A DNA stretch of 42,700 nucleotides, taken from the IMG/VR virus record IMGVR_UViG_3300033388_002348, positions 1 through 42,700 of that record; one strand, written 5' to 3'. The stretch's first letter is position 1, and the number at the start of each line of letters is the position of its first letter. A program made the position numbers and the translations under genes. The DNA comes from a virus. Below the pieces are notes generated by a model. That model was not told the DNA's origin and searched no databases. It worked only from the letters and a program-made list of their open reading frames with translations. Positions 1 to 42,700 of the stretch are shown piece after piece.

Positions 1-114
1 AAACAGAGGTATGATTATTATACCTCCTGGAATGGCTTATGATTCTGGTGTTAATTCGGCACCATTACAGCAAAATTTAAAATGGAATCAATCAATTCTT
101 GATATGTCCGGGCT
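1..114. repeat. Direct terminal repeat, left copy (circular junction)
   Basis: These 114 bases are identical to 42587-42700. The tail fiber reading frame continues across the junction without a shift, so this looks like assembly overlap of a circular or terminally redundant phage chromosome and not a separate gene copy. The unit genome would be about 42,586 bp. Confidence 0.93.
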
Positions 115-1207
115 TTTTGCTGCTCCAAACGATGGAGATTCAGCAGGAAATATAGTAATTCAACTTAAAGGGTTGTCGAAAAATGGATCCAAGGTTGACG
201 ATATCGTAATTAAAGGTTCAAGGCATCCGGTCCTTTGTTTGCAAAGCTCACAGTCAGAAAGAAGTGGTGGCGATAATATGGCCTCATTTCTTATTAGAAC
301 CGATACAGGCAATGACGACACGACAGGACGGGTTCAGATGCGTTATGTTCGTGATGTCGACGGAACACCAGCGGCAAAATCAAATAATTTTTCTATAATA
401 ATGAACGACCTTTCTCAAGAAAGACCAAAAACTACATTTTGGGAATATGGCGGTATTCTGCATACAATGCAAATCGGTGACACAGGGACACACACCGGGG
501 CGAATAGTGCGGCTGTGTTGGTGGATGCAACTGAAAGCTGGACCGTAAACGGCTTAGAAGGATTATCGGTGAGAAATTTAACTGATGGATCTTCTGGTAC
601 TATTATTTCAAATACTCAGACAACCATTACGGCTACATTAGCCGGTGGAACAGATGACGAATGGGACACTGACGATTCATATAAAATTTCTATTGCCAGT
701 AATGGCGAAGGGCCAATTTTAGCACTTGAAGAAAATGATGGGACTGACATTTTTAGACTTGATGAAGATGGAGATATTAGAATTGTTAAAAATATAGATG
801 CTACAGGTCATCTTAAATGTGGGTCTAATTTAACTTTTTATAACAGGTCAATTTCGACAGTAGGAAATGGGGCCGCAGTTCCATTCTTCAAAATTACCTC
901 TGGAAGTGCCATGTTTTCGGGGATGGTTACACTTGCAGCAAGGAATGAAACACCTGATGAATTTTCTTTGCATACATATGCACTTAATAGTTATGCAGAA
1001 AATCAACAACTCACTGAAATCGGAGCCGGGTATGATGATAGTGTCACGTTAGATGTTTATGTTTCCCGGTCGGGGAATGATTTGACATTTTCTGTTGCAA
1101 AGGATGCAGCAGGGGCCGATATAGACGATGTGGCAACAACGATCACAGTTAATATTGGTATTCAGGGTCACGGTTCTGGGACTACTTTTACCGTTATAGA
1201 TCTATAA
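1..1207 (+). CDS. Tail fiber / tailspike protein, C-terminal part (gene wraps around the window ends)
   Basis: This is the downstream part of a 654-aa protein whose first 256 codons lie at 41829-42596. The ATG at 11 is internal: it corresponds to 42597, which is in frame with the start at 41829. The segment encoded at about 510-700 (VDATESWTVNGLEG, TDGSSGTI, GGTDDEWDTDDSYKI) resembles a small beta-rich module common in phage surface proteins. The rest is rich in Gly, Thr, Asn and Asp, as in beta-helical receptor-binding fibers. No catalytic motif was recognised. The likely role is host recognition at the tip of a short tail, matching the position of P22 gene 9 at the end of the late operon. 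The function is inferred from position and N-terminal similarity. Confidence 0.8.
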   Translation, partial: NRGMIIIPPGMAYDSGVNSAPLQQNLKWNQSILDMSGLFAAPNDGDSAGNIVIQLKGLSKNGSKVDDIVIKGSRHPVLCLQSSQSERSGGDNMASFLIRTDTGNDDTTGRVQMRYVRDVDGTPAAKSNNFSIIMNDLSQERPKTTFWEYGGILHTMQIGDTGTHTGANSAAVLVDATESWTVNGLEGLSVRNLTDGSSGTIISNTQTTITATLAGGTDDEWDTDDSYKISIASNGEGPILALEENDGTDIFRLDEDGDIRIVKNIDATGHLKCGSNLTFYNRSISTVGNGAAVPFFKITSGSAMFSGMVTLAARNETPDEFSLHTYALNSYAENQQLTEIGAGYDDSVTLDVYVSRSGNDLTFSVAKDAAGADIDDVATTITVNIGIQGHGSGTTFTVIDL

Positions 1208-1222
1208 CAGAAAGGAGAAAAA

Positions 1223-1384
1223 ATGGGATTTAAAAAAGCAAAAGAGAACATTAAGAAAAAAGAACAAGCAGTAACCGAAGCCGAATCTGTGTTGAGAGAT
1301 ATAGAAAAGCTTAATCCGGAATTGGCGAAGAGAGCAAAAAAAGTAATTGACGATATGGTAAGTATTCAATGTGGCGGTGGATGA
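1223..1384 (+). CDS. Small basic helical protein, 53 aa, unknown
   Basis: The ATG at 1223 follows a strong ribosome binding site (AAAGGAG at 1211-1217), 15 bases after the tail fiber stop. The product is Lys/Glu-rich (MGFKKAKENIKKKEQAV at the start) and is predicted helical and possibly coiled-coil over most of its length, ending QCGGG. The stop overlaps the next start as ATGA at 1381-1384, so translation is probably coupled to the membrane protein gene that follows. No family was recognised. It may act with the downstream membrane proteins. Confidence 0.6.
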   Translation: MGFKKAKENIKKKEQAVTEAESVLRDIEKLNPELAKRAKKVIDDMVSIQCGGG

Positions 1385-2172
1385 AAGATTTTTTAACAAA
1401 ATATCACCATGAGATAATCATAGCGTTCTACCTCCCGGTGGCATGGATAACCGGGAGGTTATTTTCCGCCGCTCCTGATTTTGTGTGGTGTCAGGTATAC
1501 CATACTATAGGGCTTCATTTACAAATAATATATCTATTTTGTGTTGCCATATTGGTAGTTCCATTTGAGAGAATTACGATTAAGATATTATTGATATATC
1601 TTTTGGCCTACCAATCAATAGCGTTGATATTTTATATTCATGCTCAGAATCCTACTATCAATCTTGTATCTGCCTGGGGTACCGATGGATTTATGAATAG
1701 ATTTGCATCATATAGAGATGGTGGGTGGTCGGAGTGGGCAGTGGAGACTATTTTTATTCCTGGATTTGTGACAAGTATTTATGCATATATCTGGAGGCTT
1801 ACCAGAAATTGCCATCTTAAATCAGATCCGTTAAATAGTGAGAATATATTTATCTGTTTAGAACTACCAAAAACATTTAAAGAATTGTTCCTTGGAATGT
1901 TCAAACCAACAACACCATATTGTAGTGTGGTTTTGTATGTAGATGGGATAGTTTATGGATTTAAAAAAAGAGATAAGAAAATTCATGTATTTTTATTAAG
2001 AGACGTGAGCAATAGAATAAACATAGATACAAATGTAAAAATCTCTGATAGGAAAAAGGAAATATATAATTTGGAATTCACGAAGTGTAATATAATTTTT
2101 AACAGTTGTTTTAAAGTTTTTAAGGAGACAATTGGGTTCAGTATTTTAAACAGAATAAATAATAGAGTCTGA
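1381..2172 (+). CDS. Multi-pass membrane protein with soluble C-terminal domain, 263 aa
   Basis: The start at 1381 overlaps the preceding stop (ATGA) and is preferred over the ATG at 1369, which has no useful ribosome binding site. Four hydrophobic segments are visible: AFYLPVAWITGRLF, LQIIYLFCVAILVVPF, ILLIYLLAYQSIALIFY and ETIFIPGFVTSIYAYIW. After about residue 145 comes a soluble domain of about 115 residues beginning near TTPYCSVVLYVDGIVYGF. I do not recognise the family. Its place after the tail fiber and before another membrane protein suggests a membrane-directed function such as lysis or exclusion, but a holin and an endolysin already exist in the leftward operon. Function unknown. 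Confidence 0.65.
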   Translation: MKDFLTKYHHEIIIAFYLPVAWITGRLFSAAPDFVWCQVYHTIGLHLQIIYLFCVAILVVPFERITIKILLIYLLAYQSIALIFYIHAQNPTINLVSAWGTDGFMNRFASYRDGGWSEWAVETIFIPGFVTSIYAYIWRLTRNCHLKSDPLNSENIFICLELPKTFKELFLGMFKPTTPYCSVVLYVDGIVYGFKKRDKKIHVFLLRDVSNRINIDTNVKISDRKKEIYNLEFTKCNIIFNSCFKVFKETIGFSILNRINNRV

Positions 2173-2213
2173 CCTGATCCATCGTTCAAACAAGGCTAAA
2201 ATGAGGAATGGAC

Positions 2214-2432
2214 ATGACAGCAAAGGGTAAAAATATGTATAAGGCAATACTACAAACTGTGATCGCTGGTGGTATTTTAATTTTAGTTCCGACAGCAATC
2301 GGTATTTATATACAGCTTAAATTAACAAATCAAACCGTGATAAGACACACTGAAATTATTGGTGTGCACGAAGTACGGCTTGATGACCACGAAAGGCGTT
2401 TGACAATAATAGAGGTTAAAGACAACCAATAG
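2214..2432 (+). CDS. One-TM protein with C-terminal coiled coil, 72 aa
   Basis: The ATG at 2214 is preferred to that at 2208 because GAGGA at 2203-2207 is then correctly spaced. One membrane segment (TVIAGGILILVPTAIGIYI) is followed by a short amphipathic heptad region (EIIGVHEVRLDDHERRLTIIE). The architecture is that of small phage membrane accessory proteins such as XhlA-like or spanin-like proteins, but no definite family can be assigned. It ends directly against the stop of the convergent leftward operon at 2433, so the two transcription units meet here with no intergenic space. Confidence 0.6.
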   Translation: MTAKGKNMYKAILQTVIAGGILILVPTAIGIYIQLKLTNQTVIRHTEIIGVHEVRLDDHERRLTIIEVKDNQ

Positions 2433-2627
2433 CTATGCGTACCGATATCCTTCATACCCACATTGGCAATGAATGTTTTTTCGTGGCGGGTTGCTTGAAA
2501 GTGTAATGCTTGGGCGAGAATCAAACAGCTCACTCTTACATTTTGGGCAAGATATACCATTTCGTATGGGGGCGTTCCCTCCAAATGATTGCAACATTCT
2601 TTCGTTAAATTCTTTTAATGTTTTCAT
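2433..2627 (-). CDS. Small zinc-ribbon-like protein, 64 aa
   Basis: Last gene of the leftward operon. An AAAGGAG ribosome binding site lies just upstream of the start. The protein has an N-terminal helix followed by ISCPKCKSELFD and IHCQCGYEGY, giving a CxxC...CxC pattern expected to bind one zinc ion, similar in size and style to Com-type or other phage zinc fingers. Nucleic acid or protein binding is plausible but unproven. It is separated from the previous operon gene by a structured intergenic element (2647-2737). Confidence 0.6.
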   Translation of the reverse strand: MKTLKEFNERMLQSFGGNAPIRNGISCPKCKSELFDSRPSITLSSNPPRKNIHCQCGYEGYRYA

Positions 2628-2646
2628 TCAAATCTCCTTTAAATTA

Positions 2647-2737
2647 TAGTGCGCCCCTGTTTAGGTTAATTAAATTTAATTCAGGGTTCCTACGGTTCCT
2701 TTCTGTTGATGGTTACAGTCAGTTATGGAGCGCACTA
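2647..2737 (-). ncRNA. Candidate structured RNA element closed by an 8-bp stem
   Basis: TAGTGCGC (2647-2654) is perfectly complementary to GCGCACTA (2730-2737). Inside lie two further pairings, CCCTG/CAGGG (2655-2659 with 2682-2686) and CTGT/ACAG, giving a three-way-junction shape, plus a GGTTCCT direct repeat. The element fills the space between two small zinc-finger genes of the leftward operon, so the minus-strand transcript is the more likely carrier. It could be a leader or stability element for the last gene, or a processed small RNA. The helices are visible in the sequence; the function is unknown. Confidence 0.4.
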
Positions 2738-2761
2738 ATTCTTAGTTTCTAATTTCGTTAG

Positions 2762-2926
2762 TTAGTCTTTACATTCACAAGGTTCTCGCCTCTTATACCC
2801 TTCTTCCCACTCCCAATACCACCCACGATTCTCACACTTGCGGCATATCTGGTTATCAGAATAATACTCAGCCTCTATTTCTTTTCGTTCTTCTATTGGT
2901 ATTCTGTTGTATATGAAGTTATACAT
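2762..2926 (-). CDS. Small zinc-binding protein, 54 aa
   Basis: The ATG at 2926 lies six bases downstream of the preceding gene's stop, with AGGTG as ribosome binding site. The product begins MYNFIYNRIPIEERKEI and carries ICRKCENRGWYWEW and EPCECKD, a CxxC...CxC zinc-ribbon arrangement around an unusually Trp/Tyr-rich loop. No named family was recognised. Spacing and orientation make it part of the leftward recombination operon. Confidence 0.6.
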   Translation of the reverse strand: MYNFIYNRIPIEERKEIEAEYYSDNQICRKCENRGWYWEWEEGYKRREPCECKD

Positions 2927-2932
2927 ATTCAC

Positions 2933-3280
2933 CTACTGACTCTGAAGTTCAGCCCTCATCCACGTAAGCAAAGACCTATAAGAATCCAACGCCGCCCTAA
3001 TATCTGACATTGACTCCCTACACGCTTTCATAACACCTTCGGATACATCCATTTGGTACCCGAGATTAGCAATAATCTTATCACCTTTTACGAGTTCTTT
3101 AATGATTGTGGTTGGATTGCCAGCGGTCTTAAGTTCTATGACCTTCTTTGCGTATCCAATATTATAATCTCGTTTTGCAGATGCGTACTTCTCAGATAGT
3201 TCTGTATATTCAGTATTCTTACTGGTGAGCAGTTGGTTTTTCTGGCTCATTCCATCCATTACTTGTTGTGGTGTTGGCAT
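2933..3280 (-). CDS. Helical protein in the recombination operon, 115 aa, unknown
   Basis: The start follows a G-rich ribosome binding site (AAGGGGG) eight bases after the SSB gene. The sequence is almost entirely helical and Lys/Glu/Ser-rich, with likely coiled-coil regions (KNTEYTELSEKYASAKRDY; SDIRAALDSYRSLLTWMRAEL). Gene order (exonuclease, SSB, this gene) suggests a recombination or replication accessory role, but no Beta-, RecT- or Erf-type annealing protein signature is visible. Function unknown. Confidence 0.65.
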   Translation of the reverse strand: MPTPQQVMDGMSQKNQLLTSKNTEYTELSEKYASAKRDYNIGYAKKVIELKTAGNPTTIIKELVKGDKIIANLGYQMDVSEGVMKACRESMSDIRAALDSYRSLLTWMRAELQSQ

Positions 3281-3288
3281 ATTCCCCC

Positions 3289-3681
3289 TTAAAACGGAAT
3301 TGTTTCGTTACACACTTCTGCGCCCTTTGAAGAATCTATTTTAGGCTCACTCACAGGCCGCTCACTGGACGATCCGAGCATTAGCATAGTATGGGCTATG
3401 ATTTCTGACGTGTACACCCTAACGCCGTCCTTGTTCTCGTATGATCCATTCTGAATTCGCCCCTCTATGTATACTTGCTTGCCCTTTTTTAAAAAATCCT
3501 TGCAAATCTCAGCCAGCTTACCAAATGTAACTATGTTGTGCCAAGTGGTGACCTTTTCTTTCTTTACGGTTTCTGTTGTAGCTAAACTGAATTTAGTTAT
3601 AGCCATGTCGGACTTGCTGTATGTTGTCTCCGGGTCTTTGCCTAAGTGACCTATTAAACTCGCTTTATTTAATCCTGCCAT
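3289..3681 (-). CDS. ssb: Single-stranded DNA-binding protein
   Basis: 130 aa. It begins with the typical SSB pattern (MAGLNKASLIGHLGKDPE) and has the OB-fold core motifs WHNIVTFGKLAEI, KGKQVYIEGRI and VYTSEIIAHTMLML. A short Ser-rich linker follows, and the protein ends NETIPF, matching the hydrophobic C-terminal tip by which bacterial SSBs recruit partners. It is shorter than cellular SSBs (about 170-180 aa), as usual for phages. The exonuclease gene stop (TAA) directly abuts its ATG, so the two are translationally coupled. It should coat single-stranded DNA during replication and recombination. Confidence 0.95.
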   Translation of the reverse strand: MAGLNKASLIGHLGKDPETTYSKSDMAITKFSLATTETVKKEKVTTWHNIVTFGKLAEICKDFLKKGKQVYIEGRIQNGSYENKDGVRVYTSEIIAHTMLMLGSSSERPVSEPKIDSSKGAEVCNETIPF

Positions 3682-4302
3682 TTATTTCTCCCTTATTTTA
3701 ACTTTAATTTCTTTTATCATATTTTCAAACAATACTAACCTGGAATCAATCATTTCAAGTTCTTTTTCAATGGTAGATTTTTCTATTCGGTAAACATAAA
3801 GATTTGTTGCCTTGGGATAAGATGAACAATAAGAAATAAAATCAATCCATTTTCGTCCCGATTCTCCAAGATTAAAAAACAATTGCCATTTATAAGCAGG
3901 ATCAAACCCACCACGTTCTATAGTTGCATAGTGGGTGGTGGTAATAACTGACTTAATTTCTATCAATCCGTCGTTCCCAATCAGCCCATCAGGAGAACAA
4001 CCGGTTTTACCGTTATCATAAAACCCGCCATTAATAACTTTGGTGAAATACATCTCTTCATATAACATCCTGGCGATTGGTTCTTCCTCATGCCCTCTGT
4101 CCATGTGTTTGTTGGTATAGTTGTTTGTTGCGGCTCTTTTTTTTGTTATCCTCTCCACTGCTATGGTAATTGCCAGTTTTTTAGCTGGATCTCCAAAGTC
4201 CTTTCCGTAGTGAGCCATGACTTTACTTACTTCCGATCCGGTAACCTTTCCAGCCCGCAAATCCAACCACTCGTCTTCATTTTGTTTAATATTAAGCCAC
4301 AT
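3682..4302 (-). CDS. YqaJ / lambda-exonuclease-type recombination nuclease
   Basis: 206 aa with the PD-(D/E)XK layout of viral YqaJ recombinases: WLDLRAGKVTGSEVSKVM at residues 12-29 (DNA-entry motif), RGHEEEPIAR at 69-78 (first acidic cluster), SPDGLIGNDGLIEIKS at 103-118 (catalytic D105 and E115-I-K117) and a Gln-containing motif YKWQLFFNL near 137-145. The expected activity is 5'-3' digestion of double-stranded DNA ends to prepare single strands for annealing, as in lambda Exo. It overlaps the upstream gene by 11 bases and abuts ssb. No annealing partner of a known family was found nearby. Confidence 0.9.
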   Translation of the reverse strand: MWLNIKQNEDEWLDLRAGKVTGSEVSKVMAHYGKDFGDPAKKLAITIAVERITKKRAATNNYTNKHMDRGHEEEPIARMLYEEMYFTKVINGGFYDNGKTGCSPDGLIGNDGLIEIKSVITTTHYATIERGGFDPAYKWQLFFNLGESGRKWIDFISYCSSYPKATNLYVYRIEKSTIEKELEMIDSRLVLFENMIKEIKVKIREK

Positions 4303-4807
4303 TTTCGGCCTCTTCTTTTAAGGCTTTTTCAGCTTCCTGGCTAATTGACCGGTGTTTTTTAATTAAATCAAGGTTTTTGTTTTCAATATAAGAATCAACC
4401 GCCCGGCCCCATTCTTCAGAGCCTTTAATTAATTCTGGTTTCTGCATCCTTGGTGCTTCTTTACTTATTCGTAAACCCTCAACAGTATCACCCATCATCT
4501 TTACATTCGTGTCTACATATACCGTGATATTGGTACCATTCCAATCGTTTAAGAATGGCGACCCTGTTAAGTCTTTCATGGTCCTTGAATTTGTCGCATT
4601 TAAAATCATTGGTTTGAGGTCTTCCCCTGGCCTGATTTCTTTTTCAACAAAAAAGATTGTATTAAAATTATCTTTTGTCCTTTTTGTTTTGTCTGGCAAT
4701 AGCTCTGCCCGTTCAATCGTTAATATTGTAGGCTCAACGATATCGCCGCTGCTTAGGTATGGAGAGTTAAAAGCTTTTCTGTAATGTGTTTTTTTTTCGT
4801 CACTCAT
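4292..4807 (-). CDS. Recombination-associated protein, putative OB-fold, 171 aa
   Basis: The stretch MILNATNSRTMKDLTG ... WNGTNITVYVDTNVKMMGDTVEGLRI resembles a conserved phage protein often found next to YqaJ-type exonucleases, which reads as a beta-rich OB-like domain. The C-terminal third (SEEWGRAVDSYIENKNLDLI to the end) is helical and charged. The start overlaps the holin stop by one base (TAATG) and the end overlaps the exonuclease gene by 11 bases. A role with the nuclease or in single-strand binding is inferred from context and moderate sequence resemblance only. Confidence 0.6.
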   Translation of the reverse strand: MSDEKKTHYRKAFNSPYLSSGDIVEPTILTIERAELLPDKTKRTKDNFNTIFFVEKEIRPGEDLKPMILNATNSRTMKDLTGSPFLNDWNGTNITVYVDTNVKMMGDTVEGLRISKEAPRMQKPELIKGSEEWGRAVDSYIENKNLDLIKKHRSISQEAEKALKEEAENVA

Positions 4808-5247
4808 TATTTATCCCCTTTCCAATGTTTAATCCCACTCTCAACAGACCTACCCACGACGTAACCACCGATTCCAAGCTTTAATAATCCCCACATTTCG
4901 GGTGGTATTTCTAACTCGACAGACCAATCAAATAAAGCCATTAGGTAGGGGGCTAAGATATAATTATTTGTAATAACAGCCATAAATATAAACATCAATA
5001 TAGGTCGCCAATTCTTTTGCATCCAGGACCCTTGCATTTCTGTTTTAATTACAGAAGCCTGGACCTCCATTTCCTTAAGAACGATATTCATTACGTTCAA
5101 AATAAAATTATTCATCTGTTCTTGAACAATAGCCTTAGCTGCGAGTCTCTCTTCGTCACTTGTAAATAGGCTGTCTAGGCCGCCCATAATAGAGCTTGTT
5201 ACTTTTGCTGCTGAATCTGAAAATATAGATTTAATCCATCCAAACAT
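4807..5247 (-). CDS. Holin of the 3-TM (GTA-holin-like) type
   Basis: 146 aa. A short amphipathic N-terminus (MFGWIKSIFSD) and a helical region are followed by the signature GSWMQKNWRPILMFIFM and membrane segments over about residues 81-107 (RPILMFIFMAVITNNYILAP) and 118-135 (WGLLKLGIGGYVVGRSV). The pattern of a Trp-Arg-Pro turn entering a membrane hairpin is typical of the phage or GTA 3-TM holin family. It sits one base after the endolysin stop with AAAGGAGG as ribosome binding site, so the pair forms a lysis cassette. It would permeabilise the inner membrane and release the endolysin. Confidence 0.82.
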   Translation of the reverse strand: MFGWIKSIFSDSAAKVTSSIMGGLDSLFTSDEERLAAKAIVQEQMNNFILNVMNIVLKEMEVQASVIKTEMQGSWMQKNWRPILMFIFMAVITNNYILAPYLMALFDWSVELEIPPEMWGLLKLGIGGYVVGRSVESGIKHWKGDK

Positions 5248-5248
5248 T

Positions 5249-5620
5249 TTAATCCTCCTTTAACTGATAATGCGGATAGTCGATAATAGAAGTCCATTCT
5301 CCACCACATTCAATTTCGATTTTAAGGTTTTTAGCCGTTAGTTTAATCAGCTTCATAAAGTTCTTAAATCGATCAATATCATCCCAATCAATCGGATATG
5401 GAACCACATCCACGGCGTTACTTGGGCGTACATTATGCTTAGATGCCGGGAAGTTTAACTTGGATTTCCCTGTTCTGTAGGCTTTTTCTTGATCTTCTTT
5501 TCCACGGTGACCACATAAAATACTGCAATCATAGAAAGTAATCACCTGTTCAAATAGGATGATCAACCGGTGGTCACATGTGGAAAGTCTTGCTTTTGAT
5601 GTGTCGCTAAATTCTGGCAT
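5249..5620 (-). CDS. Endolysin, M15-type (L-alanyl-D-glutamate or D-Ala carboxypeptidase-like)
   Basis: 123 aa. The zinc-binding and catalytic motifs of small M15 phage peptidases are visible: GHRGKEDQEKAY (residues 37-48), SKHNVRPSNAVDVVPY with H62 and D71, and GGEWTSIIDYPHYQL with H117. The enzyme should cut the peptide part of peptidoglycan. There is no signal peptide, so release depends on the adjacent holin. A GGAGG ribosome binding site precedes the ATG at 5620. It is unusual that this lysis pair lies in the middle of the leftward recombination operon and not after the structural genes. Confidence 0.88.
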   Translation of the reverse strand: MPEFSDTSKARLSTCDHRLIILFEQVITFYDCSILCGHRGKEDQEKAYRTGKSKLNFPASKHNVRPSNAVDVVPYPIDWDDIDRFKNFMKLIKLTAKNLKIEIECGGEWTSIIDYPHYQLKED

Positions 5621-5636
5621 TTATTCCTCCTTTGTT

Positions 5637-5712
5637 GCGCCGGGCAAGGATTCGAACCTCGCTGTAAAAAACAATCATATGATTGAGTGTGGATGTACCA
5701 ACCCACCGGCGC
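5637..5712 (-). ncRNA. tRNA-like RNA lacking a normal anticodon loop
   Basis: On the minus strand a 7-bp acceptor-like stem (GCGCCGG with CCGGCGC) encloses a D-arm-like hairpin (GTGG, loop with GG, CCAC) and a perfect T-arm (GCGAGG, loop TTCGAAT, CCTTGC). Acceptor and T stem are flush, giving 13 stacked pairs. In place of an anticodon arm there is CAATCATATGATTG, a 14-base palindrome that cannot form a 5-bp stem with a 7-base loop, followed by TTTTTT. CCA is not encoded. It is either a degenerate tRNA or a tRNA mimic. It lies directly after the small gene ending at 5719 and before the endolysin gene. Confidence 0.5.
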
Positions 5713-5718
5713 ATGGTG

Positions 5719-5874
5719 TTATTGATCCTCGTTATCATTTCTCCACATCTCTTGTGCCTCTTCAATTCCACTCCAATTATCAACGCCAGCAGCATCTAAA
5801 CATGCTAACCATTCCGAATCTTTAACGAGTCTGTCATGTTCTACCTTTGTTATTGTAATCATTTCCTCTTTCAT
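5719..5874 (-). CDS. Small conserved-type phage protein, 51 aa
   Basis: The ATG at 5874 has AAAGGAG seven bases upstream. The central sequence VEHDRLVKDSEWLACLDAAGVDNWSGIEEAQ follows a pattern common in small phage proteins (a short helix, then L-AAGVDNW-G). No function is known. It ends six bases before the tRNA-like element, so the RNA could be processed from the same transcript. Confidence 0.6.
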   Translation of the reverse strand: MKEEMITITKVEHDRLVKDSEWLACLDAAGVDNWSGIEEAQEMWRNDNEDQ

Positions 5875-5885
5875 CTCATTCTCCT

Positions 5886-5990
5886 TTAATAAATCACCTG
5901 GCTCGACAACCGAATTGGTATGAAAAATACCATAATCAACAAACCAATCCAGAACATCAGGTATAAAATAATTGTTTTAACAATTCGCAT
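5886..5990 (-). CDS. Very small membrane peptide, 34 aa
   Basis: The reading frame starts at 5990, inside the end of the preceding gene (14-base overlap), and ends just before the ribosome binding site of the next gene. The product is almost wholly a membrane helix (IILYLMFWIGLLIMVFFIPI) with positive ends (MRIVK; IRLSSQ). The ribosome binding site is weak, so translation would rely on coupling. It fills an otherwise empty 100-base gap, which supports it. Function unknown. Confidence 0.4.
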   Translation of the reverse strand: MRIVKTIILYLMFWIGLLIMVFFIPIRLSSQVIY

Positions 5991-6273
5991 AATCTAATTC
6001 GTGTATGGTCCCAATATAAGAGCCCGGAACAGCCAACGAGGTTAATTGGTTCTCACATTCCACAACCTTATTAATTTCATAGTCTTCTGAAAAGAGTATC
6101 TTGTAATGTCCCCCTATGAATTCATTGTTTGGATAATTATAAACACCCTTATGATACAAGCCCTCTATAATTATCTTGGCTGGAAACTTGTGGTTGTATT
6201 GATCGCCTGTTTCGTACACCAATCTAAGTGTTGAATTGCCCGGTATTATTTTAATTATTTTTGTTACTTCCAC
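5977..6273 (-). CDS. Hypothetical protein, 98 aa, GTG start
   Basis: The start codon is GTG at 6273, chosen because AGGAGG lies six bases upstream and no ATG gives a better fit. The beginning (MEVTKIIKIIPGNSTLRLVYETGDQ) suggests a beta-rich fold, and the middle is Tyr-rich (YHKGVYNYPNNEF). No family was recognised. The initiation region GGAGGCTACC-GTG is nearly identical to that of the upstream gene (GGAGGCTACC-ATG), pointing to a duplicated translation signal. Confidence 0.6.
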   Translation of the reverse strand: MEVTKIIKIIPGNSTLRLVYETGDQYNHKFPAKIIIEGLYHKGVYNYPNNEFIGGHYKILFSEDYEINKVVECENQLTSLAVPGSYIGTIHELDYANC

Positions 6274-6282
6274 GGTAGCCTC

Positions 6283-6471
6283 CTATAAATATTCTTTTAA
6301 GGTGGTTAGCTCTCCAAAATTAAGCCAAATATGCGGAAAATCAGACTTCTCAGACAGCTTTATTGCGGTTAACATGGCGTTGGCTGTCCTTTCAAACAAC
6401 TCTCCGGCATTGGACTCTAAGAGCATTTCACATGCTTCTTTAACTTGCTGGGTATCCCATTTTGTTTGCAT
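6283..6471 (-). CDS. Hypothetical helical protein, 62 aa
   Basis: The ATG at 6471 is chosen over 6483 because TGGAGG then sits at normal spacing; the 6483 ATG overlaps that site. The product (MQTKWDTQQVKEACEMLLE ... FPHIWLNFGELTTLKEYL) is helical with no known domain. It is the second gene of the leftward operon and is nine bases from the next start. Function unknown. Confidence 0.55.
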   Translation of the reverse strand: MQTKWDTQQVKEACEMLLESNAGELFERTANAMLTAIKLSEKSDFPHIWLNFGELTTLKEYL

Positions 6472-6500
6472 GGTAGCCTCCATTAATGGTTAAACCTATT

Positions 6501-7163
6501 TTACGAATGATAATCTATAGTTACACAAATCCAATCATTTTTTGGTGTGACCTTTTCAATATATTCTTTTCTGTAACTTTTTGTTTTCTCTTTAAACATA
6601 TTAATAGCTGTTTTTACATTCTTATCCCAATCTATATCCATATGGTTAACACCATTCCATACCGAATCTCGCATAACAAATTGAGGTAATAATTCATTAT
6701 TATAGCCTGGACCACCAATAATCACAGTGCAACATTTAAGATCATCTGGGATATCTTCAACAAGACAAATATCACAAGATAAAACACTATCTTCGTTATT
6801 TGAGTGTTTAAATACAGGGCATTCTGTCATTTCGCCGTTTTCTGTTGGAAAGAACTCGTTCCACAGTTTATCCACTATAGGGATTTGGCTCGCTGGTGAA
6901 ACCTCTTGTTTGCCACATTGCAGCCCAGAAACAGTTATTTTATTATCATTAAGTGCCTTATAAAAATCATCAAGCTTGTTACTATCATAACTACACATCT
7001 CTTTAGCACCAGACCACCGGCCGCCAATTTGATACCAATCCCAAAAAGGCTGCAACGCCTCTTCTTCGTCTTTATTGTTTTCGCTAAATGGCGACATAAG
7101 TTTTTCCACATCGTTTTCAATATCTTTAGTTTTCGGCATAATAATTTCACAATGGTAATGCAT
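6501..7163 (-). CDS. Hypothetical protein with a WDWYQIGGRWSG motif, 220 aa
   Basis: First gene of the leftward operon. The start at 7163 (MHYHCEIIMPK) is chosen because GGGAGAAG precedes it; starting further upstream would place the promoter and operator inside the gene. It contains FWDWYQIGGRWSG near residue 40, a motif shared by several uncharacterised phage and bacterial proteins, and several scattered Cys pairs (LSCDICLVED, KCCTVIIGG). As the first early-left gene it could be a host-takeover protein, but this is inference from position only. Confidence 0.65.
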   Translation of the reverse strand: MHYHCEIIMPKTKDIENDVEKLMSPFSENNKDEEEALQPFWDWYQIGGRWSGAKEMCSYDSNKLDDFYKALNDNKITVSGLQCGKQEVSPASQIPIVDKLWNEFFPTENGEMTECPVFKHSNNEDSVLSCDICLVEDIPDDLKCCTVIIGGPGYNNELLPQFVMRDSVWNGVNHMDIDWDKNVKTAINMFKEKTKSYRKEYIEKVTPKNDWICVTIDYHS

Positions 7164-7187
7164 AATTCTTCTCCCTTTTTGTTTTAG

Positions 7188-7206
7188 TGTTACGCTCAAT
7201 GTAACA
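7188..7206. promoter_or_regulatory. Operator-like inverted repeat TGTTAC-N7-GTAACA
   Basis: A perfect 6-bp inverted repeat with a 7-bp centre. It overlaps the extended -10 of the leftward promoter (minus-strand TGTTACATT). A related site (TGTTAC-N7-GTATGA) at 7281-7299 overlaps the -10 of the rightward promoter and the regulator start. The arrangement suggests two operators bound by the adjacent Cro-like protein. Confidence 0.6.
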
Positions 7207-7226
7207 GACAAATTATCCCTTGTCAA
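7198..7226 (-). promoter_or_regulatory. Leftward early promoter
   Basis: On the minus strand TTGACA (7226-7221) is followed after 17 bases by TACATT (7203-7198), which is preceded by TG-N, an extended -10. It points into the leftward operon whose first start is at 7163. The -10 is embedded in the TGTTAC operator repeat, so repressor binding would block it. Confidence 0.6.
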
Positions 7227-7260
7227 GCGAATAATTAAATTAATTACACAAATAAAACCC

Positions 7261-7289
7261 TTGACATGATATTATCGGTATGTTACAAG
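7261..7289 (+). promoter_or_regulatory. Rightward promoter of the Cro-like regulator, probably leaderless
   Basis: TTGACA (7261-7266), a 17-base spacer and TACAAG (7284-7289) with an upstream TG-N extended -10. Six bases separate the -10 from the ATG at 7296, so transcription would start at or next to the initiation codon, as in the leaderless cI mRNA of lambda. The second operator half-site TGTTAC (7281-7286) lies on the -10. Confidence 0.6.
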
Positions 7290-7299
7290 TTGGGTATGA
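7281..7299. promoter_or_regulatory. Second operator-like site, TGTTAC-N7-GTATGA
   Basis: An imperfect copy of the site at 7188-7206 with the same 6-7-6 layout; the right half matches four of six bases. It covers the -10 and the start codon of the regulator, consistent with autoregulation. Confidence 0.45.
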
Positions 7300-7496
7300 A
7301 TAAAAGAATAATTACAGGAAAATGGTTAAAAGGCAAAAGATTTCAGCTTGAATTGAATCAAAAACAACTCGCTGAAAAGCTTGATATTCCACCCCAGACA
7401 TACAATAATTATGAACGTTATAAAACTATGCCGCCTGGATGGATTATTTTAAAGGTTTTTTGGCTAACCACCAAAGAAGAACCAGGAAAGAATTGA
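7296..7496 (+). CDS. Small XRE/Cro-like DNA-binding regulator, 66 aa
   Basis: The ATG at 7296 is preferred over an in-frame start at 7266 because the latter lies inside the promoter. Helix-turn-helix features run from about residues 16 to 40 (LNQKQLAEKLDIPPQTYNNYER), typical of Cro/CI proteins. There is no room for a CI-type oligomerisation domain, so it is Cro-like. The end (WIILKVFWLTTKEEPGKN) is shorter and more hydrophobic than usual for this family and might reflect an old frameshift. It sits between divergent promoters that carry matching operators and probably controls the switch between left and right transcription. Confidence 0.8.
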   Translation: MNKRIITGKWLKGKRFQLELNQKQLAEKLDIPPQTYNNYERYKTMPPGWIILKVFWLTTKEEPGKN

Positions 7497-7506
7497 ATGA
7501 TTGAAT

Positions 7507-7667
7507 ATGTGGGCTTTCGTTATTGGCCGAGTCCGGTATAGGCATTATTCTGTTTCTTAAAAAATAGGGAGTCATGCCCTGAAGATATAAGATAGGAATA
7601 AGACACTGGTTCAAATCCAGTATTTCGAAAAAATAAGGGGAGTGATCATAGCCTTAAAAGCCCACAT
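7507..7667 (+). ncRNA. Candidate structured RNA 1, closed by a perfect 11-bp stem
   Basis: ATGTGGGCTTT (7507-7517) pairs perfectly with AAAGCCCACAT (7657-7667). Inside are a tRNA T-arm look-alike (ACTGG, loop TTCAAAT, CCAGT at 7605-7621), AGGG/CCCT with a 7-base loop (7566-7580), TATTT/AAATA (7621-7635), TTATT/AATAA (7520-7524 with 7632-7636) and AAGG/CCTT (7635-7655). All frames are interrupted. It begins 11 bases after the Cro-like gene stop and would be on that transcript. No known family was recognised; the T-loop sequence fits the TTCRANY consensus but no acceptor or D arm accompanies it. Confidence 0.6.
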
Positions 7668-7691
7668 TTTTACTTAGGAGTATTTATGATT

Positions 7692-7753
7692 TGTGCAACT
7701 GAGGTGGGGTGGAGGACAAGGAGCTAATGACGATTAGCTGTGTAAGTTGCGCA
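7692..7753 (+). ncRNA. Candidate structured RNA 2, 62 nt
   Basis: TGTGCAACT (7692-7700) pairs with AGTTGCGCA (7745-7753) over nine positions including one G-U. Inside is a 7-bp hairpin AGCTAAT-GACG-ATTAGCT (7722-7739) and a G-rich strand (GAGGTGGGGTGGAGGAC). The region also contains two short overlapping reading frames with plausible ribosome binding sites: 13 codons from 7686 (MICATEVGWRTRS) and, coupled by TAATG, 25 codons from 7727 containing a CVSC motif. It could therefore be a leader-peptide region, a structured RNA or both. Confidence 0.45.
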
Positions 7754-7760
7754 TTTAATT

Positions 7761-7904
7761 TGTGGGCTATGTTATTTCACGGTAGCATCAGAAAAAGTAG
7801 GTGAACTTCTTACCCAATTGAGTGGAGCGAAAGCTTAGAAGCGATGAAGTTGGCTACAGTTAACATACCGTATAGACAGAACCACAAGAAAGAAGTAGCC
7901 CACA
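7761..7904 (+). ncRNA. Candidate structured RNA 3, closed by a 9-bp stem shared with RNA 1
   Basis: TGTGGGCTA (7761-7769) pairs with TAGCCCACA (7896-7904). Eight of these nine bases are the same as in the closing stem of RNA 1. Interior pairings include ACGGTA/TACCGT (7779-7784 with 7866-7871), the competing GTAGC/GCTAC (7782-7786 with 7853-7857), AAGT/ACTT, and a GAAA tetraloop hairpin AGC-GAAA-GCT (7827-7836). It ends 23 bases before the next gene start at 7928. Only a 24-codon frame without a good ribosome binding site is found inside. Function unknown. Confidence 0.55.
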
Positions 7905-7927
7905 TTTTAACCATGTAAGGAGTTAGT

Positions 7928-8122
7928 ATGATAATAAAAAAAATATTTACCAAAAAAGAAGCCAAGGAGCTATGGGAAAACAACCAAGTAAGATACGCTG
8001 AAATAGCTCACAGTTACCCGTGTTGTGATTTACCTACTGATACACAATGTGTGTGGTGTGATGAAGCCATAGCGAAAGAATGGGAGTGTCCTAAACTTAA
8101 AAAACAAGGATATTATGAGTGA
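7928..8122 (+). CDS. Small Cys-containing protein, 64 aa
   Basis: First protein gene after the RNA elements, with AAGGAG as ribosome binding site. A basic helical N-terminus (MIIKKIFTKKEAKELWE) precedes YPCCDLPTDTQCVWCDEAI and ECPKL; the Cys residues suggest a small zinc-binding site. Its stop overlaps the next start (TGATG), so translation is coupled. No family recognised. Confidence 0.6.
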   Translation: MIIKKIFTKKEAKELWENNQVRYAEIAHSYPCCDLPTDTQCVWCDEAIAKEWECPKLKKQGYYE

Positions 8123-8328
8123 TGGATAAACTAAAATGGAAATATGATAAAATATATAAAACATGGAGTACGGAAATAAAAAGTGACATTTATGGGGATG
8201 GCTGCGCTTATATTAGAAAGATGTTTTCGTTTAAGTTGTACGAATTAACATTTAATGATTGCGGTCCTCTTTTTTTTGAAAAATTCAAATCAGCCAAAGA
8301 AGTAGCGAGGCTTATGATATATGGATAA
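8122..8328 (+). CDS. Hypothetical protein, 68 aa
   Basis: The ATG at 8122 overlaps the previous stop; a GTG at 8119 is a less likely alternative. Lys- and aromatic-rich (MDKLKWKYDKIYKTW; MFSFKLYELTFND). The first bases, ATGGATAAACTAA, recur at the start of the next gene, so the two 5' ends look duplicated although the proteins are otherwise different. Function unknown. Confidence 0.55.
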   Translation: MDKLKWKYDKIYKTWSTEIKSDIYGDGCAYIRKMFSFKLYELTFNDCGPLFFEKFKSAKEVARLMIYG

Positions 8329-8542
8329 ACTAATAATAGACAACCAAATGAGAGAAAAACTTGCTGTGAAATATTACAAAGCGTATAGCGTTCTGTGTCA
8401 CAGCCTCCAAGAGAATATCTCTGGCGGGGATGCAGAGGAATTAAGAGAAATAAGAATGTTAATTTTTAATAAATATAAAAAGTATGATCCTGATAATTCA
8501 TTTAACGTAACACAAATAGACAACCAGACAAAGGAGAAATAA
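8321..8542 (+). CDS. Hypothetical helical protein, 73 aa
   Basis: Overlaps the previous gene by eight bases. Mostly helical (QMREKLAVKYYKAYSVLCHSLQ; EELREIRMLIFNKYKKY). The last codons and the ribosome binding site for the next gene are contained in a 20-base sequence that recurs at the end of the following gene (see repeat 8517-8536). Function unknown. Confidence 0.55.
   Translation: MDKLIIDNQMREKLAVKYYKAYSVLCHSLQENISGGDAEELREIRMLIFNKYKKYDPDNSFNVTQIDNQTKEK
8517..8536 (+). repeat. 20-bp direct repeat, copy 1 (gene end plus ribosome binding site)
   Basis: TAGACAACCAGACAAAGGAG occurs here and again at 8700-8719. In both places it encodes the last residues DNQTKE of one gene and supplies AAGGAG for the next. 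A partial copy (TAGACAACCA) is at 8338-8347. The pattern suggests small-gene shuffling or duplication at gene boundaries. Confidence 0.85.
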
Positions 8543-8545
8543 AAA

Positions 8546-8725
8546 ATGGATAGTATGCCAGTAGATCAATGTTGCGTTTGTAACGATCCGCTTGACCATC
8601 AATACGCCGGATTCTGTGAATGCTGCAAAGGTGCTTTTTGTTGGACACATTGTGGTGACTGGGGTGTATTGGGGCATATGTGTAATAATTGTGGTGACTT
8701 AGACAACCAGACAAAGGAGACATAG
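8546..8725 (+). CDS. Cys-rich double zinc-finger protein, 59 aa
   Basis: Starts ten bases after AAGGAG. Nine Cys and three His residues are arranged as CCVC, CECC, CWTHC and CNNC with GH and DH residues between them, enough for two zinc sites in a RING-, B-box- or zinc-ribbon-like fold. The C-terminal LDNQTKET matches the end of the previous protein because of the 20-bp DNA repeat. The compact cross-brace-like Cys/His spacing is noteworthy for a phage, but no assignment is possible by eye. Confidence 0.65.
   Translation: MDSMPVDQCCVCNDPLDHQYAGFCECCKGAFCWTHCGDWGVLGHMCNNCGDLDNQTKET
8700..8719 (+). repeat. 20-bp direct repeat, copy 2
   Basis: Second exact copy of the sequence at 8517-8536, again forming the end of one gene and the ribosome binding site of the next. 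Confidence 0.85.
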
Positions 8726-8727
8726 AG

Positions 8728-8964
8728 ATGAAAACGTATAGTGTTTTGATGCCATTTGCCGGATCAATGACGTTGGAGGTTGAGGCTGAAAATGAAGATG
8801 ATGCTAAAGAAAAATTTTATGAAGAAATCGAACAGGTTAGTTTTAAGATGGCCGAAACTGATAAAAAGGGGATTGATGTTTGTTGGGACTTTCATGAAAA
8901 AATTGTTGGGGGCAATGTTTGTTACGCCGAGTGGAATAATATGGAAATTGAGGAGATAGAATAA
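8728..8964 (+). CDS. Small acidic protein, 78 aa
   Basis: MKTYSVLMPFAGSMTLEVEAENEDDAKEKFYEEI follows a beta-strand, beta-strand, helix pattern seen in many small phage proteins (an alternating strand pair followed by an acidic ENEDDAKEKF helix). Overlaps the next gene by one base (TAATG). Function unknown. Confidence 0.65.
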   Translation: MKTYSVLMPFAGSMTLEVEAENEDDAKEKFYEEIEQVSFKMAETDKKGIDVCWDFHEKIVGGNVCYAEWNNMEIEEIE

Positions 8965-9254
8965 TGAGCCTATTTAAAAACAACCCCCAAGGAGTAGACA
9001 TACAATACTTGGATGCTTTAGAATCAATTACAGGCGAGTATGTCTTTTATATAAGCTCCAGGAACTTTAAATTAAAGATTGAGGGAAAAGGAGACACAGA
9101 AGATGATGCTATTCGGCAATTCGTTGTAAACTTTGCCAAGGAGTTGCACCTACCGAGTGCATACGAATGGGAAAACGTTCAGCCTTGGTGGAAACGCCTT
9201 TTAAATAGACTGAGGAAGGCTGTGGGTAGGGCGGCAATAGATTACAAGGAGTAA
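8964..9254 (+). CDS. Hypothetical protein, 96 aa
   Basis: Starts on the last base of the preceding stop. Contains the same kind of acidic motif as its neighbour (KGDTEDDAIRQFVVNFAKEL) and a basic, Trp-rich C-terminal helix (WKRLLNRLRKAVGRAA) that could contact nucleic acid or membrane. Function unknown. Confidence 0.6.
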   Translation: MSLFKNNPQGVDIQYLDALESITGEYVFYISSRNFKLKIEGKGDTEDDAIRQFVVNFAKELHLPSAYEWENVQPWWKRLLNRLRKAVGRAAIDYKE

Positions 9255-9257
9255 GAT

Positions 9258-9365
9258 ATGAATAATGAATGTAAAAAATGTAAAAGTACTGAGGTAATTT
9301 CAAGGCAAATTATGGATTTTAGGTTTTATGTGTGCTGTAAATGTGGGCATCAATGGAAACCCTAA
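9258..9365 (+). CDS. Minimal zinc-ribbon protein, 35 aa
   Basis: The ATG at 9258 is six bases after AAGGAG. The whole product is one zinc ribbon: ECKKCKSTEV at the start and YVCCKCGHQWKP at the end, CxxC...CxxC. The zinc-ribbon pattern and the ribosome binding site support it as real. Possible roles are nucleic acid binding or binding a host polymerase or ribosome factor. Confidence 0.6.
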   Translation: MNNECKKCKSTEVISRQIMDFRFYVCCKCGHQWKP

Positions 9366-9386
9366 CCCCCATACAGAGAGGATGAG

Positions 9387-9575
9387 ATGCGAGAAATAAA
9401 AATTAATCAGGATCATCCGTGGGCGAAACAACCACGATGGAAAAAACGATTAAACGGTGTCGCTTGTTATGCAATCAGTATGTTCGTAAGCCTGATTAAT
9501 CCTGAAGCAGTGGATATGGCTTTGTATAAAAACTTAAGGGATCAGTTTATTGAGGGAAAAAATAAAAACTGTTAG
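9387..9575 (+). CDS. Hypothetical protein, 62 aa
   Basis: Basic N-terminal half (HPWAKQPRWKKRLNG) followed by a hydrophobic stretch (VACYAISMFVSLINPEAV) that may be a membrane or buried helix. GAGAGGATGAG supplies the ribosome binding site. Function unknown. Confidence 0.55.
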   Translation: MREIKINQDHPWAKQPRWKKRLNGVACYAISMFVSLINPEAVDMALYKNLRDQFIEGKNKNC

Positions 9576-9588
9576 TGAGGTGTGAAGG

Positions 9589-9762
9589 ATGAAAGAAAAA
9601 AGAATAATTGAGCAATGCCATATATGTGATGATAATGACGACCTCGATCCGTTAACACTGTGCGAGGACTGCATGAACCTCGTTAAGGTGTTAATAGATT
9701 GTCGAAAAAAAATAAGCAGGGCATCTAAAGAAATAAATAAAATGGCTAAAATTAAACCTTGA
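9589..9762 (+). CDS. Small zinc-ribbon protein, 57 aa
   Basis: Starts at 9589 after GTGAAGG. QCHICDDNDDLDPLTLCEDCMNL forms CxxC-N13-CxxC, a typical zinc-finger knuckle, followed by a basic helix (DCRKKISRASKEINKMAKIK). The end of the gene carries the TTGACA element of a possible promoter for the next gene. Function unknown. Confidence 0.6.
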   Translation: MKEKRIIEQCHICDDNDDLDPLTLCEDCMNLVKVLIDCRKKISRASKEINKMAKIKP

Positions 9763-9788
9763 CAGATAGATAAAGAAAGGTGTAAATA
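9759..9788 (+). promoter_or_regulatory. Possible promoter upstream of the 9796 gene
   Basis: TTGACA (9759-9764), then TAAATA (9783-9788) at 18-base spacing, with the ATG at 9796 only seven bases further. There is no ribosome binding site at normal distance from that ATG, so the mRNA may be leaderless. The -10 match is weak, hence low confidence. Confidence 0.35.
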
Positions 9789-9795
9789 TACACAT

Positions 9796-9993
9796 ATGGA
9801 AAAACTGGCAGAGAAAATACAGATCAAAGCTATTAAATTGAAACTTGGTAATGGGTGGCAGAAAAAAGTATCTGAAGACCTTGGAATAAATTACACACAG
9901 TTTAATATGGCTTTGAATCTTTACAGGACAGATCAAGTATCGTATGATATTTTAGTTAAGGCAAATGATTATCTGAACAAATACACTAATTAA
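9796..9993 (+). CDS. Small putative DNA-binding (HTH-like) protein, 65 aa
   Basis: Basic first helix (MEKLAEKIQIKAIKLKLG) followed by WQKKVSEDLGINYTQFNMALNLYR, which fits a helix-turn-helix, and a closing helix (YDILVKANDYLNKYTN). It lies directly upstream of the replication initiator gene behind a possible leaderless promoter, so it could regulate replication gene expression, like a cII-type regulator by position. Identity uncertain. Confidence 0.55.
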   Translation: MEKLAEKIQIKAIKLKLGNGWQKKVSEDLGINYTQFNMALNLYRTDQVSYDILVKANDYLNKYTN

Positions 9994-10027
9994 TATTTTT
10001 TTAAACTACATGTGAACAACTACACTT

Positions 10028-10774
10028 ATGAATGGATGGATTAAGCTACATAGAAAATTTATACAATGGGGATGGTATAAAAAGGACGGTATGGTAAGAC
10101 TATTTGTACATTTATTATTATCAGCAAACCACAAAGAAAATCAGTGGCAAGGGGTTGTTGTAAAACGGGGCCAATTAATAACTGGCAGAAAATCCTTGTC
10201 TCAAGATACTGGTATGTCTGAACAGTCTATACGCACATGCCTTGCTCGCATGAAATCAACCAACGAAGTCACCAGCAAATCAACCAACAAGTTTAGTATA
10301 ATAACTATCTGTAATTACGAAGAATACCAAGGCGGTGAAAATGAAATCAACCAGCAAATCAACCAACTACCACCCAGCAATCAACCAGCAATCAACCAGC
10401 AATCAACCACAAACAAGAATGTAAAGAAGGAAAAGAATGACAAGAAGAAAGATATACACACAGAAATCCTTGACCATTTAAAATTTAAAATTACAGACAC
10501 AGGTTTCTCTGATCATAAAGACAAAATAATAGAATTCTATAAATACAGAATGAACAAGCCAAAGAAAGAACAGTATAGAACCACAAAAGGAATTGATGGA
10601 TTATTTCGGGATTTGATTAATTGCCAGAAATCAGGCTTAAATTTAATTGAGTGTATGGACATAGCTATGGAAAAAGAGTGGCTCACACCAGATGTTAAAT
10701 ATTTTAAAGGTGAATCAAAACCCAAACAAGAACCCCAAGGCAACCCTAAATTCAGTGAGGATATGTTGACATGA
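10028..10774 (+). CDS. Replication protein, lambda O / DnaD-like
   Basis: 248 aa. The N-terminus (MNGWIKLHRKFIQWGWYKKDGMVRLFVHLLLSANH ... RGQLITGRKSLSQDTGMSEQSIRTCLARMKS) is the winged-helix domain typical of phage replication initiators related to lambda O and DnaD. A Gln/Asn-rich linker (NEINQQINQLPPSNQPAINQ) is encoded by DNA iterons. The C-terminal domain (FKITDTGFSDHKDKIIEFYKYRMNKPKKEQ ... GLFRDLINCQ) resembles helicase-loader-interacting parts of such proteins. It overlaps the methyltransferase start by ATGA. It should bind the iterons in its own gene and recruit the DnaB-like helicase encoded at 11763. Confidence 0.82.
   Translation: MNGWIKLHRKFIQWGWYKKDGMVRLFVHLLLSANHKENQWQGVVVKRGQLITGRKSLSQDTGMSEQSIRTCLARMKSTNEVTSKSTNKFSIITICNYEEYQGGENEINQQINQLPPSNQPAINQQSTTNKNVKKEKNDKKKDIHTEILDHLKFKITDTGFSDHKDKIIEFYKYRMNKPKKEQYRTTKGIDGLFRDLINCQKSGLNLIECMDIAMEKEWLTPDVKYFKGESKPKQEPQGNPKFSEDMLT
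10254..10409 (+). repeat. Iteron cluster, probable replication origin inside the initiator gene
   Basis: Seven copies of AATCAACCA start at 10254, 10278, 10345, 10357, 10379, 10390 and 10401; the last three are spaced exactly 11 bases apart as AATCAACCAGC. A purine-rich tract follows (about 10410-10460). Iterons in the linker of the initiator gene next to an asymmetric purine-rich region is the lambda-type origin layout. Confidence 0.7.
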
Positions 10775-11760
10775 TAAAATTAATACATGGTGATTGCCTT
10801 GAAAAAATGGAAGATATTCCTATAAAATATATAGATTTAATAGTGATAGATCCACCGTATAATATAAAAAAAGCAAACTGGGATAAATTTAAATCACTTA
10901 AAGAATATGTTGACTTTATGTCCTTAGTATTTAAACACTGTGAAAGAGTATTAAAAGACAATGGCAGCTTTTATTTTTTCCATAATGATTTTCTAAAAAT
11001 GGTAGAATTACAAAATTATATAAATATAAATACTAAATTTGTTTTTAACAGTTTAATACATTGGATAAAACCTTCATTTAGGCCACTAAGCTGGAAAAAT
11101 CCACGCGAAACATCAAACTTAAGAAGTTGGTTTAACTGTGTTGAATATTGTTTGTATTATACTTTTCAGGATAAAACAGGGTTACAACAAATTGAAAAAG
11201 AATATATAGCTCCAAGGAATCCGTTTGCTATAGAACTGAAAAAGGCAAGGATAAAAAAAGGTGTTAGTGTAAATCAAGTTGCTGAATATGGTAAATTTTA
11301 TGGAAATGTTAATCATGGTGGAGCTGTTACAAATTGGGAAAAAGGATACAATGTGCCTTTAGAATGCCAATGGAATATTTTATGTAAAAATTTACCAATA
11401 AAAAGACAGGAATATGAAGAACTGAGACAGGAATATGAAGAACTGAGACAGGAACATGAAAGTTTACGTTATGTCCATAACATAGATAAAAGTCATAATA
11501 ATATTTGGGAAAGTAAAGAACATAATAACGGGAAATATCATCCAACACAAAAACCTATCGATATTATAGAAAGAATAATCAACACAAGTAGTAACGAAAA
11601 TGATATAGTTTTAGATTTTTTTATGGGTTCTGGGACAACAGGAGTTGCATGTAAAAGATTAAACAGAAATTTCATAGGTATTGAACTTGATGAAAATTAC
11701 TTTAATATAGCCGAAAAACGAATTAATGAATCAGTGCAATCTGATTTACCAGGATTTTAA
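10771..11760 (+). CDS. DNA (N6-adenine or N4-cytosine) methyltransferase with inserted HTH domain
   Basis: 329 aa. Catalytic motif IV DPPY at residues 27-30 comes first and the SAM-binding FMGSGTTG at 284-291 comes last, with KYHPTQKP at 255-262: the permuted (beta-type) order of N4/N6 amino-methyltransferases. Between them, residues about 150-210 form an XRE-like helix-turn-helix (FAIELKKARIKKGVSVNQVAEYGK ... GGAVTNWEKGYNVP), followed by three near-repeats RQEYEEL / RQEYEEL / RQEHESL (about 212-233) likely to be a short coiled coil. The insert replaces the usual target-recognition region. It overlaps the initiator gene and precedes the helicase gene. Probable role: modifying phage DNA against host restriction or marking origin DNA. 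Confidence 0.9.
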   Translation: MIKLIHGDCLEKMEDIPIKYIDLIVIDPPYNIKKANWDKFKSLKEYVDFMSLVFKHCERVLKDNGSFYFFHNDFLKMVELQNYININTKFVFNSLIHWIKPSFRPLSWKNPRETSNLRSWFNCVEYCLYYTFQDKTGLQQIEKEYIAPRNPFAIELKKARIKKGVSVNQVAEYGKFYGNVNHGGAVTNWEKGYNVPLECQWNILCKNLPIKRQEYEELRQEYEELRQEHESLRYVHNIDKSHNNIWESKEHNNGKYHPTQKPIDIIERIINTSSNENDIVLDFFMGSGTTGVACKRLNRNFIGIELDENYFNIAEKRINESVQSDLPGF

Positions 11761-11762
11761 TA

Positions 11763-13076
11763 ATGAATATACCCCCCCAAGACATAGACATAGAAGAACA
11801 AATAATATCATCCATGCTTATAAACCCCGAAGACCTGGAACAGGCGCTTGATATATTAGATTATAACGACTTTTATAAAAACAGTCACTCATTAATATTC
11901 AGAACATGCCGTTACCTACACAACAGAAGGGACCCAATTGAGCCTTTAACCATATCAAATGTGCTAAAAACCCAGGATAGGCTTACTGAAATAGGTGGAC
12001 CAGGCGGACTTTCTAAATTTCTTGATTTACCCCAAGCCATAAATATAGAATTTGCCTGTCAGAGAATAAAAGAACACTCAGTCCGGAGACAGATAATTGA
12101 AAAATGCAATGAGATATCTAAAAACTGTTTTGATCTAAACAACGAGGCTTTACACGTATTAGACACAGCACAGAGGGATATATTAAAAATAGAGCTTACC
12201 ACCAAGCCAGAATTTTATGAAATTAAAGATTTGGTGATGGATGTATCAGACAAAATGGAGTCGATAAATAAAAATAAACATGTATATTCAGGTGTCACCA
12301 CAGGGTTTTACGCACTTGATAAAGTAACCGGCGGTATGCAAAACTCTGATTTGATCATAGTGGCGGGAAGGCCCGGTTTGGGAAAGACGGCATTTGTTTT
12401 AAATATAGCAAGAAATGGAGCACGAAAAGGATTTGCTTCGGGAATCTTTGAGCTTGAAATGTCTAAAGAGCAGTTAGTTTATAGGATGCTTGCATCTGAT
12501 TCGGGTATTAATTTGATTAAGTTCAGAAACGGTGGTTTTACCCCTGGTGATTTTATGGACATGAATTTGGCTCAATCAGCCCTGTATGATACAAATATTA
12601 TAATCGATGATACGCCGTCATTGACCGTCATGGAAATAAAAAGACGGGCCAGGAAAATGAAAAAAGATAACAATATTAATATGATAGTTATAGATTATCT
12701 CACATTAATGAAAATAGAATCAACCAAAAAGAACCGATCAAATGAGGTTGGCGAGGTTACCCGGGAACTAAAAGGGCTTGCAAAAGAACTAAATATTCCG
12801 GTTATTCTGCTTTGTCAATTGAATCGTAAGGTTGAGGAAAGGTCAATAAAAAAACCAATGTTGTCAGATCTAAGAGATTCTGGTGAAATTGAAGAACACG
12901 CAGATGTGATTATGCTTTTATATAGAGATGATTATTACAACAAAGATGAGAACAACCCATTAAAAGGAATCGCTGAAATCAACATTGCCAAACAAAGAAA
13001 TGGGCCAGTATGCATGGTCGAGTTAAAATGGGATGCCAAAGCAACCCGGTTCGATAATTTAGAAAGGGGAGAATAA
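11763..13076 (+). CDS. Replicative DNA helicase, DnaB-like
   Basis: 437 aa, close to cellular DnaB size. The N-terminal DnaB domain starts PPQDIDIEEQIISSMLINPEDLEQALD. The RecA-like core has Walker A GRPGLGKTA at about 202-210, FELEMSKEQLVYRML, Walker B MIVIDYL at about 307-313, VILLCQLNRKVEER and the SGEIEEHADVIMLLYRDDYY motif. It unwinds DNA ahead of the host replisome and should be loaded by the O-like protein at the iteron origin. Two bases separate it from the methyltransferase stop and one base from the next gene. Confidence 0.95.
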   Translation: MNIPPQDIDIEEQIISSMLINPEDLEQALDILDYNDFYKNSHSLIFRTCRYLHNRRDPIEPLTISNVLKTQDRLTEIGGPGGLSKFLDLPQAINIEFACQRIKEHSVRRQIIEKCNEISKNCFDLNNEALHVLDTAQRDILKIELTTKPEFYEIKDLVMDVSDKMESINKNKHVYSGVTTGFYALDKVTGGMQNSDLIIVAGRPGLGKTAFVLNIARNGARKGFASGIFELEMSKEQLVYRMLASDSGINLIKFRNGGFTPGDFMDMNLAQSALYDTNIIIDDTPSLTVMEIKRRARKMKKDNNINMIVIDYLTLMKIESTKKNRSNEVGEVTRELKGLAKELNIPVILLCQLNRKVEERSIKKPMLSDLRDSGEIEEHADVIMLLYRDDYYNKDENNPLKGIAEINIAKQRNGPVCMVELKWDAKATRFDNLERGE

Positions 13077-13077
13077 G

Positions 13078-13518
13078 ATGAAAGTATTTTTAGGTGGCAC
13101 TTGTAATGAATCAACATGGAGAAATCAAATTATACCAATGCTAAACATTGAATATTTTAATCCGGTTGTCGATGATTGGACCGAAGATTGTATGGAACGA
13201 GAAGTTAAAGAACGTGAAAACGCTGATTTTTGCCTATTCACAATTACTCCAAGGATGACAGGTGTTTATTCGATAGCTGAAGTTGTAGATGATTCGAACA
13301 AACGACCAGATAAAACGATTCTGGTTATATTAAGAGATGATAAAGAGCTTCGATTTGATGATGCTCAATGGAAATCCCTGGGTGCAGTTGCAAGAATGGT
13401 TCGGCTGAACGGGGGAAATGTTTTTGATAATTTAAAAGCCGCTGCTGTTTTTATGAATGGGATTTGGAAAATGGGAGGATTAAACCATGAAGACAATACT
13501 AAAAACAATACATTTTGA
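13078..13518 (+). CDS. Nucleoside 2-deoxyribosyltransferase-like protein
   Basis: 146 aa. MKVFLGGTCNESTWRNQI, YFNPVVDDW, ADFCLFTITPRMTGVYSIAEVVDDSNKRPDKT and DDAQWKSLGAVARMV match a small deoxyribosyltransferase-like Rossmann family common in phages; the Glu in SIAEV is the likely catalytic residue. The family exchanges or hydrolyses bases on deoxynucleosides, and related folds act on NAD-type substrates, so roles in nucleotide salvage or in neutralising a host defence signal are both possible. It follows the helicase gene by one base, consistent with a replication-time function. The last 32 bases overlap the next gene. Confidence 0.75.
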   Translation: MKVFLGGTCNESTWRNQIIPMLNIEYFNPVVDDWTEDCMEREVKERENADFCLFTITPRMTGVYSIAEVVDDSNKRPDKTILVILRDDKELRFDDAQWKSLGAVARMVRLNGGNVFDNLKAAAVFMNGIWKMGGLNHEDNTKNNTF

Positions 13519-13678
13519 AATGTTTGAAAACAACAATGAACACAAAAGGTTAATGAGTAACCACTTTTTAGATACCGGAAGATGCGTAAGAAACGATCAG
13601 GCAATAACTGGATGTAGGGAAGCTGCAAATCTTTTAAAACGGCTTGAAGAAGCGGTTTTGTCAAAATTAACGGGGTGA
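13487..13678 (+). CDS. Hypothetical protein, 63 aa
   Basis: Starts inside the end of the preceding gene, with GGGAGG as ribosome binding site. Contains HFLDTGRCVRNDQAITGCREAANLLKRLEEAVLSKLTG: a helical C-terminus and two Cys residues, no clear domain. Function unknown. Confidence 0.55.
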   Translation: MKTILKTIHFEMFENNNEHKRLMSNHFLDTGRCVRNDQAITGCREAANLLKRLEEAVLSKLTG

Positions 13679-13683
13679 ATGCC

Positions 13684-13872
13684 ATGAAGACAATTACCGA
13701 AGAGTGTAAAACATTGGATTATATGAAGCAAGAAATGGAACAAAAAGAAGAAATGCACGAACTGGCTTTAATATTGTCAAAAATAGTGCATGATAAATGT
13801 TCGAATGTTCCACATGACATAGGCTTATACTTAGCTGATGCTGTTGATCTTCACAGAATACATAAAGGCTAA
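13684..13872 (+). CDS. Small helical acidic protein, 62 aa
   Basis: The ATG at 13684 is preferred over a GTG at 13675 because GGGGTG is then correctly spaced. Glu/Met-rich helix (YMKQEMEQKEEMHELALILSKIVHDK) followed by a hydrophobic LYLADAVDLHRIHKG end. No domain recognised. Confidence 0.5.
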   Translation: MKTITEECKTLDYMKQEMEQKEEMHELALILSKIVHDKCSNVPHDIGLYLADAVDLHRIHKG

Positions 13873-13875
13873 TCA

Positions 13876-14148
13876 ATGAGAATATTAGAAATTAATAATT
13901 GTATAGAATGCCCATTTAGTAACCATGAATATAAATCATGCAATGAAAAAGATTATGTTATTGATAATTATCCTAATATTCCTAAATGGTGCCACTTAAA
14001 AGATGAAGGACAAATTAAAAAGGCGGTTGTTAATTTTGATATAATAAGAAATTATATTTGGTATGACGATCTGCCTCTGCATGTTCATCAAAGCTTACTG
14101 GAACTATTGGAATATTTTGAATTTATAGAAAACAGGATAGGAAATTAA
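13876..14148 (+). CDS. Cys-containing hypothetical protein, 90 aa
   Basis: The N-terminal half carries NNCIECPFSN, SCNEKDYVIDNYPNIPKWCHL, a CxxCPF...C...IPxWCxL pattern found in small uncharacterised phage proteins and probably binding zinc or iron. The C-terminal half is helical (HVHQSLLELLEYFEFIENRIG). Function unknown. Confidence 0.55.
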   Translation: MRILEINNCIECPFSNHEYKSCNEKDYVIDNYPNIPKWCHLKDEGQIKKAVVNFDIIRNYIWYDDLPLHVHQSLLELLEYFEFIENRIGN

Positions 14149-14151
14149 TCA

Positions 14152-14376
14152 ATGAAAGTAGAAATAAACATAAACAGAAAGAAGCTTGAAAAATATCTTG
14201 GCGAATTAAAACTTGGCTGGGGTGCTGCTTGTTTTATAGATGGATTTAATAATAACCCTTGTCACATATGTAAAATTTTATTTCCAAAAATGCAAAAAAC
14301 TTCTTATACGTGTCCGCAGGAGATATACAGATACAAATACTTAATATCTAAAATAACCAAACTATTAAATCAATAA
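14152..14376 (+). CDS. Small basic protein with three Cys, 74 aa
   Basis: MKVEININRKKLEKYLGELKLGWGAACFIDG ... CHICKILFP ... YTCPQEIYRYKYLISKITKLLNQ. The Cys residues could form a zinc site; the C-terminus is a basic helix. No family recognised. Confidence 0.5.
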   Translation: MKVEININRKKLEKYLGELKLGWGAACFIDGFNNNPCHICKILFPKMQKTSYTCPQEIYRYKYLISKITKLLNQ

Positions 14377-14386
14377 CGGGGTATGA

Positions 14387-14563
14387 ATGATGAAAAAAAC
14401 ATGTTTAAATTGTAAATATGAGCCAAATTGGGGAGTATATAAAATAATTGGATATTGTGGATGGTTTGCAAATAAAAAAATCCCATCGCTTTTTTCTGAG
14501 CACGATATGTATATTAAGAAAGATAAAATAATAGAATATTGCAGGGCCTGGGAGGCCAAATGA
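14387..14563 (+). CDS. Small Cys-rich protein, 58 aa
   Basis: ATG at 14387 (an ATG at 14390 is equally possible) after ACGGGG. CLNCKYEPNWG, GYCGWF and EYCRAWEAK give a likely single zinc site with Trp-rich surroundings, a pattern seen in phage zinc-ribbon proteins. The stop overlaps the next start as ATGA. Confidence 0.55.
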   Translation: MMKKTCLNCKYEPNWGVYKIIGYCGWFANKKIPSLFSEHDMYIKKDKIIEYCRAWEAK

Positions 14564-14811
14564 AAGAAGCACCCAAAGAGATATACCTACAAATAAGCGA
14601 CAAAGAAGGCTATTTACAAACAATCGATGAAAATGGTGGATTTGACCCTGAAGGCGTTACTTGGTGTGTGGATAACATTCATGCTTCGGATATTAAATAT
14701 ATCCGGGAAGATATATACCAAAAGATATTTGAAAAGCTTTGGAAGATGTTTGACAGGTTTGATAAATTATTTGATAAATATACGAGGCTTTTAGATGAAA
14801 AAAAAGACTAA
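14560..14811 (+). CDS. Hypothetical protein, 83 aa
   Basis: The ATG at 14560 is chosen because it overlaps the preceding stop and GGGAGG lies upstream; an ATG at 14539 would give an unlikely N-terminus. EIYLQISDKEGYLQTIDENGGFDPEGVTWCVDNIHASDIKYIRED suggests a small beta domain as in many phage early proteins, followed by an acidic/aromatic helix (KLWKMFDRFDKLFDKYTRLLDE) likely to form a coiled coil. Function unknown. Confidence 0.6.
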   Translation: MKEAPKEIYLQISDKEGYLQTIDENGGFDPEGVTWCVDNIHASDIKYIREDIYQKIFEKLWKMFDRFDKLFDKYTRLLDEKKD

Positions 14812-15265
14812 AAAGCCGAAGAAACTATTCAACACCAAAAAGAAAGAATGTGACTTCTTGTGGTCTACCCTCATAAAAGCACGGGCTGGGTTTGTGTCTG
14901 AATTGTGTGGGTCGGAGGGTAGCTTGCAGTCTCATCACATTATTGGAAAGAGGAATTTAAGCCTTAGATATTCAATCTTGAATGGATTTTGTTGTTTGGC
15001 CGGGGAACATAACTATTTCTTGCACGGAGATAACCCTAATTCGGTCGTTATGACGATGAAAGAAAAAAAAGGTAGCAGCATATACACCGAACTCGAAGTG
15101 GTCAAGAATTCGAAATCAGTGCCCATGACAGCGTATTATGACTATCTGCTTTCCGAGCTTAAACCACACAGACTTGCAATAAAATTTTGGTATGAGTTCC
15201 AGGAGTACAAAACCAAGGCTGCAAACGATCGATATAAACATCTATTAGGACTATTGGAGGGGTGA
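14795..15265 (+). CDS. NinG/HNH-like nuclease
   Basis: 156 aa. Very basic N-terminus (MKKKTKKPKKLFNTKKKECDFLW). The core SLQSHHIIGKRNLSLRYSILNGFCCLAGEHNYFLHGDNP has the paired His, the Asn and the second His of the HNH/beta-beta-alpha-metal fold as found in lambda NinG-type and related phage proteins. It probably cleaves branched or single-stranded DNA during recombination or packaging. It overlaps the previous gene by 17 bases. The classification as NinG versus a generic HNH protein is uncertain. Confidence 0.7.
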   Translation: MKKKTKKPKKLFNTKKKECDFLWSTLIKARAGFVSELCGSEGSLQSHHIIGKRNLSLRYSILNGFCCLAGEHNYFLHGDNPNSVVMTMKEKKGSSIYTELEVVKNSKSVPMTAYYDYLLSELKPHRLAIKFWYEFQEYKTKAANDRYKHLLGLLEG

Positions 15266-15267
15266 AG

Positions 15268-15564
15268 ATGAAAGAATTCAATAAATGTAAAAACTTTTTA
15301 TTAAAAAATGGATGGGAAATTGACGATTCAGAGTTTCTTTTGACAGACGGAATGGATGATATAGCTTTTCATAAACATGGTTGTTATTCGGTGGATTTGG
15401 GGCCAGATGAGATGACTTTTATTGGTGAAATTGGTGACTTTTTTAGTTGTCAAACAAATTATTATACTCTTGTTGGTTTGTTTATAGATCATCGCCAAAT
15501 AAATGCGTCTTACATTTCTATTCGAGGCCATAACGATGAACCACCACACAAAAAGAAGGGGTGA
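15268..15564 (+). CDS. Hypothetical protein, 98 aa
   Basis: ATG at 15268, with GGAGGGG upstream; a GTG at 15262 is the alternative. FLLKNGWEIDDSEFLLTDGMDDIAFHKHGCYSVDLGPDEMTFIGEIGDF alternates short beta strands and turns and looks like a small alpha/beta domain. No known family. It overlaps nothing and has the same orientation as its neighbours. Confidence 0.55.
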   Translation: MKEFNKCKNFLLKNGWEIDDSEFLLTDGMDDIAFHKHGCYSVDLGPDEMTFIGEIGDFFSCQTNYYTLVGLFIDHRQINASYISIRGHNDEPPHKKKG

Positions 15565-15568
15565 GATA

Positions 15569-15832
15569 GTGAAATTATATAAGATTAAAGAGCTTGAATG
15601 GGAAGAGTATGGGGGTGTGTTTAGATCGTGGGTTTTAGGTGGAAGGTATGTAATTTATAAGACTTTTGATCGTATTGTTAGGTTTTATTATAGTGGTTCT
15701 AACCTTGATGAAGATTATATAAAATCCTATACGGCCAAGAGTATAGAAGATTTAAAAAAAGTCGCCAAAGAAGATTGGGACCGTAGATTGTCTCAGTGTT
15801 TAGACCTTGTAAAGGAGATAGACCATGACTGA
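15569..15832 (+). CDS. Hypothetical protein, 87 aa, GTG start
   Basis: The GTG at 15569 follows AAGGGGTG; an ATG further upstream (15503) would overlap the previous gene by over 60 bases and lacks a ribosome binding site. KLYKIKELEWEEYGGVFRSWVLGGRYVIYKTFDRIVRFYYSG reads as a four-strand beta sheet and is followed by a helix (AKSIEDLKKVAKEDWDRRLSQ). This layout recurs in small phage proteins of unknown role. Confidence 0.6.
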   Translation: MKLYKIKELEWEEYGGVFRSWVLGGRYVIYKTFDRIVRFYYSGSNLDEDYIKSYTAKSIEDLKKVAKEDWDRRLSQCLDLVKEIDHD

Positions 15833-16028
15833 TGATAAATTGTTCGGAGAGATGCTAACGTTTAAAGATGCTCATGATCGTGATGAGCTTGGTATGATAA
15901 TATCAAATCAAATTGATATAATGTATGAAGGTAGCGCTTGCGTTTCAATAAAGAAATGGCCTGCCCTGACAAACTCAATATTGAGATGGCATATAGCTAA
16001 AATTCGGAGGATGGTGGATTATGATTAA
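15825..16028 (+). CDS. Hypothetical protein, 67 aa
   Basis: Overlaps the previous gene by eight bases, with AAAGGAG upstream. MTDDKLFGEMLTFKDAHDRDELGMIISNQIDIMYEGSACVS then a basic end (RWHIAKIRRMVDYD). No domain recognised. Confidence 0.5.
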   Translation: MTDDKLFGEMLTFKDAHDRDELGMIISNQIDIMYEGSACVSIKKWPALTNSILRWHIAKIRRMVDYD

Positions 16029-16233
16029 GTGGATAAGTGTAAAAGATAGGTTGCCGGACATCGATAAAATAGTATTGTGTCTTATAGAAGTTGGCCTTTT
16101 GTCTCAAAGGTATAAAAAAATAATGGAATCTAAGAGGTACAAGATGGCTAATTGTGATATTAAATGCTTTATCGGTGAAAATAGATATAATAAAGTCACC
16201 CATTGGGCTGAAATAAACTACCCGGAGGAATAG
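16021..16233 (+). CDS. DUF551-type small protein, 70 aa
   Basis: Starts WISVKDRLPDIDK and ends VTHWAEINYPEE, the two conserved ends of the DUF551 family of small phage and prophage proteins. The middle (RYKKIMESKRYKMANCDIKCFIGENRY) is variable as usual. Function of the family is unknown. Confidence 0.75.
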   Translation: MIKWISVKDRLPDIDKIVLCLIEVGLLSQRYKKIMESKRYKMANCDIKCFIGENRYNKVTHWAEINYPEE

Positions 16234-16240
16234 AGAATAT

Positions 16241-16311
16241 ATGGCGGGTGATGCCAAGCCATAAGGGAAAACGCTGCTTGGACTCTGTTGAGTGCGGTCC
16301 CTTCCCGCCAT
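16241..16311 (+). ncRNA. Candidate compact pseudoknotted RNA, 71 nt
   Basis: ATGGCGGG (16241-16248) pairs with CCCGCCAT (16304-16311). Inside, CCAAGC (16254-16259) pairs with GCTTGG (16276-16281), while AAGGGA (16263-16268), located in that loop, pairs with TCCCTT (16298-16303): an H-type pseudoknot. A hairpin ACTC-TGTT-GAGT (16282-16293) lies in its second loop. The TCCCTT strand abuts the closing stem, allowing coaxial stacking. All four stems are perfect. It sits between the DUF551-like gene and the acyl carrier protein gene, where a riboswitch, small ribozyme or processed RNA would fit. No known class was matched. Confidence 0.6.
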
Positions 16312-16357
16312 TAATATTTCACAAAATATGATCCACAAACACTTTAGGGGTTAATAT

Positions 16358-16573
16358 ATGAAGGATATAATAAAAAATATATCGGGAATAGAAGAGTTAT
16401 CAACGGATACCACATTTGATGAATTGGGTTTTGATTCTTTAGACTTGGCTGAGACTATGATGCAAGCCGAGGATAAGTTCGGGATACAGATCCCAGATGA
16501 TGGCATTGAAGAAATAGACACGGTTCAGGATGCGATTGATTTGGTTGAATCGCTTAGAAAGGAGGGGATATGA
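16358..16573 (+). CDS. Acyl carrier protein
   Basis: 71 aa. FDELGFDSLDLAETMMQAEDKFGIQIPDD contains the phosphopantetheine attachment Ser (S27 in DSLD), followed by the acidic helix II and a C-terminal helix (VQDAIDLVESLRKEG) as in bacterial AcpP. It is slightly shorter than AcpP (about 78 aa). The host holo-ACP synthase would load the cofactor. No other lipid gene is visible in the window, so it may serve host fatty acid or lipid A enzymes, or act as a decoy. The end overlaps the following membrane protein gene by four bases (ATGA). Confidence 0.88.
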   Translation: MKDIIKNISGIEELSTDTTFDELGFDSLDLAETMMQAEDKFGIQIPDDGIEEIDTVQDAIDLVESLRKEGI

Positions 16574-16857
16574 CTGAAAAAACAGCGTTGTTAATATATC
16601 GATTGGGTTTTGTGGTTTTGGTTTATGGAATAATGATTTATTTTGTAATTTCTGGTTCTGTTGGGTTTAATATAACAATAACCCATATACATAAATTCGA
16701 AACACCAATAGAAATAAACGATTACATGTATGTGGATTACCCGGACGCTCTTAAGGAAATAAAAGAGTTGATCGGAGCAAATCAGGCCGAATTAGAAGTG
16801 TATAGGCCGCATATTAAAGAGTTTATTAGAATGACATCAGACTTAAACAATCCTTGA
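16570..16857 (+). CDS. Membrane-anchored protein, 95 aa
   Basis: One N-terminal membrane segment (LGFVVLVYGIMIYFVISGSVGF), then a soluble part with helices (DALKEIKELIGANQAELEVYRPHIKEFIRMT). Translationally coupled to the acyl carrier protein gene. Function unknown; the pairing with an ACP raises the possibility of a membrane-lipid related role, which is inference. Confidence 0.55.
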   Translation: MTEKTALLIYRLGFVVLVYGIMIYFVISGSVGFNITITHIHKFETPIEINDYMYVDYPDALKEIKELIGANQAELEVYRPHIKEFIRMTSDLNNP

Positions 16858-16882
16858 CTATCAAGGGTTTGTGTGATAAAAA
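16854..16882 (+). promoter_or_regulatory. Putative promoter upstream of the 16892 gene
   Basis: TTGACT (16854-16859), 17-base spacer, TAAAAA (16877-16882) preceded by TG-N (extended -10). It has the same architecture as the promoters at 7198-7226, 7261-7289 and 19007-19035, which supports it. It would start an internal transcript for the small genes upstream of the terminase. Confidence 0.5.
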
Positions 16883-16891
16883 GGGGGTAAT

Positions 16892-17104
16892 ATGAATGTG
16901 TTTTTTGGAGGTTTATTTTTAATAATTTTTATTTGGTTGGTTAGTCTTGACCAGGAATTGTCTAAATTAAAAACAAACTGGAATCGTTATTTGGTGGGAG
17001 CAAAGGACTTGGAACGTGTAGAATCAGAACTTGAACGTTTAAAAGACTTGTTTAAATCAGTGCAGGAAATAAAACGTGATAGATTGCCAAGGAGGACGCA
17101 ATGA
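16892..17104 (+). CDS. One-TM coiled-coil protein, 70 aa
   Basis: A membrane helix at the extreme N-terminus (FFGGLFLIIFIWLVSL) is followed by a charged coiled coil (LERVESELERLKDLFKSVQEIKRDR). The layout resembles a small inner-membrane spanin subunit or other membrane-tethered coiled coil, but there is no outer-membrane partner gene with a lipobox overlapping it. AAGGGGG ribosome binding site. Function unknown. Confidence 0.55.
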   Translation: MNVFFGGLFLIIFIWLVSLDQELSKLKTNWNRYLVGAKDLERVESELERLKDLFKSVQEIKRDRLPRRTQ

Positions 17105-17469
17105 AAGAATGCTGTGAAACATGCTGGAAAGAGCCTACAGTCGATTATAAAAACATTGAAGGCACAACTTATATAGCACCACAAGACACCATTAACCCAA
17201 AGTGTATAGATTTGTATGGTTCTCTGTGCCCATATCATCCAGGAAGAAAAGATGGAAAGTGGGAGCCGAAAGAAAGTATTAATCCAGTTGTGACATATTC
17301 AGAAAAACCCGGATCAATAATCAGTTGCCATAAAAACTGTATCGGCTGTGTTAATGTAAATAGTTTCGTGAAAATCGTGGACTGCATAGACGGAAACGGA
17401 TTGCTTTGTAAGTTTCATAAAACTTGGCGCAAAAAAGGGGGTAATGCTTATGTCTCAAGAAGTATTTAG
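17101..17469 (+). CDS. Cys-rich protein, 122 aa
   Basis: Starts ECCETCWKEP and contains NPKCIDLYGSLCPYHPG, ISCHKNCIGCVNV and VDCIDGNGLLCKFHKTW. Two copies of a C...LCxxH unit (LCPYHPG and LCKFHKTW) suggest an internal duplication of a zinc-binding half. Overlaps its neighbours by four and 20 bases. Function unknown; one of many small Cys-rich genes in this arm. Confidence 0.6.
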   Translation: MKECCETCWKEPTVDYKNIEGTTYIAPQDTINPKCIDLYGSLCPYHPGRKDGKWEPKESINPVVTYSEKPGSIISCHKNCIGCVNVNSFVKIVDCIDGNGLLCKFHKTWRKKGGNAYVSRSI

Positions 17470-17818
17470 TAAGCCAAATGGGTATATAGGTAGATACCCG
17501 CAAACATTTAATGTTAAGATGCCGCTAATAAATGACAAAAAGGGGGATAAGATGGAAGAGAATTGTGAAAAATGCGCTCGAACTAATGAGGGCAACGGTA
17601 AATGTAGTATAAGAAACGAAAAGGCTGTCGCTTATGTAAGTCACTGTAGGTTTAATCCTATATTAAAGGATCATTTTCTTGTTAAGAGGGTGACCAAAGA
17701 AGAGGCACTGGAGGCGTTAGCTTGGCTTGAAAATTATCTTGGTATTGCGACCGAAGATAAAGAGAACAAAATAAAATCCAAGGCGAGTACTATCCAATCT
17801 TACATAGAAAGGACATAA
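17450..17818 (+). CDS. Cys-containing hypothetical protein, 122 aa
   Basis: The ATG at 17450 fits the upstream GGGGG best; an internal ATG at 17552 with AAAAAGGGGG just upstream would give an 88-aa product beginning EENCEKCARTNEGNGKC and may be the true start or a second one. After the Cys-rich part comes a helical domain (VTKEEALEALAWLENYLGI ... SKASTIQSYIER). The first 34 codons could be a remnant of another gene. Function unknown. Confidence 0.5.
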   Translation: MSQEVFSKPNGYIGRYPQTFNVKMPLINDKKGDKMEENCEKCARTNEGNGKCSIRNEKAVAYVSHCRFNPILKDHFLVKRVTKEEALEALAWLENYLGIATEDKENKIKSKASTIQSYIERT

Positions 17819-17836
17819 CAATGAAAGATTTATAAA

Positions 17837-18010
17837 ATGTGGGAAACAATAATTATAATTGTCTTAATATGTGTTTTTGGCCGGATGGCGTACAAGGCCG
17901 GGTATGAAAATGGATATTTGGACTGCAAGAACGAAAGGGGACAAAATGAAACATGTAATAAAAGGACAGGACGACGAGAAGGTAATGGAGTGGAGTATAA
18001 GTATAGATGA
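17837..18010 (+). CDS. Small membrane protein with YxxGYxxGY-like motif, 57 aa
   Basis: ATG at 17837, without a strong ribosome binding site. A membrane helix (TIIIIVLICVFGRMAY) is followed by KAGYENGYLDCKNERG, a motif seen in small phage membrane proteins (G-Y-x-x-G-Y), then a basic tail. It overlaps the next gene by 65 bases in another frame, so the annotated end may not be its functional end. Confidence 0.45.
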   Translation: MWETIIIIVLICVFGRMAYKAGYENGYLDCKNERGQNETCNKRTGRREGNGVEYKYR

Positions 18011-18152
18011 TGGCGAGGTTTTGGTTAATTGTAACGATCACCATGTGTTCTTGATTAGGGTAGACGGTTCATGCGTTTTATGTGATGGTGCTGCGAGCGC
18101 CGGACTTGCAGCTGGTAGAGATGGTTATTGTATAAAGATACGTAAAGATTAA
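17946..18152 (+). CDS. Hypothetical protein, 68 aa
   Basis: The ATG at 17946 is chosen because AAAGGGGA lies five bases upstream. MKHVIKGQDDEKVMEWSISIDDGEVLVNCNDHHVFLIRVDGSCVLCDG alternates beta strands and ends with a Gly/Ala-rich segment and KIRKD. No family recognised. Confidence 0.5.
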   Translation: MKHVIKGQDDEKVMEWSISIDDGEVLVNCNDHHVFLIRVDGSCVLCDGAASAGLAAGRDGYCIKIRKD

Positions 18153-18183
18153 CCCACACCCTACTATTAACCAAGGAGGTAAC

Positions 18184-18420
18184 ATGCAAGTATTAAAAAG
18201 TAAATATACAAAAGGCTTAAAAGATGGCACAGGCGTTAGTTTTGAGATTGGGGATGAGGTAACATATATGGACATAAATAAAAAAACTGGGACGGTTAAG
18301 GTAATAAGTGATAGAATGACACATTTAAACGGAAATTATGGGTATGAGGCCACGTGTGACCGGTTTGGTGATTTTTTTATGTCAGAGCAAAATATAGTTA
18401 ATTGGGAGGGTAAAGCATAA
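18184..18420 (+). CDS. Hypothetical beta-rich protein, 78 aa
   Basis: AAGGAGG precedes the ATG. FEIGDEVTYMDINKKTGTVKVISDRMTHLNGNYGYEATC suggests a small SH3-like or KOW-like barrel. The stop overlaps the next ATG by one base. Function unknown. Confidence 0.55.
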   Translation: MQVLKSKYTKGLKDGTGVSFEIGDEVTYMDINKKTGTVKVISDRMTHLNGNYGYEATCDRFGDFFMSEQNIVNWEGKA

Positions 18421-18701
18421 TGGACTATTTAAAACAAGCAGAGAAGGAAAACAAGGAAGAAATGGATCGAGCGAAGGTTTGTTTGATTAAAGAGATTTTA
18501 AGGCTCAAGAAGAGTCTTGAAAATGAGATCATTAATGGTCAAAAACGGTCTGTAGTCTTGGCGGGGTTGATTAATAGTATTAATGAAGGAACTAAAAAGG
18601 TTGTAATTGCACAGGGAGATTACGGTAGGGGAGAGAACAAATACGCCAGTGCTGACGTTGATAAGGGCCAAGAAAACGAGAGAATACACGTAAAACTGTA
18701 A
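18420..18701 (+). CDS. Hypothetical helical protein, 93 aa
   Basis: Long charged helices (AEKENKEEMDRAKVCLIKEI; LKKSLENEIINGQKRSVV) likely to be coiled-coil, then a less structured tail. Coupled to the upstream gene (TAATG). No domain recognised. Confidence 0.5.
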   Translation: MDYLKQAEKENKEEMDRAKVCLIKEILRLKKSLENEIINGQKRSVVLAGLINSINEGTKKVVIAQGDYGRGENKYASADVDKGQENERIHVKL

Positions 18702-18726
18702 CCTTTTTACCCACTAAGGAGGTATC

Positions 18727-18969
18727 ATGGTTTTTAAATTTACAATTAAAGAGGACGGTAAACGAGATGAGTCCACAAGTATAATTTCAGACAATATTTG
18801 TTTTTTCAAGACACTTGATTACCCTGATAGAACCGGCGGCACTGGATATTACTATCTTAAAATATTTATGAATGGTGGGTTTTCTATCGACCTCACCTAT
18901 ACAGACATAAAAGAGCGTGATGCGCAAGAACGGAGATTAAACGACTTCTTTCTCCTTCCTGCTGTGTAA
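18727..18969 (+). CDS. Hypothetical protein, 80 aa, last gene before the late promoter
   Basis: AAGGAGG ribosome binding site. VFKFTIKEDGKRDESTSI then SDNICFFKTLDYPD, GGTGYYYLKIFMNGGFSIDLTYTDI, a beta-strand series. It ends 38 bases before the promoter and inverted repeat that precede the terminase small subunit gene. Function unknown. Confidence 0.55.
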   Translation: MVFKFTIKEDGKRDESTSIISDNICFFKTLDYPDRTGGTGYYYLKIFMNGGFSIDLTYTDIKERDAQERRLNDFFLLPAV

Positions 18970-19006
18970 AAAATACCCACCTGTAACCAAATTACCCACT
19001 TTTCTC

Positions 19007-19035
19007 TTGACATGGGGTATCTACAATGATATTGA
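19007..19035 (+). promoter_or_regulatory. Late promoter for the packaging and head operon, probably leaderless
   Basis: TTGACA (19007-19012), a 17-base spacer and TATTGA (19030-19035) with an extended TG-N. Six bases separate the -10 from the ATG at 19042, exactly as at the Cro-like gene. No ribosome binding site precedes that ATG. A perfect inverted repeat overlaps the spacer and the -10. Confidence 0.6.
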
Positions 19036-19044
19036 TACCCCATG
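19011..19044. promoter_or_regulatory. 11-bp perfect inverted repeat at the terminase promoter
   Basis: CATGGGGTATC (19011-19021) and GATACCCCATG (19034-19044) are exact reverse complements with a 12-bp centre, and the right arm contains the start codon. It covers the spacer and -10 of the promoter, so it could be an operator for a late regulator, a hairpin on the 5' end of the mRNA, or a recognition site for the packaging machinery (a pac-like site, often near the small terminase gene). Confidence 0.6.
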
Positions 19045-19509
19045 GCTAAATCTAAAAAACAGACTGAGCCAAAAATAAAAGAAATAACGAAAGACAGTTT
19101 TGGCCGGCCCACAAAGTATAAACCTGAGTATTGTCAGGCACTTATTGATTATTTTGATATAGAGCTATTTCAATCAATCGGTGGGAAACAAAAACCAAAC
19201 AACCTACCATTCATTCAATCATTCTGCGCAACTATCGGAATTACAAAACCAACTTTACACAATTGGATTAGAATATACCCTGACTTTTTTTCCGCCTATA
19301 AAAAGGCAAAAGCAAAACAAAAGGAAATGCTTGTTAATTTAACATTGTCAGGTGCCTGGAATCCAGCAATGGCAATATTCACCGCAAAGAATATTTTACA
19401 GTGGTCAGATAAACAAAAGATTGAGCACTCCGGACCAGATGGTGGACCTATTGAAACACGGTCTACTATGGATACTGAGGCTTTAAAGAAGGCGTTGAAA
19501 GGGGGATAA
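19042..19509 (+). CDS. Terminase small subunit
   Basis: 155 aa. FGRPTKYKPEYCQALIDYFD and ITKPTLHNWIRIYPDFFSAYKKAKAKQKEMLVNLTLSGAWNPAMAIFTAKNILQWSDKQKIEHSGPDGGPIE are characteristic of small terminase subunits with an N-terminal helix-turn-helix DNA-binding domain (about 65-90). It recognises the packaging site and activates the large subunit encoded about 700 bases downstream. Small genes separate the two, which is common. Confidence 0.9.
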   Translation: MAKSKKQTEPKIKEITKDSFGRPTKYKPEYCQALIDYFDIELFQSIGGKQKPNNLPFIQSFCATIGITKPTLHNWIRIYPDFFSAYKKAKAKQKEMLVNLTLSGAWNPAMAIFTAKNILQWSDKQKIEHSGPDGGPIETRSTMDTEALKKALKGG

Positions 19510-19514
19510 ATATA

Positions 19515-19639
19515 ATGAATGGTAATTTGTGTTTATCTTGCCAGCAAAGAAGGAAATGGAAATAACATGGCAACACAATAAAAATCATGCGGTGGCAAGA
19601 GAAAACAGAATGAAGGAATGTTTAAAAGGGGATGAATGA
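19515..19639 (+). pseudogene. Probable frameshifted small Cys protein
   Basis: The frame from the ATG at 19515 reads MNGNLCLSCQQRRKWK and stops at 19565. In another frame, 19529-19639 is open and reads ... KKEMEITWQHNKNHAVARENRMKECLKGDE. Joining the CLSC part to the second part would give a sensible small zinc-type protein, with a single-base change in the A-rich run near 19548. It is either a true frameshift, a sequencing error or two unrelated short frames. Confidence 0.35.
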
Positions 19640-19743
19640 TGCAATTGTGTATAGAGTTATTAAAAGTAATTTTAAATACTGCAATTATATTGATAACGAT
19701 AAGATTTTTGTGGTGTGCTTTGAGGTACAAAGGGTATAAATGA
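19636..19743 (+). CDS. Small membrane peptide, 35 aa
   Basis: Starts at 19636 (or 19639) inside the end of the preceding frame, after AAGGGG. Almost entirely one membrane helix (CIELLKVILNTAIILITIRFLWCAL) with a basic tail (RYKGYK). The stop overlaps the next gene's start. The same ATGATGCAATT start sequence occurs for the following gene. Function unknown. Confidence 0.45.
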   Translation: MMQLCIELLKVILNTAIILITIRFLWCALRYKGYK

Positions 19744-20024
19744 TGCAATTTTCTGGTGTTAAAGCATCAAAAATGAAATGCCCAACCTGTTCATGGTTTG
19801 AAGAAACGGAACTATATCATAAGATTGATAAGAAATGTTTTGCGCTAATTGGCACTTGTAGAAAACACGCACCCACAACAAACGGGTATCCACCTGTCTT
19901 TACCACTGATTGGTGTGGTGATCATAGATCGGATGGTTCGGAACGTGTTAAGGCAAATGGTTCGATAGATACAGCGGAACTAAGAGAAAAATATTCTAAA
20001 CAAATTAAAGGGGATTTACAGTGA
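19740..20024 (+). CDS. Cys/His-rich protein upstream of terminase, 94 aa
   Basis: KMKCPTCSWFEE, KKCFALIGTCRKHAPTTNGYPPVFTTDWCGDHRS: four or five Cys and two His with a G-T-C-R-K-H-A-P ... D-W-C-G-D-H signature seen in small phage proteins near terminase genes. Probably zinc-binding. The start at 19740 or 19743 overlaps the upstream stop. Function unknown. Confidence 0.65.
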   Translation: MMQFSGVKASKMKCPTCSWFEETELYHKIDKKCFALIGTCRKHAPTTNGYPPVFTTDWCGDHRSDGSERVKANGSIDTAELREKYSKQIKGDLQ

Positions 20025-20209
20025 AGCCAAAAACAGCAAGAAGGTTTTTAATGAGAAATAGATGGAAATTGGCAAGTATGAAGTTTTTTGATGGTGGAAA
20101 GCGGGCAAGGGAAATAGTAAGCTCTTATTTGAGAGTTTTAAAGCAAGATCTTGACAATCCTGCAACTATAAGAGTGTGGAATTTATTTGTCGAGTTTTCA
20201 ATAAGGTAG
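20021..20209 (+). CDS. Small basic protein, 62 aa, GTG start
   Basis: The GTG at 20021 overlaps the previous stop (GTGA) and AAAGGGG lies upstream. Very basic (KPKTARRFLMRNRWKLASMKFFDGGKRAREIV), ending five bases before the terminase large subunit. Likely to bind nucleic acid; family unknown. Confidence 0.6.
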   Translation: MKPKTARRFLMRNRWKLASMKFFDGGKRAREIVSSYLRVLKQDLDNPATIRVWNLFVEFSIR

Positions 20210-20213
20210 AAAG

Positions 20214-21929
20214 ATGGCTGAAGCACAACAAAAACCAACCAACTTTGAATATGCTCAACAAGTGTGTGAATATCTGCCCTCTACATCCTACAAACAAGCC
20301 CTTAAAATATACGATACAGTTTTAAACGATCCCAATCTTGACGACTACGTCACTGCCCAGATGGGATTACATGACCGCTTCTTCTTTCTCACAATGATAC
20401 TCAGAGCATCCTTTATATTTGAGACCAACAAGCCTGAGTGGATTTACGAACGGACCAGGGAAGTTGAAGTTGAACCAGACGGTTATCTCGATTTATGGGC
20501 GAGAGAACATTTCAAAAGTACTGTAATAACATTCGCGGGTTGTATACAGGAAATTGCAAAAGACTCTCCTATCTATCAGGATCTGAAAAGTGCAGATGCC
20601 TGGTTTAGAGGCCCAGGAAAAGAGATAACCATTGGAATCTTTGCGAATAAGAATCAAATTGCACGTGACTTTGTGTCTAAGATTAAGCGAGAGTGTGAAG
20701 ATAATGTGATGCTTCCAAGGCTTTACCCTACCGTATTCTGGGACAACCCAAAAAAACAAGCTCCAACATGGTCACGTGATGACGGCCTGATAATGAAAAG
20801 AACCAGCAACCCGAACGAATCTACTCTCTCAGGGTGGGGATTGGTTGATTCTTTACCAACATCAAAGCATTTTAAGCTCAGTGTGTACGATGACACAGTC
20901 ACAGAAAAGAGTGTCGGAACACCCGAGATGATCCTGAAGACCACAACAGCTTGGGAGTTATCTGACTACCTGTCTTCTCGTATTCATCCAGACATGGACC
21001 CCAGGAAGTGGCACATAGGCACTCGATACAACTACGCCGACACTTACGGTGTTATGATTAACCGAGGGTCAGTTAAGCCAAGAATATACGCAGCTACAGA
21101 AGACGGAACACCAGACGGAACACCTATATTTATTTCAGATTCACAATGGGAGCAGAAGAAAAGAGATGCTTCACCCTATACACTGGCATGTCAGATGCTC
21201 CAGAACCCAATTGCCGGGTCAGAACAGGAATTCAAACCAGAGTGGATAAGACGATACGAAGTCAGACCAGAGACCCTAAATATTGCAATCCTGGTTGATC
21301 CGGCTAATTCTAAGAAAAAAGGTACATCAAACACAGCATTTGCAGTGATCGGTAAGGACGCTCAACACAATAAGTATCTACTGGATGGAGCTTGTCACAA
21401 GATGGCATTACCCGAGAAATGGAAGATGCTGAAAGCTCTCAGGTCAAAATGGTTGCGTCAACCCGGTGTTCAGCTCGTCAAAGTAGGCTACGAAAAGTAC
21501 GGAATGCAAGCAGATATCGAGCATTATAAGGAAATGATGAAGATTGAGAAGGCACATTTCCCGATAGAAGAGGTATCATGGACCAGGGATGGGCTACAGT
21601 CCAAGGATGATCGTATCAGAAGACTGGTTGCAGATCATCATAACGCTAAGTTCTTCTACCCATATTCAGGAGATAAGACCTCTTTACAGATAAAGAAAGA
21701 GCACGAAGGCAAGCCGTATCTGATAGCCAAGCCAATCAAAAGAATCAACGAGAATGAAAGACTATACGATCTGGTAGAATGGTTTATGTCTAACGAGTAC
21801 CTGTTCTTTCCAGCAACCACAGCAAAAGACTTATTTGATGCAATTTCAAGGATTTACGATATCGATTTACCGGCACCAGTAGTTTATGGCGAGAATGATA
21901 TTTATCCGGAACATGAGGGGGATTATTGA
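20214..21929 (+). CDS. Terminase large subunit
   Basis: 571 aa. ATPase motifs: a divergent Walker A around LWAREHFKST (about 94-103) and Walker B KLSVYDD (about 221-227). The C-terminal RNase H-like nuclease has AILVDPA (catalytic Asp near 362), VGYEKYGMQADIE (Glu near 427) and a late Asp in KDLFDAIS. It drives DNA into the prohead through the portal and cuts concatemers. Order with TerS upstream and portal downstream is standard. The ribosome binding site is weak (GTAGAAAG). Confidence 0.93.
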   Translation: MAEAQQKPTNFEYAQQVCEYLPSTSYKQALKIYDTVLNDPNLDDYVTAQMGLHDRFFFLTMILRASFIFETNKPEWIYERTREVEVEPDGYLDLWAREHFKSTVITFAGCIQEIAKDSPIYQDLKSADAWFRGPGKEITIGIFANKNQIARDFVSKIKRECEDNVMLPRLYPTVFWDNPKKQAPTWSRDDGLIMKRTSNPNESTLSGWGLVDSLPTSKHFKLSVYDDTVTEKSVGTPEMILKTTTAWELSDYLSSRIHPDMDPRKWHIGTRYNYADTYGVMINRGSVKPRIYAATEDGTPDGTPIFISDSQWEQKKRDASPYTLACQMLQNPIAGSEQEFKPEWIRRYEVRPETLNIAILVDPANSKKKGTSNTAFAVIGKDAQHNKYLLDGACHKMALPEKWKMLKALRSKWLRQPGVQLVKVGYEKYGMQADIEHYKEMMKIEKAHFPIEEVSWTRDGLQSKDDRIRRLVADHHNAKFFYPYSGDKTSLQIKKEHEGKPYLIAKPIKRINENERLYDLVEWFMSNEYLFFPATTAKDLFDAISRIYDIDLPAPVVYGENDIYPEHEGDY

Positions 21930-21930
21930 G

Positions 21931-21958
21931 AGTCTCCCGCCCGTGGCAAGGTGAGACT
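21931..21958 (+). other. Hairpin after the terminase gene
   Basis: AGTCTC (21931-21936) and GAGACT (21953-21958) are perfect reverse complements directly after the terL stop. No T-run follows, so it is not a standard terminator. It may protect or process the mRNA. The 60 bases that follow hold a nine-codon frame (MSEKQVKGG) ending at the next ribosome binding site. Confidence 0.35.
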
Positions 21959-22017
21959 TTCCGTTATAAAAACAGGCAGTTAAAAAATGAGTGAAAAACA
22001 GGTAAAAGGGGGATAAA

Positions 22018-22386
22018 ATGAAATTTACAAAGCCCGAACAAAAGGAAATGGTTGAAAGTCGTATAGAGTCTTCAGATCGTTTTAACGGCAATAAAGCTTT
22101 TGATACAGATTGTCAGTATCTTAGTTTTATTAACGTATCTGATTATAAGAAGGTAAATGAGGATCTTGTTAAATTATTAATAAAAAACACAAAGATACCG
22201 TTTAATACCCCGTATGAAATTCGGGCAAGTTTGGCGTGTGATTTTGGGCGGAAACAAGGAATATCAGTGTATTACAATCCTTATTTTAGAAAAGAACACG
22301 GTGATACTTTTCTAAACGTAGATTCAAAAACATGGGAAAGAGATCAGGATAAAAGTTACTATCTTATCGGAAGGGGTGTGATTTAA
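22018..22386 (+). CDS. Hypothetical protein, 122 aa, cytosolic member of a paralog pair
   Basis: AAAGGGGG precedes the ATG. The region VSDYKKVNEDLVKLLIKN ... YYNPYFRKEHGDTFLNVDSKTWE ... YYLIGRGVI lines up along most of its length with the protein encoded next (VSDYKNIDDKVIKVLTND ... YYSPEF ... LGRGVI), so the two arose by duplication. This copy has no signal peptide. Located between terminase and portal genes; function unknown. Confidence 0.7.
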   Translation: MKFTKPEQKEMVESRIESSDRFNGNKAFDTDCQYLSFINVSDYKKVNEDLVKLLIKNTKIPFNTPYEIRASLACDFGRKQGISVYYNPYFRKEHGDTFLNVDSKTWERDQDKSYYLIGRGVI

Positions 22387-22820
22387 TGGATATAACAAGA
22401 CGAGGGTTTTTAAAAGGCTGCTTGGCAGGGTTGGCTGCTGCTTCAATTCCTATTGGATTGATTGATAAGGTAAGCTCTGAACTAAATGTGGAAGAGGGCG
22501 GAAGTTTTTTAACTGCGAATAGGTTTGATCCAAATTCTGAATATGGCAATGCTATCCCGGTCAGTGACTATAAGAATATAGATGATAAGGTAATTAAAGT
22601 CTTAACGAACGATGCAAAAAGAATTCTACCAAAAGGTACGCCGTTTGAGCTTAGAGCTAAGATTTCAACCAATTGTGGCCGTTCATCAATGGGTATAGCT
22701 TGGTATTACAGCCCTGAGTTTAAAAATAAAAAAAGAAAGCTATTTTTGGAAATGAATAGCAAAGATTGGGAGTTTAATAAAAGTGGTGGTTTTATTCTAC
22801 TTGGAAGGGGTGTGATCTAA
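22386..22820 (+). CDS. Tat-signal protein, exported paralog of the preceding gene, 144 aa
   Basis: The N-terminus MDITRRGFLKG has a perfect twin-arginine motif (T-R-R-G-F-L-K at residues 4-10), followed by a moderately hydrophobic segment CLAGLAAASIPIGLI (11-26) and no strong lipobox. The mature part repeats the fold of the upstream protein: VSDYKNIDDKVIKVL, FELRAKISTNCGRSSMGIAWYYSPEF, FLEMNSKDWEF, LLGRGVI. A folded product would be sent across the host inner membrane. Its start overlaps the previous stop and its stop overlaps the next ATG. Phage-encoded Tat substrates appear rare; the substrate or target is unknown. Confidence 0.75.
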   Translation: MDITRRGFLKGCLAGLAAASIPIGLIDKVSSELNVEEGGSFLTANRFDPNSEYGNAIPVSDYKNIDDKVIKVLTNDAKRILPKGTPFELRAKISTNCGRSSMGIAWYYSPEFKNKKRKLFLEMNSKDWEFNKSGGFILLGRGVI

Positions 22821-22975
22821 TGGCAACACCAGAACCAACATTCAGTCAAACGGATTTATTGACTTTGGTGCTCGAAGAAGACGATGAGCACTACAAGGCT
22901 GAAGATGTTTATTTGTGGAGCAATGGCAGGAAGTTCAAGAATACTGATAATTCAGGTGGGGGGCCTTACGAATGA
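22820..22975 (+). CDS. Hypothetical acidic protein, 51 aa
   Basis: The ATG overlaps the previous stop (TAATG). MATPEPTFSQTDLLTLVLEEDDEHYKAEDVYLWSNGRKFKNT: acidic and short, ending in Gly-rich sequence. No domain recognised. Confidence 0.5.
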   Translation: MATPEPTFSQTDLLTLVLEEDDEHYKAEDVYLWSNGRKFKNTDNSGGGPYE

Positions 22976-23022
22976 TAGTTTCACTTGCCGCTAATATTGC
23001 GGCTCAAGTAAAGGGGGAGAAT

Positions 23023-23187
23023 ATGGCAGTTGGAGCAAGTATAGCTGGGGCGGCATCGTCAATAGCAGTAGCAGCAGAGGATATGATTGATTTCGGCCCA
23101 AAACCAATGGATAAAAAGGATGTGGTTGAACGGGAAAAGGTGCTCGGTAAAAAGATTGTACCAGAACAGACAAGGGAAAAGCCATGA
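23023..23187 (+). CDS. Short protein sharing its N-terminus with the gp7-like ejection protein, 54 aa
   Basis: The ATG at 23023 follows AAAGGGGGAG; a longer frame from 22972 is possible but has no such signal. The first residues MAVGASIAGAASSI match those of the gp7-like protein at 34497 (MAVGAAIAGAASSI), including similar DNA. The remainder (MDKKDVVEREKVLGKKIVPEQ) is unrelated. It may be a remnant of a partial duplication or a separate small ejection-type protein. Confidence 0.5.
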   Translation: MAVGASIAGAASSIAVAAEDMIDFGPKPMDKKDVVEREKVLGKKIVPEQTREKP

Positions 23188-23546
23188 GTGATCTTCTATT
23201 CACAGGTGTTGAAGGGCATGAATACGGAGACATGCAATTATGCGCCTGTATATGCGAGACGTTAGGCAGACACTACCCAGGGCATGTGTTTTCTGCATTC
23301 GTAGCCGATGAAGAAAAAATAGGTATGGTTATCATAACAATGCCAGAAGTTACAATGGATTACGGGTACTACCTGAAATTAAAAGACGTATACGCTGACC
23401 CTTCAATGAGGTGTATAATGAGGGCTGGTGGTGAAATGATCGAACGAGCAAAGATGCCACAGAAGAACAACGGTGAATTACCGGGGGCAGTGGATGGATT
23501 ATCTGACGCTGAATTATTAAAAGCAAGGGTTTCATTATGGGAATAG
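23184..23546 (+). CDS. Hypothetical protein upstream of portal, 120 aa
   Basis: Overlaps neighbours at both ends (ATGA at the start, 10 bases into the portal gene). GHEYGDMQLCACICETLGRHYPGHVFSAFVADEEKIGMVIITMPEVTMDYGYYLKLKDV looks like a small alpha/beta domain, and the helical end (DGLSDAELLKARVSLWE) may bind the portal or capsid. A head-assembly role is inferred from position. Confidence 0.6.
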   Translation: MSDLLFTGVEGHEYGDMQLCACICETLGRHYPGHVFSAFVADEEKIGMVIITMPEVTMDYGYYLKLKDVYADPSMRCIMRAGGEMIERAKMPQKNNGELPGAVDGLSDAELLKARVSLWE

Positions 23547-25450
23547 AAAGCGAAGGAAAAGATGAATGGTTGAGTAAGGCACAACACGCTTACGAGCAAT
23601 CAACGACATTTGTGGATGCTAATTACCGTTCGAAATGGGACGCCGGATTAAGTCATTTCCAGAGTAGACACGCAGCGGGTTCTAAATATCTAAAGTCAGC
23701 ATACAAATATAGGACTAAGATATTCAGACCTAAAACAAGGGCTACCATCCGAAATAATGAGGCTGCTGCTGTGGCTGCATTTTTTGGTAATGCTGACGTC
23801 GTCTCTGTAACACCACAGAACGAAGAAAACGACATTGAAAAAGCATCGGCGGACCTATACCACGAGGTTCTTAATTACCGTCTTACAAATACCATCCCTT
23901 GGTTTTTAACTTGTGTAGGTGGGTTCCAGGATGGCATGGTAATGGGTGTTATGGTCAGTCATCAATTTTGGGGCTATGAAGAAGACTCCGATGGTAATAT
24001 TCTAAAAGACGAACCCTGCATTGACCTGCTACCGATTGAAACGATTAGAATACATCCTGCTGCCGATTGGCGTGATCCTATAAACACAAGTCCTTATTTA
24101 ATTCGCTTAATACCGATGTATGTATCCGATATCAGAGCCAGGATGAAAACAAATGACCCAAAAACAAATGAACCAAAGTGGAAAACATTTACAGACGGGC
24201 AGATAAAATCAGCACAAAAAGAACTATCCGATCGGACCACACAAATCCGTGATAACGATCGTGAAGATAAATTCGATAAGACATCAGCAGTTATTCAAGA
24301 TTATGATGTTGTTTGGGTAAGACAGTATTTTATGAAAGACGGTCGGATTGATAAGATGTTTTATACGCTTGGTGGTGAATACAGGCTGTCTGATCCAGTT
24401 GACACGCGAGGATTATATCCAGGTGGTAAAAGACCTTTTGTGATGGGCGCGGTAATTTTAGAGACTCACAGAATTATGCCTTCATCATTGGCCGAGCTTG
24501 GTAGGCCCTTACAACAGGAATTAAACGAGAATGTATGCCAGAGGGGCGATAATATCAAGCTGGCTTTAAATAAAAGATTTATTGTGGCAAGAGGCTCAAA
24601 CCCTGATTTAAAAGCCCTCCTACGCAATGTGCCTGGGTCGGTTATTCAATCAGACAGTACCGAAGACATAAAACCTCTTGAAGTTCCCGATATTACAAGC
24701 TCAAGTTATGCTGAACAAGATCGGCATAATGTTGATTTTGATGAAATAACCGGTAACTTTTCACAGTCCACAGTGCAAACAAATAAAAATCTGAACGAAA
24801 CTGTTGGCGGGTTAAGCATGTTGAGAAGCGGTTCGAACGCTCTCACTGAATATTTGATCCGGATGTTTTCAGAAACATGGGTAGAGCCGGTCATTCAGCA
24901 GCTTTTAAAATTAGAACAAGCCTATGAGACAGACATGGTTATTCTAACCCTTGCATCCAAAAAAGCCGGTATAGCTTTAAAATACGGACAGAGCGAAATA
25001 ACAGACGAATTGTTGGATCAACAACTTACAGCAAAAGTTAATGTTGGTACATCAGCTACAGATCCATGGTTAGGGTTTGAAAGACTCATGGCCGCTGTGG
25101 GTGCCGTCACTAATCTTAGTCAACAGCAGTCTCAGCAACTCACAAAGGGTATTAATGTAAGAGAAATTCAAAAAGAAATTATGAGCGCAGTTGGAGATAA
25201 AAACGGGGATCGTTTCTTAGAGACAGAAGATCAGGAAATTCCACCTGAGATTGTACAGATGCAGCAGCAAATGGAACAGATGGGCCAAGCAATGCAGGAA
25301 ATGCAAGCGGCATTACAGGACGGAGAAGCTGATAGACAGAATAAGCTTGAAATACAGGCAATGAAAGAAAAGGGTCAGACAGGAAGAACAATTGCAGATA
25401 ATGAAACCGATTTACAGGTTGAACAAATTAAAATAGTGGGGAGACAATGA
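23537..25450 (+). CDS. Portal protein
   Basis: 637 aa. The order terminase, portal, scaffold, capsid supports it, as do portal-like features: FQSRHAAGSKYLKSAYKYRTKIFRPKTRATIRNNEAA near the start, YHEVLNYRLTNTIPWFLTCVGGFQDGMVMGVMVSHQFW in the middle, RPLQQELNENVCQRGDNIKLALNKRF, then a long Gln/Met-rich helical barrel end (EIVQMQQQMEQMGQAMQEMQ). It is somewhat shorter than the P22 portal (725 aa). It forms the dodecameric DNA channel at one head vertex and docks the terminase and the gp4-like adaptor. Confidence 0.9.
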   Translation: MGIESEGKDEWLSKAQHAYEQSTTFVDANYRSKWDAGLSHFQSRHAAGSKYLKSAYKYRTKIFRPKTRATIRNNEAAAVAAFFGNADVVSVTPQNEENDIEKASADLYHEVLNYRLTNTIPWFLTCVGGFQDGMVMGVMVSHQFWGYEEDSDGNILKDEPCIDLLPIETIRIHPAADWRDPINTSPYLIRLIPMYVSDIRARMKTNDPKTNEPKWKTFTDGQIKSAQKELSDRTTQIRDNDREDKFDKTSAVIQDYDVVWVRQYFMKDGRIDKMFYTLGGEYRLSDPVDTRGLYPGGKRPFVMGAVILETHRIMPSSLAELGRPLQQELNENVCQRGDNIKLALNKRFIVARGSNPDLKALLRNVPGSVIQSDSTEDIKPLEVPDITSSSYAEQDRHNVDFDEITGNFSQSTVQTNKNLNETVGGLSMLRSGSNALTEYLIRMFSETWVEPVIQQLLKLEQAYETDMVILTLASKKAGIALKYGQSEITDELLDQQLTAKVNVGTSATDPWLGFERLMAAVGAVTNLSQQQSQQLTKGINVREIQKEIMSAVGDKNGDRFLETEDQEIPPEIVQMQQQMEQMGQAMQEMQAALQDGEADRQNKLEIQAMKEKGQTGRTIADNETDLQVEQIKIVGRQ

Positions 25451-25734
25451 TTGTAGATGACGAGCATATTAAGTGGGCCGAAAAACATTTAAAAGACAAA
25501 ATAAAAGTATGGAAAACCACAGACATAGGTCAGTTTGTTATTGGTAAAGCGTACCTGCAAGCTGAAAAAGCGAAATCCGATTTAATGAAGTTAAACCCTG
25601 AAAAGTCTGGGTTTACCGATGATGTTGTAAAGATTCAACGTGAGTATAATAACGCCATTACCGCACTTCTTTGGTTAGAAAAAGCAATTGAAGAAGGTGA
25701 GATGGCCGAACAACAACTTGAAATGGGAGAATAA
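25447..25734 (+). CDS. Hypothetical protein between portal and scaffold, 95 aa
   Basis: ATGA overlap with the portal stop. Helical, with KAYLQAEKAKSDLMKLNPEKSGFTDDVVKIQREYNNAITALLWLEKAIEEGE. The heptad-like helices suggest an assembly accessory protein. No family recognised. Confidence 0.6.
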   Translation: MIVDDEHIKWAEKHLKDKIKVWKTTDIGQFVIGKAYLQAEKAKSDLMKLNPEKSGFTDDVVKIQREYNNAITALLWLEKAIEEGEMAEQQLEMGE

Positions 25735-25737
25735 AAC

Positions 25738-26679
25738 ATGGCAGAAGACACCACCAATGGCGTGTCTGACGAGAAAGACGTTCAGGCAGCCGACAAAAAA
25801 GAAGAGATAGTTGATGAGCGTTCAGAAATGATGGATCAAATTGATCAGGGCAACAAAGCTCAAGATGTTAAAGATGCTCTTGATATGGGCATAGACCCAC
25901 CTGAAGTATCAGAGGAAGAGCCGGTAAAAAAGGTTGAAGCTGACCCGCAGAAACCAGTGGAGCCGGTGACCGAAGAAGAAATGGTAACATTAAAAGTCTA
26001 CGGACAGGAAAAGCAAGTTACAAAGGCAGAAGCATTAAAAGCCGGGATAGCTTCTTTACAGAAAGAATCCGCAGCAGATAAAATGTTACGGGATGCCGCT
26101 GATAAGAAGAAAGAAGCCGAGGAATTACTTGAAAAAGCCAAGACAGCTCCAACCGATGAGAAGGAAGAGCCGGAACATACTTGGGCTGATGCTATTGAGG
26201 AACTTCAATATGGCGATAAGGATAAAGCAGCGGAAATGTTTAACAATTTGACATCTCAACCGGGCAATACCCAACCACAGGTAACGCCTGAAGAGATCAG
26301 CAAAATGATAGACACAAAATCAGCGCAAACAAAGCACGATGATAAAATATACGACCTTATGGAGTCAGACTACTCTGAGATATTATCCGATCCGCATCTT
26401 ATGAACGTGACAAAATCTATTGCAAGTGCAAAAGAAGCGGCAGGAGATACCAGGGATACTCTTGAATTCTATACAGAGGTTTTCACAGAAGCATACGAAT
26501 GGAAGGGCATAAAGCCAGGACAAAAGAACATAGAAACCAAAAAAAATAAAAAGAAATTAATTGACACTGTGCGAGGCGTGAATACTACTGAACCGGCTGA
26601 AACAGTCTCTGATTTAACACCGGAGGAACAAACAAGCAAGACGATTCAGGAGATGGCCGAAGCCAGGGGTCAATTATAG
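25738..26679 (+). CDS. Scaffolding protein
   Basis: 313 aa, strongly acidic and disordered at the N-terminus (VDERSEMMDQIDQGNKAQ; PPEVSEEEPVKKVEADPQKP), then a coiled-coil region (AADKMLRDAADKKKEAEELLEKAK) and a basic C-terminal segment (GQKNIETKKNKKKLIDTVRG) that would bind the coat protein. Composition, size similar to P22 gp8 (303 aa) and position directly before the capsid gene support the call. It guides prohead assembly and then leaves. Confidence 0.85.
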   Translation: MAEDTTNGVSDEKDVQAADKKEEIVDERSEMMDQIDQGNKAQDVKDALDMGIDPPEVSEEEPVKKVEADPQKPVEPVTEEEMVTLKVYGQEKQVTKAEALKAGIASLQKESAADKMLRDAADKKKEAEELLEKAKTAPTDEKEEPEHTWADAIEELQYGDKDKAAEMFNNLTSQPGNTQPQVTPEEISKMIDTKSAQTKHDDKIYDLMESDYSEILSDPHLMNVTKSIASAKEAAGDTRDTLEFYTEVFTEAYEWKGIKPGQKNIETKKNKKKLIDTVRGVNTTEPAETVSDLTPEEQTSKTIQEMAEARGQL

Positions 26680-26687
26680 GAGATATT

Positions 26688-27638
26688 ATGGCTGGTCAAT
26701 TATGGGTAACGAATTCGCTTGGCGGGTATTTGTCAGCGAATAAATTAACAAAAAGGTTGCGGCTTGCGGTACAGCCAACAACCAAATTCAGGCAGTTCTG
26801 TGATGTAAAAGACGCATCACAGCAGGGTATGCACAAGGGTGCTACGTTTACCTGGGATATGGTAGCGAACATTGCAACACAGGGTACGACTTTAGTGGAA
26901 ACCACTATCATGCCTGAATCACAGATGACAATCACACAGGGAACACTTACCATTGACGAAGCTGGTAACTCTATTCCTTGGACCGGTAAACTTGATAATT
27001 TGTCCGAGATACCTCTTAGGCAATTTATTGATAAAGGTCTTAAGCATGATGCTACCAAGTTCTTTGATACTACAGCAGAGGCCCAGTTTGCGTTAACACC
27101 TCTACATGTTGCAGCCGCAACAAGCACCACCGCTGTTGTACTAACAACCAACAGTGCAACCGCAACGACCAATACAATCGCATTTGGGAAAGGCCATGCA
27201 AGGGCGGTTGTTAATCTGATGAAAGAAAGAAACATCCCACCATATCAGGTTGATGATTATATTACCATTGCTCGACCTTCTACATTTGCAACACTTGACT
27301 CTGATCTTGAAGGAGTCAGCCAGTATACCGAAACCGGATACAAGAAAATTGTTAACGGTGAGCGTGGCCGTTACAATAACATGCGGTTTATTGAGCAGAC
27401 CAATATCGCAGCCGCTAAAAACGGTACATGGGGGCAGGCTAAGTCCGATTGGATGTATTTCTTTGGCGAAGATACAGTAGCTGAGGGAATCGCAGTGCCG
27501 GAAGAAATCAGAGGTAAAATTCCTACTGATTACGGTCGGTCAAAAGGTGTGGCGTGGTACTATCTTGGAGGTTTTGGGATAGTGCATAATTCAGAAGTTT
27601 CAGAAGCAAGAATTCTTATGTGGGATTCTTTAGCTTAG
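26688..27638 (+). CDS. Major capsid protein
   Basis: 316 aa, directly after the scaffold gene with AGGAG upstream. LAVQPTTKFRQFCDVKDASQQGMHKGATFTWDMV, TLTIDEAGNSIPWTGKLDNLSEIPLRQFIDKGLKHDATKFFDTTAEAQF and the C-terminal VPEEIRGKIPTDYGRSKGVAWYYLGGFGIVHNSE fit an HK97-fold coat protein and recall the N4 gp56-type capsid group. It is clearly shorter than P22 coat protein (430 aa), so the shell gene is not P22-like although its neighbours are. It forms the icosahedral shell. Confidence 0.85.
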   Translation: MAGQLWVTNSLGGYLSANKLTKRLRLAVQPTTKFRQFCDVKDASQQGMHKGATFTWDMVANIATQGTTLVETTIMPESQMTITQGTLTIDEAGNSIPWTGKLDNLSEIPLRQFIDKGLKHDATKFFDTTAEAQFALTPLHVAAATSTTAVVLTTNSATATTNTIAFGKGHARAVVNLMKERNIPPYQVDDYITIARPSTFATLDSDLEGVSQYTETGYKKIVNGERGRYNNMRFIEQTNIAAAKNGTWGQAKSDWMYFFGEDTVAEGIAVPEEIRGKIPTDYGRSKGVAWYYLGGFGIVHNSEVSEARILMWDSLA

Positions 27639-27681
27639 AGACTATATCTTGTAGAATAGGGCCTTCCCCTTTAATTTATTA

Positions 27682-27704
27682 GCCCTGTCGGGAGGCGGCG
27701 GGGC
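27682..27704 (+). other. GC-rich hairpin after the capsid gene
   Basis: GCCCTGTC (27682-27689) pairs with GGCGGGGC (27697-27704) over eight positions (two G-U) around a 7-base loop. An upstream AGGGC (27658-27662) could instead pair with GCCCT (27682-27686), so two alternative hairpins are possible. No T-run follows. It may lower expression of downstream genes relative to capsid or stabilise the mRNA. Confidence 0.45.
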
Positions 27705-27722
27705 ATTTATAAGGAGTACGAA

Positions 27723-28127
27723 ATGGTTGATAAAAGTTATGCATATGATCATCCTCAATATACGTCAAGAGGGTCAGCAACGATTCATTGCGCTGCTGGA
27801 ACAGTAAATCTTAGTGCTGCAAAGTTTATTGCATTTGCAGCAATGAAAGTAACCTCTATTCGCTCAGTCGTCGGAGTTGCAGGAACAGCCGATGCAAGCC
27901 AGATTAATGTTTTAAATGGCACGACATCATTCGCAACACTTGGTAATGGTACGGAGTCCGCAGGTGCGGCACTGACAGCAGTAGCTCCATCCGCAGCAAA
28001 TGCGACTCTTGCAAGAGGTGGTTATCTTGACTTTAAACGATCCGATACAAATGGTGCCACGATGGCTTGTGATGTTATTGTCGAGTACGAACTTGTACCG
28101 GGCGCACCGATTGTAATACAAAACTAA
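27723..28127 (+). CDS. Probable capsid decoration protein, copy 1, 134 aa
   Basis: AAGGAG ribosome binding site. Beta-rich sequence (ATIHCAAGTVNLSAAKFIAFAAMKVTSIRSVVGVAGT ... INVLNGTTSFATLGNGT ... ARGGYLDFKRSD ... VIVEYELVPGAPIVIQN). It is followed by a close homolog; the two share most residues, including the YDHPQYT motif near the start. Position after the capsid gene and the compact size suggest a head-surface (decoration) or head-fiber protein. The role is inferred. Confidence 0.65.
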   Translation: MVDKSYAYDHPQYTSRGSATIHCAAGTVNLSAAKFIAFAAMKVTSIRSVVGVAGTADASQINVLNGTTSFATLGNGTESAGAALTAVAPSAANATLARGGYLDFKRSDTNGATMACDVIVEYELVPGAPIVIQN

Positions 28128-28141
28128 AAGGAGGGTGAAAA

Positions 28142-28546
28142 ATGGCTGATAAAAGCATGAGGTACGATCACCCTCAATATACAGTGCGTAGGTGTGCAAC
28201 AATACATTGCGCTGCTGGGACGGTAGAGCTAAGTGCGGCTAAATTCATCGCATTTGCTGCTATGAAAGTTACATCTATTAGGTCTGTTGTCGGAGTGGCA
28301 GGAACACACGATGATAGTCAGATTAATGTCCTTAACGGTACCACGTCTTTTGCGACACTTGGAAATGGAACCGCAGTAGCAGGAGCAGCATTAACGGCTA
28401 TAAATCCGGATGCAGCAGATGCAACATTAGCCCGTGGCGGTTATCTTGATTTTCAAAGGTCGGCTGCTGAGGGAGAGACAATGACATGTGATGCAATCGT
28501 TGAATATGAGGTAATACCTCTTTCGCCGGTTGTAATACAAGCATAA
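28142..28546 (+). CDS. Probable capsid decoration protein, copy 2, 134 aa
   Basis: Same length as the preceding protein and about three-quarters identical by eye; differences cluster in TADASQ/THDDSQ, the ESAGAALTAVAPSAAN / AVAGAALTAINPDAAD segment and the C-terminus. A strong ribosome binding site (AGGAGG) lies upstream. Tandem duplication may supply two variants to the virion surface, a mixed shell or a heterotypic complex. Confidence 0.65.
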   Translation: MADKSMRYDHPQYTVRRCATIHCAAGTVELSAAKFIAFAAMKVTSIRSVVGVAGTHDDSQINVLNGTTSFATLGNGTAVAGAALTAINPDAADATLARGGYLDFQRSAAEGETMTCDAIVEYEVIPLSPVVIQA

Positions 28547-28551
28547 TAACC

Positions 28552-28571
28552 AGGGGGTGTAAAAGCCCCCT
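28552..28571 (+). other. GC hairpin after decoration copy 2
   Basis: AGGGGG (28552-28557), loop TGTAAAAG, CCCCCT (28566-28571). A six-pair G-C hairpin in a 42-base gap, without a terminating T-run. Partial terminator or RNA processing site. Confidence 0.45.
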
Positions 28572-28588
28572 TAACAAAAGGATAAGAA

Positions 28589-28876
28589 ATGGATTTAATA
28601 AAAAGCAAATCATACGGAACGGTACACGGAGATGGGTTAGATCATGTATATGAGCAGGACGGTAAGTTTTTTGATGGTCAGGGTATGGAGATGGGGAAAG
28701 AAAAAGTGCCCCATATTGCTGCTAATGCCCAAAAAGCTGATAACGCCCAAAAAGAAGTGCCTACCGTCTATAACAAGCTGACAATTGCTGACATCAAAGC
28801 CCAGCTTGACGGTTTAGGTATTGAGTATGATGAAGATGCCAAAAAGAACGAACTTTATAAACTAATGAAAGGGTAA
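28589..28876 (+). CDS. Small protein with HeH/LEM-like C-terminal domain, 95 aa
   Basis: An N-terminal beta part (YGTVHGDGLDHVYEQDGKFFDGQGMEM) and a C-terminal helix-extended loop-helix segment (YNKLTIADIKAQLDGLGIEYDEDAKKNELYKLMKG), a short DNA- or protein-binding fold common in phage head genes. Possible head-completion or decoration-linked role. Confidence 0.6.
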   Translation: MDLIKSKSYGTVHGDGLDHVYEQDGKFFDGQGMEMGKEKVPHIAANAQKADNAQKEVPTVYNKLTIADIKAQLDGLGIEYDEDAKKNELYKLMKG

Positions 28877-28878
28877 TA

Positions 28879-30423
28879 ATGACCTGGAATATAGATGATC
28901 CGCAGGGGGATGAATCAGCGAAGATAAAATATGAGATTGTGAAATACACTCGTGGCAAAGGTCTTGACCTTGGCTGTGGAATGAATAGGTGTTTCCCTCA
29001 TTTTATCGGAGTTGATAACGGGCATCATTTTGGAGAACAAACAGTTGCTCAGATCTTTTCTGACTGTAGCGACTTGAAAATATTTGGGTCCCAATCAATG
29101 GATTTTGTTTTCTCATCTCATCTGCTTGAGCATATTGAAAATTATAAAGCAGCCCTGAAGGAATGGTGGAGAGTTATTAAACCGGGTGGGCATTTGGTTG
29201 TTTATTTGCCTCATAAAGATTTTTATCCGAATATTGGGGAAGAAGGATCAAACACTGATCATAAGCACGACTTTTTACCGACCGATATTATAGAAGCTAT
29301 GAAAAAGTTTAAGGGCTGGGATCTTGTTAAAAATGAAGAACGAAATGAAGATTTTGAATATTCTTTCGTTCAGGTATTTAAAAAATGCGGAGATAGTCAT
29401 AAATACTCATACTCTGATATCCCCCACCCAAAGAAAGTCGCTGTGGTGCGATATGGTGGATTTGGAGACATGATTCAAGCTTCCTCTGTATTGCCATGGC
29501 TAAAAGATGAAGGATATCATATTACCTTTTATACAACTCCAACCGGGCATAATATTTTAAAGACCGATCCGCATATAGACGAATTTTTCATACAAGATAA
29601 AGACCAGGTACCTAATAAGGAATTAATTCCATTTTGGGAAGTTCAGAGAGAGCACTATGACAGGTGGATTAATTTAAGTGAATCGGTTGAAGGAAGTTTG
29701 CTTGCTTTACCAGGAAGACCAAAGCATTTATGGCCTAAAAAACTAAAGAGAAAGATGCTTGATCATAATTACCTGGATTTCACTCATTGGGTTGCTGATG
29801 TTCCATTACCGAACAGGCAGAAGTTTTATCCAACTAATGAAGAGCACAAGTGGGCCGAAAGTAAAATTAAAGATTATGGTCCGGGGAAAAACATCCTTTG
29901 GGTCCTGGCAGGGTCGGCATTCCATAAAACATGGCCCCATCTTGACGAAATGATTGCCAGAATTTTGACAAATGACCAGGATACGAAAGTCATTTTGTGT
30001 GGTGATAGTAGCTGCAAGGTACTCGAACAGGGCTGGGAAGAAGAGCCAAGAGTGATTTGTAAAAGCGGGGAATGGTCAATCAGGGAAACATTAACAATCG
30101 GTGCCTATATGGATTTAGTGATAGGCCCGGAAACAGGCGTTTTAAATACACTTGGAAAGCTCATGGTCCCAAAGATTTTATTTCTATCACACAGTTCAGC
30201 AGACCAGATTTCAAGATATTGGGTAAATACGTACAATATGGAGCCAAAAACAGACTGTTACCCCTGTCATCTGTTACATTACGGACAGGATCATTGCATT
30301 GAAGCTCTTTTAGAAGATGGCACACCTTCGGGGGTCGCTCAATGCCAATACGATATATCATGTGATGAAGTTGAAAAAGCGGTCTTTGAAGTGTTAAATA
30401 CTAAAAAACTTTTAGCAGCATAG
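28879..30423 (+). CDS. Fusion of SAM methyltransferase and GT9-type glycosyltransferase
   Basis: 514 aa. N-terminal class I methyltransferase: GLDLGCGMNRCFP (about 28-40), SMDFVFSSHLLEHI (73-86), WRVIKPGGHLVVYLPH. The C-terminal half begins KKVAVVRYGGFGDMIQASSVLPWLK (about 186-210) and has WVLAGSAFHKTWPHL and DLVIGPETGVLNTLGKL, typical of ADP-heptose:LPS heptosyltransferase-like GT9 enzymes, with a Cys-rich end (CYPCHLLHYGQDHC). Neither domain has a membrane anchor. It lies inside the structural gene block, between decoration and head-completion genes. Possible substrates are host LPS sugars (receptor change) or a virion protein; unproven. Confidence 0.82.
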   Translation: MTWNIDDPQGDESAKIKYEIVKYTRGKGLDLGCGMNRCFPHFIGVDNGHHFGEQTVAQIFSDCSDLKIFGSQSMDFVFSSHLLEHIENYKAALKEWWRVIKPGGHLVVYLPHKDFYPNIGEEGSNTDHKHDFLPTDIIEAMKKFKGWDLVKNEERNEDFEYSFVQVFKKCGDSHKYSYSDIPHPKKVAVVRYGGFGDMIQASSVLPWLKDEGYHITFYTTPTGHNILKTDPHIDEFFIQDKDQVPNKELIPFWEVQREHYDRWINLSESVEGSLLALPGRPKHLWPKKLKRKMLDHNYLDFTHWVADVPLPNRQKFYPTNEEHKWAESKIKDYGPGKNILWVLAGSAFHKTWPHLDEMIARILTNDQDTKVILCGDSSCKVLEQGWEEEPRVICKSGEWSIRETLTIGAYMDLVIGPETGVLNTLGKLMVPKILFLSHSSADQISRYWVNTYNMEPKTDCYPCHLLHYGQDHCIEALLEDGTPSGVAQCQYDISCDEVEKAVFEVLNTKKLLAA

Positions 30424-30430
30424 GTGAAGC

Positions 30431-31144
30431 ATGGCCACATCAGGATCAACAGATTTCACGGTAAATAGAGATGAAATAATAAAAGATGCAATGGGCGTAC
30501 TTGGGGTTCTGGCAGAAGGGGAATCACCAAAACCAGCAGAAATGGTAAAATCCTCACGAGCTTTAAATATGATGGTAAAGCAGTTGATGGGGCAACCGAA
30601 CTTTATTGCAAGGGGTTTGAAGATGTGGACCCGTGGCAGGGCTTCTTTGACCTTGGCAGCACAAAATAGTTTTGATTTACAACCAAGTGGCGGGGATTTG
30701 GATATTGCAATACCAGTAAATATAATTTCTGCTAATATTAAAAATACAAATGATATTGAAAGACCGCTTTTTCAAATGACCCTGGAAGAGTACGAAGCGA
30801 TTTCTAATAAAACTGCGGTGTCATCCCCCACCAAGTGTTATTATGAGCGTGGATTATCTTCCGGGGTTTTATATTTAGATGCAGTCCCTTCAGACACTAC
30901 AGATACTATTGAGCTTGTGTACAGGAGGATTTTAGAGGACTTTGATACCGCAGCAGACAATCCGGATTTTCCGCAGGAATGGTACGAGCCTTTAATGTGG
31001 AATCTTGCCTTAAAAATTGCTCCTTTTTTTGGGGTTTCTCCATCTCAAAATGTCGTGGCACAAGCACAAACGACATTGGCGATAGCGAACACAATTGAAC
31101 CAGAACGCACAACAATGTATTTTCAACCGGGATTAGACTATTGA
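30431..31144 (+). CDS. P22 gp4-like head completion / tail accessory protein
   Basis: 237 aa. FTVNRDEIIKDAMGVLGVLAEGE ... NMMVKQLMGQ ... GLKMWTRGRASLTLA and NPDFPQEWYEPLMWNLALKIAPFFGV are shared with P22 gp4-type proteins, which bind under the portal, seal the DNA-filled head and carry the tail. P22 gp4 also has a muralytic activity; no catalytic residues can be confirmed here. The next gene, gp10-like, starts inside its stop codon. Confidence 0.82.
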   Translation: MATSGSTDFTVNRDEIIKDAMGVLGVLAEGESPKPAEMVKSSRALNMMVKQLMGQPNFIARGLKMWTRGRASLTLAAQNSFDLQPSGGDLDIAIPVNIISANIKNTNDIERPLFQMTLEEYEAISNKTAVSSPTKCYYERGLSSGVLYLDAVPSDTTDTIELVYRRILEDFDTAADNPDFPQEWYEPLMWNLALKIAPFFGVSPSQNVVAQAQTTLAIANTIEPERTTMYFQPGLDY

Positions 31145-32562
31145 AGATTAATTTTGTTGGAGGGGCTTACACCTCACGTAGCACAAACTTAAATGACCAA
31201 ATGCTTCAAAACGCATATCCGGTACTGGATAACGACGGTGGGTCACAGGTCATAGCTTTATATGGGACCCCTGGATTGAAAGAGCTTCTTGATTTAAACA
31301 ACCTATCAGAGGCCAGGGGTGTTATTGTTTTTGATAATTACCTGTATGTTGTGTGCGGAAAGAATGTTTATAAAGTTGATATTTATTGGAATTCTACGAC
31401 TTTAACAGGCGTGCTCCGTACCGATTCTGGGAAGGTTTATATAGAGAAAAATAACACGCAGATCCTTATAGTTGATAGAAAGTTTGGATATTATTACGAG
31501 CCTTATGTGGTAGATGTTGAAGGTGAAGACAACATTAAAGGTATTGAAGACTTGGATGTAATACAACCAACGACAGCAACATATCAGGACGGGTATGGAG
31601 TTGTTACGGCGTATAATTCAGAATCAATATGGATATCCGGATTGGATGATTTTTCAAGCTGGAACATACTTGATTTCACATCTGCTGAAGGTTTTCCAGA
31701 CTTAGCTTACAGGGTTTTGTCTGACCATAGGGAGGTTTGGGTATTTGGAGGTGAAACAACAGAGGTGCTCTATAATTCAGGAAACCCCGAATTCCCGATT
31801 GAACGAGTACCGGGTGGATATATAGAAAAAGGAATAAAAGCCCCGGCATCAGCGGCGAAGGTAGACAATTCAGTATTCTGGTTAGACAACAACTCTCAGG
31901 TCTTACGAGCAGATGGATATAGACCCCGGGTAATATCTACAAGGCAAATTGAGTATCAAATGGCCCAAATGAAAGACAAGTTTGACGCAAGGGCTTATAC
32001 ATACATACAAGAGGGACATACTTTTTATGAACTCTTTTTCCCATCCGATGGTAAAAAATTTGTTTATGATGCATCGACAAATTTCTGGCACACAAGGGCA
32101 TCAGGCAACAACGACAAAAGGCATCGTGGTAATTGCTACGCTCTGTTTAATAATAAAAGAGTTGTCGGGGATTTCGAGAATGGTAAGCTTTATGAGTATG
32201 ATTTAAACACTTATCAGGACAATGGGGAGGCACGAAGGTTTATTCGAAGGGCGCAAGTTGTTCATGCTGATCGGGTTAGAATCGTTCATAATAAATTAGA
32301 ATTAGAATTCGAGTCCGGGACGGGGTTAACGACCGGACAAGGAAGCGACCCACAGGCGATGTTAAGATGGTCAGATGACGGAGGCCACACATGGTCAAAT
32401 GAAAAATGGGCTGATATAGGCCAGATTGGTGAATATAGACATAGAGTAATTTGGCGAAGACTTGGACAAAGCAGAAATAGGATATACGAAGTCGTGATTT
32501 CTGATCCTGTTAAAGTTGTGATAATAAGTGCTATTTTAGATGCTGTACCGGGTACCAGTTAA
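31141..32562 (+). CDS. P22 gp10-like packaged DNA stabilisation (tail hub) protein, TTG start
   Basis: 473 aa, similar in length to P22 gp10 (472 aa). The start is TTG at 31141, overlapping the previous stop (TTGA); no ATG fits and the N-terminus MKINFVGGAYTSRSTNLNDQ matches the family. Repeated beta-propeller-like strands (LYVVCGKNVYKVD; GGETTEVLYNSGNPEFPIERVPGGYIEKGIKAPASAAKVDNSVFWLD; WSDDGGHTWSNEKW). It forms a ring below the gp4 ring and keeps DNA in the head; the tailspikes or fibers attach near it. Confidence 0.88.
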   Translation: MKINFVGGAYTSRSTNLNDQMLQNAYPVLDNDGGSQVIALYGTPGLKELLDLNNLSEARGVIVFDNYLYVVCGKNVYKVDIYWNSTTLTGVLRTDSGKVYIEKNNTQILIVDRKFGYYYEPYVVDVEGEDNIKGIEDLDVIQPTTATYQDGYGVVTAYNSESIWISGLDDFSSWNILDFTSAEGFPDLAYRVLSDHREVWVFGGETTEVLYNSGNPEFPIERVPGGYIEKGIKAPASAAKVDNSVFWLDNNSQVLRADGYRPRVISTRQIEYQMAQMKDKFDARAYTYIQEGHTFYELFFPSDGKKFVYDASTNFWHTRASGNNDKRHRGNCYALFNNKRVVGDFENGKLYEYDLNTYQDNGEARRFIRRAQVVHADRVRIVHNKLELEFESGTGLTTGQGSDPQAMLRWSDDGGHTWSNEKWADIGQIGEYRHRVIWRRLGQSRNRIYEVVISDPVKVVIISAILDAVPGTS

Positions 32563-33815
32563 TGACAATAGAATTTAAAACCATACCATACGGATTATCA
32601 ACTGAATTAACCAGGAATATGCATAATTGGTTAAGAGATTTACTTGATCAGTTGAAGTTAGCAACAGATCATGGGAACTTGTCAGGTCTAAAGGATGATG
32701 ATCATTTACAGTATCTTATCTTAACCGGCGCAAGACCAATGACCGGCAACCTGAAATTAGGTGGTAATAATATATTAAATGCCGGTTCTATAACTGCGGA
32801 TTCGATAACTATTACGATTATAAGGGCCGATACCGGAGCAATAGACGCTCTCACATCGGTTACAATTAATTCAACAACCGGTAATATAATCACGCTTAAT
32901 TCAACAACTGGCAACATAACCACAATAAATTCAACGACCGGAAATATAACCACACTTAATGCAACCGATATAATAACCAGCACTCTGAAGTTGACGGGGT
33001 TTACGCCTGGCAGTATCCCATATATTGATTCTGCCTCTAAAATTGCTCAGGATAATCCGAATTGGTTCTATGATGTTACGAATAAAAGAGTTGGCATAGG
33101 TACAAATTCACCCGCTGTAGACCTGGACGTTGATGGTACAACGGTAACAAATGTATTAGGTGTAAATACCTACAGTGAATTTAATATCACAAATGCTGAC
33201 GCAGATCTTAAAATTCACAAAGAAACATCCGGAACGGCTATAGTCTATGACGCTGGTGATGATGAGACTTGTATAGGTGATGGCGGGACAACCAATTATC
33301 TAAAAGTAAGAGGCGAAGGGTCTATAGAATTTAAAGGCACCTCAAGAATTGATTGGGGTAAATATACAGCAGATGATATAAATTTAATTGCAGGGACTTC
33401 GACAGACGCTGTTGCAGATTTACAGACAGCTTTTGACGGTAATTTTTACAATATACAAGAGGCAACAGGCGCACCAGGAATAGCCCTTGCCGTATACTTT
33501 GAAGCCGTTACAGCGTTTAGTTGGGTACAGGTTAAGGCTTGTTATGAAGGGTCCGCTCTTCATGCGGTAGGAATACAATTGTATAATTGGACTCAATCAA
33601 GATGGGACACATTTAGTGCTGCTCAATCGGGTAAAGCTGATATCACAACAGCAGGTGGATATATAATGGATGGGTTGGACTTTTTTGTACCAGCAGATAC
33701 AGAATACATAGGCACGGGAGCTTTTGCCGGAAGAGTTACGCTAAGATTTTATCATACAATGACCGGTAATAATTCACATGATTTACACATTGATGTAGTT
33801 GCGGTTTATCAATAG
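32562..33815 (+). CDS. Tail needle/fiber-like protein with NSTTGN repeats, 417 aa
   Basis: ATG overlaps the preceding stop. TDHGNLSGLKDDDHLQYL and GARPMTGNLKLGGNNI are the linker motifs of many phage fibers. They are followed by three near repeats of about ten residues (NSTTGNIITL, NSTTGNITTI, NSTTGNITTL) likely to form a trimeric beta shaft, then a segment NRVGIG, VDLDVDG typical of fiber adaptors, and a beta-rich tip (VRGEGSIEFKGTSRIDWG ... HMTGNNSHDLHIDVVAVYQ-like end). Position equals that of P22 gene 26 (tail needle), but the sequence is fiber-like. Role: plug or receptor-contacting fiber. Confidence 0.7.
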   Translation: MTIEFKTIPYGLSTELTRNMHNWLRDLLDQLKLATDHGNLSGLKDDDHLQYLILTGARPMTGNLKLGGNNILNAGSITADSITITIIRADTGAIDALTSVTINSTTGNIITLNSTTGNITTINSTTGNITTLNATDIITSTLKLTGFTPGSIPYIDSASKIAQDNPNWFYDVTNKRVGIGTNSPAVDLDVDGTTVTNVLGVNTYSEFNITNADADLKIHKETSGTAIVYDAGDDETCIGDGGTTNYLKVRGEGSIEFKGTSRIDWGKYTADDINLIAGTSTDAVADLQTAFDGNFYNIQEATGAPGIALAVYFEAVTAFSWVQVKACYEGSALHAVGIQLYNWTQSRWDTFSAAQSGKADITTAGGYIMDGLDFFVPADTEYIGTGAFAGRVTLRFYHTMTGNNSHDLHIDVVAVYQ

Positions 33816-33826
33816 GAGGAAGAGTA

Positions 33827-34042
33827 ATGGCACATACACATAGTTTTGAACTAGATTTTGATCATGTTGACGTAACGGGAGAATTTACATTTGACAATAA
33901 CGGTGGGCCTCAGATCAAATTTGATGATTCTATTGATGTTCAATTTAAGGAAATTAAATATATATATCAATTGTTTGAAACATTAACAAAGATATGTAAT
34001 GAATGTGGAGAAATTACCAAAATAGAGATTAATAAAAAATGA
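33827..34042 (+). CDS. Hypothetical small beta protein, 71 aa
   Basis: GGAGG ribosome binding site. MAHTHSFELDFDHVDVTGEFTFDNNGGPQIKFDDSIDVQFKEIKYIYQLFETLTKIC: beta strands then a helix ending with CNECG. Overlaps the gp14-like gene by four bases. Possibly a fiber chaperone or connector piece by position; unknown. Confidence 0.55.
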   Translation: MAHTHSFELDFDHVDVTGEFTFDNNGGPQIKFDDSIDVQFKEIKYIYQLFETLTKICNECGEITKIEINKK

Positions 34043-34506
34043 GATGTTCAATAAAAGACATAGAAGCGGTACACAATATTTTAAGTGATGAAATGATTTA
34101 TCCACACATTATTGACGATGGGTGTGGTGATGATTTGAAATATAAAATGGCAAGATTATTGTTGGAAAATCCAGCAGTTTATTGTTTAATGCCAAACCAG
34201 TACACATTGTTTATATTTTTTCAACTTAATTACGTTCTTTATGAAGGGCATATGCAAGTTTTAAAAAATGGCCGTGGTAGGGAGGCCGTAAAAGCTGGTA
34301 AGGATTCTTTGAAGTGGATGTTTAAAAACACACCATGTGAGAAAATAATAGGTTTTACACCTGATTATTGTAAAGAAGCGGTAATGCTTGCTATTAAGGC
34401 GGGTATGAAAAGAGAGGGTATTTTAACAAAAAGTTGGAAAAAAGACGGCATATTATACGATCAAATAATCACGGGGGTGAATAAGGGAGATGTGTCATGG
34501 CAGTAG
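34039..34506 (+). CDS. P22 gp14-like (DUF2824, GNAT-fold) head-assembly protein
   Basis: 155 aa. SIKDIEAVHNILSDEMIYPHIIDDGC, LFIFFQLNYVLYEGHMQVLKNGRGREAVKAGKDSLKWMFKNTPCEKIIGFTP and AIKAGMKREGILTKSW follow the acetyltransferase-like pattern of the DUF2824 family that includes P22 gp14. Position between the fiber and gp7-like genes is the P22 position. In P22 it is needed for production of infectious particles; an enzyme role has not been shown. The acetyl-CoA loop is not clearly present. Confidence 0.7.
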   Translation: MRCSIKDIEAVHNILSDEMIYPHIIDDGCGDDLKYKMARLLLENPAVYCLMPNQYTLFIFFQLNYVLYEGHMQVLKNGRGREAVKAGKDSLKWMFKNTPCEKIIGFTPDYCKEAVMLAIKAGMKREGILTKSWKKDGILYDQIITGVNKGDVSWQ

Positions 34507-35303
34507 GCGCAGCAATAGCGGGAGCGGCTTCATCAATTGGAGAACCGATAACACAGTATGAAACCACACGAAGAGCAGCAAGCGAGGCAAAAGACGCAGC
34601 ACAGGCGCAACTAGCAGCAGATGCAGCGGCAAGGCGTGAGTCGATCGCAGCACAACGAGAAATGTTTGATCTTGCTCAAGGTGAGGAAAGAAGAAGGTTT
34701 GACCTTAATAGGGCAGATCTTGCACCGTGGAGAAAGGCCGGTGGTAGGTCCATTAAAGAGCTTGAGAGAAGAGCCTTTAAAGGTCCTGGAGAGTTTGACC
34801 CCTCAAAAGATCCTGGCTTTGAGTTCGGATTTAAAAATCTTGTAGAAAGGCCGTTGGAGCGTGGAGCTTCTGCAAGAGGAAGAAGACGATCCGGAGCTAC
34901 AAAAATTGCACTAGGAGACAGAGCGCAAGACTATGCATCAACTAAATTTGATAGTTTTTTAGCTCGTCATTACAATAGCTTAACACCTTTTCAATCTCTT
35001 GCTGGGCTGGGACAAACACCGCAAGGAAGACCGAACCAAGTCGGGGCCGCTGTATCGGCTGGGCAGGGAATCGGACAAACGATAACAGGTGGAAGTGCTG
35101 CGAGAGGGTCAGCATTAAATCAACTAGGTGCCGCAAATGCCGCCGGCGCAAATGCTGCGGGTACTGCGTTCGGGAATGTATCAAATACAGCATCAAATGC
35201 TTTACTTGATTATTCAGCATGGCGATTTAATCAGGACCAACAGAATCAAGGTGGTGGATTTAATTATCCAGCATGGAGAGAAAACGAGCAACGGCAAAAC
35301 TAA
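34497..35303 (+). CDS. P22 gp7-like DNA ejection protein
   Basis: 268 aa. The start MAVGAAIAGAASSIGEPITQYETT, a long Ala/Arg-rich helix (EAKDAAQAQLAADAAARRESIAAQREMFDLAQGEERRRFDL), PGFEFGFKNLVERPLERGASARGRRRSGA and an Ala/Gly/Asn-rich tail resemble gp7-type ejection proteins. It is packed in the head and released into the cell before the DNA. Overlaps the gp14-like gene by 10 bases. Confidence 0.78.
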   Translation: MAVGAAIAGAASSIGEPITQYETTRRAASEAKDAAQAQLAADAAARRESIAAQREMFDLAQGEERRRFDLNRADLAPWRKAGGRSIKELERRAFKGPGEFDPSKDPGFEFGFKNLVERPLERGASARGRRRSGATKIALGDRAQDYASTKFDSFLARHYNSLTPFQSLAGLGQTPQGRPNQVGAAVSAGQGIGQTITGGSAARGSALNQLGAANAAGANAAGTAFGNVSNTASNALLDYSAWRFNQDQQNQGGGFNYPAWRENEQRQN

Positions 35304-35312
35304 GGAGCTATC

Positions 35313-36089
35313 ATGGCAGATCTAAGGTTTTTAGATAGACTAGAACAGGCCCAAAGAATACAAGGAAGAACAGAGGATAGGAAGTTTTTAAGAGAGGACC
35401 GTGCGTCACAAGCGGCTGCACGACAAGCAGCTATTCCTACGGACGAAGAAAGGGCTGCGTCATTACAGCAACTACAGTTTAAAAACGAGAAGGAAGTATT
35501 TGATTATTTTGAAGAGTCTGCTCCCTTTGTTACATTTGACAACTATGCCGAATCAGCACAGCACTTTATTGAATTAGGGGCAAATCCGGCTATATTTCCG
35601 GAATCTTTTGAAACTGAGGAAGATTATGATAAGTGGAAATCGGATTCATTGGCATATATGGATAAACAAAAAGCCGCGATAAAAGAACCCGGGGAAACTG
35701 CGGACAGAGCCCTTGAAGAAAGACGTGTTAAGGTCAGTGAAAAAAGGCTGACACTTGATGAGAAAAAACTTGCCAATGACCTAAAGAAGGGTGGTTCAGG
35801 CGTAAAGAAAATGACAAAAGACGCTGCTCGTAAGGAATTTGTAAAAACAGCGCAATCTATTTCCAGGTTAAAAACTACGGGAAGCATTGATCCGTTAATG
35901 TTGGCTTTTTTGAGTGAAAAAAAACAAGAAGAATTACTTGATAAAGCAGACTCAAAAGAAGCTATAAGAGTGCTTGAACAGTATCAGGCTGTATTAAAGA
36001 AAGAACATGGGCTTGAGCTTGGAGATGAATCGGCGGTAGATACAGATGTATATAATTGGAGGGCTGACCTTCCACAGAATGTAAGATGA
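35313..36089 (+). CDS. P22 gp20-like DNA ejection protein
   Basis: 258 aa, charged and helical (RFLDRLEQAQRIQGRTEDRKFL; ETADRALEERRVKVSEKRLTLDEKKLANDLKKG). Second gene of the gp7-gp20-gp16 ejection set by position and composition; sequence conservation in this group is low, so the call rests on synteny. It may form part of the transient channel through the cell envelope. Confidence 0.65.
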   Translation: MADLRFLDRLEQAQRIQGRTEDRKFLREDRASQAAARQAAIPTDEERAASLQQLQFKNEKEVFDYFEESAPFVTFDNYAESAQHFIELGANPAIFPESFETEEDYDKWKSDSLAYMDKQKAAIKEPGETADRALEERRVKVSEKRLTLDEKKLANDLKKGGSGVKKMTKDAARKEFVKTAQSISRLKTTGSIDPLMLAFLSEKKQEELLDKADSKEAIRVLEQYQAVLKKEHGLELGDESAVDTDVYNWRADLPQNVR

Positions 36090-36090
36090 A

Positions 36091-36119
36091 AACTGACTAT
36101 GAACTGACTATGAACTGAC
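36091..36119 (+). repeat. Short tandem repeat in the gap before the giant ejection gene
   Basis: AACTGACTATG occurs twice in a row (36091-36101, 36102-36112) and a third partial copy AACTGAC follows. It fills the 46-base gap ahead of the next gene, whose ATG at 36136 has AAGGG about ten bases upstream. Probably polymerase slippage; a binding site is possible. Confidence 0.7.
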
Positions 36120-36135
36120 ATTTAAGGGACATTTA

Positions 36136-39100
36136 ATGCCACAAAAATTAGAAAACGACCCTGAGTTCAGAGCGTTACCTGATGGGGATAAAAAAATAGT
36201 TTATCTTAGCTTTTTTGATAAAAAGATTGCAGATGATGAATTTCGGTCACTTGATCCTCAGACACAGAATGCTGTTAAAGAGAATTATTTAAGCCGATAT
36301 AATCTATCTCTGCAAGAACCAGAACCAGAACCGGGTTTATTCCGAAGGGCTGGGGATGCCGCTTTGGGTGGCATTGATAAAGTTATTGAAGCAATCACCC
36401 CGGAAACTTTATCAGATGAGCTTTCAGACGACCTTCAGGACTCCAAGGTTGAACGATCTGCTAAAATAGACGACTCTATAAGTGACAAGTTGTTTGTTGC
36501 TCATGAACAGCAAATCCCGGAGCCAGAAAAAGGGTTTTTCGGTAAAAGGATACAAGTCGCCAAGAATGTAGGAACTCAAGCAGCCTTGGGCATTAAAGAT
36601 TTAGTTACTTCTGGGCTTGCCGAAGTAGAAGGTTTATCTGAGAACGATTTAAATTCAAAAGCGAAAGAAATAATAGACACATTTGAGTCTGAAAAAACTA
36701 TATCAGAAGAACCAACAGCCGCCATGATAAATAGGCCGATTGGTTTTAAACCACAGCTTGCTATGTTGGAGGTCGCAAAACTAAGTGACGACCAAAAAAA
36801 GATGTTAGCTAATCCGAATATTACAAAGGAAGAAAAACAGAAAGCAATATTAAACTATTTAAAGGAAAATCAAGCTTCTTCAGTACAAAATTATAAAAAA
36901 GTTATATCCAAATTCCCAAAAGAACCTGACAAGGAATTTGAAGGTGGTTTCCTTGGATTTATGGAAGATGTTACAACAACTCTTCCAAGATCAGCCGCAA
37001 GTATGGCTGCTACTGCCGTGAATGTACCATTAGGGGCAAATTTAATATATAGACAAACGCTTGGGTCAGCGTACCAAAAGCACATTGATAAAGGCATTGC
37101 GCCAGATGTGGCAAAGGATGCGGCAAATTTAGAATCAATAATATCCACTCCCTTAGAAACTTTTGGCAATATTTTCGGTTTAAAATTAATCAAAGGTGCT
37201 GCCGGGGCTATGATTGCAAAAACAGGGCTTGGAAAAAAGGCCACCGCATTAATCAGCAGGATATTATTATCATCTGCCGGCGGTGGGGCTGAAGAATATT
37301 TGCAAGCTCATTCTGAAGCTCTTGGAGATATTTACGCAGAAGATCCCGAAGCGTCTGCGGATGAAATGTTTGAGAAGTTTAAAGAAAAGGTCAGTACATC
37401 TGAATTTCAAAAAGGCGCTGGAAGGCAATTTGCTGTTGGTGCAGTGGCAGAAGGGTTGTTCCCATTGGCAGGGGCGGCTTTTTCTCAACAACAGGCACAA
37501 AAAGCAGGGCTTCCCGTTCCTCAAGAAACCGTTAAAGAAACCATTGAAGAGCCTAAAGAAGCGGCACCAGTTCAAGCAGAGCCTATCCAAGAGGCTCAAC
37601 CTGAAGTTACAGAAGCACCGCCGGTCACTGAGCAAATAGTCGAGCAAGAAGAAACTCCGGCAGAGGCACCACAAAAAGCCCAAGAAATAAATTTAAAGCT
37701 TGAAAAGAACCGTGCCGATATAAAAGCTATAAACAAAAAGAAAGTCTCTGATATGACGGAGAACGAAAAAGACATCGCCCTACATAGAAGCCAGATTACA
37801 GGTCTTAAAAATAGAAGGGCATACAATGAGGGTGCGAACGAAAGGAAAAAGCATCAATTTTTTGTTGACGCTAATTCTTTGAAATGGTTTAATGATAATA
37901 TAAGTCATGAAGCTGGAAACAAATTGCTTGAGTCAATCGGCGACTCAATACTCACAACAGAAATTGCAGATAGTGCTTATCATAGTTCAGGAGATGAATT
38001 TATAGTTGAGGGGGATGACCTTCAATTTGTAAACAACGAGTTAAAAAAAGCCAACGATTGGCTATTAACTAACCCTCTTCAGTTTGAAATGGAAGATGGG
38101 TCAAAGGTATCAATACCAGCGAGGTTTGAATATGGCACAGGAAAAACTCTTGAAGAAGCAGACAAAGATCTTATCAGGGCAAAAACTGAAGCTGAAACTC
38201 TTGGGATTAGGTCAGCAAGGGGCAAAACCCCTGCCGGTTTTACTGTCAGAGATGAAGCCAAAGGCGATTTGGATCAAAGGGGAGAGGTTCAAGCTGAAAT
38301 AACGAAGCCCACCGGACAGAAAGAGGATGTTCGTACCGGTGTACGGGAAAAAGAAAAAGTAACGTCAGCATTAAGATTAATGTTGGAAGAATCCGAGGGG
38401 AGTCAAACAAAATCTTCTTTCGTTGATGAAAGCGGGAAAAGGCAGTTTGTAAAAGCGTCCACTCCAAACTGGATGAAAGAAATTAACGAGGTCGCCAAAC
38501 TAAATAAAGATAGATTTTTTTCACGTTCTGAAATTAAAACCCTTCTTAATAAAGAGATATCTGGGCAACTCCTAACCCAAAAACAACAAAACAGATTTTT
38601 ATATTTGTCTGAGGCTGCTACAAAAATAAGTAAAACAGATCCAGACATAGTAAGCCAGCAAGATGCCGATTTATTAGAAAAGGAAGGATTTAAAATAATT
38701 GGCAAGAAAGAAACTGCTGGAGATTTGAACGCCGGCGACAAATTTTTCGGAACGGTTGACGGTGAAAAAGATACATACACTGTTAAAAAAATAGACAAAG
38801 ACGGAACTGTACATTTAATTAATGGGGTAAAAAAAGAACTTGATATATTTGACCAGGTTGATATTGTCGGAATAAAAAAGGCAAAAAAAGCCACCCCACA
38901 AACTGCATTTGCAGCCATTGGTAAAGCTCCGCAAAAAGCCGAAGGTAGACCAAGCGAGCTTAAAAAGCCACAATTAAAACCGTTAATTACGACATCTCAG
39001 AAGAAAAATATCCAGAAGAAAAAAGAGATAAAGAAAAAACAACTTGATATCACATCGGCAAAAGAGGCCAGAGAAGGCATCCAAACTATGATCAGAGACA

Positions 39101-41829
39101 GGCGGCATAGTCTGAATCTTGCATCTTACGAAACAAATCTTTTTATAAATGAGATTGAGCAGTCAACCACCAAGGCACAGCGGGAAGCTTTGCCGTTTAT
39201 TATTGAAAAAACAGGCGTTCCAAAAGAACTGAAACGACCTGATATAGAAAAAGCATATGATAAAAACAAAGAACATCTTAATGAAATAGCTTCACAGGTC
39301 CGAACACATTTTAATAAAAGCTGGCAGAAGATGAAAGAACACATTCCGGATATGTCAGCACAAGAAATTGAAAACTATGTAACCCATATATGGGATATCC
39401 CCCGAAGCAAACAACAAGAAGTTACAAACTGGTTTACAACCCGGAATCGATTCTTAAAGAAACGATACATAGAAACACTTGAAAAGGGTATAACCGAATT
39501 AGGTTTAAAGCCTAAAGTCCTGGATATCAGTGAAATAATAAGAGTTCATGATGCTGTCACAAACAAAGCGATCGAAAACGCTAAATTTGTTGAAGATCTA
39601 AAAGGGCTTAAAAAAGATGGCGTTTCTCTTATGGAACGATCTGATAAAGCCCCTCAAGATTGGGTTATGATCGACCATCCAGCACTAAGAAAAGGACTTG
39701 TTATTCCTGGTGATATCAAGACCGGTGAAAAGATTTCTCCACAACTTCAAGACATATTGACCGAGATGGGTGTAGCAATAGGCCGTAGAATATCACCAAA
39801 GGCTTTTGGTAAGGCAACCACAAAACTTGGTGAGTACCGAAGGGGAGAGCAGCCAGAAGTTAGATTTCAAAGGTTTATGGAGAATAAGACGATTGCCCAT
39901 GAAATCGGTCATCATATCGATACTGTTCTTAATCTTGGTGACCAATTTTTACAAAAACATAAAACAGAACTTTACGAATTAAATAAAAAAAGAATTAAAG
40001 ACTTCCCAGGAAAAGAAAGATATACAGAATCTACCGAGGAACAAATTGCGGAAGCATTTGCCTATCTATTCACAAATCCGGAACAAATGCAGAAAGTAGC
40101 ACCTACCTTGATGGCCGATCTATTAAATAGATTAAAAGAGGATGGCACACTATCAAAGCTTGTGGATTTTGATTTTGAGAGAAATGCGAAAAACTTAATT
40201 GAAGAGCAACTTAATACATTGGTCCAACTACCTGTTAAGGTTCATCCTGATTTAGCCAAACCTTTAAAGGTTGTGTTCGAAAGCAGATTTGACCATCCGG
40301 CAATAAAAGCGTTTGAAAATATATCAGGCGTTTTGAAAAAGACAAGCCTTAGTATATCTTTATTTCACCATATGGCACTTGGCGAAACAGGTGTGGCTAC
40401 AATCGGACTCCCACGGATAGCAAATATTTATCTTAACCCGGTAAAAATATATAACGCCTTGGTCAGGAATCAATTTGATGTATATAAAAATGAGCCACTT
40501 GCAAGGGACGCAATATCACACGGTGTACAGCTTGGAGCTACTTCTGATATACCTGTTCAAAAGATTCAAAAATTTCTGAATGATTTTGCATCTAAGACAA
40601 AAAATATTGTAGTTGTGAATAGAGCTACAAAACTTCTCAGTACGTTCAATGCAAAATGGGATTCAGCTTTATGGGACTATCTGCATGATACCCTTAAATT
40701 ATACGCCTTTGAATCATTAAGCAGCAAGATTGACCCGAAACTCGATCAGAAAAAAGCCAAGCAAGAAGTAGCTCAATTGGTCAATGACACATTCGGTGGG
40801 CAGAATTGGGATACATTAATGGTCAGCCCAAAGACCCAACAGGTTATGTCTTGGATGCTGTTAAGCCCTGATTGGACGATTTCAACCTTAAGACAGGCTT
40901 TGGCACCCACTGGTATAGGTTCAATATATAAAGAAACTGCTGGCGTTAGGCGGCGTGCTGGGGTGATGTTTTGGCTAAAGGCTGGGTTATATTTTGGAGT
41001 GGGTATTAATTTACTAAATATGGCCTTTAGGAGAGATGATGAGGAAGAAAATCCAGAGTTCTATAAAAGCAAGAAAAAAGGTAAGCTTGAACAAACTATG
41101 ATCGGGAATGCATTGGGCCATCAATCACATTTATTTGCCGGAAGGTATGAGGACGGAAGAGAACGATATATTAGATGGGGAAAACAGTTCAGGGAGCTAC
41201 CGGAGATGTTTTTTGAAGATGTTGGTTTTAGTCCGATCAGTGCGTCATTAAAAAAGATTGGTGGTAAGATGAATCCATTATTACAAATTACATCACAGAT
41301 AGCAACCGGGCATACATTATCAGGGTTTAAAAATGACGATGTTTACGGAAAAAAAGGATGGGATAAAACTTTCGGTATATTTAAAACTCTTTTAAAATCA
41401 CCGCTTCCGTTTAGTTCGAGGACGTTACTTTCCGAGCGGGCTGAATTTCATATAAGCGATATAGCACTCCCAAGCTCAAAGGGAATGAGCAGATATAAAA
41501 GCGTTGAGTTATTTAAAACAGCTATTATAAAACAGGATGAACAATTATTGCAGGAAGTCTATCAGGATACACTTGAAAACAATCTACCAGCGTATACTTT
41601 ATTTACGGCTGCATTGACATCATTAAAAGCTGAAGAATCGAGAGACTTCAACAGAGATTTAAAGGTAATAGAAGATATACAGAAAAGACTTCCGCTTTCC
41701 GATATTAAAGAAGCTGAAAGAGTTCAGAGAAAAATGAAACGGATGGCAAGGGAAGAGGTTGACAAGAAAGCTGGAATTAAACTACTAGAAACAGCGATTG
41801 AAGAATCGAAACAATATCAGGAGGAATAA
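36136..41829 (+). CDS. Giant ejection protein (gp16-position) with GGDEF-like and HExxH metallopeptidase domains
   Basis: 1,897 aa. It begins with EFRALPDGDKKIVYLSFFDKKIADDEFRSL, common in phage ejection proteins. Two hydrophobic/Gly-Ala stretches (around 280-300 and 340-380) may insert into membranes. Residues about 545-700 form a GGDEF-like domain: ITGLKNRRAYNE, VDANSLKWFNDNISHEAGNKLLESI, YHSSGDEFIVEG (SGDEF in place of GGDEF). Around 1253 AHEIGHHID is a zincin HExxH motif, with EEQIAEAFAYLF near 1300 supplying the third ligand. A membrane segment (WLKAGLYFGVGINLLNMAF) lies near 1615. The order and position equal P22 gene 16, but the size and enzyme domains recall polyvalent phage proteins injected with DNA. 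Confidence 0.8.
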   Translation: MPQKLENDPEFRALPDGDKKIVYLSFFDKKIADDEFRSLDPQTQNAVKENYLSRYNLSLQEPEPEPGLFRRAGDAALGGIDKVIEAITPETLSDELSDDLQDSKVERSAKIDDSISDKLFVAHEQQIPEPEKGFFGKRIQVAKNVGTQAALGIKDLVTSGLAEVEGLSENDLNSKAKEIIDTFESEKTISEEPTAAMINRPIGFKPQLAMLEVAKLSDDQKKMLANPNITKEEKQKAILNYLKENQASSVQNYKKVISKFPKEPDKEFEGGFLGFMEDVTTTLPRSAASMAATAVNVPLGANLIYRQTLGSAYQKHIDKGIAPDVAKDAANLESIISTPLETFGNIFGLKLIKGAAGAMIAKTGLGKKATALISRILLSSAGGGAEEYLQAHSEALGDIYAEDPEASADEMFEKFKEKVSTSEFQKGAGRQFAVGAVAEGLFPLAGAAFSQQQAQKAGLPVPQETVKETIEEPKEAAPVQAEPIQEAQPEVTEAPPVTEQIVEQEETPAEAPQKAQEINLKLEKNRADIKAINKKKVSDMTENEKDIALHRSQITGLKNRRAYNEGANERKKHQFFVDANSLKWFNDNISHEAGNKLLESIGDSILTTEIADSAYHSSGDEFIVEGDDLQFVNNELKKANDWLLTNPLQFEMEDGSKVSIPARFEYGTGKTLEEADKDLIRAKTEAETLGIRSARGKTPAGFTVRDEAKGDLDQRGEVQAEITKPTGQKEDVRTGVREKEKVTSALRLMLEESEGSQTKSSFVDESGKRQFVKASTPNWMKEINEVAKLNKDRFFSRSEIKTLLNKEISGQLLTQKQQNRFLYLSEAATKISKTDPDIVSQQDADLLEKEGFKIIGKKETAGDLNAGDKFFGTVDGEKDTYTVKKIDKDGTVHLINGVKKELDIFDQVDIVGIKKAKKATPQTAFAAIGKAPQKAEGRPSELKKPQLKPLITTSQKKNIQKKKEIKKKQLDITSAKEAREGIQTMIRDRRHSLNLASYETNLFINEIEQSTTKAQREALPFIIEKTGVPKELKRPDIEKAYDKNKEHLNEIASQVRTHFNKSWQKMKEHIPDMSAQEIENYVTHIWDIPRSKQQEVTNWFTTRNRFLKKRYIETLEKGITELGLKPKVLDISEIIRVHDAVTNKAIENAKFVEDLKGLKKDGVSLMERSDKAPQDWVMIDHPALRKGLVIPGDIKTGEKISPQLQDILTEMGVAIGRRISPKAFGKATTKLGEYRRGEQPEVRFQRFMENKTIAHEIGHHIDTVLNLGDQFLQKHKTELYELNKKRIKDFPGKERYTESTEEQIAEAFAYLFTNPEQMQKVAPTLMADLLNRLKEDGTLSKLVDFDFERNAKNLIEEQLNTLVQLPVKVHPDLAKPLKVVFESRFDHPAIKAFENISGVLKKTSLSISLFHHMALGETGVATIGLPRIANIYLNPVKIYNALVRNQFDVYKNEPLARDAISHGVQLGATSDIPVQKIQKFLNDFASKTKNIVVVNRATKLLSTFNAKWDSALWDYLHDTLKLYAFESLSSKIDPKLDQKKAKQEVAQLVNDTFGGQNWDTLMVSPKTQQVMSWMLLSPDWTISTLRQALAPTGIGSIYKETAGVRRRAGVMFWLKAGLYFGVGINLLNMAFRRDDEEENPEFYKSKKKGKLEQTMIGNALGHQSHLFAGRYEDGRERYIRWGKQFRELPEMFFEDVGFSPISASLKKIGGKMNPLLQITSQIATGHTLSGFKNDDVYGKKGWDKTFGIFKTLLKSPLPFSSRTLLSERAEFHISDIALPSSKGMSRYKSVELFKTAIIKQDEQLLQEVYQDTLENNLPAYTLFTAALTSLKAEESRDFNRDLKVIEDIQKRLPLSDIKEAERVQRKMKRMAREEVDKKAGIKLLETAIEESKQYQEE

Positions 41830-42700
41830 TGGCACAGATATTTAATTACCCGAAATTTCAAGCATTTTATACAAGCGGTGCTTCAATCGGTTTACCTTTG
41901 GTTGGTGGACAGCTTTACTTTTATGAAGAAGGTACAGCCACACCGAAGGATACTTTTCCCACAAGGGCTGATGCCGATGCCGGAACGAATGCAAATGCAA
42001 ACCCGGTTATATTAGATGCGAACGGTGAAGCAACTATTTGGCTATCAAATGACGGTCTGTACAAGGTTGTGTTGGATGACGCATTAGATGTTAACCAGTG
42101 GTCTGAAGATAACATTGGTAATGAATCCATTGATACAAAGATGGTGTTTTTAAGTGATTACGCTGACTTTGATACAGCAATAACCGATATCGACACATCA
42201 GAAACAACTTTATTTTTAGACACCACAGATACGGTATCGGCCAATGTAGCTGTCCCGTTAAATGTCGAAACAAGGTTCTTGGAATCTGGCCAATTGTCGA
42301 TTTCCGGGGGCTTTACAATTACATTTACGGGACCAATAACGGGTATTCCTGATTTTGTTGGGTCGGGTGACTTGGCAATAAATGGTGATTTACAGGCGGG
42401 TAATTATCAAATCTTTGGATCAAGCTTGACCGTAACCTTCGGTATTGAAGCTGTAAAAACAACTATGTTTTTTAATCCGATATGGTGGGATGCAGATGCC
42501 TCAGATGGAACAGATAAATATACATTGCTTCAGGCGGTTATGGACTCACTGCCTGTTGATGATTTTGGCGGGACACCGGACGGAATAAACAGAGGTATGA
42601 TTATTATACCTCCTGGAATGGCTTATGATTCTGGTGTTAATTCGGCACCATTACAGCAAAATTTAAAATGGAATCAATCAATTCTTGATATGTCCGGGCT
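41829..42700 (+). CDS. Tail fiber / tailspike protein, N-terminal part (continues at position 1)
   Basis: The ATG at 41829 overlaps the stop of the giant ejection gene (TAATG), after AGGAGG. The frame is open to the window end and continues through the repeat into 1-1207, giving 654 aa. The N-terminus FQAFYTSGASIGLPLVGGQLYFYEEGTATPKDT ... NPVILDANGEATIWLSNDGLYKVVL is the widespread virion-attachment module of short-tailed phage fibers. The expected role is adsorption; as last gene of the late operon it matches the P22 tailspike position. Confidence 0.85.
   Translation, partial: MAQIFNYPKFQAFYTSGASIGLPLVGGQLYFYEEGTATPKDTFPTRADADAGTNANANPVILDANGEATIWLSNDGLYKVVLDDALDVNQWSEDNIGNESIDTKMVFLSDYADFDTAITDIDTSETTLFLDTTDTVSANVAVPLNVETRFLESGQLSISGGFTITFTGPITGIPDFVGSGDLAINGDLQAGNYQIFGSSLTVTFGIEAVKTTMFFNPIWWDADASDGTDKYTLLQAVMDSLPVDDFGGTPDGINRGMIIIPPGMAYDSGVNSAPLQQNLKWNQSILDMSG
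42587..42700. repeat. Direct terminal repeat, right copy
   Basis: Exact copy of 1-114; see the left copy. Overlap of a circular assembly. Confidence 0.93.

Follow-up and report, generated by a model that had tools for sequence, protein, structure and literature searches.

The DNA analysed here, referred to below as the window, is the 42.7-kb virus record IMGVR_UViG_3300033388_002348 (positions 1–42,700), from an uncultured phage. It encodes a portal protein of the SU10 type and a terminase found in just a handful of viral contigs, and none of 50,697 phage records proved to be closely related. The genes to the left of position 7226 are read leftward and include those for a holin, an endolysin, a YqaJ exonuclease and SSB, and the genes to the right are read rightward, with a Cro-like helix-turn-helix gene first and a DnaD-like loader and a DnaB helicase later. 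The control region from which they diverge contains an imperfect inverted repeat of 37 nt in which TTGACA and TGTTACA elements are mirrored. The elements of this palindrome (7200–7287) are likely to be operators of the Cro-like protein, and the early transcript crossing 7504–7910 is presumed to arise within the control region. The candidate RNA lies between the Cro-like gene, which ends at 7496, and the gene that starts at 7928, in the following arrangement.

7198–7289, divergent control region, with a TTGACA promoter-like site on the minus strand (7226–7198) and TTGACA at 7261 on the plus strand
7296–7496, plus strand, Cro-like helix-turn-helix gene opening the rightward operon (Pfam HTH_3, E = 8.1e-08)
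7504–7670, plus strand, domain 1, a tRNA-like core within the 11-bp closing stem 7507–7517/7657–7667 (MFE z = -2.51)
7508–7515, plus strand, TGTGGGCT arm 1
7517–7629, plus strand, tRNA-like cloverleaf, acceptor 7517–7523/7622–7628, no CCA encoded
7526–7543, plus strand, D arm with a 3-bp stem and equivalents of A14, G15 and G18G19 (U8 equivalent at 7524)
7545–7601, plus strand, expanded anticodon arm of stacked stems of 7, 5 and 5 pairs (z = -1.9)
7605–7621, plus strand, perfect T arm, ACUGG-UUCAAAU-CCAGU, preceded by a tRNA-like variable loop
7659–7666, minus strand, TGTGGGCT arm 2, closing domain 1 and followed by TTTTT
7686–7727, plus strand, possible micro-ORF 1 (13 aa, MICATEVGWRTRS), weak, with GGAG 5 nt upstream
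7692–7753, plus strand, domain 2, with the 9-position stem 7692–7700/7745–7753 (z = -2.15)
7727–7804, plus strand, possible micro-ORF 2 (25 aa, MTISCVSCAFNLWAMLFHGSIRKSR), with AAGGAG 3 nt upstream and a codon score unlike that of phage genes
7755–7910, plus strand, domain 3, a rod-like fold closed by 7761–7769/7896–7904 (z = -3.08)
7761–7768, plus strand, TGTGGGCT arm 3
7825–7836, GAAA tetraloop hairpin in domain 3
7897–7904, minus strand, TGTGGGCT arm 4, closing domain 3 and followed by TTTT
7928–8122, plus strand, next gene of the operon (64 aa, no family)

Several other features of the genome were recorded. The leader AGACAACCAGACAAAGGAGA, found at 8519–8548 and again at 8701–8730 ahead of the start codons of two consecutive small genes, is a repeated translation start cassette. 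The early region also carries an acyl carrier protein gene at 16358–16573 (PHROG 5934, E = 1.5e-15). Two tandem gene pairs of unknown function (27723–28127 with 28142–28546, and 22018–22386 with 22386–22820) are apparently paralogous, and the virion gene region encodes a 1897-aa protein (36136–41829) with a weak GGDEF-like match at residues 553–624 (E = 4e-4, under the Pfam cut-off).

A preliminary description of the locus had proposed that 7507–7904 is free of genes and holds three consecutive stem-sealed RNA domains. The first part of this proposal is borne out: no open reading frame of at least 60 aa lies between 7496 and 7928, sliding codon scores revealed phage-type codon usage in no frame of the stretch on either strand, and 7497–7927 accordingly contains neither an ordinary gene nor a coding frame by codon score.

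When the whole window was compared with all 4227 Rfam families, as had been suggested, the only match over threshold was to the tRNA family RF00005 at 7517–7629 (31.1 bits against a gathering threshold of 29, E = 0.011), and no other family came near its threshold. The alignment covers the full model and places an insertion of 44 nt in the anticodon region. The acceptor helix has five of seven pairs and two U–U mismatches, where a tRNA has seven pairs, and an arm of 57 nt stands in the position of the 7-nt anticodon loop. In the MFE fold an alternative hairpin competes with the D arm, and the equivalent of C48 is present before the T stem. Since the anticodon loop and a full acceptor are missing from an element that nevertheless passes the family threshold, it is named tRNA-like rather than tRNA. 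The T-arm look-alike noticed earlier is real, but it was an incomplete view of the element, as the T arm belongs to a complete cloverleaf core.

ARAGORN at its default settings called no tRNA in the window, and with relaxed thresholds it recovered this cloverleaf, reading 40 nt of the anticodon loop as an insertion. When the T arm and the 3' acceptor strand were held fixed and the upstream 109 nt were shuffled, the D-arm invariants and acceptor pairing reappeared in 137 of 20,000 trials, and in 16 of them when the base of the anticodon arm was also present. A purpose-written detector of expanded-arm cloverleaves found the window and had no match in 3.4 Mb of shuffled sequence, its only other matches in real loci being two artefacts, each joining two neighbouring tRNAs. 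The criteria of both the shuffle test and the detector were chosen after the sequence had been seen, and the case for the cloverleaf therefore rests mainly on the Rfam match. The tRNA-like cloverleaf of domain 1 exceeds chance.

All three proposed stems exist at 7507–7517/7657–7667 (11 bp), 7692–7700/7745–7753 (9 positions) and 7761–7769/7896–7904 (9 bp), and the inner helices described with them, the T arm and the GNRA (GAAA) hairpin, are both present. As sealing elements they carry no weight alone, because such stems are as frequent in shuffled windows: counting perfect stems with loops no longer than 200 nt, the window has 49 of 9 bp, 14 of 10 bp and 3 of 11 bp, and dinucleotide shuffles have 54.6, 14.4 and 5.3. 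Folding is moderately stronger than in shuffles (MFE z = -2.1 for the whole 421-nt stretch), and in a scan of 160-nt windows over the whole sequence (n = 536) the region ranks 2nd to 34th only if framed on the domains and is otherwise unremarkable. In the fold from the promoter side (7290–7930) the closing stems of domains 1 and 3 form with a pair probability of about 1, and partition folding of the isolated 421-nt stretch (7500–7920) is split between closure of arm 3 with arm 4 and closure of arm 1 with arm 4. Domain 2, whose inner 7-bp hairpin buries the start codon at 7727, is retained in neither fold. Of the three back-to-back domains, then, what stands is a noncoding and probably structured region; the sealing stems occur at chance frequency and domain 2 is lost in the full-transcript fold. 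The stretch showed neither a promoter nor a terminator of the RNA's own.

Domains 1 and 3 are closed by stems of one and the same sequence, TGTGGGCT/AGCCCACA. The octamer TGTGGGCT occurs four times in 42.7 kb, each copy being one of the closing arms, and four copies were obtained in none of 100 shuffles. Its flanks also agree (ATTgAATaTGTGGGCT/ATTtAATtTGTGGGCT and AGCCCACATTTTtAC/AGCCCACATTTTaAC), and the score of the 25 nt common to the two domains was reached by 36 of 2000 shuffles. The sharing of this closing octamer exceeds chance. The idea that domains 1 and 3 are duplicates of each other was rejected, since only their ends agree and their interiors are unlike.

No homolog of the stretch was found by blastn in phage and plasmid records, nor in viral contigs, in 59 related records or in bacterial genomes, which were scanned once with a pattern. 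The records of the terminase relatives contain no matching stretch, and their early regions share with the window just a handful of proteins, of weak similarity. When a covariance model of domain 1 was applied to these relatives and to 49 major capsid relatives, it returned no homolog. Because such a model, built from a single sequence, is weak at long range, this absence is not proof. The tRNAs matched by model R1 come mostly from loci chosen for a shared T-arm 17-mer and therefore give biased support. Neighbouring proteins used as bait led to no close relative. Where the T-arm 17-mer occurred in viral contigs, it belonged to an ordinary tRNA or to a protein gene. A pattern combining the closing stem and the T arm had no match in viral contigs and three in bacterial genomes, all of them ordinary tRNAs with chance flanks, and a pattern of the closing arms plus TTTT had one match, a coincidence inside a protein-coding frame that, read by eye, we take to be the start of a UDP-galactopyranose mutase.

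We tentatively interpret 7504–7910, as the best of several readings that each fall short of an even chance, as an orphan structured noncoding RNA of the rightward early transcript, containing a tRNA mimic in its own stem and probably cut out of that transcript. The region is noncoding and has a tRNA-like core and shared closing stems; from these we infer its transcription, processing, partner and role as follows. In domain 1 the D arm, T arm and acceptor helix would form a tRNA-like elbow, with a long helical arm replacing the anticodon and the 11-bp stem closing the whole, and the second, rod-shaped domain (domain 3) would be closed by the same stem sequence. The early transcript would fold into both closed domains, and the tRNA-like fold may attract host tRNA enzymes (RNase P to the point where the cloverleaf begins, RNase III to the closing stems, or both), so that the RNA would be excised. 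The excised RNA could then be a stable molecule that decoys or tethers a host protein able to recognize the tRNA elbow, possibly a tRNA-processing, tRNA-modifying or tRNA-targeting defence enzyme. Few tRNA mimics are known in bacteria and phages (tmRNA and the Y RNAs). Several defences against phages act by cutting tRNAs, and an RNA of phage origin that has the elbow of a tRNA but lacks the anticodon would naturally suggest itself as a decoy.

Nearly as much is explained if an ordinary phage tRNA gene, its anticodon loop interrupted by some 40 inserted nt, has decayed and is on the way to being lost, with spacer making up the remainder of the stretch, a history that we regard as conceivable, if on the unlikely side. 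In its variable loop and T arm the element is similar to ordinary phage tRNAs (TAAGACACTGGTTCAAATCCAGTATTTC compared with TAAGTCACTGGTTCAAATCCAGTATTTC in the tRNA-Val of loci L018, L019, L014 and L011), the acceptor is mismatched and lacks CCA, and removal of 40–45 nt in silico restores a recognizable tRNA-Asn(GUU) or similar. Random decay, however, would not favour the pattern seen: every tertiary-core position is intact, the parts required in charging and decoding are the ones impaired, and the pairing of the inserted arm continues that of the anticodon stem in register. Nor was a closely related phage with an intact gene found, the terminase relatives searched having no tRNA except for one record (G010). 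It is because the tertiary-core tRNA positions are kept, and charging (acceptor, CCA) and decoding (anticodon) are lost, that a processed early RNA with a protein-binding elbow is favoured.

In lambdoid phages, put RNA or nut sites control readthrough. The stretch could likewise be a cis-acting leader in which four interchangeable TGTGGGCT/AGCCCACA arms, through closures 1–2 plus 3–4 or 1–4, control readthrough from the Cro-like gene to the replication genes. Its position between the cro-like gene and the early genes, the runs of U after arms 2 and 4 and the division of the partition folding between closures 3–4 and 1–4 are consistent with such a role, and putR of HK022 lies about 270 nt downstream of its promoter start (PMC9378689). 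We nevertheless consider a leader unlikely, as put RNAs are about 70 nt long with two stem-loops, no terminator was found on the plus strand of the stretch and a tRNA-like core is unnecessary for the control of readthrough.

That the stretch is an unstructured spacer, with a cloverleaf and stems that are coincidences picked by eye, would agree with closing stems at chance frequency, a folding rank that is unremarkable in most frames and the lack of homologs, yet it is very unlikely given a tRNA match that passed the curated Rfam threshold when the entire window was searched with every family and a closing octamer whose four copies are confined to the stretch. Still less probable is a translationally coupled pair of micro-ORFs (13 and 25 aa) in domain 2, with the surrounding folds as mRNA structure: both frames have good ribosome-binding sites, they overlap as TAATG with the second start codon buried in the 7-bp hairpin and the second product would be hydrophobic with a basic tail, but two such starts appear in 84 of 2000 shuffles, the codon score of the 25-aa frame is low, and the cloverleaf and domain 3 are left unexplained. 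A phage attachment site (attP in a tRNA gene) was rejected because a family search for tyrosine recombinases (PF00589) found none in the phage and no integrase family turned up among the proteins scanned, and a group I intron, ribozyme or riboswitch was rejected for want of an Rfam match.

Returning to the early noncoding RNA that we prefer, its known counterparts can be compared part by part. With the tRNA family it has in common an acceptor helix, a D arm with the invariants and a perfect T arm, in the usual order and with a score over the gathering threshold, whereas the long helical arm in place of the anticodon loop, the two acceptor mismatches, the missing CCA and the outer enclosing stem set it apart. 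The large phage and prophage noncoding RNAs GOLLD (>800 nt) and ROOL (659 nt) often lie near tRNAs (PMC12286853). The resemblance to them that had been raised is not sustained beyond the fact of being a phage noncoding RNA: the stretch is shorter than either, has no tRNA island and gave no family match up to E = 5 in 7400–8000. The put RNA of HK022 is likewise a structured RNA in a phage early rightward transcript (PMC9378689), but it comprises about 70 nt in two stem-loops, and the stretch matches no such family.

The bacterial Y RNA YrlA, of 90–150 nt, has a tRNA-like domain enclosed by a long stem formed by the 5' and 3' ends, and the tRNA-like domains of such mimics are recognized by tRNA enzymes or other proteins (PMC8394870). 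In broadly the same manner, the stem 7507–7517/7657–7667 encloses the tRNA-like 7517–7629 within a domain 1 of about 161 nt, although domain 1 matches no Y RNA family at E = 5. No Ro60/Rsr gene (TROVE, PF05731) was found in the record. A tRNA elbow and a long helix replacing the anticodon arm are also found in tmRNA, from which the stretch differs in having no tag reading frame, alanine acceptor or CCA; a search of the window for tmRNA with ARAGORN returned nothing. By the tests applied, the stretch would fall outside GOLLD, ROOL, YrlA and tmRNA.

A tRNA with an expanded anticodon arm heads an array of 21 tRNAs in record G010 (L067:13927–14047), a related phage with a terminase 44% identical to that of the window. 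Its acceptor, D and T arms are perfect, the anticodon loop is replaced by about 60 nt that include a UCC-like hairpin, and it scores 48 bits against the Rfam tRNA model; ARAGORN missed it. As its sequence and setting differ from those of 7517–7629, we treat it as an independent case and not as a homolog. When the anticodon arm is expanded, a tRNA-like RNA can escape the annotation of phage tRNAs, and this is a second, independent case of such an RNA in a related phage. It is a doubtful extension that the stretch represents a new class of phage noncoding RNA, made early and built of cassettes with a common closing stem, one of them an expanded-anticodon-arm tRNA mimic engaging host enzymes that handle tRNAs or cut them in defence. 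A kept core together with lost charging and decoding parts would in any case be the pattern of a tRNA mimic, as in tmRNA or the Y RNAs.

Follow-up and report, generated by a model that had tools for sequence, protein, structure and literature searches.

A GGDEF domain and a zincin joined in a giant protein at the gp16 position of a P22-like podovirus

Among the late virion genes of the window (the whole stretch of viral DNA analysed, 42,700 nucleotides), a single open reading frame encodes a giant protein of 1,897 residues in which two unrelated enzyme domains, a GGDEF domain and a zincin, are found in one chain. The likeliest account, for which belief and doubt are about evenly weighted, is that of an ejected polyvalent protein standing in the place of gp16, whose zincin would free a cyclic-dinucleotide synthase in the new host. 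Beyond gene position and fold, we infer every step, the activity of the giant, its product and its presence in the virion included.

Gene order and position of the giant protein

An exact direct repeat of 114 bp lies at both ends of the record (window 1-114 and 42587-42700), so the genome, of about 42.6 kb, is probably complete and circular. Its genes are arranged as in a P22-like podovirus, with the large terminase subunit (TerL), portal protein, head closure protein Hc3, a gp7-like protein, a 258-aa ORF and the giant in succession, the scaffold and coat genes being assigned by position alone. The genes used for this assignment are as follows.

20214..21929, + strand: terminase large subunit (phrog_38, E=2.2e-29)
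23537..25450, + strand: portal protein (phrog_1216, E=7.5e-26)
31141..32562, + strand: head closure Hc3, P22 gp10-like (phrog_578, E=2.4e-115)
34497..35303, + strand: P22 gp7-like DNA ejection protein (phrog_598, E=1.2e-13)
35313..36089, + strand: 258-aa ORF at the gp20 position, without a family match
36136..41829, + strand: giant polyvalent protein, 1,897 aa, at the P22 gene-16 position (open frame, gene order)
41829..42698, continuing across the terminal repeat into 2-1207, + strand: next gene start, tail fibre-like by position

Elsewhere on the plus strand, the window encodes a nucleoside 2-deoxyribosyltransferase-like product (13078-13518; Pfam E=2.5e-11), a 71-aa acyl-carrier-protein-like phage gene product with a GFDSLD motif (16358-16573; Pfam PP-binding E=1.7e-12) and, amid the head genes, a 514-aa protein (28879-30423) with an N-terminal methyltransferase domain (E=8e-11) and a C-terminal half that is glycosyltransferase-like by eye and matched by no tool.

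Relatives of the window were sought through several of its proteins. Searches of viral contigs with the portal protein and with the whole giant returned 56 and 7 pattern matches, respectively, none of which was confirmed as a relative. A gp7-like gene is present in 45 of the best 80 Hc3 relatives and, where the contig continues, it is followed by two ORFs of ejection-protein size, mostly of 410-630 and 540-890 aa. In this set of 80, plus-strand ORFs of at least 800 aa do not exceed 888 aa, and none of the 80 carries an ORF of the GGDEF clade described below, only 39 of them reaching at least 8 kb past the start of Hc3. The giant is taken to occupy the place of gp16 (about 609 aa in P22), because the gp7-like gene and the 258-aa ORF precede it and the second ORF at this place in the relatives is gp16-sized. 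The gene order in the window and its relatives thus bears out the P22 gene 16 position claimed by a first-pass annotation of the sequence. P22 itself is described as injecting about 12 copies of gp16 (PMC8402733).

The same arrangement is met among the 60 viral contigs that carry the GGDEF clade, four of which (L020, L028, L030 and L045) have an Hc3 relative upstream of GGDEF, with a gp7-like gene as well in three of the four. In L020, L028 and L030, Hc3, the gp7-like gene and an ORF of about 320 aa are followed by a GGDEF protein of 2,024, 968 and 1,796 aa, respectively. Two Vibrio phages, VvAW1 and 41E34.2, also encode a giant (3,640 and 2,668 aa, respectively) following this series of genes; both giants have a related zincin, and neither shows a GGDEF domain by profile.

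Within the giant, the following regions were distinguished.

36991..37485, + strand: N-terminal region, residues 286-450, with three hydrophobic segments (hydropathy)
37486..37635, + strand: linker, residues 451-500, P/E/Q = 54% (composition)
37726..38262, + strand: GGDEF domain, residues 531-709 (clade profile, AlphaFold, Foldseek/VIA-align)
37867..37920, + strand: active-site stretch D578..N586..N595, comprising the metal Asp, the base-contacting Asn and the base-reading Asp changed to Asn (clade alignment)
37987..38001, + strand: SGDEF motif, residues 618-622 (clade alignment)
39790..40158, + strand: zincin domain, residues 1219-1341 (BLASTP to VvAW1; Pfam ATLF below cut-off; VIA-align on a middling model)
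39898..39912, + strand: HEIGH zinc motif, residues 1255-1259
40039..40041, + strand: E1302, likely third zinc ligand, invariant in 6/6 (six-row alignment)
40960..41016, + strand: C-terminal hydrophobic segment, residues 1609-1627 (hydropathy)

Residues 298-437 resemble a 1,974-aa protein of the virus vir555 (tblastn, 31% identity, E=3e-8). Residues 1344-1897 matched no family in Pfam or PHROGs, and the last 522 residues had no match in the phage collection at E up to 10; an LPD38 domain had been suspected in this C-terminal part and was not found. No SNF2, methylase, ART or LPD match was obtained for the giant in Pfam, and no gp16 family match in Pfam or PHROGs; the absence of a gp16-family or LPD match counts against the reading of the giant as an ejected polyvalent protein.

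The GGDEF domain and its phage clade

The motifs quoted in the first-pass annotation are present in the giant as D578-A-N-S-L-K-W-F-N586-D, S590-H-E-A-G-N595 and S618-G-D-E-F622 for the GGDEF domain and H1255-E-I-G-H-H for the zincin. Pfam GGDEF (PF00990) matches residues 553-624 with E=4e-4; its 20.6 bits fall short of the curated cut-off (23.8 bits), which is exceeded by the clade members L007, L028 and L037. The clade profile, which includes the window domain itself, covers residues 531-709 with 185.7 bits, and with a profile built from 35 clade members solved diguanylate cyclases are matched at E=4e-14 (PleD, 4e-11). A tblastn search of the phage collection returned 48 records: 47 are small GGDEF genes from YuA-like siphophages of Pseudomonas and Bordetella (E down to 4e-17; 34-37% identity), the only close relatives there, and the remaining record matches the N-terminal region of the giant. 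A plasmid search with the window GGDEF domain returned cellular-type diguanylate cyclases with weak E-values. An AlphaFold model of residues 521-716, built with a 35-row alignment, has a mean pLDDT of 94.3; VIA-align superimposes it on DgcB with Z 15.3 (2.2 A over 142 residues) and on PleD with Z 14.2, and Foldseek matches it to a Thermotoga GGDEF domain (E=5.5e-9). Residues 531-709 are therefore predicted to form a real GGDEF fold. The first-pass annotation had proposed such a prediction, naming a structure devoid of a nucleotide pocket as an outcome that would count against its reading of the protein; the predicted fold has an active site of the nucleotide-pocket type.

A five-row alignment of the domain led to the 60 viral contigs, which were fetched by two motif patterns. 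A tree was built by a quick method from 124 domains, comprising 54 phage rows (the window included, copies at 80% dropped) and 70 rows from bacterial genome contigs, for which only segments that were 130 residues or longer, or scored highly, were taken. One branch (SH-aLRT 95) holds 53 phage rows and eight bacterial-bin rows to the exclusion of other cellular rows. The eight score at least 135 bits with the clade profile, as compared with at most 91 for the other bacterial rows, and are likely to be prophage or phage contigs. L061 and the Pseudoflavonifractor row L158 fall outside the branch, on long branches. Within the branch, the window, whose own end branch is long (0.79), is nearest to L028 (support 83), where the series of genes is likewise P22-like. 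By this tree, the window GGDEF domain belongs to a single phage clade apart from cellular diguanylate cyclases.

The clade occurs in two forms, as small stand-alone genes in YuA-like siphophages and, elsewhere, as a module within giant polyvalent proteins. Of the 60 loci, 53 have the domain in an ORF of at least 600 aa, 27 of these ORFs having both ends within the contig (665-3,421 aa), and the other seven have it in a small ORF of 158-298 aa. Pfam was run on 52 giants, that is the window protein and those of 51 of the 53 giant loci (L011 and L018 were omitted as repeats of others), and GGDEF was matched in 52/52 at E up to 0.01. Polyvalent-type domains in these 52 giants include InPase (11), LPD22 (9), RadC (6), LPD38 (5) and ART-PolyVal (4), with single occurrences of Kinase-PolyVal, ddrB-ParB, LPD5 and LPD23. 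The inorganic pyrophosphatase (InPase, PF18823) found in one chain with GGDEF in 11/52 giants could remove the PPi of a cyclase; no InPase-GGDEF pairing is claimed, because near-copies are counted and no background rate stands behind the figure.

Some neighbourhoods deserve mention in their own right. In L061/L062, an ORF of about 1,400 aa with a related HEIGH zincin (2260-6465) is followed by a separate 188-aa GGDEF ORF (6920-7483), so that zincin and GGDEF are adjoining genes. In Pseudomonas phage MP1412 (L003, 7968-8929), the neighbour of the stand-alone GGDEF gene is annotated as the antirestriction gene KlcA. Bordetella phage LK3 belongs to a genus that carries a clade GGDEF, and its lysogens are described as over-producing biofilm, which is a correlation only (PMC8471281).

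Active-site counts were made on 58 non-redundant domains out of 65, copies at 90% identity or more having been dropped. D578, N586, G594 and each residue of G-D-E-F are invariant (58/58), D587 is kept in 57/58 and K583 in 54/58, and position 595 is Asp in 53, Asn in four and Thr in one. The first motif position is Ser (S618) in 53/58, making SGDEF the clade norm. In the last helix, K683 (57/58), R692 (57/57) and R695 (55/57) are retained, and K683 and R692 are what we take to be the kept functional Lys and Arg of GGDEF enzymes. Conservation is partly so by construction, because the contigs were fetched by one of the two motif patterns. GDEF is kept in 6/6 contigs fetched by the first pattern alone (first position Ser in four, Gly in two), while in those fetched by the GDEF pattern alone D578, N586, D587 and G594 are kept in 51/51, D595 in 48/51 and K583 in 46/51. 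These cross-pattern counts mostly set aside an artefact of motif fetching, and GDEF-less copies may be under-sampled, the other pattern occurring in only 9/60 loci. The inhibitory RxxD site was found in one of the 65 domains (L021) and is absent from the window copy.

The window copy deviates from its clade at several positions. It has N595 where the clade has Asp, as do L007, L027 and L039 (4/65 rows, placed in separate parts of the tree); N580, found otherwise only in L061/L062, where 56/58 have Asp (the two others being Asn); and E665 where 57/58 have Ser or Thr. It also has His for the Arg that stands before GGDEF in bacterial diguanylate cyclases and has a role there. In GacA, the residues described are the base-contacting Asn339 and Ser348 (the latter Asp in canonical enzymes), the Mg-holding Asp374 and the proposed general base Glu375 (PMC6456294). 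These align with N586, N595, D620 and E621 of the window, with the same nine-residue spacing in both (586/595 and 339/348), so that the window copy keeps all of these active-site residues but the canonical base-reading Asp. Since that Asp is N595, the window protein is not filed as a canonical diguanylate cyclase and, because of two Asp-to-Asn changes, one of them base-reading, synthesis of c-di-GMP is less sure for the window copy than for the clade. As to the first motif position, AGDEF and SGDEF are known as active variants of the signature GG(D/E)EF. Activity with SGDEF is described for ECA3270 of Pectobacterium and, in vivo, for MbaA (PMC3974145, PMC8079147), and activity of VCA0965 was lost after that position was changed to Ser (PMC3974145).

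N595, N580 and E665, together with the Pfam score below cut-off, count against a working synthase. It is possible, if on balance unlikely, that the window GGDEF has lost synthesis and instead binds GTP or c-di-GMP, or is a purely structural part of an ejection protein: D595N, D580N and S/T665E and the long end branch of the window copy point in this direction, and degenerate GGDEF domains are described as able to keep other roles (PMC3974145), whereas the domain retains the metal Asp, the Asn of the ND pair, GDEF and the last-helix Lys and Arg, and Ser in the first position is normal for the clade. An active cyclase with an altered base choice, in which Asn595 favours or admits ATP and leads to cGAMP or c-di-AMP, appears rather improbable. 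It would agree with the location of N595 at the position of the canonical Asp, which is Ser in the cGAMP-making Hypr enzymes (GacA, PMC6456294), with the shared nine-residue spacing from the base-contacting Asn and with the scatter of the Asn rows across the tree, but these rows are few, Asn could equally weaken binding, and a tested Asn enzyme of this kind was not found in the literature searched.

The zincin domain

Residues 1219-1341 are assigned to a zincin of LF/PPEP type by motif and kinship, the tie to PPEP/LF chains being a fold relation only. BLASTP with this region finds the giants of Vibrio phages VvAW1 (E=5e-6) and 41E34.2 (1e-4), and phmmer with the zincin domain alone reaches them at E of about 1e-4 to 1e-3. 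With the whole giant, phmmer found neither, and kinship with the Vibrio phage giants therefore rests on the zincin domain. In a six-row alignment, the Arg of an upstream E-x-R, the H-E-x-x-H residues and E1302 are all invariant, and H1255, H1259 and E1302 are the predicted zinc ligands; the separate HEIGHH zincin with a likely third ligand proposed in the first-pass annotation is upheld by these residues and by the fold comparison given below. An HExxH arises by chance in 3.9% of 2,000 shuffles of the giant; chance is nevertheless not taken as its origin, because of the upstream E-x-R strand, E1302 and the BLASTP match to the VvAW1 zincin. Pfam ATLF matches the domain with E=1e-5 and 25.7 bits, under the curated cut-off of 27.4. 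Among the clade giants, HExxH occurs in 32/53, against a mean of 2.5 and a maximum of 8 in 200 shuffles, a count that concerns the HExxH motif itself.

Modelling of this region, also suggested at first pass, gave a mixed outcome. PPEP/LF chains rank first in VIA-align, with PPEP-3 at Z 9.3 (3.2 A, 151 residues), somewhat above the level that VIA-align calls common, but the AlphaFold model, for which six rows were used, is of medium confidence (pLDDT 62, rising to about 80-90 near the motif helix), Foldseek returned nothing significant for it (best E 0.12), and a sequence search of the PDB with the zincin region returned no zincin. Cleavage of host proteins had been put forward as the task of this domain; self-processing of the polyprotein, which Iyer et al. 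2017 propose for this class of protease, is at least as likely.

Possible roles and comparison with known systems

Iyer et al. 2017 propose that phage polyvalent proteins are delivered, that their MPTases, which they linked to the LF fold, cut them into working units, and that their GGDEF domains supply or disturb nucleotide signals (PMC5512222). Combining these proposals with the ejection of P22 gp16 gives a scheme for the window giant. It would be packaged with the gp7-like and gp20-position proteins and leave the virion with the DNA, its hydrophobic parts (the three N-terminal segments and the one near residue 1609) helping it to reach or cross the inner membrane. The zincin would then cut the chain between domains, or host proteins, and the GGDEF domain, freed or as neighbouring copies in the ejected bundle, would pair up and make a cyclic dinucleotide, by default c-di-GMP from GTP, unchecked for want of a product-inhibition site. 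A burst of c-di-GMP at entry could render the host non-motile and alter its surface, for example with phage receptors changed or closed, before expression of any phage gene. It counts against this scheme that proteins, once ejected, may get no further than the periplasm or membrane, where GTP is absent.

The giant gene sits in the late virion gene series, as it would if the protein were made late and acted in the producing cell, or served as part of the conduit only, instead of being an early effector. We hold this to be improbable, since several phages have, in proteins at the ejection position, a catalytic domain whose active site is conserved, which accords better with delivery; Iyer et al. 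2017 argue likewise for phage polyvalent proteins encoded close to virion genes (PMC5512222). If the domain is injected and active, the phage would set the second-messenger level of its host by an enzyme brought along, independently of gene expression. The first-pass annotation had also raised interference with host cyclic-nucleotide defence, which is conceivable; an anti-CBASS or decoy role was considered, and the present results give no evidence for any of these. As a long shot, phages might share a private lineage of cyclic-dinucleotide synthases carried in the virion within giant ejection proteins, of which some copies, the window's included, would through the Asp-to-Asn change make a nucleotide other than c-di-GMP, reaching the cell before phage genes are read and competing with or flooding host nucleotide-signalling defences. 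The clade offers good test material: its members include stand-alone proteins of about 155 aa from YuA-like phages, embedded forms, and natural variation between Asp and Asn at the base-reading position.

The combination of GGDEF and a zincin-like MPTase in one phage polyvalent protein is already known from an Acetonema longum prophage (WP_004096050.1; PMC5512222), and the GGDEF gene of phage YuA has been noted in a review; in the literature searched, no phage GGDEF that had been tested or injected was found beyond the works cited here. What is new, as far as that literature goes, is that the phage domains form a single clade, which has kept its active site and normally reads SGDEF, together with the P22-gp16 position and the Asp-to-Asn variants. 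The window protein resembles the polyvalent proteins of Iyer et al. in that both GGDEF and zincin belong to one giant phage protein encoded close to virion genes, and its zincin agrees with their definition, which asks for an HExxH and, on the next conserved helix, a Glu (PMC5512222); it differs in its gp16 position and in its lack of SNF2, methylase, ART and LPD matches, LPD domains being present in its GGDEF-clade relatives. GGDEF is called 'not very widespread' in that work (PMC5512222), whereas 60 viral contigs carry it here. The YuA-like siphophages (Yuavirus, Vojvodinavirus) share the clade, SGDEF/AGDEF and the same GTG and ARG tail motifs, but theirs are small unfused genes near exonuclease and, in MP1412, antirestriction genes. 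The DarB-like giant of VvAW1 has the same gene position and a related zincin, but is far longer and devoid of GGDEF by profile. Compared with LF/PPEP-type zincins, the window domain shares HExxH and a Glu on a later helix, at only 14-20% identity. Finally, the window copy has the fold and most active-site residues of the bacterial diguanylate cyclases PleD, DgcB and WspR, from which it differs in the missing RxxD site, Ser for the first Gly, His for the Arg before GGDEF and Asn for the base-reading Asp.
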